Positions 1 through 29,948 of a stretch of 29,948 nt of DNA are shown piece after piece (position 1 is the first letter of the stretch; each line of letters begins with the position of its first letter). A program made the position numbers and the translations under genes. The notes beneath the pieces were generated by a model, which saw only the letters and a list, made by a program, of their open reading frames with translations, had not been told where the DNA came from and did no database searches. Source of the DNA: a virus; IMG/VR virus record IMGVR_UViG_3300044742_000035, positions 1-29,948 of that record; one strand, given 5' to 3'.

Positions 1-328
1 ACAGTTCGTAGTGCTTCGGGAAGCGCACGCTGTCGGGAGGGTTGGCCCCATCGATCGGACGCTGGATGATCGAAAGCTTTTCCCCGGGCGTCATAATCTC
101 GACGTACTCGGTGTCCTCGTAAATGGGGCGGTTGGCCTCGGTGCTTTTCTCGATGTTCAACCGTGGCTTCATGTAGAAGCGCACATACAGCTTGTTGTCG
201 CCAGCGAACCGGTTTGCGTCCCATTCGTTGGCATCGGTCTGCTGATTGAAGCGTGACCAGTCGGTCGGAGTCGAGTTCTGAATCTGATCGATGGTTCTGT
301 TCTCTACGTCTGCTGCGGTAAGTGCCAT
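1..328 (-). CDS. Head-module protein, 3' end cut by window edge
   Basis: The frame opens at the ATG at 328 (MALTAADVENRT) and stays open to base 1, so 109 codons are visible and the C-terminus lies outside the window. The start follows CATAAGGAAAACGC (331-344 on the plus strand), a leader also seen before several early genes. The protein is hydrophilic and has a YVRFYMKPRL strand-like stretch near residues 49-58; no signal peptide or membrane segment is visible. It lies 44 bases downstream of the probable decoration gene in the leftward late operon, so a structural or head-completion role is inferred from position only. I do not recognise the family. Confidence 0.75.
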   Translation of the reverse strand, partial: MALTAADVENRTIDQIQNSTPTDWSRFNQQTDANEWDANRFAGDNKLYVRFYMKPRLNIEKSTEANRPIYEDTEYVEIMTPGEKLSIIQRPIDGANPPDSVRFPKHYEL

Positions 329-372
329 TTGCGTTTTCCTTATGTTTTTCCTCAAGTGCCTCTGAAACCACA

Positions 373-933
373 TCAAGCCACTGCAGCGCTCGCGGTTGAT
401 CCCGAGCCGAATGTTGACTGGCCCGTGGTCAGTGCCACACCACTGCGATTGACGAAGCCCGTCTCGATCACCGCTGCGGTGGCTACCGCGCCAGCCGCCG
501 TCGTCATCTTGATCGGGAAGCCGGTGAAGGCTGGGCCCGCACCGGCATCACGCGACCCACCGTTGCCTGCGGCCCCGATTCCGAAGCCAGCGGTGTATGG
601 AACGGGCAAGCCATTGGCATCGCTCTTGCCGCCACCGATGTACATGAGCGTCGAGTTGGCGGCTGCGGTGCCATCGGGCTTGGTGACTCCCGGTGTGTAG
701 TCGTCGGTGAAGCCCGACGCCACGATCGATGCTGGCGCGGTGAGTCCGATGATCGGCGGCGAGCCGAACCCGATGCCGGTGTTGAGCGCGCCCGTGGACG
801 CGTTGCCTGCAACATCGGTGTCCTTGGGCGAGCCCTTCGGTCCAGACAGCAGATCGAAAAGCACCATGCGACCGGCGTTTGGATTGCCGGTCGTGTTGTT
901 GGCGACAGTGTCGCCCGGTAGTGATGCAGGCAT
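373..933 (-). CDS. Probable capsid decoration/cement protein
   Basis: This 186-aa protein starts at the ATG at 933 (MPASLPGD), two bases after the coat stop; its Shine-Dalgarno AAGGAGG lies inside the last coat codons. A longer frame to 996 exists but would overlap the coat gene and lacks that ribosome site. It is rich in Gly, Ala, Ser and Thr, with repeated small-residue stretches such as GAAGNGGSRDAGAGPAF, and has no membrane segment or Cys. In BPP-1 a cement protein gene lies next to the coat gene, so a decoration role is inferred from position and composition. A head-fibre protein is an alternative. Confidence 0.6.
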   Translation of the reverse strand: MPASLPGDTVANNTTGNPNAGRMVLFDLLSGPKGSPKDTDVAGNASTGALNTGIGFGSPPIIGLTAPASIVASGFTDDYTPGVTKPDGTAAANSTLMYIGGGKSDANGLPVPYTAGFGIGAAGNGGSRDAGAGPAFTGFPIKMTTAAGAVATAAVIETGFVNRSGVALTTGQSTFGSGSTASAAVA

Positions 934-935
934 GT

Positions 936-1901
936 CTAACCTCCTTCGAGACGTCCTTGAAACTTCTGGCCCGAGCATGTCAGGTTGCCTGCCCACGCCA
1001 GAATCTGCACCTCGGCGTCTTGGTTGGTCGCGTAGCGCTTGTTGGGCGACAGCGGCACCATGTCACGCGCGGAGTGCGGGCGCAGGAACAGATATTTCGT
1101 GTTCAGGAAGAACGCGGTCTTCGCAGGGCAGTTGCCACCGATGCCGCCGTCGAGCGCGACATCGCAGTCGCCCATGAACTTCAGCGTCGGGAAGCCAAGG
1201 TTGCCCACCTCGGGTGATGTGAAGCGCTGCTGCGCCTGTAGCGAGGCGACGTAGACACCCCACACGGTGTTGTCCATCACGATCAGATCGGGACGGTCTG
1301 AGCCGCGCACGAGGCTGGCCCACATCGTGTTCATAAAGCCTTGGATGTTGGCCGAGGTCTGGGCAGCGGTCTTGGTGTAGACCGAGCGCCAGAAATTCCA
1401 GTTCACGCGGCTGATGCCACCGTAGACCGCAGCCGTTGGATCGACCGGCACCGCAGCGTTAAGTCCCGTCAGTTCCTTGCCACCGGAGCCGGAGCCATCG
1501 GCGTACAGGCCAGCGGCCTGCAGGTTCGCCATGGTTGACTCGGCCACGTTCACGCGGGCTTCGATCAGATCGATCATCTGCTCCTTGCCTGCGTTCTGCA
1601 GTTGCTCCAAGCCGCTCATAACAACAGGGCATGCCAGTTGCTTGATCGTGTACTCGGCTGCGCTGATGACGTCCGAGGCCGCTGTGGGCAGCAGGTCGTA
1701 CCCGCTGTACCAGCCACCGTTCGCGTTCTGCGCGAAGCTCAGTTCCTGATAGATGACGTTGCCGCCGCTGAATGGCTTGCGATTGCCCCGCGCCTCCAGC
1801 TTCTTCAGCAGGATGTTGTTGTTTGTTACATTGTCAGCGATCTGCTTCGTGCGCGACTGGATAGTCGTCGCGACGATGTCGCTTACGTTTGGGAATGCCA
1901 T
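936..1901 (-). CDS. Major capsid (coat) protein
   Basis: This 321-aa protein forms the icosahedral shell. It begins MAFPNVSDIVATT at the ATG at 1901, with Shine-Dalgarno TTTGGAGG 6-8 bases upstream. I recognise a pattern common in coats of Bcep22/BPP-1-like podoviruses: an N-terminal SRTKQIADNVTNNNILLKKL helix (residues 17-36), a central DLIVMDNTVW strand, a Gly-rich GGIGGNCP loop and a C-terminal region FLRPHSARDMVPL followed by ILAWAGNLTCS. It lies directly downstream of the scaffold gene, the usual scaffold-coat order. A 133-base gap separates the two, the largest in this operon, which may allow separate control of coat expression. Fold assignment is from memory of the family, not from a search. 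Confidence 0.85.
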   Translation of the reverse strand: MAFPNVSDIVATTIQSRTKQIADNVTNNNILLKKLEARGNRKPFSGGNVIYQELSFAQNANGGWYSGYDLLPTAASDVISAAEYTIKQLACPVVMSGLEQLQNAGKEQMIDLIEARVNVAESTMANLQAAGLYADGSGSGGKELTGLNAAVPVDPTAAVYGGISRVNWNFWRSVYTKTAAQTSANIQGFMNTMWASLVRGSDRPDLIVMDNTVWGVYVASLQAQQRFTSPEVGNLGFPTLKFMGDCDVALDGGIGGNCPAKTAFFLNTKYLFLRPHSARDMVPLSPNKRYATNQDAEVQILAWAGNLTCSGQKFQGRLEGG

Positions 1902-2034
1902 GGCAAAACCTCCAAAGTGGATGTGGATTCACTGACCGTTGCCGTGGCACCCGTGTTCGCATGGATGGCACTGACCGACGACTAGGTCACATCTTTGGAA
2001 GTTCGCGCAATGGCCCGGAGGTTCGCTGCGGACT
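1902..2034. other. Non-coding gap between scaffold and coat
   Basis: No open frame with a ribosome site is visible in these 133 bases, which stand out in an operon where almost all genes overlap. The stretch contains a 9-base direct repeat CACTGACCG at 1930-1938 and 1969-1977 (39 bases apart) and, at its left end, the coat Shine-Dalgarno. No clear -35/-10 pair or hairpin with a T run was seen on the minus strand. It may be a leader for the highly expressed coat gene. Confidence 0.4.
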
Positions 2035-3165
2035 TCACACCCTGCTATGCGTCTCGATGGCCCTCTCTATCGCTGCTCTGACGGATAAAGGTTCAGACGG
2101 TTCAGGGCTTCCCACGACGGCTCCGCTGCCTTTCACCGACACCGCTGCGGCTTTTGCACGCTGGGCGGCTTGCGTCAGTGACTGGGCCGATTGGCCGTTC
2201 TGCTTCGCAACAATAATCTTCCTGACTTCTGGATGCAACATGCACGCGCGCTCGTATGCATCCGCGACTGATAACTCGTATCCCTGCCGGGTCGCAATCT
2301 CCATGGCATCGGCCATCAGGTTGCGTACGTCCTCGAAGTATTCGTTCTTCGGGTCGGCTTTAAATGCGTCAATCTCTTTCGCTATCTCGCTGCCCAGAGC
2401 CTGCTCGCGCTGCGCCTGCCGCTGCTGGGCCGCGCTCATCAATGGCGACAGCGCCTGCTGCACCGCGCGCTGGATCATTGCAGGATCGGCACCGCCAGTA
2501 GCCTGCTGCGGCACCGCACCCACCAGAGCTTGGTCGAGCGCCTCGATGTCCACCCCGTAGTTCTGGATGATGCGGGCCACCATGCCCGCCTTCTCAGCCC
2601 CGGTTCCGTAGCGCAACTGGGCGTCGTAGCCCAGCAGTTCGGTGAAGGCGCGCACCGGGTCGCCCCCGGCTGCGGCCTGAATCGACTGCTGGAAGGGCTG
2701 GATTGCCTGTATGAAGCGGCCCGCGAACTGGCGTGCCATGGAGCTTTCCTGCAGGGCCTGATTGACCTCGTTCTCGCGCTTCAGGGTGTACTCCCTGAAT
2801 GGCTGCGGCAGGGTCGCCCACTGATCCCGCAGTCCGATCGGCACGTTGACCGGGGCCCGCTCCAGTTCAGGATGAGGCTGGGGCTGCACGGGAAGGCCCA
2901 CAGGCGCTTTGTCGACCGGGGCGGCTACTTGGCCCTTGCCGTCGGCCTGCGCTGCCGGGATGAACCGTCCTAAGCTGTCCCGCTGGCGCTCGCCGCGCTC
3001 GGCAGAAGGCTGATCCGGTGGTGTCGGTTCGGTGCTGGTGTCAGCGGGTGCCCCTATGGCCTCGTCAGGCGCGGGCGTTTCCGTCGTTGTATCCGGCACC
3101 ACCGGATCATTCTGCTCATCCTGCTCGAAAGCAGCCGTTACTGCATCCCGCAAATTACCTTCCAT
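2035..3165 (-). CDS. Probable capsid scaffolding protein
   Basis: This 376-aa protein fits the profile of a podovirus scaffold, which directs coat assembly and is then lost or cleaved. The first 70 residues are acidic and Pro/Thr-rich (PVVPDTTTETPAPDE), followed by SLGRFIPA, then a long helical Gln/Ala-rich region with heptad-like stretches (QQALSPLMSAAQQRQAQRE) and a mixed-charge C-terminus. The segment RDQWATLPQPFREYTLKRE (about residues 112-130) is one I associate with scaffold or pre-scaffold proteins encoded between portal and coat. It starts at the ATG at 3165, overlapping the 670-aa gene by 11 bases. No Ser-His protease motif is evident, so a fused protease is not supported. Confidence 0.7.
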   Translation of the reverse strand: MEGNLRDAVTAAFEQDEQNDPVVPDTTTETPAPDEAIGAPADTSTEPTPPDQPSAERGERQRDSLGRFIPAAQADGKGQVAAPVDKAPVGLPVQPQPHPELERAPVNVPIGLRDQWATLPQPFREYTLKRENEVNQALQESSMARQFAGRFIQAIQPFQQSIQAAAGGDPVRAFTELLGYDAQLRYGTGAEKAGMVARIIQNYGVDIEALDQALVGAVPQQATGGADPAMIQRAVQQALSPLMSAAQQRQAQREQALGSEIAKEIDAFKADPKNEYFEDVRNLMADAMEIATRQGYELSVADAYERACMLHPEVRKIIVAKQNGQSAQSLTQAAQRAKAAAVSVKGSGAVVGSPEPSEPLSVRAAIERAIETHSRV

Positions 3166-5167
3166 CGCCTTCCATCCCTTCGATGCCTGCTACGAAGGCC
3201 ACCGGCACCACGCCCGCCTTCTGCAGTTCTTTGAGTTTTGCCAATCCGCCGGTCGAGAGCGCCTGCATCGCGTCCTTGAACCATGGGGCCTGTGTCCATC
3301 CCTGCTGCGCGGCCCACTGCTGGGTGCGCTCCAGTACCTGCGGTGCCATGGTCTGCATCGCTCGGTCGAATCCTTCGACCACCTTCGGCCCACCCGCCTC
3401 GATCTTCTCGATGTAGGGCAGGGTGCTGTACTTGCCCGGGTCCTCTGGGAAGAGGTTGCCGCTGAGTGCCTGCGGCTCGATCTGCGCCTCCGGCACGGCT
3501 GCACGCAGGGCCTTGATGCGCGCCCCCTGCTCGCCACCGAACTCCAGCACGCGCGCACCCTTGGGATCGACCATCGGCACGTCCATGCCCGGGACGGCTT
3601 CCTGCAGCCGCGCAAGCTCGTCCTCACTGAAGGGCGAGCCCCGGTTCACGCGCAGCAGGTTGGCCTTGCTCACTGGCGAGGTGCCTGCGGCGAAGTTCCA
3701 TGCGCTCTGCTTCTGCGTGCCCAGCAGCCCATGGCCTGCAGCGATGGCATCCATCAGGCGCGCACTCGATGGATCAATCTCGTTCGCACCCGTGGCCTTG
3801 CCGACAGGAATCACCGATGCATAGCCCGGGTTGGTTGCACCCTCGTACACGCCACGGTTCGCCAGCGTGGTGTCACTGAGTGCGCCCATCTCGCTCGCGA
3901 GCCTGTCGATGCCCTGCGGTCCACGCACGGCCTGTTCGAGTGATTCACTGAAGCCGCGCCGCGCCGACTCTGGTGCGCGCAGGGCCTCGATCAGGTGGCC
4001 GGTGTTCTCACCCGGCACCCACTCACGCGTCACCAGAGCGGCGTAGTCAGGCACGAAGTCGCCGTAGTGCTTGGCAGCCTCCTCGATCGGGATGCCCTCG
4101 CTCTTGGCCTTCTGCGCGATCCATGCGGCGGCCTGCGAGCGGTAGGGTGTCCAGTCCTGCACGCCACCAAGCGCCTGCTCGTTCGCACGCTGCGTGACGA
4201 TGTCGGCCTGCTCATCGAGGAAGCGGTGGCCTGCTTCGCCCACACCCTTCTTCCATGACTCACCCGTGAGCGGATCAGTGATGCCCCATGCGCGCACGTC
4301 GTGGATGTCGTGCGTGGGTCGTATGCCCTTGGCACCCGTCGGTGGTCGCCATGCGACCGACAATCCGGCACTGAAGGGATTGCGCTTTAAACCAGACGCC
4401 GCCGCCTCGGGCGATGCCTGCGACTTCATAATGTCCGCGCCCATGGCCTGCGGAAAGCGCCCGGTAACGATCGGGGCACCAACGGCCTGCTGGTTCCAGC
4501 CCTTGGCACCGTACATCAGGTTCGAGCCCACTGGCGTGCCCGCGCTCGTCGTCGCCAGCGCATTGGCGAGCTTGTCGGCCTTGTCTGGATCGCCACCTAC
4601 GAGACGCAGGATGTCCTCGCTGGTCTTGTCGTACCAGAGACGGCCCTCTGCGCCCTCTTCCATCTTGCGCAGATACGCGGCGCGCATCGGGCCCACATTC
4701 TTGATGCCACCGAAGGCCTCGGTGCCGCGATGGATGCCTTCCTTCTCTCCGCTTTTAAAGCGCTTGCCTAATCCTGTTTCACGTGGAACCTCGACCTCGC
4801 GCAGTGCGCGCAGGATCGACGGTGGCGTCTCGGCAGTGACCTTGTACTCAGCGCCCCGCAGCTTGTCTATCGCTTTCCTGACTGCGGGAAAACTGCCCTT
4901 CGCGGCCTTGCCCTTTGCAGCTTCAACATCGCCCGCATACAGGCCCAGCGGCGATACAACATCCCATGCTGTCTCAGCAATGTCGCCCAGTGTGATTTCA
5001 GGATTCTCTCCCGGTGAGAAGGTCGGTGAGTAAGGAAGCTTGGCACCACCGTAGCCTTCCATCACGCTCGGTGGATCGCGCCGCAGCACGGTGCGATCGG
5101 AGCGCAGCAGATCGACCAGCTTCTTCAGGTGGATGTTGCGACCAGCGCCCTCCAGATAGTCAGCCAT
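3155..5167 (-). CDS. Large head-operon protein of unknown function
   Basis: This 670-aa soluble protein (MADYLEGAGRNIHLKK at the N-terminus) starts at the ATG at 5167 directly after the stop of the 68-aa gene (TAG-ATG), and ends 11 bases inside the scaffold gene. It has no signal peptide, membrane helix, Walker motif or obvious metal-binding cluster. Ala/Gly-rich turns alternate with Trp- and Asp-rich segments (THDIHDVRAWGITDPLTGES, GVQDWTPYRSQAAAWIAQKA). The second half contains GASVIPVGKATG-like small-residue loops. Position between portal and scaffold suggests a virion or head-assembly role. It is too long for an ordinary head-tail connector. I cannot assign a family; proteins like this occur in environmental podovirus genomes. 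Confidence 0.75.
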   Translation of the reverse strand: MADYLEGAGRNIHLKKLVDLLRSDRTVLRRDPPSVMEGYGGAKLPYSPTFSPGENPEITLGDIAETAWDVVSPLGLYAGDVEAAKGKAAKGSFPAVRKAIDKLRGAEYKVTAETPPSILRALREVEVPRETGLGKRFKSGEKEGIHRGTEAFGGIKNVGPMRAAYLRKMEEGAEGRLWYDKTSEDILRLVGGDPDKADKLANALATTSAGTPVGSNLMYGAKGWNQQAVGAPIVTGRFPQAMGADIMKSQASPEAAASGLKRNPFSAGLSVAWRPPTGAKGIRPTHDIHDVRAWGITDPLTGESWKKGVGEAGHRFLDEQADIVTQRANEQALGGVQDWTPYRSQAAAWIAQKAKSEGIPIEEAAKHYGDFVPDYAALVTREWVPGENTGHLIEALRAPESARRGFSESLEQAVRGPQGIDRLASEMGALSDTTLANRGVYEGATNPGYASVIPVGKATGANEIDPSSARLMDAIAAGHGLLGTQKQSAWNFAAGTSPVSKANLLRVNRGSPFSEDELARLQEAVPGMDVPMVDPKGARVLEFGGEQGARIKALRAAVPEAQIEPQALSGNLFPEDPGKYSTLPYIEKIEAGGPKVVEGFDRAMQTMAPQVLERTQQWAAQQGWTQAPWFKDAMQALSTGGLAKLKELQKAGVVPVAFVAGIEGMEGDGR

Positions 5168-5374
5168 CTACTGCTCCTGCTTCGGCGGATTCATAGGTAC
5201 ACCACCAGCCAGCTTGTGCCATTCACGAATCGGCTTGACGTACACGTAGCCACCGCAGTCGATGCCGATATTGCCTTCCTCGGTGACGTGGATGCTGTCG
5301 GCGTAGTAGTCACCCTCGCGCTCGCGCCATATCTCGCGGTCGGTGTTCTCGCACGGCCCGCCAATCTCATCCAT
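5168..5374 (-). CDS. Small acidic protein, unknown
   Basis: This 68-aa protein (MDEIGGPCENTDREIW) starts at the ATG at 5374, which shares its A with the stop of the reductase-like gene (TGATG). A longer in-frame start at 5404 would overlap that gene by 31 bases and is less likely. It contains a VTEEGNIGIDCGGYVYVKPIREW segment, probably beta, and two Cys residues. It lies between a sulfur/nucleotide enzyme homologue and the 670-aa protein, with coupling on both sides. No family recognised. Confidence 0.7.
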   Translation of the reverse strand: MDEIGGPCENTDREIWREREGDYYADSIHVTEEGNIGIDCGGYVYVKPIREWHKLAGGVPMNPPKQEQ

Positions 5375-5961
5375 CAGTGCATCCCCCTCACGTCGGGCTT
5401 GCATGAATCATCGAGGTTCTCGATGAAGTCCCAGATGCGCTTGGTGGTGCCGCCGCACATCTCGATCGCGGTGCATGACTTGCAGTCGGGCATGCCCACG
5501 GCACCGAAGCGGTACTCGACCGGCAGCCGGTCACCGAGGTAGATCATCACATCGACGTCGGTCCAGAACCAGAGCGGGAACGTGAACAGCACCCCGTCGA
5601 GCATGTCGCCCGGGAACACGGCGTGCGGATGCGGATCGACCGCCTTGGTGCCGCGCAGAACCTGCCGGTAGCCGTTGCCAGTGATGTACTCGTGCATCGG
5701 GCGATAGATGTTATCGGTGCAGCAGCGCACCCACGACTCGCCGTCGGGATCACCATGCTCCTTGCGGTAGGCGGGCGCGTCGCTCTTCAGGTGGATGAAG
5801 TTCGGCACCAGCTTGGCGACCTCCATGACCCTCTTCAGTGTGGATGGGTAGACGTCACCAGCATCCATGAAGATGACGTCGATCATGGGCCACAGGCCCT
5901 GCATGAACCACAGCAGGGCCAAGCTGTCCTTGCCTCCGCTGAACTGGAGCGCAACCTTCAT
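5374..5961 (-). CDS. APS/PAPS-reductase-like [4Fe-4S] adenylyl enzyme
   Basis: This 195-aa protein belongs to the adenine-nucleotide alpha-hydrolase/PAPS-reductase superfamily. The ATP-pyrophosphatase loop SGGKDS is at residues 8-13. Cys80-Cys81 and Cys160-x-x-Cys163 match the CC-X(about 80)-CxxC signature that holds a [4Fe-4S] cluster in assimilatory APS reductases. A further Cys lies near the C-terminus (DDSCKPD), where reductases carry their catalytic Cys, but the ECGLH motif itself is absent. The start is the ATG at 5961, sharing ATGA with the membrane-protein stop. It sits in the packaging/head operon far from any sulfur genes. Sulfonucleotide reduction, a role in DNA or tRNA thiolation, or nucleotide sensing are all possible; superfamily membership is solid, the substrate is not. 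Confidence 0.85.
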   Translation of the reverse strand: MKVALQFSGGKDSLALLWFMQGLWPMIDVIFMDAGDVYPSTLKRVMEVAKLVPNFIHLKSDAPAYRKEHGDPDGESWVRCCTDNIYRPMHEYITGNGYRQVLRGTKAVDPHPHAVFPGDMLDGVLFTFPLWFWTDVDVMIYLGDRLPVEYRFGAVGMPDCKSCTAIEMCGGTTKRIWDFIENLDDSCKPDVRGMH

Positions 5962-6158
5962 CGCCGCAGCGAAATCACCGGCACGTAGCCCACGAAGACG
6001 CCGAGCAGCACCAGCAGGAAGATCAGCGCGAGGATCACGTTGATGATGGTCCTCAGTTGCTGGTCCACCGGCAGGATCATCGGCAGCAGTGCGGTGAGCG
6101 CGTACGCAAGGATCGCGAACACGATCAGAACAACGATCAGGGTGACGAGAATGTCCAT
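5958..6158 (-). CDS. Two-helix small membrane protein
   Basis: This 66-aa protein (MDILVTLIVVLIVF) has two predicted membrane helices, about residues 3-30 and 38-60, joined by a polar turn (PVDQQLRT) and ending in basic SLRR. It resembles the Thivi_2564-type small membrane proteins common in phages and proteobacteria, though I am recalling this by eye. A two-helix protein of this size could act as a holin, but no endolysin or spanin lies beside it, and it sits inside the head operon, translationally coupled to the reductase-like gene. An inner-membrane location is expected. Confidence 0.7.
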   Translation of the reverse strand: MDILVTLIVVLIVFAILAYALTALLPMILPVDQQLRTIINVILALIFLLVLLGVFVGYVPVISLRR

Positions 6159-6160
6159 GG

Positions 6161-6469
6161 CTATTTCCTTTGAAGTGAATCAATCGCGCGCGCTACATCT
6201 TCTTTCGTAACAGCGCCGCCCTTGCCTTCGGTTCGGTACGCAACACGTCGTCTCTCGGCCTGCTCCCAAGCCCCCTTGAAGTCATCCATCGTTGTAAGGC
6301 CGTTGGCTCGCATGTACTCGCGATGCTTGGTTCGAGTGTCAATTGGCACGCCGTCCGTGGTTCGCAAGCCATCGTATCCTCGGTCACCCCAAAGTACCCC
6401 GCTGTCAACTGTTCGCGTTGGTTCTTCACCCGCTTCATACGCTACTCCGTTGATGTAGACCCAGCGCAT
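6161..6469 (-). CDS. Small head-operon protein, unknown
   Basis: This 102-aa protein (MRWVYINGVAYEAGEE) starts at the ATG at 6469, directly after the TAA of the upstream gene; the junction lies in a TTTAAAGC octamer. It has a beta-like N-terminus, a central DSGVLWGDRGYDGLRTTDG segment and a charged helical C-terminus (TKEDVARAIDSLQRK). I recall similar short proteins next to portal genes in podoviruses, without a known function. No Cys cluster or membrane helix is present. A role in head assembly is inferred from position only. Confidence 0.7.
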   Translation of the reverse strand: MRWVYINGVAYEAGEEPTRTVDSGVLWGDRGYDGLRTTDGVPIDTRTKHREYMRANGLTTMDDFKGAWEQAERRRVAYRTEGKGGAVTKEDVARAIDSLQRK

Positions 6470-6829
6470 TTAAAGCTTGTGCGTGGCACCGGGATACTTC
6501 TTCGCCGCGTCGGCCCCGGGCTGCGTCGGGTCCGGGTTCAACTGCGCCGGTAAGGCGGGCGGCATATCGAAGTCGAAGTCGGCACCGATCGCTTTCATGC
6601 GTGTGGCGAACTCCTCGCGTGGCAGGCCACCCGTGTAGAAGCGCCGGATCAGTTCCTCTGGCTCGTCCTTCGGCACCTCGACCGGTTGCCCCGTGTCGGT
6701 GTCTCTGAAGCTGGGGCGAAGGGGGTCCTTGCTGTCCTGCTGCTTCTCGGCCTCCTTCAGTTGCGCTGGATTCATCGCGGCCAGTCGGTTCAGTTCCTTC
6801 AGGTCCTTGTCTTGATTCGTAGCTGTCAT
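6470..6829 (-). CDS. Small charged protein downstream of portal
   Basis: This 119-aa protein (MTATNQDKDLKELNRL) is hydrophilic, with a helical Lys/Glu/Gln-rich N-terminal half (PAQLKEAEKQQDSKD), a central EELIRRFYTGGLPREEFATRMK helix pair and a Pro-rich tail ending ATHKL. It starts at the ATG at 6829, sharing ATGA with the portal stop, so it is probably translated by coupling with the portal. No catalytic motif is visible. A capsid-assembly accessory role is possible; I do not recognise the family. Confidence 0.7.
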   Translation of the reverse strand: MTATNQDKDLKELNRLAAMNPAQLKEAEKQQDSKDPLRPSFRDTDTGQPVEVPKDEPEELIRRFYTGGLPREEFATRMKAIGADFDFDMPPALPAQLNPDPTQPGADAAKKYPGATHKL

Positions 6830-8901
6830 GGTTGTGGTACTCCGGGTATGGCAGCGGGCGGTACGCCTGCGCCGGGTTGAAGGGCCCCCATTGGGTTGTT
6901 GTTGGCAAGGGCAGCCGGTGGTCCCGTCGGGCCTTGCATTGGCGGTGGCATCGAAGGCACTCCTCCACCGAGTCCTGCAGGTGCCTCTGTTGCAGCGGCT
7001 GCCGCTTGCTGTTCAGGTGTCGGTATCTGCCCAGACATCAACTGCGCCTGCAGTTCGGTCTGCGCTGCCTCCACCAATTTCTTGACGCCACTGGCGCGCT
7101 TGTCGAAGGCACCGGCACGCTTCTCGTCCGTCTCGGCCTCCTGCTTCGGATCGGGTTTCTTCTGGCCCTGATCCTGTTGCGCGGCAGCGATGGCGGCGTC
7201 CAGCACGGTTTCAATCTCCTTGCCGACGCGGAAGCCACCAAGGCCCCACTTCATCATCTGCAGCACGATCGGTGCGGTCTTGGGCGAAGACTCGATCAGC
7301 GGCGTGACCGACTGCACGAAGCCACCCACGGCCTGCATGAACTGCACGCGTGCGTCACGCTCCTGCGCCCAGTCCACCATCGCCATGGTTTCACTCTCGA
7401 CCGTGATGCGGTAGCGCTTGGTCGCGTCCTGCTTGAGCATCGCGATGGCCTGCGGCACCAGCGGCTTGTCGACCGAGTTGTTTATGTTGGACCGCTCGAT
7501 GATTGTCTCGGGCTGGAAGTGGTAGCAGATGATCTGGGCCCGGATGCGCTGGCCTGCAGCGACCCACTTGCCAATGTCCATCTGCTTGAACTGCAGCCTG
7601 CTGCCACCGAACTGCGCCTTCAGTTGCTGCGCACCGAGCGTCTCGTCGGGGTTGCTCATGCCGCGCATGATGTCGCCAATGCCCAGCACCTCGTACAGCT
7701 TCGCGATCAGGATGTCGCGCTGCTGCGTGAGGTCCGCGATGGTCTTGGCGATCATGTCGATCGGCACGAAGTCCATCGAGCCCCGGATGCCACCCTTCTC
7801 GGAGAACTGGGCCCAGTTGGTGACCGGGATCATCTGGTTCTCCATGCCCTCGCTGAAGATGCGCCCAAGCTCGGTCGATGAACTGTCGTACGCACCCACC
7901 ACCTTGGCAGCGCGCGTCAGGTGTGTGATGCGTGTCGTCAATTCATCGATCTGGTCGTACTGGTCCTGCGCCAGCGCGTAGTCGGCCAGCGGCATCACGT
8001 TCGACGTGGTCGGGTTGCTGATCAGAGGCGGCGGGCACGGGAAGAACGTCTCAAGCTTTAAAGGATCATCCTTCTCATCCAGCACGGTGTGCATGCCAAG
8101 CACGTGCCAGTACACCTTCTTCGTGGTGCGATCCCATATCTCGAAGACACCGGCCTTGTTCCATGGATCGTTCTGCGGCTGCGTGCTGTCGGCGTTCTTC
8201 TTCTGCTTCGACAGCGGCACCTGCTCCGCGATCACATCACCGAAGCGCTTGCGTAGCTGCTCCTTGTTCATGTACACGCGGCGCGCGACCCAGCGCACGT
8301 CATCCCATGTGCGTGCGGGCGACCACCAGAAGTCCTCCCAGAACACGTACTCGGTCAGGCAATCCTCGTGAATGATCGCCTCGTACTCCTTGGCAGGCAC
8401 GATGATCTGCTCCGGGTTCTGCGGGTCCTTCACCGGCTCCGTCATCTGCTTGCCAGTCTCGACCTCGTAGCGATACCACAGTGCCCCCAAGCCAACGATC
8501 AGGTAGTCGCCCACCCCAAGCTGCGAGCTTGTCTCGAAGTCGCTGTTGTCCTTCTCGATCGAGTGATTGAGCATGCGCTCAAGGATGTTGCCGGCAACGC
8601 GCGACACATCGTCGTCACTGTCTTTAAAGCTATTGCTGACGTCAACACGCGGTGGCTTGGCATAGAGCGATGCCTTCAGCACCTGAATGTTGGACCAGAA
8701 GAGGTTCAGCTTGAATGCGCTGTCGGTGTCGAGTTGGTCACGCTTGTCGAGGTACTTCTTGACGATCTTGCGTGCGCTCTCGTGGAACTTGCTCAGTTCC
8801 TTCTTCGCTGCCTGCAGTTCCCGTTCCCACCTACGCGCTGATTCCTCTGGGTTGTATTTACGCGCGGCGTCGGGTTTCCCTTCCTCCATGTCTTCAGGCA
8901 T
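6826..8901 (-). CDS. Portal protein (P22/Bcep22 type)
   Basis: The 691-aa portal forms the dodecameric DNA channel at the capsid vertex. I place the start at the ATG at 8901 (MPEDMEEGKPD), which overlaps the terminase stop as TGATG and follows AGGAGGG; the frame runs on to 8943 but that would overlap the terminase more. Portal features include a helical N-terminal region (KYLDKRDQLDTDSAFKLN), LFWSNIQVLKASLYAKPPRV, the conserved FWEDFWWSPARTWDDVRWVA block near the middle, and a long Gln/Ala-rich helical C-terminus ending in a Pro/Gly-rich tail, as in P22-like portals with a C-terminal barrel. Length and position after the large terminase fit well. Confidence 0.88.
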   Translation of the reverse strand: MPEDMEEGKPDAARKYNPEESARRWERELQAAKKELSKFHESARKIVKKYLDKRDQLDTDSAFKLNLFWSNIQVLKASLYAKPPRVDVSNSFKDSDDDVSRVAGNILERMLNHSIEKDNSDFETSSQLGVGDYLIVGLGALWYRYEVETGKQMTEPVKDPQNPEQIIVPAKEYEAIIHEDCLTEYVFWEDFWWSPARTWDDVRWVARRVYMNKEQLRKRFGDVIAEQVPLSKQKKNADSTQPQNDPWNKAGVFEIWDRTTKKVYWHVLGMHTVLDEKDDPLKLETFFPCPPPLISNPTTSNVMPLADYALAQDQYDQIDELTTRITHLTRAAKVVGAYDSSSTELGRIFSEGMENQMIPVTNWAQFSEKGGIRGSMDFVPIDMIAKTIADLTQQRDILIAKLYEVLGIGDIMRGMSNPDETLGAQQLKAQFGGSRLQFKQMDIGKWVAAGQRIRAQIICYHFQPETIIERSNINNSVDKPLVPQAIAMLKQDATKRYRITVESETMAMVDWAQERDARVQFMQAVGGFVQSVTPLIESSPKTAPIVLQMMKWGLGGFRVGKEIETVLDAAIAAAQQDQGQKKPDPKQEAETDEKRAGAFDKRASGVKKLVEAAQTELQAQLMSGQIPTPEQQAAAAATEAPAGLGGGVPSMPPPMQGPTGPPAALANNNPMGALQPGAGVPPAAIPGVPQP

Positions 8902-10334
8902 CAGACCCTCCTCGGCCCCTGTGACGGTCCTACCGTCTTCCAAAGATCATCCAGCTTGAACTGGTAGTGCAGCGGCTCCGCGTACTGCTTCGCTGGCTCC
9001 GGTGGCGGTGGCGGTGCCACGTAGTCGTGCAGCACTGCAGCGCCCTCCATGTAGGCATCACACGCATGCGAACTCCAGTCGTGATCCGGTTCTGACGAGA
9101 AGATACGCTCCTCCTCGTCGTACTTGTAGTGATGGAAGCGCATCGCATCCAGCAGCGCATCACACTTCACGCCATCGAAGCGTGTGACACGCAGCACCTT
9201 GCGCGCGGCGTTGATGCTGTCGGCCTTCTTGCGCTGCGCGTTGCAGATGATGTTCTTGGCGAGGTGCTTGCCCTTCTTCAGGAACGTCTCGATCGCACTG
9301 AAGCGTGACTGGAAGTTCTTGGCGCGCGCATCGTGCGGCAGGTACAGGTGCGCGGCACATAGCTTCTCGTCGCTCTTCCACCCACCATCGATGCCACGCT
9401 CGAAGCCCATGCGCTCACTCAGTCGGTCGATCCACTCCTCGGCATCCATGCCGGTGCCCTCGTCGTAGTCGAACACCTCGTAGCCGCCCTGCATCACGCG
9501 CCACCACACCCATGCAGACTTATCTCTCCTGCCGATGTCGCTGCTGATCACCACATCGGACACAGGATCGAATGGCAGTGACTCGACGATGCGCCCTTGC
9601 CTCTCTGCCGCCTCGATGTACTTGCCGAAGATCGCACCAACATTCGCCGCACTGAAGTCGCATAGGTACTCCTGCCTGAACAGTTCATCCGGCATCTGCC
9701 TGCGCTCTGACTCCAGCACGCTGGCATCAATATGTTGTGTCTCGTACGCGGTCAGGTGCGACCAGTCCCACATGATGTCGGTCTTGGCGTACTTGAGCAG
9801 GTCGTAGAACCAGTTGTAGCCGCGCGGGGTCGAGAAGAACGCAGCCCAGCCGCCGTTGCCAGCCAGCATGGGCCTGAAGTAGTTCCATGCCCGTGGATCG
9901 CTCAGAGCGGCCTCAGACATCACCAGCCCCGCCGGGTTGGCTCCGACTATCGAGTCGTAGTAGTCGCTGCCCACAAGCTGCCACAGCGAGCCCGAGCGCA
10001 GCCTGATCTTCATCTCGGTGTCGTTCTTGCTGATCCGGGTTGCGCCCGGGAACACGGCATCGATGATGGGCACGCCCTCGTTGGTGAAGCCGTCCCAGAT
10101 GACCTTGCGTGCCTGCTTGTGGTTGGGCAGCATGTGCAGGTACATGCCGACCCTGCGCTGCGCCAGCTTGTGCGTCTGGTGCGTGAAGGTCAGGTCCTTG
10201 CCGTAGCGCCGGGGCCACGTGTAGACGCCACGCAGGCCACCGTTGTCGAAGTAGCGCATGGCGCTCTTCTGGCCTAACTCCCTCGGTGTGAAGTTGTGTG
10301 GTATGCGCTGCTTGATGATGCTGCCATCAGGCAT
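8901..10334 (-). CDS. terL: Terminase large subunit
   Basis: This 477-aa packaging motor cuts concatemeric DNA and pumps it into the prohead. The ATPase half shows a Walker-A-like RRYGKD at residues 42-47 (the terminase variant, with Asp where Ser/Thr is usual), Walker B LVMSE at 137-141 and the STPRG coupling motif at 168-172. The nuclease half has acidic D266 in ISSDIG, the PHDA segment around D335 and the final HDWSSHACDAY with D419, H423 and D426. It starts at the ATG at 10334, overlapping the 39-aa upstream gene by 8 bases, and ends overlapping the portal start. Membership of the Terminase_6/GpA-like RNaseH-nuclease group is clear; the exact subgroup is not. Confidence 0.92.
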   Translation of the reverse strand: MPDGSIIKQRIPHNFTPRELGQKSAMRYFDNGGLRGVYTWPRRYGKDLTFTHQTHKLAQRRVGMYLHMLPNHKQARKVIWDGFTNEGVPIIDAVFPGATRISKNDTEMKIRLRSGSLWQLVGSDYYDSIVGANPAGLVMSEAALSDPRAWNYFRPMLAGNGGWAAFFSTPRGYNWFYDLLKYAKTDIMWDWSHLTAYETQHIDASVLESERRQMPDELFRQEYLCDFSAANVGAIFGKYIEAAERQGRIVESLPFDPVSDVVISSDIGRRDKSAWVWWRVMQGGYEVFDYDEGTGMDAEEWIDRLSERMGFERGIDGGWKSDEKLCAAHLYLPHDARAKNFQSRFSAIETFLKKGKHLAKNIICNAQRKKADSINAARKVLRVTRFDGVKCDALLDAMRFHHYKYDEEERIFSSEPDHDWSSHACDAYMEGAAVLHDYVAPPPPPEPAKQYAEPLHYQFKLDDLWKTVGPSQGPRRV

Positions 10335-10446
10335 CGTACTCAGCGTGCTGGTTCAGCCACTTGATCGCCTGCTCGCGTGTGAACTTACCGGACAGCAGGC
10401 CATCCACAATGTCCTCAATCGTTGGGATCACGTCAGCACCGTCCAT
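10327..10446 (-). CDS. 39-aa protein coupled to large terminase
   Basis: A short frame from the ATG at 10446 (MDGADVIPTIEDIVDGLL) to the TGA at 10327 encodes 39 aa with a helical, amphipathic C-terminus (FTREQAIKWLNQHAE). It overlaps the Cys-rich gene by 14 bases and the terminase start by 8, so its translation probably feeds terL. Short proteins with a similar REQAIxWLNxH helix are, from memory, common just upstream of terL in phages. Without this gene there would be an unusual 98-base hole in the operon. Confidence 0.65.
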   Translation of the reverse strand: MDGADVIPTIEDIVDGLLSGKFTREQAIKWLNQHAEYDA

Positions 10447-10720
10447 TCGGATCGTCTTCGTCGGCTGGGTTGCCGATCGGTAGCTGCAGCGGCAGGGTCC
10501 TGTCGTCGTCCTTGAAGACCATGTGGCTCTTGTCGCCCACCATGGTCAGCACCGGATCATGCACCCGCACGCGATGTCCAGACTGGTCGCAGTGTGGGTT
10601 GTTGCACCAGATCGAGCGCAAGACGCCCGGATCATCATCGATGTCAATCTCCTGCTGCGTGGCGCAACCGCAGTGGGCACAGAAGTAGGCTGGTCGGGTG
10701 AAGAACGAGAATGCTGTCAT
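10433..10720 (-). CDS. Small Cys/His-rich protein, possible zinc ribbon
   Basis: This 95-aa protein starts at the ATG at 10720 (MTAFSFFTRPAYF), sharing ATGA with the membrane-protein stop; a longer frame to 10771 would run into that gene. It carries CAHCGC near residues 14-19 and CNNPHC near residue 40, which could form one four-Cys zinc site. The C-terminal part is beta-like and acidic (MVGDKSHMVFKDDD). It lies between terminase subunit genes, so a DNA-binding or packaging role is plausible but inferred. No family name assigned. Confidence 0.7.
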   Translation of the reverse strand: MTAFSFFTRPAYFCAHCGCATQQEIDIDDDPGVLRSIWCNNPHCDQSGHRVRVHDPVLTMVGDKSHMVFKDDDRTLPLQLPIGNPADEDDPNGRC

Positions 10721-10857
10721 AGAAAGATCATCACCAGAAAGATTGCCGACACCAGCACGATGCCACCACAAGCCAGCAGCCGCATGAGCTTGCGGTCTGC
10801 GTCCATCGCATCGTCACCGAAGATGTCCTGCAGCGCACGCAACTCTTCTTCGGTCAC
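10717..10857 (-). CDS. 46-aa tail-anchored membrane protein
   Basis: The gene uses a GTG start at 10857 that overlaps the small-terminase stop (GTGA), giving VTEEELRALQDIFGDDAMDA followed by a single C-terminal hydrophobic helix (LLACGGIVLVSAIFLVMIFL). The ATG further upstream in this frame would lie inside the small-terminase gene. Topology is probably N-in with a C-terminal anchor. Function unknown; a single-helix protein in a packaging operon could be a lysis or exclusion factor, but nothing specific supports this. Confidence 0.6.
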   Translation of the reverse strand: MTEEELRALQDIFGDDAMDADRKLMRLLACGGIVLVSAIFLVMIFL

Positions 10858-11132
10858 TTGATCTGCTCCACGATGATGTTGACGGTGGCCTCGACCTTGA
10901 CGTCCTGCTCGATCGAGGACAGGGTGGGCACGCACAGAGACAGCAGGCCCATGGCCGCTCTGGTCTGCACACCCAGCAGTGCTGGCTCACCCTTGACAGT
11001 GCCATCAGCGATGTCCTGCAGTCGCGCCACAAGCTGGCTTGCACGTATCTGCTTGCGCACTTCCTCGGCTCTGTGCCTTAAAAGTGGTCTATCGTTTTGA
11101 ATTGGCTCGTCTTTTGCCGCTTGTCTGCCCAT
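10854..11132 (-). CDS. Probable terminase small subunit
   Basis: This 92-aa protein (MGRQAAKDEPIQNDRPLL) has a basic N-terminal helix (RHRAEEVRKQIRASQLVARL) followed by the pattern IADG...GVQTRAAMGLLSLCVPTLSSIE. That matches what I remember of short small-terminase proteins in Bcep22/BPP-1-like phages, in which Lxx...QVRAAxxLLxxxxPDL is conserved. Small subunits bind the packaging start site and regulate the large subunit. The gene lies four genes upstream of terL near the head of the late operon, the usual place. Assignment rests on pattern and context. Confidence 0.55.
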   Translation of the reverse strand: MGRQAAKDEPIQNDRPLLRHRAEEVRKQIRASQLVARLQDIADGTVKGEPALLGVQTRAAMGLLSLCVPTLSSIEQDVKVEATVNIIVEQIK

Positions 11133-11143
11133 GGCGCGCGATC

Positions 11144-11263
11144 CTACGCCTGTTTCTGGTCTTCGGCCATAACCGGCTCGGGTGGGAAAGCATCGTTCAG
11201 TCGTTCGCGCATCGTGTCGTCGGCGTCCTGTTGCTCGGCTAACTCTTGGGCACTAGCAGGCAT
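11144..11263 (-). CDS. 39-aa protein, first gene of late operon
   Basis: The frame from the ATG at 11263 (MPASAQELAEQQDADD) to the TGA at 11144 encodes a hydrophilic, acidic 39-aa protein. It is preceded by GAGAGGG 7 bases upstream, a reasonable ribosome site, and followed by only 11 bases before the small terminase. It marks the 5' end of the leftward operon; upstream is the non-coding control region. The longer frame in the same register (to 11671) crosses hairpin-rich sequence and is not believed. Confidence 0.6.
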   Translation of the reverse strand: MPASAQELAEQQDADDTMRERLNDAFPPEPVMAEDQKQA

Positions 11264-11530
11264 TGGATTTACCCTCTCTCCGTAGGTGGTGCTGCTTTGT
11301 TTTTTTGATCTTGTTCTTGACCCAATTCCCCGAATGGTGGGCGAGGTCCAGCCATCCCAGAGTGAACTGGGTGGCCTTCCCCGAACGGAGCCGCTCGGTC
11401 CGACAGTCATTCGACCCCGGGCACTATCTTCGCCACCCGGTGCGGCTGTCTCAGGTCTGACCCACAGTAGCCGCGTATCCCCCATTCCTGTCGTTGAGGC
11501 CCCGACGAATAGGCGGCTGGCTTGACAGAT

Positions 11531-11613
11531 GGGAACCGGGGGATGTAGTGTCGCGAGGTCTGCCGTGGCTCTACTGTTCGCCGGTTCCCGAAAAACCAGC
11601 AACACAACAGTAG
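11531..11613. repeat. Two interlocked inverted repeats
   Basis: GGGAACCGG (11531-11539) pairs with CCGGTTCCC (11581-11589), and CTACTGTT (11571-11578) pairs with AACAGTAG (11606-11613). The arms alternate, so both stems can form together only as a pseudoknot-like or sequential structure. The 3' arms are followed by A runs (GAAAAA, CTGAAAAGG), which read as T runs on the minus strand. Confidence 0.7.
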
Positions 11614-11689
11614 TCCCCGGTTTCTGAAAAGGCAACGCCCCCTCCCAATCGGGAGGCGGGCCGAGCCCCAAATCCCCAAATAGCCAGCC

Positions 11690-11715
11690 CCTATCGGCTC
11701 AGTTCGCCCGATAGG
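11690..11715. repeat. Perfect 8-base inverted repeat before early promoter
   Basis: CCTATCGG (11690-11697) and CCGATAGG (11708-11715) are separated by 10 bases and lie 24 bases upstream of the TTGACA of the early promoter. The position suits an activator or repressor site. No T run follows, so it is not an obvious terminator. Confidence 0.6.
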
Positions 11716-11739
11716 CACAACCACGTCCTTAAATATCGC

Positions 11740-11775
11740 TTGACAGCTTGCGTCTGTTGCATCAGACTCCGTCTG
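11740..11775 (+). promoter_or_regulatory. Early promoter/operator element A
   Basis: TTGACA (11740-11745) is followed by exactly 17 bases and then the dyad CAGAC-TCC-GTCTG (11763-11775). The -10 hexamer at the standard spacing would be CAGACT, which keeps the important A (-11) and T (-7) of sigma-70 sites but is otherwise weak. The dyad overlaps it, as an operator would. An additional GTCTG half-site lies at 11752-11756. The same arrangement recurs at 13135 and 18487. It would drive the rightward early operon starting at 11812. Confidence 0.75.
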
Positions 11776-11811
11776 TCGATACCGATAAACCACTTTAAAG
11801 GACGCTACGAG

Positions 11812-12252
11812 ATGGATGACCAACGCGAACACTACGATGCACGTACCGAGGCCAACGAAGCCGAGGTGGCGCGCGACGCGATCCCCACCACAGCCGAGGC
11901 CCTTGCCAACGTATTCGAGCAGAACGCCAAGCATCTGCAGGAAGAACTCAACGCCCTGAGCGATGGTGGCCGCAACGTCTACATCATCACCGTGGCCGAT
12001 CTGCCGGTTAAGGTCATCATCACCGAGACGCAGGGCTCAAGCGTGTCCGTGCAGTCGCTGCGTGACTGCACCCGCTACTGCTGCCTCGCAACCGCCACCA
12101 AGCGCGCCAGAACGATCCGTAACGGCAAGGGTGATCGCGGTGAGGTCCATACCCTGCACCACGCCTACGTGACCGCCATCGCTGACCTGTTCAAGCAGGC
12201 GCAGCTACTGCGCGATGGTCTGAGCGTACTCAAGCTAACCGAAGCACTGTAA
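11812..12252 (+). CDS. First early protein, unknown
   Basis: This 146-aa protein starts at the ATG at 11812 (MDDQREHYDARTEANEA), 36 bases after operator element A; the leader includes CTTTAAAGGA. A longer frame begins upstream of the promoter and is rejected. The N-terminal third is acidic and helical, a beta-like stretch follows (GRNVYIITVADLPVKVIITE), and the C-terminal half is basic and helical with RDCTRYCCLATATKRARTIR. It is the first product expected after infection from this promoter, so a host-takeover or regulatory role is plausible but unproven. No family recognised. Confidence 0.7.
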   Translation: MDDQREHYDARTEANEAEVARDAIPTTAEALANVFEQNAKHLQEELNALSDGGRNVYIITVADLPVKVIITETQGSSVSVQSLRDCTRYCCLATATKRARTIRNGKGDRGEVHTLHHAYVTAIADLFKQAQLLRDGLSVLKLTEAL

Positions 12253-12275
12253 GCCCACTACCAAGGAGTGTGAGC

Positions 12276-12512
12276 ATGCATCTCGACTACACGAACCAAG
12301 GTCGCCGCCCTTCTGCGGCCCAGATCGTCGCCGCGTGGAAGAAGGCTGGCAAGCCCATTCTGTTCTCCGTGAGCTACGGTGAAACCTTTGCCGAGTTCGA
12401 GTACACGCCCGGGCACAACGATGCGTGGTGGAGCGGCTGGCATGCCTCCGGCAACGGTTGCCGTGGCGTTGATCGTGACGCCGTCACCAAAGCACTCCCG
12501 AGGAGCTTCTGA
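12276..12512 (+). CDS. Small early protein, unknown
   Basis: This 78-aa protein (MHLDYTNQGRRPSAAQ) starts at the ATG at 12276, 7 bases after AAGGAG; a GTG two codons upstream is too close to that ribosome site. It has a helical segment (AAQIVAAWKKAGKP), then a beta/aromatic part rich in Trp, Phe and Gly (NDAWWSGWHASGNGCRG). Soluble, no membrane segment. It lies 2 bases upstream of the next gene in the first early cluster. No function assigned. Confidence 0.7.
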   Translation: MHLDYTNQGRRPSAAQIVAAWKKAGKPILFSVSYGETFAEFEYTPGHNDAWWSGWHASGNGCRGVDRDAVTKALPRSF

Positions 12513-12514
12513 CC

Positions 12515-12814
12515 ATGAACCTGCAAGACGTTCTGAACATCGAGGGCGAGGCCCAAAGCGAGAGCGAGTACGCCCTGTCCATGCAGCGCGCCATCAACAG
12601 CGGCTCGGCGTGGAGCTTCCAAGGCTCCATGGGCCGCGCCATGATGAACGCCATCGAGGCCGGTGTCTGCATGCTGGGCGAGTCCCGGGCGCGTGACTTC
12701 TGGGGCAACACCATCCCGGCCCGCACCGACGTGCAGGAAGGCACCAAGGGCTCGCGCAAGTACGTCGAGGACCGCATGGGTGACGCATGGGTCGAGATGC
12801 TGGAGGACGCATGA
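12515..12814 (+). CDS. Early protein, unknown
   Basis: This 99-aa protein (MNLQDVLNIEGEAQSESEY) is preceded by GAGGAGCTTCTGACC, which provides a ribosome site. It is predominantly helical with MGRAMMNAIEAGVCML in the middle and a conserved-looking RDYWGN-like element (RARDFWGNTIPARTDV) followed by basic GTKGSRKYVEDR. It ends in ATGA overlap with the next short gene. Such proteins recur in early regions of proteobacterial phages, but I cannot name a function. Confidence 0.7.
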   Translation: MNLQDVLNIEGEAQSESEYALSMQRAINSGSAWSFQGSMGRAMMNAIEAGVCMLGESRARDFWGNTIPARTDVQEGTKGSRKYVEDRMGDAWVEMLEDA

Positions 12815-12945
12815 GCTACATCCGCTACGAGTCCACCACGATCACCTACCACTCGATGCAGTGGCAGATGCTCACGGCTGCAGGCTGGATCACACACACC
12901 GTCGAACTGGACGGCACCGCAACGATGATCAGGAGGGTTTGGTAA
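12811..12945 (+). CDS. 44-aa early protein
   Basis: A short frame from the ATG at 12811 (MSYIRYESTTITYHSM) to the TAA at 12945 encodes 44 aa. It shares ATGA with the upstream stop and TAATG with the downstream start, so it fills the gap exactly and has the same coupling as its neighbours. The sequence is beta-like with aromatic residues and ends TATMIRRVW. Function unknown. Confidence 0.65.
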   Translation: MSYIRYESTTITYHSMQWQMLTAAGWITHTVELDGTATMIRRVW

Positions 12946-13148
12946 TGGCAGACGATGCACCTGTCCCAAGCGCGCACGAGCTACGCATGGCCGCACTCGT
13001 TTACCGCGACCGCAAGGATCACACGACCGCCGACATCTGCGTGAACATCGCCAAGAAGCTAGAGAACTACGGCTACTTCGCCAGCGGCAGACAGCACGTG
13101 TACGCAGCCAACCTTGTGCGCAAATCGAAATCGCTTGACAAGCTTTAA
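12945..13148 (+). CDS. 67-aa early protein carrying element B in its tail
   Basis: This gene starts at the ATG at 12945 (MADDAPVPSAHELRMAAL), with AGGAGGG 8 bases upstream, and ends at 13148 inside a CTTTAAAG octamer. The protein is basic and helical (YRDRKDHTTADICVNIAKKL). Its last codons contain the TTGACA of promoter element B, so the coding end and the next promoter share sequence. A longer frame from 12663 overlaps the two upstream genes and is rejected. Confidence 0.7.
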   Translation: MADDAPVPSAHELRMAALVYRDRKDHTTADICVNIAKKLENYGYFASGRQHVYAANLVRKSKSLDKL

Positions 13149-13170
13149 AGCATCAATCAGACTCCGTCTG
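13135..13170 (+). promoter_or_regulatory. Early promoter/operator element B
   Basis: TTGACA (13135-13140), 17 bases, then CAGAC-TCC-GTCTG (13158-13170), with TCGC before the -35 and GTC after the dyad exactly as in element A. The spacer contains CTTTAAAG. It lies 25 bases before the start of the gene at 13195 and would reinforce transcription of the second early cluster. Confidence 0.75.
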
Positions 13171-13194
13171 TCACTACCAACTAAGGAAAACCGA

Positions 13195-13431
13195 ATGACC
13201 GTCGCACTCAGATCAGCCAAGTTCAGCGCCTCGAAGGGGGTGCTGCAGGATGCCCTCAACACGCAGCCGGATCGCGTCGAGTTCCACGATCCGTCGCTCT
13301 TCAACGAGCGCTGGTTCACGGGGCACGACATCAAGGTGGGCGAGCGCTTCCCGGTCGTGATGGACCCCGCCACACGCAGACGTTTCTCAACCGTCGTCCG
13401 CAAGTCGGATGGCACTTTCAAAGTCACATAA
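13195..13431 (+). CDS. Early protein, unknown
   Basis: This 78-aa protein (MTVALRSAKFSASKGV) starts 24 bases after operator element B and follows CTAAGGAAAACC, a variant of the leader used by several genes here. It contains VEFHDPSLFNERWFTGHDIK followed by VGERFPVVMDPATRRRF, a beta-rich pattern that I associate with small phage proteins of unknown role; the C-terminus is basic. Soluble. It is the first gene of the second early cluster. Confidence 0.7.
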   Translation: MTVALRSAKFSASKGVLQDALNTQPDRVEFHDPSLFNERWFTGHDIKVGERFPVVMDPATRRRFSTVVRKSDGTFKVT

Positions 13432-13441
13432 GGAGAATGAC

Positions 13442-13768
13442 ATGGGCAGCAGAGCAGTTTTGACATTCGACAAGGACCTCAATCCCAACAGCGTGGGCGT
13501 GTACCTGCACTGGCACGGTAGCCTGAAGTCAGTGCTTGGCATCCTAGCGGACGTACGCAGCTACGCCCGCAACCCGGAGGCCGATCCCTCGTACGCCTTC
13601 GCGCGCCTCGTGGAGGCCTGCTGCAGGGCCGCTGGCGAGCGTCAGGAAGGGAGCGTGGGAGTCGGCACCCTCTCCGATCTGGACACCGACAACGGCGACC
13701 ACGGCACCTACATCATCGGCGGCATTTGGGAAATCGTTGAGCGCCGCTTCGCCCGGGAGAGCGCATGA
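13442..13768 (+). CDS. Conserved phage protein with YLHWHG motif
   Basis: This 108-aa protein starts at the ATG at 13442 after CATAAGGAGAATGA. It has the order GSRAVLTF...VGVYLHWHG...SVGVGTLSDLDTDNGDHGTYIIGGIWEIVER. I recognise this as a widespread phage and mobile-element family with conserved GVYLHWNG, a DxDNxDxGTY block and a final WEIV, but its function is unknown to me. The conserved Asp/Asn residues could bind a metal. It overlaps the next gene by ATGA. Confidence 0.72.
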   Translation: MGSRAVLTFDKDLNPNSVGVYLHWHGSLKSVLGILADVRSYARNPEADPSYAFARLVEACCRAAGERQEGSVGVGTLSDLDTDNGDHGTYIIGGIWEIVERRFARESA

Positions 13769-13941
13769 GCCAAGTCTGCCAGCGTTGCTACAAGATCGTG
13801 ATGCGTGCGTGCCAGTCAGAGACTGAATGGTCCGAGTGTCCGCACCTCGAACGGCGCAATCAGGACCTTGCGTACACGCAGTGCGCTGCTGCTGAACTGC
13901 AACTGCGTAGCCTGCTCAACAAACAATCGGAGGTCAAATGA
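13765..13941 (+). CDS. 58-aa Cys-rich early protein
   Basis: The frame starts at the ATG at 13765 (MSQVCQRCYKIVMRAC) and ends in ATGA overlap with the SprT-like gene. Residues C5-x-x-C8, C16 and a CPH near residue 26 could form a small zinc site; the rest is helical (LERRNQDLAYTQCAAAELQL). Position next to a zinc protease is suggestive but not evidence of a shared function. Confidence 0.65.
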   Translation: MSQVCQRCYKIVMRACQSETEWSECPHLERRNQDLAYTQCAAAELQLRSLLNKQSEVK

Positions 13942-14531
13942 AACTGACTCGTGAACTGTGGCTGGAGCGCGGCGTGCGCAAGCTCACGTCCACCTTTAAA
14001 GCAGCAGGCCACACGCTGCCGCCAGTGAAGGTGTCGTGTTCGTGGCCCGGTGGCCGCAGCGGCAGCAAGAAGGGTGTGATCGGCCAGTGCTGGACGCGCG
14101 CCTCATCGAACGCTGGCATCAACGAGATTTTCATCTCACCACGCATCGATGACCCGGTGGCTGCGCTCGATGTGCTGTCGCACGAGTTGTGCCACGCGAT
14201 CGATGACTGCAAACACGGTCACCGCATCCAGTTCGCGCGCCTCGTGTACTCGATCGGTCACGTCGGCAAGCCGACCAACACGGTCGCTGGCCCGGTGCTG
14301 CGCAAGAAACTGGAGCATATGGCGGCGAAGCTTGGCCCGTACCCGCACGCTGCGGTTGACTTCACGATCGATGACAAGGGACCCAAGCCCTCGTACCTGA
14401 TCAAGTGCATGTGCGACAGCAAGGAATGCGGTGCGGTGTTCCGCATGACCACGTCGTGGATCGGTCGCGCTGCAGTCAACGACGGCCTGCGCTGCCCGGT
14501 GTGCGGTGGCGGCGCTACTGCTGGAGGATGA
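13938..14531 (+). CDS. SprT-like zinc metalloprotease
   Basis: This 197-aa protein has an HExxH-type active site HELCH at residues 82-86, followed by HGH at 93-95 for the third zinc ligand. A C-terminal zinc ribbon follows (CMCDSKEC ... CPVCGG). That order is typical of the SprT/Spartan family, whose eukaryotic members digest proteins crosslinked to DNA; bacterial and phage members are poorly understood. The N-terminus is basic and helical. It starts at the ATG at 13938 with GGAGGTCAA just upstream. Removing host proteins from phage DNA during replication or recombination is a reasonable inference. Confidence 0.82.
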   Translation: MKLTRELWLERGVRKLTSTFKAAGHTLPPVKVSCSWPGGRSGSKKGVIGQCWTRASSNAGINEIFISPRIDDPVAALDVLSHELCHAIDDCKHGHRIQFARLVYSIGHVGKPTNTVAGPVLRKKLEHMAAKLGPYPHAAVDFTIDDKGPKPSYLIKCMCDSKECGAVFRMTTSWIGRAAVNDGLRCPVCGGGATAGG

Positions 14532-14532
14532 C

Positions 14533-14673
14533 ATGTACACGATGATCCCGGCGACCTACAAAGGATGGCTGATCCTCGCGCCCAACCGCGAGGAGTTGGC
14601 CCACGTTGTATTCGAGTACGAAGCCAACAAACTGCTTGCCCACCTGAACCGCAACCATAAGGAAAACACATGA
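14533..14673 (+). CDS. 46-aa early protein
   Basis: A short frame from the ATG at 14533 (MYTMIPATYKGWLILA) to the TGA at 14673 has GGAGGATGAC directly upstream and overlaps the next start by ATGA. The product looks like a small alpha/beta protein (GWLILAPNREELAHVVFEYE) with a basic Asn-rich tail. No function assigned. Confidence 0.65.
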   Translation: MYTMIPATYKGWLILAPNREELAHVVFEYEANKLLAHLNRNHKENT

Positions 14674-14831
14674 AACGCTACATCGCAATCGCACTACTCG
14701 CTGTCAGCACGGCAGCGCTCGCCGCCAACCTTGTGTCGCAGGTCAAGCTGGCTGATGGTCGCCTGCTGTGCGTCTACAGCGACGGCAGCACCATCATCAC
14801 CAGCTTCAACAACTGCCCGAGCTTCAAATGA
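14670..14831 (+). CDS. Small exported protein with signal peptide
   Basis: The 53-aa product starts MKRYIAIALLAVSTAALAA, a typical Sec signal peptide with a predicted cut after ALA, leaving about 34 residues with two Cys that could form a disulfide in the periplasm. The start follows CATAAGGAAAACAC. It is translationally coupled on both sides. Mature protein: beta-like (LVSQVKLADGRLLCVYSDG). The role is unknown; early exported proteins of this size are candidates for superinfection exclusion. Confidence 0.68.
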   Translation: MKRYIAIALLAVSTAALAANLVSQVKLADGRLLCVYSDGSTIITSFNNCPSFK

Positions 14832-14977
14832 TCGACGTCAAGCGCAATTGGGCGGGCGTGACTATCACACGCACCAAGCTCGCAGAAAGACGCAAGTCAC
14901 TGCACCTATCAGAGCCCGAAGCATGGGACCTCTTCAAGCAACTATCCAAACTGTTCAGAAAGGAAAAACCGAAATGA
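14828..14977 (+). CDS. 49-aa basic protein
   Basis: The frame opens at the ATG at 14828 (MIDVKRNWAGVTITRT) sharing ATGA with the exported protein and closes in ATGA with the membrane protein. Lys and Arg make up about a quarter of residues and the C-terminal half is helical (EAWDLFKQLSKLFRKEK), so nucleic-acid or membrane-surface binding is possible. Function unknown. Confidence 0.62.
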   Translation: MIDVKRNWAGVTITRTKLAERRKSLHLSEPEAWDLFKQLSKLFRKEKPK

Positions 14978-15249
14978 CCATTTTTGTATTGGGCTTGATG
15001 CTGGTCGCGTTCGTCGTTGGCTTCACCACGGCATCAGTGTTCTTTCACTACATGATCAATCAACAACGGAAGGAGTTTGCCGGTGCCAACAAAAGCGAGG
15101 GGAGTCTATGGACCACTATCCCAAAGGCGGGAGAAGACGCGGAAGCGGCTGACCGAGATGCCTCTGCCACGATACGAATCGAAACCAATCCCCGGAGGAA
15201 CTGCGCAGACTGGAGCGAATCTTCATGCGTGACATCGGCCAACTGGTGA
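14974..15249 (+). CDS. Single-pass membrane protein with overlapping gene in its tail
   Basis: The 91-aa frame starts MTIFVLGLMLVAFVVGF, a strong N-terminal membrane helix, followed by FFHYMINQQRKEF and a polar tail. The first 35 residues look real. The C-terminal half overlaps a second gene in another frame (15083-15257) with its own good ribosome site, and its composition there (NPRRNCADWSESSCVTSANW) looks less natural. The protein may truly end at 15249, or the tail may be affected by the same frame problem as the overlapping gene. Inner-membrane location, N-terminus out or in undecided. Confidence 0.55.
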   Translation: MTIFVLGLMLVAFVVGFTTASVFFHYMINQQRKEFAGANKSEGSLWTTIPKAGEDAEAADRDASATIRIETNPRRNCADWSESSCVTSANW

Positions 15250-15257
15250 AGACATGA
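15083..15257 (+). CDS. Overlapping small basic protein with apparent frameshift
   Basis: A GTG at 15083 lies 7 bases after AAGGAG and opens a frame reading PTKARGVYGPLSQRREKTRK then RLTEMPLPRYESKPIP. In frame it stops at 15232 (49 aa). If one C is dropped from the CCCC run at 15190-15193, the reading continues naturally as EELRRLERIFMRDIGQLVKT and stops at 15257, in ATGA overlap with the next gene, exactly the junction used throughout this operon. I therefore propose a gene of about 57 aa broken by a one-base insertion, a sequencing error or ribosomal slippage. Function unknown. Confidence 0.5.
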
Positions 15258-15556
15258 GCAAATTACGTCCCGAAGCTTGTAAGTCAACAGACCCGGCAAT
15301 GAATGACGCCGATGTCCTGTACTGGATCAAACGCAGCGTTGAGGAGGAACGCGGTCTGATTCACGGGCGATTGCATAGCGGCGGCATGCACTGCGCGATG
15401 GGCTCGTTCTGGGCTCGTTACCAAGCCACTGTTCACACGAGCCTAGTGGATGAAGTGGCGGCGATAAACGACATGAATCCGAAGGAACGCACGACAACAC
15501 GTCGCAGGCGCGTACTCGAATGGATTGAGTGGAAACTTAAAAGGGTGAAGCCATGA
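15254..15556 (+). CDS. Early protein, unknown
   Basis: This 100-aa protein (MSKLRPEACKSTDPAMND) is soluble and basic at the C-terminus (RRRRVLEWIEWKLKRVK). The middle contains MHCAMGSFWARY with conserved-looking Cys/His/Trp residues and a helical EVAAINDMNPKE. The start at 15254 overlaps the stop of the putative frameshifted gene as ATGA; a second ATG at 15300 is possible but lacks that junction. It is coupled to the next gene by ATGA. Function unknown. Confidence 0.68.
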   Translation: MSKLRPEACKSTDPAMNDADVLYWIKRSVEEERGLIHGRLHSGGMHCAMGSFWARYQATVHTSLVDEVAAINDMNPKERTTTRRRRVLEWIEWKLKRVKP

Positions 15557-15861
15557 AGGGCAGCGGATACACAATCGCACCCGTCGTGGAGAACGGAGCG
15601 CACAAGTGGCAGCTTGTCCGTCGGCGCGCGATCGGTCCATCGATGCTGCCGGTCATCATCATCGGCACCTTTCCCTCGGTCCTAGACGCTGAGGTGGCGA
15701 TCACGCATCTGAGGTCGCCATCACATAATTACCCGGATGAGGTGGAGGGACCAACGAATGAGGCCGGGTGGTACGAGGCCGCGACGCCGGAAGAGCTTCG
15801 CGCCTACAACGTGCGACTGCAGCAACAGATAAAGGACCTAGGCCATGAGCCTGTCATGTGA
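15553..15861 (+). CDS. Early protein, unknown
   Basis: This 102-aa protein (MKGSGYTIAPVVENGAHKW) begins with a beta hairpin-like stretch (HKWQLVRRRAIGPSM), continues with VIIIGTFPSVLDAEVAITHL and ends with a helical stretch (TPEELRAYNVRLQQQIKDLG). It overlaps the CxxCxxCC gene by 17 bases. No catalytic motif is visible. It looks like a small alpha/beta protein; no family recognised. Confidence 0.68.
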   Translation: MKGSGYTIAPVVENGAHKWQLVRRRAIGPSMLPVIIIGTFPSVLDAEVAITHLRSPSHNYPDEVEGPTNEAGWYEAATPEELRAYNVRLQQQIKDLGHEPVM

Positions 15862-16246
15862 CGGCTGCACCGAGTGCTGCTACTACCTCGGCATCGCTGC
15901 GCTTGGCAAGCCCAACTGCGTCAACTGCAAGCATGTCGAGGAACGCGTGGGCTGCGGCATCTACGAGGAGCGGCCCGAGGACTGCCGCACCTTCGAGTGC
16001 ATGTGGCTGCAGACGCAGACCGATCGCGTGCGTGCATGGCCGAAGCTGATGAGGCCCGACAAGTGCGGCGTGATGTTCGTCGCCACCACGAGCGACAATA
16101 CGATCGCGGCCCACACCCGTGAGCCCGATGCATTAGAGAACCCAACGATAAAGAAAAGGATGAACCAATGGCTACGAAACGGACTGCAGGTAGTGCAAGT
16201 GAACGGACAGCAGCGACGCCTGCTGCGAATGTTTCCGAGAACCTAG
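15845..16246 (+). CDS. CxxCxxCC metal-binding protein (YkgJ-like)
   Basis: The 133-aa product starts MSLSCDGCTECC, giving the exact CxxCxxCC signature at residues 5-12, followed by CVNC, GCGIYEERPEDCRTFEC and a basic C-terminus. This order matches the YkgJ/UPF0153 family of putative zinc- or iron-binding proteins, in which a Cys-rich N-terminus and the YExRPxxCR motif are conserved; the biochemical role is unresolved. Phage copies are found among small early genes. Its last 79 bases overlap the next gene in another frame. Confidence 0.78.
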   Translation: MSLSCDGCTECCYYLGIAALGKPNCVNCKHVEERVGCGIYEERPEDCRTFECMWLQTQTDRVRAWPKLMRPDKCGVMFVATTSDNTIAAHTREPDALENPTIKKRMNQWLRNGLQVVQVNGQQRRLLRMFPRT

Positions 16247-16656
16247 AGCAGGAGGTGCTGCGAGCGCTGCTGGTGCAAAACGATGCGCTGCTGAAGTCGA
16301 ATGAGATGCTGCGCGCGATGACCACGCTACTCAGCAAGCTGCTGGCGCAAACTAGGATCACCGTCATGCCGAGTGAAACGCCACCCGAAACGGTGGCGAT
16401 GGTGGCGAAGGCTAACGGCCCGATCCCAGCAGTCGAACCGGACCCGCAGAACCCGTTGCCACCCCTGCTCGATGAGCCCAAGGGCCCGACGCTGGCCGAT
16501 CTGAAGGTGGCGCTGCAAGCCTGCATCGCGGCGCACGATCAAGACGTAGCGCGCCGCTGCATCGCACCGTACGCCACCTACTCGATGGTGCCAGTGGATA
16601 AGCTGGCAGAGGTCATCGCCAAGGTCGAGGCCGCAACGAGGTCGGTGGTGCCATAG
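16168..16656 (+). CDS. Coiled-coil early protein, last of its cluster
   Basis: This 162-aa protein starts at the ATG at 16168, preceded by AAAAGGATGAACC, and overlaps the CxxCxxCC gene by 79 bases. An Ala/Thr-rich N-terminus leads into a long helical segment (LEQEVLRALLVQNDALLKSN) likely to oligomerise, a Pro-rich linker (PIPAVEPDPQNPLPPLLDEP) and a C-terminal helical domain (LADLKVALQACIAAHDQD). That last part resembles a Lys/Ala helical pair seen in ssDNA or recombination helpers, but I cannot name it. It is followed by a convergent nuclease operon. Confidence 0.68.
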   Translation: MATKRTAGSASERTAATPAANVSENLEQEVLRALLVQNDALLKSNEMLRAMTTLLSKLLAQTRITVMPSETPPETVAMVAKANGPIPAVEPDPQNPLPPLLDEPKGPTLADLKVALQACIAAHDQDVARRCIAPYATYSMVPVDKLAEVIAKVEAATRSVVP

Positions 16657-16667
16657 GACGCGTCAGG

Positions 16668-16740
16668 ATTGATCAGGAGCCGCGCAAGCTGGATGCGGCT
16701 CCGACACACAGACAACACCGGAAGGCTGCTCCTGATCAAT
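16668..16740. terminator. Convergent-operon inverted repeat
   Basis: ATTGATCAGGAGC (16668-16680) and GCTCCTGATCAAT (16728-16740) form a perfect 13-base inverted repeat around a 47-base loop. Within it GGAGCCGC (16676-16683) and GCGGCTCC (16695-16702) form a perfect 8-base hairpin that uses the same GGAGC, so the two stems exclude each other. It lies between the stops of the rightward coiled-coil gene and the leftward 142-aa gene, whose last codons it overlaps. No T run follows on either strand; a bidirectional, possibly factor-aided terminator is the simplest reading. Confidence 0.6.
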
Positions 16741-17164
16741 TCTGGTGGCTGGGCGCTGGATCGCTGGTGATCTTCGACGCCACCCAGTTACGCATGCGGG
16801 TCCAGCGCCGCTCGGGTGTTTCGTCGTCACGGAATATCCAATGCTCATCGTTCTCGAACATGATTTCTGCGGCCAGCGCCTCGGCGATATTGAACTTCGC
16901 AGCGATTGCCTCGCGGTCGTACGCATCCACGCCAGCCATGTCGATGCCACGCGCCTGACCAAGAACCCCGAGCGTGCAAAACTGACCATCATCGGTCATA
17001 AGCTCGTTAGTGATGAGCGTCTTCAGAGGCATGGCATCGAGTGCGGCAAGCAGTTCGCGCAGCATGGCCTGACCTCGCGCCCCACGCATGGCCGACGCGA
17101 CTGCACCGCGCCAGCGGATCAGTGTCCACCCATCGCAATCATCGGAGTAACCGCTTCTGCTCAT
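16736..17164 (-). CDS. Nuclease-operon protein, unknown
   Basis: The 142-aa protein starts at the ATG at 17164 (MSRSGYSDDCDGWTLIRW), sharing ATGA with the VRR-NUC stop. It is helical and acidic, with RWRGAVASAMRGARGQAMLR, a central QFCTLGVLGQARGIDM and a Trp/Arg-rich C-terminal part (DETPERRWTRMRNWVASK). I recall this as a widespread phage protein of unknown function, often among early small genes. Here it is the last of four leftward genes with DNA-processing products, so a role near DNA is likely but inferred. The longer frame to 17731 is a shadow. Confidence 0.72.
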   Translation of the reverse strand: MSRSGYSDDCDGWTLIRWRGAVASAMRGARGQAMLRELLAALDAMPLKTLITNELMTDDGQFCTLGVLGQARGIDMAGVDAYDREAIAAKFNIAEALAAEIMFENDEHWIFRDDETPERRWTRMRNWVASKITSDPAPSHQN

Positions 17165-17544
17165 AACATCCTCTCTTGGGACATGTAGCTGGTGATCAAG
17201 TCGATGGCCTCGTTGGCACCCCAGCACGTTTGCGTGCGCCAGCCCATCGAGGCCAGCCCGTCGAGCCACATCTCCTGCAACTCGCTCGGGCCCCTGCCGC
17301 CGACCCGCTTCATCTCCATCGCAAGCCCGATGTAGGTTCCACGTGGAACGGGCAGGATGAGGTCGGGTACGCCTGCCTTCATGCCGAGGTCGAGGTTCAG
17401 GCCGCGCTCGAACTTCGTGCGCTTGGCGGCGTTGGGCACCGCGAACAGCCAGCGCAACTCCGGCCAGCGGGACTCGTGCCATAGGCACCACCGGATCACC
17501 ACGGCCTGCTCGGCGCTCTCCAGCGGCGTCAGTAGTCGGGTCAT
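17161..17544 (-). CDS. VRR-NUC domain nuclease
   Basis: This 127-aa protein is a stand-alone VRR-NUC (PD-(D/E)XK superfamily) nuclease. The catalytic core is visible as GVPD at residues 58-61 and EMK with E77 and K79, followed by S87 and Q90; AVPNAAKR at 35-42 is also typical. Stand-alone phage versions are thought to cut branched DNA such as Holliday junctions or replication forks. The start is the ATG at 17544, sharing ATGA with the upstream stop; a longer frame to 17637 overlaps that gene. It pairs naturally with the ERF recombinase encoded at 20390. Confidence 0.85.
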   Translation of the reverse strand: MTRLLTPLESAEQAVVIRWCLWHESRWPELRWLFAVPNAAKRTKFERGLNLDLGMKAGVPDLILPVPRGTYIGLAMEMKRVGGRGPSELQEMWLDGLASMGWRTQTCWGANEAIDLITSYMSQERML

Positions 17545-18035
17545 CTCGATGACAACCAGTCCAGCAACTCCGGCATCGGTCGCAGCAAGTTCCTCGGCAC
17601 GAAGAAAGCCGGTCGGCCCCCCGTCGGATCGCGCCAAAATTCAGAGAGCTTGCCGTCTCCGGCGAATGTCCAACCGCACAGATCGAACTCCGGCGCGTGA
17701 GTCCAAACCAAAACGTAGGGTGTCTCGTCATCGTCGTCAGGATGCAGAATCAAATTGTGGTTCCGTTGCGTTGTCGAGCGAACATCAACCATTCCGCCAA
17801 CGTCGCGCGCCTGAACATCGTTCACTGTTCCACACCAAAACAGGTTCGTGTATCGAGCAACGGCAAGTTCGGCGCAGCATCCGTTGACGTCGATTTCAAG
17901 AGCGCCAGCGCCGTTCGGTGCGCCGTACTTCGGCGCTCGGCCCTTGAACATTCCAGATAGCCGACGCATTACTCCGACATGGCTCGCCATCGACAGTTGC
18001 CCGTACGTGAGGCTCACGACCACGGGAGCGCTCAC
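17541..18035 (-). CDS. Possible second PD-(D/E)XK-like phage protein
   Basis: The 164-aa protein has a pattern I associate with a phage family related to restriction-endonuclease folds: an N-terminal helix, CCAELAVARY with E56, then ARDVGGMVDVR with D78 and D84-x-R86, then LILHPDDDDETPYVLV and a C-terminal FDLCGWTFAGDGK followed by PAFFVPRNLLRP. The usual E-x-K is D-x-R here, so catalysis is uncertain. It lies directly upstream of the VRR-NUC gene with ATGA coupling. An alternative is a non-enzymatic DNA-binding protein. Fold assignment is by eye only. Confidence 0.55.
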   Translation of the reverse strand: MSAPVVVSLTYGQLSMASHVGVMRRLSGMFKGRAPKYGAPNGAGALEIDVNGCCAELAVARYTNLFWCGTVNDVQARDVGGMVDVRSTTQRNHNLILHPDDDDETPYVLVWTHAPEFDLCGWTFAGDGKLSEFWRDPTGGRPAFFVPRNLLRPMPELLDWLSSR

Positions 18036-18436
18036 GCCCTGTGATCCATCTTCGAGTTACCGGCGACATGGTGCCACGTGCCAGCCACCGGCAGGCCGTC
18101 GCAATCCTTCAGGATGTTCTTGATCTTCGCAAGCTCGCGCCGCGCCACCTCGCTGTCGCCACCGTCCCACACACCCTCCAGCGCCTTGCTGACCTGACTC
18201 GTGAAGCGCCTTAGCTCGCGACCACGGCACGCCGCCACGATGTCAGCAGGCACCGGCATGCGGCTGTTGAACTTCGGCCAGTCGGTCAGTACGCTCAAGA
18301 TGTCCGGCATGGTGAAGTGCTTTAAAGCATCCAGCCATACCACCCCGCCCTTGGGTCCCGGCACCTTGCCGACCAACCCAGCTTGCGACAGTTCGAGTAG
18401 TCGCATCATCAGCATGTCTGTCTGCTCGCGGTGCAT
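18032..18436 (-). CDS. First protein of nuclease operon, possible replication accessory
   Basis: This 134-aa protein starts at the ATG at 18436 (MHREQTDMLMMRLLELSQA) after AGAGGGGGAC. It is helical, with LKHFTMPDILSVLTDWPKFN, MPVPADIVAACRGR and a basic Arg/Lys helix, ending in GTWHHVAGNSKMDHRA. The MPxPADI(V) element is common in phage replisome-organiser or loader-like small proteins, so a replication accessory role is a guess. The gene is first in the leftward operon and is preceded by a divergent operator element (18457-18493). Confidence 0.55.
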   Translation of the reverse strand: MHREQTDMLMMRLLELSQAGLVGKVPGPKGGVVWLDALKHFTMPDILSVLTDWPKFNSRMPVPADIVAACRGRELRRFTSQVSKALEGVWDGGDSEVARRELAKIKNILKDCDGLPVAGTWHHVAGNSKMDHRA

Positions 18437-18456
18437 CCTGTCCCCCTCTTGGATTT

Positions 18457-18493
18457 AAGATGCAATCTGACCACAAAAATATTCGCTTGACAA
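18457..18493 (-). promoter_or_regulatory. Leftward promoter/operator for nuclease operon
   Basis: On the minus strand TTGTCA (18493 to 18488) is followed after 18 bases by CAGAT-TGC-ATCTT (18469 to 18457), a symmetric variant of the CAGAC-TSC-GTCTG dyad. The -35 overlaps that of element C on the other strand, so both promoters share one TTGACAA core. Start of the nuclease operon is 21 bases downstream at 18436. It could be bound by the same regulator as elements A to D. Confidence 0.55.
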
Positions 18494-18522
18494 CCGTCCC
18501 AAACATCATCAGACTGCGTCTG
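18487..18522 (+). promoter_or_regulatory. Early promoter/operator element C
   Basis: TTGACA (18487-18492), 17 bases, then CAGAC-TGC-GTCTG (18510-18522), preceded by TTCGC and followed by GTC (the centre is TGC rather than TCC). It lies 27 bases before the gene at 18549 and drives the third rightward cluster. Confidence 0.75.
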
Positions 18523-18548
18523 TCAATTCACTCACCATAAGGAAAACG

Positions 18549-18764
18549 ATGACAGCAGGCCGCGTTGACTTTGACGATCTACCGCCAGAGACGCAGAAAA
18601 AGATTCGAGCGGGTGCGCCCAAGTTCAAGCGCCCGCGCGAGACGACGTTCTCGAAGAACGATGTGCGCAGCTACGCGATGAAGGCGATGGGGGTACTGGC
18701 ACCACTGACCCCGAGCGAGCGCGCACGCGTACTGAAGCTTGCACTGGAGATAAACAAGGTATGA
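18549..18764 (+). CDS. Small basic early protein
   Basis: This 71-aa protein starts MTAGRVDFDDLPPETQKKIR directly after CATAAGGAAAACG, in the third early cluster. It has a basic Lys/Arg/Pro middle (APKFKRPRETTFSKND) and a helical C-terminus (TPSERARVLKLALEINKV). The ERARVLxxAL element recalls small phage DNA-associated proteins of unknown function. Coupled to the next gene by ATGA. Nucleic-acid binding is plausible from charge. Confidence 0.7.
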   Translation: MTAGRVDFDDLPPETQKKIRAGAPKFKRPRETTFSKNDVRSYAMKAMGVLAPLTPSERARVLKLALEINKV

Positions 18765-18985
18765 GCATACGAGTCCAGATTTACCCGTTCGAGGACAGGA
18801 CCATCACGCTCGCCGACTTCCTCGAACGCGACTCGCGGTCGAGTGGCGAGGGGCAGCTTGAGTCGATGCGCAAGCAGATCGATTCTCTAGTCGGCATCGT
18901 CGAGGTCATCCTCACGCACTCATCGCCCGTGCTGGTTGAGCATGTGGGCGATGCGCTCGGCAAGAAGCTTGAGGTGGAGATATGA
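18761..18985 (+). CDS. 74-aa early protein, coiled-coil
   Basis: The 74-aa product (MSIRVQIYPFEDRTITLADF) is acidic with a helical heptad-like stretch (GQLESMRKQIDSLVGIVEVI) that may self-associate. It shares ATGA at both ends. No Cys, no membrane helix. Function unknown. Confidence 0.68.
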   Translation: MSIRVQIYPFEDRTITLADFLERDSRSSGEGQLESMRKQIDSLVGIVEVILTHSSPVLVEHVGDALGKKLEVEI

Positions 18986-19482
18986 GCCTGCACGTTGCCG
19001 ATTGCCGCCATCTAAGCGCCGCGCTCGCATTCAAGGGCCGCAACGGTATGGGCTCCTGCGTGCTGCGGTCGGTCGCTCTGGCGCTTGATCTGCCCCGCGC
19101 AGTGATCACCTTCGGCACCATCCGCGCAGCGAACGAGGCCGAGATAGCGACCATCCCAAATGCATCGCTGGTGCCGTTCATACATTGCTGGCTGGAGGTT
19201 GACGACGTCGTGATCGCACCCACGACGCTGGAGCGTACCGCTGGCGTGCTGGTGGCAATGGATCGCAAGTCCTACTACGAAACCAACGGTGTGTACTCCG
19301 TACGTCCAGTGCCACGCGCTGCGTTCGATGCAATCGCGCGCCGCTTCCGACTGAGCGCAGCATTCCGGCATGGCTCGGGCCGCGCTGGCAAGGGCAACGT
19401 AGCCGAGGCGCTGCTCGCTGCCGCCAACGTCCGCTACGTGCTGGGCGAACACCGCGCACTACTACCGAAGGAGAAGGCATGA
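18982..19482 (+). CDS. Possible transglutaminase/papain-like fold protein
   Basis: The 166-aa protein contains GSCVLRSVALAL (C26) and FIHCWLEVDDVVIAPT (H68, W70, E72). In transglutaminase-like and related Cys-peptidase folds the order Cys-helix, then H-x-W-x-E and D-P-T on successive strands is typical; here the acidic residue of the DPT step is Ala (APT), so activity may be lost or use another residue. Length suits a single such domain. It is coupled to the outer-membrane-like gene that follows. Substrate unknown; peptide or protein modification would be the family expectation. Confidence 0.45.
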   Translation: MSLHVADCRHLSAALAFKGRNGMGSCVLRSVALALDLPRAVITFGTIRAANEAEIATIPNASLVPFIHCWLEVDDVVIAPTTLERTAGVLVAMDRKSYYETNGVYSVRPVPRAAFDAIARRFRLSAAFRHGSGRAGKGNVAEALLAAANVRYVLGEHRALLPKEKA

Positions 19483-19859
19483 GCATCTGCCACGCGCTGA
19501 CGGTGGTGCTGCACCTAGTGTCGGCGCATTCGCCGTCCGACTTCGACAACGCCAACTACGGTGCGGGCCTTGAGTGCCGGGTCGATGGTTGGGCGGTCGA
19601 AGCGGGCGGGTATCGCAACAGCTACGGCAGAGGGTCGGCGTACCTAGCAGGCGGGTACCGGTACGCGTTTGATGGCGGGTGGGCTGTCGGCGTTGCAGTT
19701 GGCGCTGCCACCAACTATCCAGAGGGCGTGGTCCCCGTGGGCGGGATCACGCTCCACACGCCGGAGTGGGAAAGATGGGCTGCGCGCCTGATGGTCGGCC
19801 CGAAGGTTCACGAACACGGCGCGCACGTCGCGCACCTGATGCTAACGAGGAAACTATGA
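19479..19859 (+). CDS. Outer-membrane beta-barrel-like phage protein
   Basis: The 126-aa product starts with a short hydrophobic leader (MSICHALTVVLHLVSAHS), then alternates aromatic/Gly strands: NYGAGLECRVDGWAVEAG, YRNSYGRGSAYLAGGYRY, WAVGVAVGAATNY, and ends in a strand LMLTRKL. The YRNSxGRxSxYxGG motif is one I associate with small phage- and host-encoded outer-membrane barrels. Location in the outer membrane is inferred; it could block receptors or alter lipid A during infection. The leader is shorter than usual and its cleavage site is not clear. Confidence 0.6.
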   Translation: MSICHALTVVLHLVSAHSPSDFDNANYGAGLECRVDGWAVEAGGYRNSYGRGSAYLAGGYRYAFDGGWAVGVAVGAATNYPEGVVPVGGITLHTPEWERWAARLMVGPKVHEHGAHVAHLMLTRKL

Positions 19860-20104
19860 GCTACTACACGTACTGCGAAAGATGCGGCAAGCAGATCGAG
19901 CTACCGGCGTTCGAGGGTGACGGTGTGTTCAGCCGTGACTACCCGCACAAGTGCGACATACCCGTCACGAACCCCACGATTAAGCGTGGCTGCTTCGTGT
20001 TCGGGCCCACGAGTTGGGAAGACCAGAAGAAACTCGCCAAGGCGAACTGGAAGGCGATTGACCGCATTGCTGGGCAACTTCAGAAACGTAGGGAGGGACG
20101 ATGA
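19856..20104 (+). CDS. Small zinc-finger-like protein
   Basis: The 82-aa protein (MSYYTYCERCGKQIELP) has CERC at residues 7-10 and HKC with a later GC, enough for a single zinc site. The second half is helical and basic (EDQKKLAKANWKAIDRIAGQ then LQKRREGR). It starts in ATGA overlap with the barrel-like gene and ends in ATGA overlap with the next. DNA or protein binding inferred from the finger and charge. Confidence 0.68.
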   Translation: MSYYTYCERCGKQIELPAFEGDGVFSRDYPHKCDIPVTNPTIKRGCFVFGPTSWEDQKKLAKANWKAIDRIAGQLQKRREGR

Positions 20105-20397
20105 CCGAGCCTACTTGCACGATGGGCGTTGGAACCGGAGACGGGGAGCTATTCGTGCATGGAACCTACGAAAGCATCAAAGCAGCGCAGGCCATCGTCA
20201 ACGACCGCGCTCGACTGCAGCACAACGAGGGCATCTACAAGGAACAGATCAGGGAACTGCGCCTGCTGCTGGGCCAGATGGTCCACAGGGTGCCGGGGAC
20301 ACGCGCCTACAACGAAACACGGGCGCTGGCCGCAGAGGTCGTTCTGACCGCACACATGAGTGAATACAAACCGGGAGAGGTAGCCAACAATGACTGA
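20101..20397 (+). CDS. Early protein upstream of ERF
   Basis: The 98-aa product (MTEPTCTMGVGTGDGEL) has a beta-like N-terminus and a long helical middle (YESIKAAQAIVNDRARLQHN and EQIRELRLLLGQMV). It overlaps the ERF gene by 8 bases, so the two are probably translated together, and a recombination-helper role is possible. No family recognised. Confidence 0.66.
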   Translation: MTEPTCTMGVGTGDGELFVHGTYESIKAAQAIVNDRARLQHNEGIYKEQIRELRLLLGQMVHRVPGTRAYNETRALAAEVVLTAHMSEYKPGEVANND

Positions 20398-21283
20398 GCA
20401 ACGCATCGAAGACACGCCCTACGCACCCCCAGCACCAGCGGTCAAGATGGACACCGAGCCACGCAACATGGCTCCATGGCCTGTCGTGCCGAAGGTCTAC
20501 CGCGCCATCAACAAGGTGCAGGCGGCGCTCGCCAAGGTGGGCATCGCCAAGGACCGCAAGAACGTCCAGCAGAGCTACAGCTTCAGGGGCGTGGACGACA
20601 TGTACAACGTGCTGTGCCCGCTGCTCTCTGAGCATGGCCTGTGCATCCTGCCGCGCATGTTGAGTCGCGAACTGGTCGAGCGCGTGAGTGCCAAGAACAC
20701 CGCGCTGTTCTACGTCACGGTCGATGCCGAGTTCGACTTCGTGTGCGCCGAGGACGGCAGCAAGCACACCGTCAAGACGTACGGTGAGGCCATGGACATC
20801 GCTGACAAGGCAACCAACAAGGCGATGAGTGCGGCCTACAAGTACGCCTGCATGCAGGCCTTCTCGATCCCGACACAGGGTGACAACGACGCCGACGCCA
20901 CGACGCACGATGTACTGGCCGCTCCGCGCCAGAGCCTTCCAGACGACGAACTGGAAGCGGCCCAGATGACACGGCTCGCACGGGTCGCATCAACCCTGAT
21001 CGATCTGGTGACGGAGGAGGAGGACCCCACGGTCGACAACGAGTGGAAGATTTGGGAAATCATCGAGCCCATTACGGACAACGGGGAGAAGATGTATCTC
21101 GGTCGTTTGCTGGGCCCGAAGGAAAGCCGCGTGCGCAGCCGGATGAAAGAGGTTGCCGACATCAAGCGTGGCGTAGTCAAGCCTGTAGCCAACACGACGC
21201 GCGTCCAGACCGGGCCCGGGCTCAAGAAAACCCACGTCCGTGGCGACGAGCCCGAGCATCCAGCCAGAGGTAACGACGCATGA
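20390..21283 (+). CDS. erf: ERF-family single-strand annealing protein
   Basis: The 297-aa protein belongs to the ERF superfamily of phage recombinases (P22 Erf, Pfam ERF), which coat single-stranded DNA and pair complementary strands. Diagnostic segments are YSFRGVDDMYNVL at 63-75, the following HGLCILP, YGEAMDIADKATNKAMSAAY (131-150) and FSIPT near 159. The C-terminal third is acidic then basic and less conserved, as usual. No 5'-3' exonuclease gene is seen beside it; the leftward VRR-NUC enzyme may serve the same pathway. The start at 20390 overlaps the upstream gene by 8 bases. Confidence 0.9.
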   Translation: MTEQRIEDTPYAPPAPAVKMDTEPRNMAPWPVVPKVYRAINKVQAALAKVGIAKDRKNVQQSYSFRGVDDMYNVLCPLLSEHGLCILPRMLSRELVERVSAKNTALFYVTVDAEFDFVCAEDGSKHTVKTYGEAMDIADKATNKAMSAAYKYACMQAFSIPTQGDNDADATTHDVLAAPRQSLPDDELEAAQMTRLARVASTLIDLVTEEEDPTVDNEWKIWEIIEPITDNGEKMYLGRLLGPKESRVRSRMKEVADIKRGVVKPVANTTRVQTGPGLKKTHVRGDEPEHPARGNDA

Positions 21284-21627
21284 CCGCACAAGTGATCACC
21301 GACGCGCAGCTATTCGAGACGCTGCACTGGCTTGAGGACAACGGTAGGAAGGCGGCACAGGCGCGGGCGCATCGCGTCTATCTGGAGGAGTATCTGGCCC
21401 ACCAGCGCGCCAAGATCGCGCAGGAGTGCATGGATGAGGGTGAGTCCGCAGCGAAGGCCGACATCAAGGCGAAGGCGTCCCCTGCGTACCTGACAACCCT
21501 GACGGGCCTGAAGGCAGCGATCGAGGAGGATGAGTTCTTCCGCTGGCACCGCACGCACGCCGATGCAATCGTGAGTGCATGGCAGACACTGAGTGCGAAC
21601 CGTCGCTCTCTTGAGCGTGGCACATGA
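21280..21627 (+). CDS. ERF-associated small protein
   Basis: This 115-aa protein (MTAQVITDAQLFETLHWLE) is almost entirely helical and charged (RVYLEEYLAHQRAKIAQECM, AYLTTLTGLKAAIEEDEFF). Small helical proteins encoded directly after ERF genes are common in phages and are often annotated as hypothetical or as recombination partners. It starts in ATGA overlap with ERF. It ends 15 bases after the -35 of element D, so the next promoter begins inside its coding end. Confidence 0.7.
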   Translation: MTAQVITDAQLFETLHWLEDNGRKAAQARAHRVYLEEYLAHQRAKIAQECMDEGESAAKADIKAKASPAYLTTLTGLKAAIEEDEFFRWHRTHADAIVSAWQTLSANRRSLERGT

Positions 21628-21646
21628 ACCTGTTAGCCTCCGTCTG
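21611..21646 (+). promoter_or_regulatory. Degenerate promoter/operator element D
   Basis: TTGAGC (21611-21616) is followed by exactly 17 bases and then TAGCC-TCC-GTCTG (21634-21646). The right half of the dyad is identical to elements A and B and the left half differs at two positions. It lies 20 bases before the Cro/YdaS-like gene, whose product could bind here with lower affinity to control its own level. Confidence 0.6.
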
Positions 21647-21665
21647 ATACATCAAGGAGCAAACA

Positions 21666-21950
21666 ATGTTCAATCGAGAAACCGTGAAGCTGCCGCGCTA
21701 CAAATCCAAGCGGGGGCACGTCCTCGTCCATGGGCTTGAGGGCGTAAACAAACTCGGACTGTCCACGCGCTCCATCGCGCGCCAGCTTAAGGTCACGCCG
21801 CAGACGCTGCTCATCTGGAAGGACAAGGCCGAGAAGGATCGCAACTTCCTGCTGCCCGGGGAGCAGGTTCCTGCGCTGTCCAAGGCGCTTGGCATCGCGC
21901 CATACTACTTCCGGCCTGACCTGTGGCCGAACGAAACGTGGAGGTTCTGA
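21666..21950 (+). CDS. Cro/YdaS-like DNA-binding regulator
   Basis: The 94-aa protein (start at 21666 after AAGGAGCAAACA) has a helix-turn-helix at about residues 32-52 (LSTRSIARQLKVTPQTLLIW), then PGEQVPALSKALGI and the C-terminal APYYFRPDLWPNE. The closing RPDxWP element after an ALSxALGI helix is typical of YdaS/Cro-type phage repressors. Basic N-terminus. It is the only clear sequence-specific regulator in the window and sits under element D, which makes it the best candidate ligand for the CAGAC-N3-GTCTG operators. Whether it represses or activates is unknown. Confidence 0.75.
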   Translation: MFNRETVKLPRYKSKRGHVLVHGLEGVNKLGLSTRSIARQLKVTPQTLLIWKDKAEKDRNFLLPGEQVPALSKALGIAPYYFRPDLWPNETWRF

Positions 21951-22129
21951 TGGATCAACAGACGCTACTGCATCAGCACAGCAACCTGAAGTTCGTGCAG
22001 GAGAACACGCGCCGCACTCCCGATCTGCCAACGATCGAGATGTACAAGCCTGAAGGTCACAACGGAGACATGCTGGTGCTGCTCGCGTGCGTGTTCGCGC
22101 TGGGCGTGGTGCTGGGAATGTTTTTGTAG
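21950..22129 (+). CDS. 59-aa tail-anchored membrane protein
   Basis: This protein starts at the ATG at 21950 (MDQQTLLHQHSNLKFVQEN), overlapping the regulator stop as TGATG, and ends with a hydrophobic helix (MLVLLACVFALGVVLGMFL). The first 38 residues are polar. One membrane pass with a cytoplasmic N-terminus is likely. Function unknown; co-expression with the regulator is implied by overlap. Confidence 0.68.
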   Translation: MDQQTLLHQHSNLKFVQENTRRTPDLPTIEMYKPEGHNGDMLVLLACVFALGVVLGMFL

Positions 22130-22170
22130 CACCGGGCCGTAATCATGCGGCTCGTCATAAGGAGAATCAA

Positions 22171-22821
22171 ATGCCACGATGGCTGCTTGCTTTATTCGCA
22201 GCGTTTCCGTTGCTCGCGCACGGGGGTGTGGTCACCATCACCTTCGAGAATCCTGAAACCTACATGCTCGGACAGGCGACGAACTTCGTCACTGGTGGCC
22301 TGCGTTTCTCTCCACCGTGCGCGAATGCACACGCAGGCCACTCTGACATTGGACCGTCAGGGGCTTGGCTGTCATCGGACAAGGACAACAGCAACTGCGA
22401 AATCCTGAACAGTAGCTATCTGGGCGTGGGCTTCGAGGACTTCTACGTCGATCGCTTCGGCCAGTCGTTCACGCTGCTTGGCCTAGCTGGCCTCGGCTAC
22501 GACGGGCACACCGACTTCCAAGTGATGTCTTCGAGGGGCGGCATCTTCAATGGGAGCGTCAGAGATGATGCCCCTGTTGGCTACGATTTCTTCACGCTCA
22601 CTGGCCCGCTGTGGACCGACATCACATGGTTCACGCTGCGCAACACCGACGATCACACCTTCCACATGCACATGGGCTGGGATGACATCCGCTATTCATA
22701 CCGTGTCGATGAGCCCCCGACATGGTTGCTGTTGGCATTGCCGATTGTGGGCTTTGTGATTGCTCGACAGGAACGAAAACACTCCAGAGGTAAAGCTAAC
22801 CAGAGGGGTCAATCATGCTAA
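22171..22821 (+). CDS. Exported protein with PEP-CTERM-like sorting tail
   Basis: The 216-aa product starts at the ATG at 22171 after CATAAGGAGAATCAA, with a Sec signal peptide (MPRWLLALFAAFPLLAHGG). The body is beta-rich with four Cys and closes with MGWDDIRYSYRV. The C-terminus reads DEPPTWLLLALPIVGFVIARQERKH (181-204 in two parts: EPPTW then a 14-residue membrane segment, then RQERKH). This order, E-P-x-[ST]-W, hydrophobic helix, basic cluster, is that of PEP-CTERM proteins processed by exosortase in EPS-forming proteobacteria; the preceding DDIxY strand is also typical. A 12-residue extra tail is unusual. The product is expected at the host envelope or surface. Confidence 0.75.
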   Translation: MPRWLLALFAAFPLLAHGGVVTITFENPETYMLGQATNFVTGGLRFSPPCANAHAGHSDIGPSGAWLSSDKDNSNCEILNSSYLGVGFEDFYVDRFGQSFTLLGLAGLGYDGHTDFQVMSSRGGIFNGSVRDDAPVGYDFFTLTGPLWTDITWFTLRNTDDHTFHMHMGWDDIRYSYRVDEPPTWLLLALPIVGFVIARQERKHSRGKANQRGQSC

Positions 22822-23432
22822 GAAGAAAATTTCTAGCCACAGCAGCACTCGGCGCAATGGCACCCGTCAGTTGCGCGACAGCGGGATGGTGCGGAAGCTA
22901 CTACGACGGCGATGGCTGGGTGAAAAAGTGGTGTGAACCTACGCCGCCGCAATGGGATGGCTACAGGCAATTCAACTCCGCGTACGAGGGCGTTGCGGCA
23001 GCGATCGGTGCCAAGCCGATGCCGGGGAATGCCGTGTTCGTGCCGAGAGAGCAAGTCGGCTATTACGCGCAACTGAACGGCACTGAGTATTCGGACTTCG
23101 GTGATTTGGCAGACTTGATCAGCGTCGGCTACGCGGTGGGCGGCGCGTATGGCTTCATGCGCGCGGGTCCACGCGGCTCAGTGGTCGCAGGCACTCTCGT
23201 AGCGGGCACCTTGGCGTTAGGCTGGCTCGCCTACAACGCTTCGGTCGTCATGTACAAGTACCCCACTTCGATTCTCGGGGAGGCAAACCCTTCACCCGCC
23301 AGCGTTGCAGCCGGGACGCCGCTCACCCTGCACGGCACTAACGCGGGGTCGTTATCTGGCGGCTTACCGGCAGGTGCAAGCATCACAGGAGGCATCGGCA
23401 GCGGCGGCTGGCTCGTCATAAGGTTGCAATGA
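22815..23432 (+). CDS. Exported/membrane protein with twin-arginine-like signal
   Basis: The 205-aa protein begins MLRRKFLATAALGAMAPVSC, an RRxFL signal resembling a Tat leader, with possible cleavage after ATA. A 20-residue Tyr/Trp-rich part follows, then AVGGAYGF and a central membrane-like helix (SVVAGTLVAGTLALGWLAYN), then a Gly/Ser/Ala-rich tail (GTNAGSLSGGLPAGASITGG). It overlaps the PEP-CTERM-like gene by 7 bases and the next membrane gene by 4, so the three probably act together. No family recognised; envelope location is inferred. Confidence 0.65.
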   Translation: MLRRKFLATAALGAMAPVSCATAGWCGSYYDGDGWVKKWCEPTPPQWDGYRQFNSAYEGVAAAIGAKPMPGNAVFVPREQVGYYAQLNGTEYSDFGDLADLISVGYAVGGAYGFMRAGPRGSVVAGTLVAGTLALGWLAYNASVVMYKYPTSILGEANPSPASVAAGTPLTLHGTNAGSLSGGLPAGASITGGIGSGGWLVIRLQ

Positions 23433-23614
23433 TGAAACGCACCATCATCCCGATCATTGGTTTTGCATTCGCTTTCTACATCCTCTTCACTCGAATACTG
23501 CCGCCACCGGGAGAACCGGGATTTTGGCCTTTGCTAATCGGGATCGTTTTCTTTACCGGCTTCGGCATCGTGCTGTTCGAGCTTTGGCTACGGAAGGAAA
23601 AAACAAAGGGCTAA
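23429..23614 (+). CDS. Two-helix small membrane protein
   Basis: This protein of 60-61 aa (two adjacent ATGs at 23429 and 23432) has two hydrophobic helices, about residues 5-22 and 31-51, separated by LPPPGEPGFWP, and a basic tail WLRKEKTKG. Its size and topology would suit a holin, or a membrane partner for the two exported proteins. Curiously the loop-helix-basic tail (GEPGFWPLLIG ... RKEK) also echoes the PEP-CTERM layout of the protein two genes upstream. A terminator hairpin follows 5 bases after the stop. Confidence 0.62.
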   Translation: MMKRTIIPIIGFAFAFYILFTRILPPPGEPGFWPLLIGIVFFTGFGIVLFELWLRKEKTKG

Positions 23615-23619
23615 GATTT

Positions 23620-23656
23620 GATCTGCCGCGCATGACAGGCGGCAGATCGCGATCTT
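23620..23656 (+). terminator. Rho-independent-like terminator
   Basis: GATCTGCCGC (23620-23629) and GCGGCAGATC (23639-23648) form a perfect 10-base stem with a 9-base loop, followed by GCGATCTTTTCC. The T run is short and offset by six bases, so termination may be partial. It separates the three-gene exported block from the Pro-rich gene. Confidence 0.7.
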
Positions 23657-23674
23657 TTCCTAGGAGCAATAAGA

Positions 23675-24202
23675 ATGGCACAAGGTAAGCAATGGCTTAA
23701 CGTAGTCATCTTCGACTACAGCGGGAATCCAACTCCCGCAACGATTTTAATTCTGAGTGCGGCCAGCCCACCGCAGCGTCCCACGCCGGGACCAACACCA
23801 CCCGGATTGCCGGATGGCATCTGGGGTCCGTCTGACCCGCGTCCGACTCTGCCAATCGCTGGCTGGGACCCGGGCACCGGAAACTTCCCGGGTGGACCCG
23901 GGCAACCGCCGCTAGTCATCTGGGGGCCGGGTGACCCGCGTCCGACGTTGCCGATCGCTGGTTGGAATCCGGGCACCGGGCAATTCCCAGACGGACCGGG
24001 AACACCAACCCCGCCGCCGCTAGTGCCGACGCCGCCTACGGAAACCGCGCCCGGTGTAGCAATCGTGCGTAACGCACCCTCTGAGGGCATGACGCCACCG
24101 GCAGACATGCCAAGCGCAACGTACTCGGACGTGTACTACGGCCCGGGCAAGGTTGCTAAGGCATGGGTCGGCCCATACATCGAGCATCACCCCGGTAGTT
24201 AG
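23675..24202 (+). CDS. Proline-rich repeat protein
   Basis: The 175-aa product (MAQGKQWLNVVIFDYSGNP) starts after TAGGAGCAATAAGA. About a quarter of residues are Pro. Two 33-residue repeats run GIWGPSDPRPTLPIAGWDPG then VIWGPGDPRPTLPIAGWNPG with TGNFPGGPG/TGQFPDGPG, followed by a Pro/Thr linker and a C-terminal SDVYYGPGKVAKAWVGPYIE. I have seen similar IWGPxxP-type proteins in other phages with no proven role; a flexible virion or surface adhesin-like fibre is possible. No signal peptide. Its stop overlaps that of the convergent leftward gene. Confidence 0.65.
   Translation: MAQGKQWLNVVIFDYSGNPTPATILILSAASPPQRPTPGPTPPGLPDGIWGPSDPRPTLPIAGWDPGTGNFPGGPGQPPLVIWGPGDPRPTLPIAGWNPGTGQFPDGPGTPTPPPLVPTPPTETAPGVAIVRNAPSEGMTPPADMPSATYSDVYYGPGKVAKAWVGPYIEHHPGS
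23818..23979 (+). repeat. Tandem coding repeat, 99-base unit
   Basis: Two copies of about 63 conserved bases start at 23818 and 23917 (unit length 99 bases, 33 codons). Base differences are mostly synonymous or conservative (ACTCTG/ACGTTG, GGCTGGGAC/GGTTGGAAT), so the protein repeat is under purifying selection rather than a very recent duplication. Confidence 0.75.
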
Positions 24203-24594
24203 GCACCTTCGAGGTCGTAGGACCAGACCTCTGCACCCGCGCCTTCCAAGTCGAAGGCGACGGGTGCGACGGGCGCACTCCAGCGCACGTCACCCTTGAC
24301 CTTCAACACCCCCAGCAACTGGCTACGCATCGCGTCCTGCAGATCAAAGCCGACGCCCGCACTCCAGCCCACGTTACCCCTGACTCCCATGTGACCGTCG
24401 AGCTTGCCGCGCACGGCAGCGATGGCGAACTGACCCGTGAACGGTTCAGAGCCTTCGAGGTTGAACGGCTGCGGTAGCTTCCACCCAACACTACCCTTGA
24501 CCTTTAAAGCGCCACGTATCGGTGCGGCTTTGGTGTCAAGGTTGAACCGCTTTGGGTGCGGAGGCTTTCCCTTTTTCAAGGTCAACTTCGCCAT
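24199..24594 (-). CDS. Beta-repeat protein, end of leftward operon
   Basis: The 131-aa protein (MAKLTLKKGKPPHPKRFNL) is basic at its start, then shows three imperfect repeats of the type [KR]-V-K/R-G-x-V-x-W: LKVKGSVGWKLPQPFNLEG, VRGNVGWSAGVGFDLQ and LKVKGDVRWSAPVAPVAF, each followed by F[ND]LEG or FDLQ. This suggests a small beta-solenoid or multi-strand repeat. It overlaps the lipoprotein gene by 59 bases and its stop overlaps the convergent Pro-rich gene. Function unknown; last gene of the leftward late block in this window. Confidence 0.65.
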   Translation of the reverse strand: MAKLTLKKGKPPHPKRFNLDTKAAPIRGALKVKGSVGWKLPQPFNLEGSEPFTGQFAIAAVRGKLDGHMGVRGNVGWSAGVGFDLQDAMRSQLLGVLKVKGDVRWSAPVAPVAFDLEGAGAEVWSYDLEGA

Positions 24595-24724
24595 CTGATT
24601 TGAAAGTTACCTCAAGAAATTTAACCGTTGCACAGAACCCCAGACAGACAGCCATCTCCTCTGCGTTGCGCGTCGCTGCGCAGCTAAGGAGGAGGCACGA
24701 CATCAGCAGGATTAGTTTTTTCAT
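24536..24724 (-). CDS. Small lipoprotein, possible outer-membrane spanin
   Basis: The 62-aa product starts MKKLILLMSCLLLSCAATRN, a signal peptide with lipobox LLSC at 12-15 (modified Cys15). The mature part is about 48 residues with two more Cys (VCLGFC) and a Lys/Pro tail. It overlaps the coiled-coil gene upstream by 41 bases and the repeat gene downstream by 59. Small phage lipoproteins overlapping a neighbour are often outer-membrane spanins (Rz1-like), but no inner-membrane partner is seen, so this is only a possibility. Confidence 0.6.
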   Translation of the reverse strand: MKKLILLMSCLLLSCAATRNAEEMAVCLGFCATVKFLEVTFKSDGEVDLEKGKASAPKAVQP

Positions 24725-24836
24725 TCACTTGCTTCTCCAGTGCGCCGACACGGCCCGCGAGAAACAGCACGCGCTGCGTCAGTGTTGCAATCAGTGTTTG
24801 TGCTTCAGTCAGCATCGCTTCGGGATCGAGTTTCAC
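24684..24836 (-). CDS. 50-aa coiled-coil protein after fibre gene
   Basis: A GTG at 24836 overlaps the fibre stop (GTGA) and opens a frame of 50 aa ending at 24684: KLDPEAMLTEAQTLIATL followed by TQRVLFLAGRVGALEKQVNE, a clear heptad pattern, and a Pro-rich end. It fills the space between the fibre and the lipoprotein gene with the same type of coupling as the rest of the operon. It lacks a membrane helix, which argues against an inner-membrane spanin. A fibre chaperone or trimerisation helper is conceivable. Confidence 0.55.
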   Translation of the reverse strand: MKLDPEAMLTEAQTLIATLTQRVLFLAGRVGALEKQVNEKTNPADVVPPP

Positions 24837-25648
24837 GCGATCCTCGTAACGTAGATGCGTTGTTCATTCAATGAGCCAGAGGCAAGGCTGCAGCAGAATG
24901 TTGCTGCGACACCCAACAACCAATTCTTTGAACCGCTCACGCTCAGATACGGGGCAAACGCGCCGAACCAGAAGCCCGGTGGCGGCGAAAAGTCAAACAG
25001 GTTGGGCGAGTCATCAAGGAACGGCGACACGTTGCCGCAGAATGGCGGCGGGCCTGAGTGGATGGCTATCCAGCCCGGTATCTGTTCACCCCCTACGACA
25101 TTCATATCCCACGTGCCAACACCTGCAAGATTGATCGTGAGGAACTCGAAGCGCAGCACGGCACCGATCGGCAACCTGCGTGTCACGCCACGCTGGTAGC
25201 CGCCGTAGTCCTGCCACAGACTCGCTTGCGGCGCAGGTACGCCCGGGCAAGGGTTGAATCGATCCGCGATCAGGTTGGAACTATGGGCCGCATCGGTGCC
25301 GTTGGCATCGACTATCCACGCCATGCGGCCAGCAAGAGCCGTGACCCCGGGAACAACGAAGCGCTCGGCTCCGTTCTGGAACAATAAAAAGCCGCCGCCG
25401 ACAGGCCAATCGGCCACCCGAGTGCCAGCGGCGCAAAACCAATCCGACAGGTCGCGCCCATCAGTAGCAACGAAGCCCGTGTTGTACGGCAGTCTCGCGC
25501 CCGCATCGAGCGGATCGAAGAGAGAAGCCAAGTCATTATTGCCCCGGTAACCAGATATGAAACCGGTAGCGCCAGCCGTCGATCCCGGGTGGAAGAGGGA
25601 GTCCAGATCGTTGCCGCCACCGTAGACGGTGACAAATCCAGTGGTCAT
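24833..25648 (-). CDS. Tail fibre/appendage protein with DLxxLF repeats
   Basis: The 271-aa protein starts at the ATG at 25648 (MTTGFVTVYGGGNDLDSLF), sharing ATGA with the upstream fibre stop; the longer frame to 25801 is rejected. The first 70 residues contain three repeats: TGFVTVYGGGNDLDSLF, TGFISGYRGNNDLASLFDP and TGFVATDGRDLSDWF. The rest is beta-rich with FFCGNVSPFLDD-like loops and a C-terminal hydrophobic stretch (NWLLGVAATFCCSLASGS). N-terminal GxxDLxxLF repeats are known to me from other phage tail proteins. A receptor-contact or fibre-associated role is inferred. Confidence 0.65.
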   Translation of the reverse strand: MTTGFVTVYGGGNDLDSLFHPGSTAGATGFISGYRGNNDLASLFDPLDAGARLPYNTGFVATDGRDLSDWFCAAGTRVADWPVGGGFLLFQNGAERFVVPGVTALAGRMAWIVDANGTDAAHSSNLIADRFNPCPGVPAPQASLWQDYGGYQRGVTRRLPIGAVLRFEFLTINLAGVGTWDMNVVGGEQIPGWIAIHSGPPPFCGNVSPFLDDSPNLFDFSPPPGFWFGAFAPYLSVSGSKNWLLGVAATFCCSLASGSLNEQRIYVTRIA

Positions 25649-26274
25649 GGAGTCGGCGTAGCAACAATTTGAGTGCCACGTATGGTGCCACCGCTGCGTA
25701 TTGAAGACCCGAACAGCGCACCGGTCACGATGCACGAGGCGAACTGCACAGCGGTGTTGAGCGCAGCGTACGCAGCCGGGTTGAAGTTGCCCGTGTGCCA
25801 CGCGGTCGATACGTCCTGCTTGGTGGCCGGGTCGAAATTACCCGTATGCCATGCAGTGGCAATCAACTGGTACGGCACCAGCATCGCGGTGACAGTGTCC
25901 TGACTCGTCAGCGCGCTGCCCTGCGGCACCAGCGGATCGTATGGTGTGGTGCTGAAGAAGCTCTTCGCAGTGATACCTGTGGCGTCGATCTTTAAAGCTT
26001 CAGCACCAAGGATCGAGGCCAGCATGATGCCGAGCCCGCTACGAGTCCAGCCAGAGGTCGGCTCGTTCTGCCACGTGATGCCCGGTGAGGTCAGGTCGCC
26101 ATCGAGGAACTTGAACGGTGCCTGCATGCCGCCGCGACCGAAGCGATCGAGCGAGTCACTCATCGCCTGCGCCAGATCATCGAGCGTCTGGTTGGCCCAC
26201 TCGGCCTCGACAAACTCACCCGGCACCACGGGCGGCAGTGGTAGCGTGTAGGTCCCTGCAGCGTTACGGCTCAT
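25645..26274 (-). CDS. Tail fibre protein
   Basis: The 209-aa protein has the characteristic fibre N-terminus MSRNAAGTYTLPLPPVVPG followed by EWANQTLDDLAQAMSDSL and GRGGMQAPFKFLDGD, widely seen at the start of podovirus tail fibres (Bcep22/BPP-1-like), which attaches them to the tail. The C-terminal half carries two copies of TAWHTGNF(D/N)PA, a fibre shaft repeat. The start at 26274 has AAGGA 6-9 bases upstream. It is short for a complete fibre, so the downstream 271-aa protein may form the tip. Confidence 0.82.
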   Translation of the reverse strand: MSRNAAGTYTLPLPPVVPGEFVEAEWANQTLDDLAQAMSDSLDRFGRGGMQAPFKFLDGDLTSPGITWQNEPTSGWTRSGLGIMLASILGAEALKIDATGITAKSFFSTTPYDPLVPQGSALTSQDTVTAMLVPYQLIATAWHTGNFDPATKQDVSTAWHTGNFNPAAYAALNTAVQFASCIVTGALFGSSIRSGGTIRGTQIVATPTP

Positions 26275-26277
26275 GGA

Positions 26278-26322
26278 TCATTCCTTCTGGGCAGGCTTCG
26301 CGCGCCCGTTCGTGGTCTTCAT
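26278..26322 (-). CDS. Possible 14-aa leader peptide
   Basis: An ATG at 26322 shares ATGA with the stop of the 606-aa gene and opens a 14-codon frame (MKTTNGRAKPAQKE) that ends 4 bases before the fibre start. It keeps the coupling style of the operon and would carry ribosomes to the fibre gene. It is too short for functional claims and may be chance. Confidence 0.25.
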   Translation of the reverse strand: MKTTNGRAKPAQKE

Positions 26323-28139
26323 TCTGTTCCTGTCAGCGCGAGCGGTGCTGCTGCTCCTGCGCTACGCGATAGCGCAAGGAAGGCTTGCTCTGAAGCGCTG
26401 AGTGGACGACCGGCCTGCAGTGCTGCACGAATACCTTTCGCTGCGCGAGATGGATCGAGCATCATCTCTGCCACCTCGGCCCGCGTTGCGCCAGTGAACT
26501 TGTCGACCACCGCATCGAGCATCGCACCGCCGACGATAGGAATCTTGGAGTTGATCGCAGTGCGCGCCGCTGTCTGCATCGCGGTCTGTGACCCGCCACC
26601 TCCAGTGCCACCGAGCTTCATCGATCGCATCGGCTCCTCCTTCTTCGCGAGGAAGTCTGTCAGTTCACTGTAGCGACCCTGTGCCTCTGGTGTAAGGCGC
26701 GAGCCGAATTTGTTCTTGCCGAACTTATCGACCGCTTGCTTCAGCACATGGCGTGTCGTCTCAGGTGCATCGCCCACCAGAGGACGACCCTCTGCGGTGA
26801 GCGACTGGTTGATCTGCTGCTGCGCCCGCGCGCTCGTGACCGCTGGCGACATCCCGGTGTACTCATCGAGGTAGCGCGTCCAGAGGTCGCCCGCGTTGCC
26901 CTTGCGTGATGCGGCCTCGTTCAGGCGCTCATCGATCGCGCGCACCAGTGTCATCGTCTCTCTGTCCGCGCCCTTGACCGCCGCCGACAGATCGTCACCA
27001 AGCTGCGACGGGCCCGACAGGCGTCGCACGAGGTCCTTGCGCAGGTCGTACAACTGCGCCGGGTTCGGGTTAGTTTCAAGCACGCTCTGCACGTGACTCG
27101 CAACCCGGTTCGCTGCCGAGCCCTTGGCGGTGCGCTGCAGAATCTCTGCTGTGTTGTTCTGCAGCGGTTCGCTCACATGGCTGAACTTGCTCGCCAGTTC
27201 GAGTGCCTCCTCGCGCATCGGTGCCGTCGCCGCATCCCGTGCGCTGGCGGCGCGCGACACAGTCTCCTCGGTGCCCTCCTTGCCGGCACGCAAGGCCGCA
27301 CGGTGGATCGACTCGTTCTGGCGGCGCGCAAGCTCCGCGAACTGTTCCGGGGCGTCCCTGCGCGCGGCTAGTTCGACCCGGGCTAGTTCGGGGCTGCGCG
27401 CCTTCTCTGCCGCCGTGAGCGGGATCGAACGGGTTAGACGGCTGCGGCGGGGGGCCTCCAGCTTGCCCGCCACCTCGGCGGCCTCATCCGCGCCACCCAG
27501 AGCCTTCACGAGACGCGATCCGGCCCGGGTGGCTACTTGGCCCTCACCCCGACCTCCGAGCGCTCTGGGGAGCATTTTGGTGGCTCCACGGACCACTACC
27601 GGCGCGGCGGCTCCACCAGCGGCACCGAAGGCCATGTTGGCAAGCCTGCTCTCGTCCCCCAGAACGGGCTGCAGTGCGCCAGCGGCAGCGCCCCCACCCG
27701 CACCCATCAGGGCGGTCTTCAAAAGGGTCCCAGAGGCTCCTACGGGCAGCGCGGCAGTAGGTGCGACCTCGCCCGCAAGCTGGAACAGACTGCCGCCCGT
27801 GGTGCCCTCGGCAAGCTCGCCCTTCATCCGGCGTGACTCGCGAAGCTCCTCATCGCCCACGCCGCCACCGATGCCGACCTTCTGGCCCAGTTGCTTGGCA
27901 CCCTGCCACGCGGTATCGAACCCGGCACCGAGGTTGGTCAGGGCGCGCTCCGCGTAGGGGCGCTCTGCCTCCGAAGCCTTGAAGCGGGCGCGCTCTGCCT
28001 CCTGCTCGCCCCTGACCGCTGTCTCGCGCTTGGTCTTGGCCTCACCATGGAACTGGTTGGCCCAGTCCCACGCTGTGTCGGGATCGGGCGCATCGACCTT
28101 GTAGCTGCGGCCCTCGACGGTGACCCGGTAGCCTGCCAT
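26319..28139 (-). CDS. Large virion protein, probable DNA-ejection protein
   Basis: The 606-aa protein starts at the ATG at 28139 (MAGYRVTVEGRSYKVDAPDP), overlapping the upstream stop as TGATG; a GTG just before is less likely. After a beta N-terminus and a charged helix it has a Gly/Ala-rich hydrophobic region around residues 125-185 (LMGAGGGAAAGALQPVLG), such as internal proteins use to enter membranes. Then comes a long helical Arg/Glu/Ala-rich part to the end (ALTGTE). Together with its place among virion genes this suggests an injected internal protein or inner-tail component. No lytic transglycosylase motif was seen. Confidence 0.65.
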   Translation of the reverse strand: MAGYRVTVEGRSYKVDAPDPDTAWDWANQFHGEAKTKRETAVRGEQEAERARFKASEAERPYAERALTNLGAGFDTAWQGAKQLGQKVGIGGGVGDEELRESRRMKGELAEGTTGGSLFQLAGEVAPTAALPVGASGTLLKTALMGAGGGAAAGALQPVLGDESRLANMAFGAAGGAAAPVVVRGATKMLPRALGGRGEGQVATRAGSRLVKALGGADEAAEVAGKLEAPRRSRLTRSIPLTAAEKARSPELARVELAARRDAPEQFAELARRQNESIHRAALRAGKEGTEETVSRAASARDAATAPMREEALELASKFSHVSEPLQNNTAEILQRTAKGSAANRVASHVQSVLETNPNPAQLYDLRKDLVRRLSGPSQLGDDLSAAVKGADRETMTLVRAIDERLNEAASRKGNAGDLWTRYLDEYTGMSPAVTSARAQQQINQSLTAEGRPLVGDAPETTRHVLKQAVDKFGKNKFGSRLTPEAQGRYSELTDFLAKKEEPMRSMKLGGTGGGGSQTAMQTAARTAINSKIPIVGGAMLDAVVDKFTGATRAEVAEMMLDPSRAAKGIRAALQAGRPLSASEQAFLALSRSAGAAAPLALTGTE

Positions 28140-29449
28140 CACAGCGGCTGCACCGCGCCCGGTGGCGGCGGCGCGCGACGGTTCGGTTGGGCGGCAGCGG
28201 CTGGCGCACCATCAGGCACGACCGCACCCGGTGGCGGGCCCTGACGCCCACCGCCACGGAAGCGCGGATCGGCAATCACCGCCGATGGATCGTAGCCACG
28301 CTGGCTCGCAATGTTCTGATACTCAGCCGCCTGCTGCTGCAGCTTGGCGACCGCATCCTGCTCGTACAACTGAGCGACGCGCCCAATCTCCTGCACCATC
28401 TGCGGCGTGATGATCGAGCCCGAGAGAATCTTGTCCTGCCAGTTCTGCACCCGCTGTCCGAGTCCCATGCCCTGTGCCATGCGGTTGAACTCGCCCTCGC
28501 GCACGACCGACGTCGGATCGAGGAACTTGTTGAACAGCGTGATCAGCGCCTGCTGCTCGACGTTCGATAGCTTGCGTCCAGCCGAGCCAGCCAGCAGAGG
28601 CCTGACCTGCTGCGCCGCTGCGTAGCCCTCACGCGGCGACTTGGTCACCTGCTCGAAGTCGTTCTTCATCCGGTCCTCGCCACGGAAGCGACGGTCATCT
28701 GCCGCACCACCACGCGATGCCGCGCTCGCCGCCGACGTCATGGCAGCGATCGACTGCTGCGACTGAATCATCAGCTTCTTCATCTCCATCTGGTCCGCTG
28801 CGGTCTGCCGCTGTGCCTCGGCCTTTTCCTCTGCCGTTGCAGCCGACTGGATGATCTGCTGGTTCTGTTGCACGCGCGCCTGCAGCAGCTTCATCTTCTG
28901 CTCGGCCTTCGCCATCGGGTCCTCGATGTGTTCGCCCGTCTCGGTGATGTAGCCCGTGGCGGTCTTCATCGGCTGGCGCGCTTCCATCGCACGCTTCAGG
29001 AACGCACCCTGTACTGGCGCGAACTCCTTGCCCGCCTCCTGCGCCGCCAGTGCAAGCAGCAGCGCACGCTGGCCGCTCTGACCCTGTTCACGCATCTGGG
29101 CCTGCATGCCGCTGTAGTCACCCGGCTGCTGCAGCCTTTCCATCTCGGCCTGATCGCGTGCCACCTGCTGCTGCGCGCTCTGCACCTGATCCCCACGCAG
29201 CGAACTCACGCCCGTTGGCGTCTGGTAGCCGGGGACAGGCTTCTGTCCCTGCGACTGGAAGTGCGGATGCGGTGTCACCTGCGGCACTGGCGTGTAGCCG
29301 TACACCGACTCCTGACCGGCCACGGTGCCCGGTACCGACGTCGTCTGCCGCTGCGGTGACTTACGCAGCAAGTTCGCGGTGACCTGCGGCTTCGGCTTCG
29401 ACGGGCCCGCGAGCAGTTCGTCAATGTAGGGATCGTTGAACTCGTCCAT
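28139..29449 (-). CDS. Probable internal virion/ejection protein
   Basis: The 436-aa protein (MDEFNDPYIDELLAGPSKPK) is Gln/Ala-rich and helical in the centre (MAKAEQKMKLLQARVQQNQQ), then has FNKFLDPTSVVREGEFNRMA and QNWQDKILSGSIITPQMVQE, and a Pro-rich tail. The DPTSVVREGEF element recurs in internal or ejection proteins of podoviruses as I remember them. It is coupled to both neighbours by TGATG overlaps. A role inside the capsid or in genome delivery is inferred from this motif and context. Confidence 0.7.
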   Translation of the reverse strand: MDEFNDPYIDELLAGPSKPKPQVTANLLRKSPQRQTTSVPGTVAGQESVYGYTPVPQVTPHPHFQSQGQKPVPGYQTPTGVSSLRGDQVQSAQQQVARDQAEMERLQQPGDYSGMQAQMREQGQSGQRALLLALAAQEAGKEFAPVQGAFLKRAMEARQPMKTATGYITETGEHIEDPMAKAEQKMKLLQARVQQNQQIIQSAATAEEKAEAQRQTAADQMEMKKLMIQSQQSIAAMTSAASAASRGGAADDRRFRGEDRMKNDFEQVTKSPREGYAAAQQVRPLLAGSAGRKLSNVEQQALITLFNKFLDPTSVVREGEFNRMAQGMGLGQRVQNWQDKILSGSIITPQMVQEIGRVAQLYEQDAVAKLQQQAAEYQNIASQRGYDPSAVIADPRFRGGGRQGPPPGAVVPDGAPAAAAQPNRRAPPPPGAVQPL

Positions 29450-29841
29450 CAGAATGGCTGCGTGTCTTCACCGGGCATCGGTTGTTGCGGGAACTGCATG
29501 CCACCCATGCCACCACCCATACCTCCCCGCATGCGTTGCAGTGCCTGCATACGCTGCATCTTTAAAGCCTGCGATGCTGCGTTAGCGCCGCCCTCTTGGT
29601 AGCTCGCTAGGCCCTGACCCATCGCTGGCGCGACGATGCTCTCCAGTGGCGAGCGCGCTGGCTGGTAACCACGCCCACCCTGATTCGTCACGCCCTGCGG
29701 CACCTGCGACTGCTGCCGTAACGCATCGACCATCATGCGCTTGCGCGCAATGTTCTCCTGCTCGGGCTGCATCGCGCCCATCTCCATCAGGTACTGGAGA
29801 AGCATGTCGTCCTGTCCACCACCGCCCATTGGTCCCGCCAT
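29449..29841 (-). CDS. Small Met/Gln/Gly-rich virion-operon protein
   Basis: The 130-aa protein starts at the ATG at 29841 (MAGPMGGGGQDDMLLQYLME) with GGAGG 7 bases upstream; GTG at 29844 is an alternative. Met is unusually frequent, with MRGGMGGGMGGMQFPQQPMP near the end. It has no membrane helix. Such Met/Gly-rich small proteins occur next to ejection-protein genes in phages and may be virion components. It is coupled at both ends by TGATG. Confidence 0.65.
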   Translation of the reverse strand: MAGPMGGGGQDDMLLQYLMEMGAMQPEQENIARKRMMVDALRQQSQVPQGVTNQGGRGYQPARSPLESIVAPAMGQGLASYQEGGANAASQALKMQRMQALQRMRGGMGGGMGGMQFPQQPMPGEDTQPF

Positions 29842-29948
29842 CACATGCCTCCGTAATTAACCATCAGGTAGCCGCTCACATGCTCACGCACAAGATCTGG
29901 TCGCACCTGCTGCAGTTCCTGCGCAATCACACCGCGCTCGCGCTTGCC
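29841..29948 (-). CDS. C-terminal end of S74 chaperone-domain protein (partial)
   Basis: The frame entering from the right edge encodes 35 residues: GKRERGVIAQELQQVRPDL then VREHVSGYLMVNYGGM and a TGA at 29841. The pattern GVIAQELxxVxPDLV ... YLxVNYxxL is the end of the peptidase-S74 intramolecular chaperone domain, which folds trimeric fibres and cuts itself off; it also occurs on some tail needles and spikes. Only the end is visible, so the size and the catalytic Ser-Lys region cannot be judged. Confidence 0.75.
   Translation of the reverse strand, partial: GKRERGVIAQELQQVRPDLVREHVSGYLMVNYGGM

Follow-up and report, generated by a model that had tools for sequence, protein, structure and literature searches.

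A repeated promoter with a dyad over its -10 box in a phage known from metagenomes, probably a set of repressible host-type promoters

The window considered here, which is the whole stretch of DNA analysed (29,948 nt), is the incomplete record IMGVR_UViG_3300044742_000035 of a virus represented by metagenome sequences alone. It contains three exact copies of the element TTGACA-N17-CAGACTSCGTCTG, all on the plus strand (11740-11775, 13135-13170, and 18487-18522), located 24-36 nt upstream of the first gene of rightward clusters. Site 1 comprises the -35 hexamer TTGACA (11740-11745), a 17-base spacer, and the dyad CAGACTCCGTCTG (11763-11775), whose first six bases are the presumed -10 hexamer CAGACT (11763-11768); downstream of it lie a leader with the palindrome CTTTAAAG (11793-11800) and gene cluster 1 (11812-13148, plus strand). 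Site 2 has its TTGACA at 13135-13140, again a 17-base spacer, in this case with CTTTAAAG inside it (13143-13150), and the dyad CAGACTCCGTCTG (13158-13170), and it precedes cluster 2 (13195-16656, plus strand), which contains an SprT-like gene (13938-14531). Site 3 (TTGACA 18487-18492, 17-base spacer, dyad CAGACTGCGTCTG 18510-18522) precedes cluster 3 (18549-21627, plus strand), which encodes an Erf-type single-strand annealing protein (20390-21283). A fourth, degenerate site (21611-21646, plus strand) reads TTGAGC-N17-TAGCCT-CCGTCTG and, as the original prediction had it, keeps the spacing and the right arm, with the left arm gone; its 15 matches out of 19 are weak taken alone. Directly behind it comes the gene of a 94-aa Cro/C1-type helix-turn-helix (HTH) protein with a lambda-repressor-like fold (21666-21950, plus strand). 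The gap from the end of the dyad to the ATG is 36, 24, 26, and 19 nt at sites 1, 2, 3, and 4.

The repeated promoter element in the window is real. The combination of TTGACA and dyad would be expected by chance about 3e-5 times, spacers of 16-18 bases included, and is observed 3 times, with 0 matches to TTGACA-N17-dyad across 100 dinucleotide shuffles, which rules out a chance origin of the three exact copies. TCGC directly precedes TTGACA at all three of them, so that the shared TCGC-TTGACA, 17-base spacer, and perfect dyad described originally are borne out by exact matches. Two details of that description have to be corrected: the dyad was said to be followed by GTC, where GTCTG is actually followed by TC, and the spacers, described as of unrelated sequence, are not all without features of their own, that of site 2 containing a palindrome, GCTTTAAAGC, that recurs genome-wide and has the corresponding position in relatives. 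With up to 2 mismatches allowed, dyads are no commoner in the window than expected (14 observed and 19 expected), and the exact dyad is therefore restricted to promoters there.

Conservation of the dyad in relatives had been set beforehand as the test of the original prediction, and the TTGACA and dyad element is indeed kept in four relatives, the virus contigs L004, L013, L027, and G007. Site 1 has an orthologous copy in L004 and L013, where the leader palindrome is also kept, and site 2 has one in L013. The exact 17-base spacing claimed for the element stands within the window, but not among the relatives, since L004 and L013 have 18 bases; at site 1, the spacer differs between the window and L004 in both sequence and length, while the -35 and the dyad are identical. 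Dyads standing alone, without a -10, are found upstream of a promoter in L004/L013 and L027, and before another gene in G007. Near-matches are expected by chance some 1-3 times in the about 92 kb of dyad-bearing sequence (a rough estimate), so these few stand-alone copies could be partly due to chance, and only their closeness to promoters is unusual. In a scan of the 2.9 million IMG/VR contigs, the remaining matches to the element lie only in unrelated contigs. The other matches of the first scan (L005-L036, except for L013 and L027) have no relation to the window, and many of them are one match repeated across near-identical contigs, so the idea of an element common to unrelated phages was discarded, as were L098 and L200 as relatives, both being unrelated phages. 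Searches for a host via prophages or the element in bacterial genomes gave no match, and the element was not found in plasmids either.

The -35 and the spacing of the promoter itself are those of the sigma-70 type. The -35 matches TTGACA at 6 of 6 positions at three sites and at 4 of 6 at site 4, and the spacers, 17 bases in the window and 17 or 18 in relatives, fall in the sigma-70 range of 16-18. CAGACT agrees with TATAAT at 3 of 6 positions, A-11 and T-7 being present in every copy. In relatives, the promoters upstream of the orthologous SprT-like gene have TACACT, TACAAT, or TATACT at the position of CAGACT, and this homology indicates that CAGACT is very probably the -10 box recognised by the main RNA polymerase of the host, in agreement with the polymerase recognition originally proposed. 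Since CAGACT has only these three matches, the promoters may be weak or activator-dependent. Two of the positions at which it departs from the consensus, -12 and -10, are precisely those where the left arm of the dyad needs completing.

Taken together, these observations make it probable that we are dealing with host-type promoters that can be repressed by a dimeric regulator bound to the overlapping dyad. The main RNA polymerase of the host would start the rightward, probably early, clusters from these promoters, whose -10 CAGACT and discriminator would have turned, in the course of evolution, into a perfect 5-3-5 dyad covering roughly -12 to +1. Bound to this dyad, a dimeric regulator, in all likelihood a repressor, would block either polymerase binding or strand opening, and its occupancy would silence the rightward clusters together. 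The sequence itself shows the repetition, the spacing, the symmetry, the conservation, the homology of CAGACT to canonical -10 boxes, and the stand-alone dyads; from these, we infer the transcription start, the binding, the direction of its effect, and a common regulon. As would be expected of a set of operators, the symmetric site recurs at more than one promoter of the phage, in three exact copies and a degenerate one, and is conserved in L004, L013, L027, and G007, including copies away from a -10. The dimeric regulator over the -10 envisaged originally is reasonably supported, because dyads stand alone without a -10 and because positions -12 and -10 complete the dyad, even though the regulator itself is only putative.

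The best candidate for reading the dyad is the HTH protein at 21666-21950, an assignment that we consider possible but doubtful. Acting at the degenerate site 4, this protein would regulate its own gene as well. Its recognition helix is PQTL[LH]IWK in the window and in G007, versus PQS[LI]YKWE in relatives without the dyad, an association seen in two related genomes only, and the homologous gene in G007 has no dyad promoter site in front of it.

Other readings of the same elements have to be weighed. The symmetry could be just a lineage-specific form of -10 and discriminator, converged or copied among unregulated host-type promoters, with the dyad left unbound. The promoter part alone accounts for the -35, the spacing, A-11, and T-7; the homologous promoter of L088, TATACTGCGTCTGTC, has the right arm and a canonical -10 but no left arm and no symmetry; and BUCT555 and similar relatives have a repeated promoter family without the dyad. 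We nevertheless regard this reading as unlikely: a perfect 5-3-5 dyad in every copy is a coincidence of about 1 in 1000 for one sequence, the arms leave the -10 consensus to build the dyad, and dyads are present also without a -10. More improbable still is that the dyad serves an activator, or a phage protein modifying RNA polymerase, at delayed-early or middle promoters with a weak -10. The poor match of CAGACT to the consensus fits such a role, as do the lack of any better sigma-70 promoter in a scan of 10500-24800 and the position of some stand-alone dyads upstream of the -35. However, a site over the -10 and the start is the usual position of a repressor, not of an activator, the spacers of 17-18 bases differ from the 19 bases used by MerR-type activators, and, if these were the sole rightward promoters, something would have to act at the start of infection without phage proteins.

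CAGAC-N3-GTCTG, 19-36 nt upstream of the start codon, could also fold into a hairpin with 5 bp in its stem and 3 bases in its loop, either as a leader stem-loop in RNA or, in single-stranded DNA, as an N4-type promoter for a virion RNA polymerase. This is very improbable and was rejected: the outer pair is broken in L013 (576), G007, and the stand-alone copies with no compensating change, so pairing is not kept across copies as in N4-type promoters, and L088 lacks the left arm. A hairpin would moreover leave TTGACA at a spacing of 17-18 unexplained, and the largest ORF, 705 aa, is far from an N4-type polymerase, although the record is incomplete.

Besides the dyad, a palindrome NTTTAAAN' is dispersed genome-wide, also inside these promoters. 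It is strongly over-represented in many genomes, and its outer pair is C/G, G/C, or A/T depending on the lineage; copies are located in genes, promoter spacers, and leaders, and the layout of the site 2 spacer is shared by L108 and other relatives. The HTH protein is disfavoured as its reader because the recognition helix is identical in the lineages with CTTTAAAG, GTTTAAAC, and ATTTAAAT. An AT-hook/ribbon-helix-helix-like protein (L179:10769-11155) is conserved beside TTTAAA sites in relatives, but it has no homologue in the window or in G007, both of which carry the palindrome. Rather speculatively, two operator systems might be layered on the same promoters: a family-wide one based on NTTTAAAN', with a putative reader protein acting in genome-wide silencing or DNA architecture, and the -10-embedded CAGAC-N3-GTCTG, present in one lineage only, with the Cro-like HTH protein as its reader.

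In lambda (OR/OL), P22, and phiC31 (conserved inverted repeats), operators for a repressor overlap early promoters. Like those phages, this one combines what are probably sigma-70-type promoters of early clusters with short dyads repeated along the genome for a dimeric repressor, here putative, and the candidate HTH protein has a lambda-repressor-like fold. Unlike them, it has one dyad per promoter, placed exactly from -10 to +1 and displacing consensus -10 bases, and we recognised neither an integrase nor a CI-like repressor nor a lysogeny module. The closest isolate by capsid protein, Stenotrophomonas phage BUCT555, also has several TTGACA/TTGACG-N17-TATACT/TACAAT promoters heading rightward genes and clusters, but with canonical -10 boxes and without the dyad or the TTTAAA palindrome; a literature search on BUCT555 or on a TTTAAA phage palindrome found nothing. 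Cluster O mycobacteriophages carry more than 30 copies of a 17-bp palindrome, TGTTCGG-N3-CCGAACA, mostly off promoters, for which a transcriptional role was judged unlikely and a dimeric protein suspected (PMC4351075). Our dyad resembles it as a short repeated dyad with a 3-base centre and a suspected dimeric-protein site, but its copies are few and on promoters. The stoperators of Cluster A, as far as they are described in that paper (PMC4351075), are dispersed in genes and regulatory regions, as the TTTAAA palindrome is, but are asymmetric and oriented with transcription, whereas TTTAAA is palindromic and is not known to have a repressor.

A promoter with an overlapping putative operator is a fairly ordinary type of viral gene switch, and NTTTAAAN' is the more unusual of the two elements in its over-representation and its lineage-specific outer base. 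If the layered arrangement were true, the way in which that base switches from one lineage to the next would allow operator-reader co-evolution to be followed in a natural series. The dyad, in turn, offers a concrete candidate regulon for a phage group without studied regulation, in a lineage whose -10 box has been rewritten as an apparent operator, and the relatives with a canonical -10 provide a before/after comparison.

The pattern TTGACA-N15..19-CAGAC-N3-GTCTG is found three times in the window, at 11740, 13135 and 18487, always on the plus strand and with a 17-base spacer, against about 3e-5 matches expected for spacers of 16-18 and none in 100 shuffles of the window. All three copies read TCGCTTGACA-N17-CAGACTSCGTCTGTC, and each of them precedes a rightward cluster whose first gene has an AAGGA-type ribosome site, with the dyad (CAGAC-N3-GTCTG) ending 36 nt before the ATG at site 1 (11740; cluster 11812-13148), 24 nt at site 2 (13135; cluster 13195-16656) and 26 nt at site 3 (18487; cluster 18549-21627). 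A degenerate fourth copy, TTGAGC-N17-TAGCCT-CCGTCTG at 21611, keeps the spacing and the right arm, GTCTG, 19 nt before the gene 21666-21950, and is weak by itself (15/19 matches). Loose dyads are not enriched inside the window. A leftward cassette (16736-18436, minus strand), which includes a VRR-NUC nuclease (17161-17637), lies between clusters 2 and 3 and points away from site 3. A consensus promoter for this cassette was not found.

This IMG/VR virus record has 29,948 bases and 61% G+C. A comparison with 50,697 phage records gave no DNA-level match to the early region. The capsid protein shares 70% identity with its counterpart in Stenotrophomonas phage BUCT555 and 61% with the one in Myxococcus phage Mx8. 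Judging by gene order in 40-kb relatives, the record probably has the whole early region and lacks about 10 kb of structural genes across its ends. Among the structural genes present, 5374-6183 (minus strand) has the look of a phosphoadenosine-phosphosulfate reductase/ATP pyrophosphatase, with an FSGGKDSLAL motif by eye. The collection of bacterial and archaeal genomes gave no terminase relative, so that no host or prophage was identified.

Across 2.9 million IMG/VR contigs, the element is present in the relatives L004 and L013 (80% terminase identity), L027 (67%) and G007 (71%), the remaining matches being unrelated contigs only; the predicted element is real, specific and conserved. In a further 46 records from the wider family, only G007 and G020 have the looser TTGAC-N18..20-AGAC-N3-GTCT, the G020 copy having TAGACT as its -10. 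At site 1, the window and L004 agree exactly in the -35 box, in the dyad and in the bases directly flanking them, while their spacers are of different sequence and length (17 versus 18). L013 carries three copies. The third (TTGACA-N18-CAGACTCCGTCTA, at about 470-580, minus strand) lies between the SprT-like gene and the gene that follows it; the corresponding position of the window has none, which would mean that a regulated promoter was gained in one of these close relatives or lost in the other. The original prediction of an exact 17-base spacer holds for the three window copies, but not for L004 site 1 or the third L013 copy, so the spacing is 17 or 18 bases, which fits sigma-70 RNA polymerase.

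That CAGACT is very probably a -10 box can be read from the SprT-like gene (13938-14531), common to dozens of relatives. Upstream of it, 14 of 23 regions from high-G+C relatives scored as sigma-70-like, with TTGACA, TTGCAC or a weaker -35, spacers of 17-19, and TACACT, TACAAT or TATACT at the position of the CAGACT of L027. L108 (TTGACAggCTTTAAAGacctaagcTACACT) is laid out like window site 2 (TTGACAaGCTTTAAAGCatcaatCAGACT), and G020 combines a canonical -10 with the right arm (TATACTGCGTCTGTC). In BUCT555, several rightward genes or clusters are headed by TTGACA/TTGACG-N17-TATACT/TACAAT promoters without any dyad. On these comparisons, the group as a whole has a repeated sigma-70 promoter at its cluster heads, to which one lineage has added the dyad.

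This addition is probably an operator. From TACACT/TATACT to CAGACT, positions -12 and -10 are replaced, both completing the left arm CAGAC, and A-11 and T-7, the two bases that matter most in a -10 box, are unchanged. Some dyads stand alone and contain no promoter -10: AAGACGCCGTCTG in L004 and L013, 47 bp before the promoter dyad; AAGACTGCGTCTG in L027 (as read from the opposite strand), 65 bp upstream; and CAGACGCCGTCTG before a G007 gene with a TATGAT promoter. The chance of two such dyads lying within about 100 bp of promoters is, by a rough post hoc estimate, a few in 10,000. The same symmetry could form an RNA or DNA hairpin, which is disfavoured, since base pairing is not kept when the arms change. 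The proposed combination of a promoter with a symmetric regulator site appears essentially correct.

A candidate reader of the operator is encoded behind site 4: a 94-residue helix-turn-helix (HTH) protein (21666-21950), conserved in about 30 related loci. Its AlphaFold2 model (pLDDT 85) resembles in Foldseek the lambda-repressor-like DNA-binding domains of P22 c2, lambda CI, 434 repressor, HigA and Xylella Cro (probabilities 0.96-1.00, but E-values above 0.01). Its recognition helix, PQTLLIWK, resembles PQTLHIWK of G007, the only long record besides the window to carry the CAGAC dyad, whereas dyad-free relatives have PQSLYKWE or PQSIYKWE. This match suggests the HTH protein as the reader, in a comparison of two related genomes that cannot separate function from descent.

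A dispersed palindrome merits separate attention. The window contains nine copies of CTTTAAAG, where a second-order Markov model expects 0.03, and no other 8-base palindrome there comes close in over-representation; TTTAAA starts at 4754, 8057, 8623, 11794, 13144, 13995, 18321, 24503, 25991 and 29561. In most relatives GTTTAAAC takes its role, and GTTTAAAC or ATTTAAAT replaces it in the related phages G007-G068; the TTTAAA palindrome is absent from BUCT555 and Mx8. In three long relatives, TTTAAA outnumbers the reversed control AAATTT by 17:0, 17:0 and 18:0. Which bases form the outer pair depends on the lineage: C..G in 17/17 (G043) and 16/17 (G048), G..C in 9/9 (G049) and 15/18 (G041), and often A..T in G046 and G050. 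Many sites are intragenic, coding Phe-Lys or Ala-Leu-Lys with codon TTA. SprT-gene promoters have the palindrome in the spacer or just past the start, and it lies within 170 nt in 13 of 15 SprT-gene regions with a listed promoter versus 33 of 799 background stretches; in the window it falls in the spacer of site 2 and the leader of site 1. The HTH protein is unlikely to read it, because its helix stays constant across the outer-base changes. A conserved small protein of G043 (L179:10769-11155), which combines an AT-hook-like stretch (KRGRPAKY) with a region resembling ribbon-helix-helix proteins, has homologues in G008, G015, G020, G025, G046, G048, G049, G050, G052 and G068 and none in the window or G007; its gene often ends in or adjoins a TTTAAA site.

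Possibly another promoter-associated element is the 12-mer CCGACGAACGGT (or CCGACGAGCGGT), absent from the window, which recurs directly upstream of promoters in the isolate BUCT555 (L198: 1637, 1975, 3867, 38137) and several relatives (G007, as L079: 9532, 8587, 6159; L027: 1308; L181: 7776; L186: 10328; L189: 4307). The three G007 positions (minus strand) have near-identical promoter regions, CCGACGAACGGTCGGCAC...TGTATGATTCG, besides the CAGACT promoter, and therefore two promoter classes are found in one phage.

As for the regulator and the regulon of the original prediction, both are what we infer from the element. The element itself is a phage promoter-operator set, and hence belongs to an already known kind, as a new member of it.
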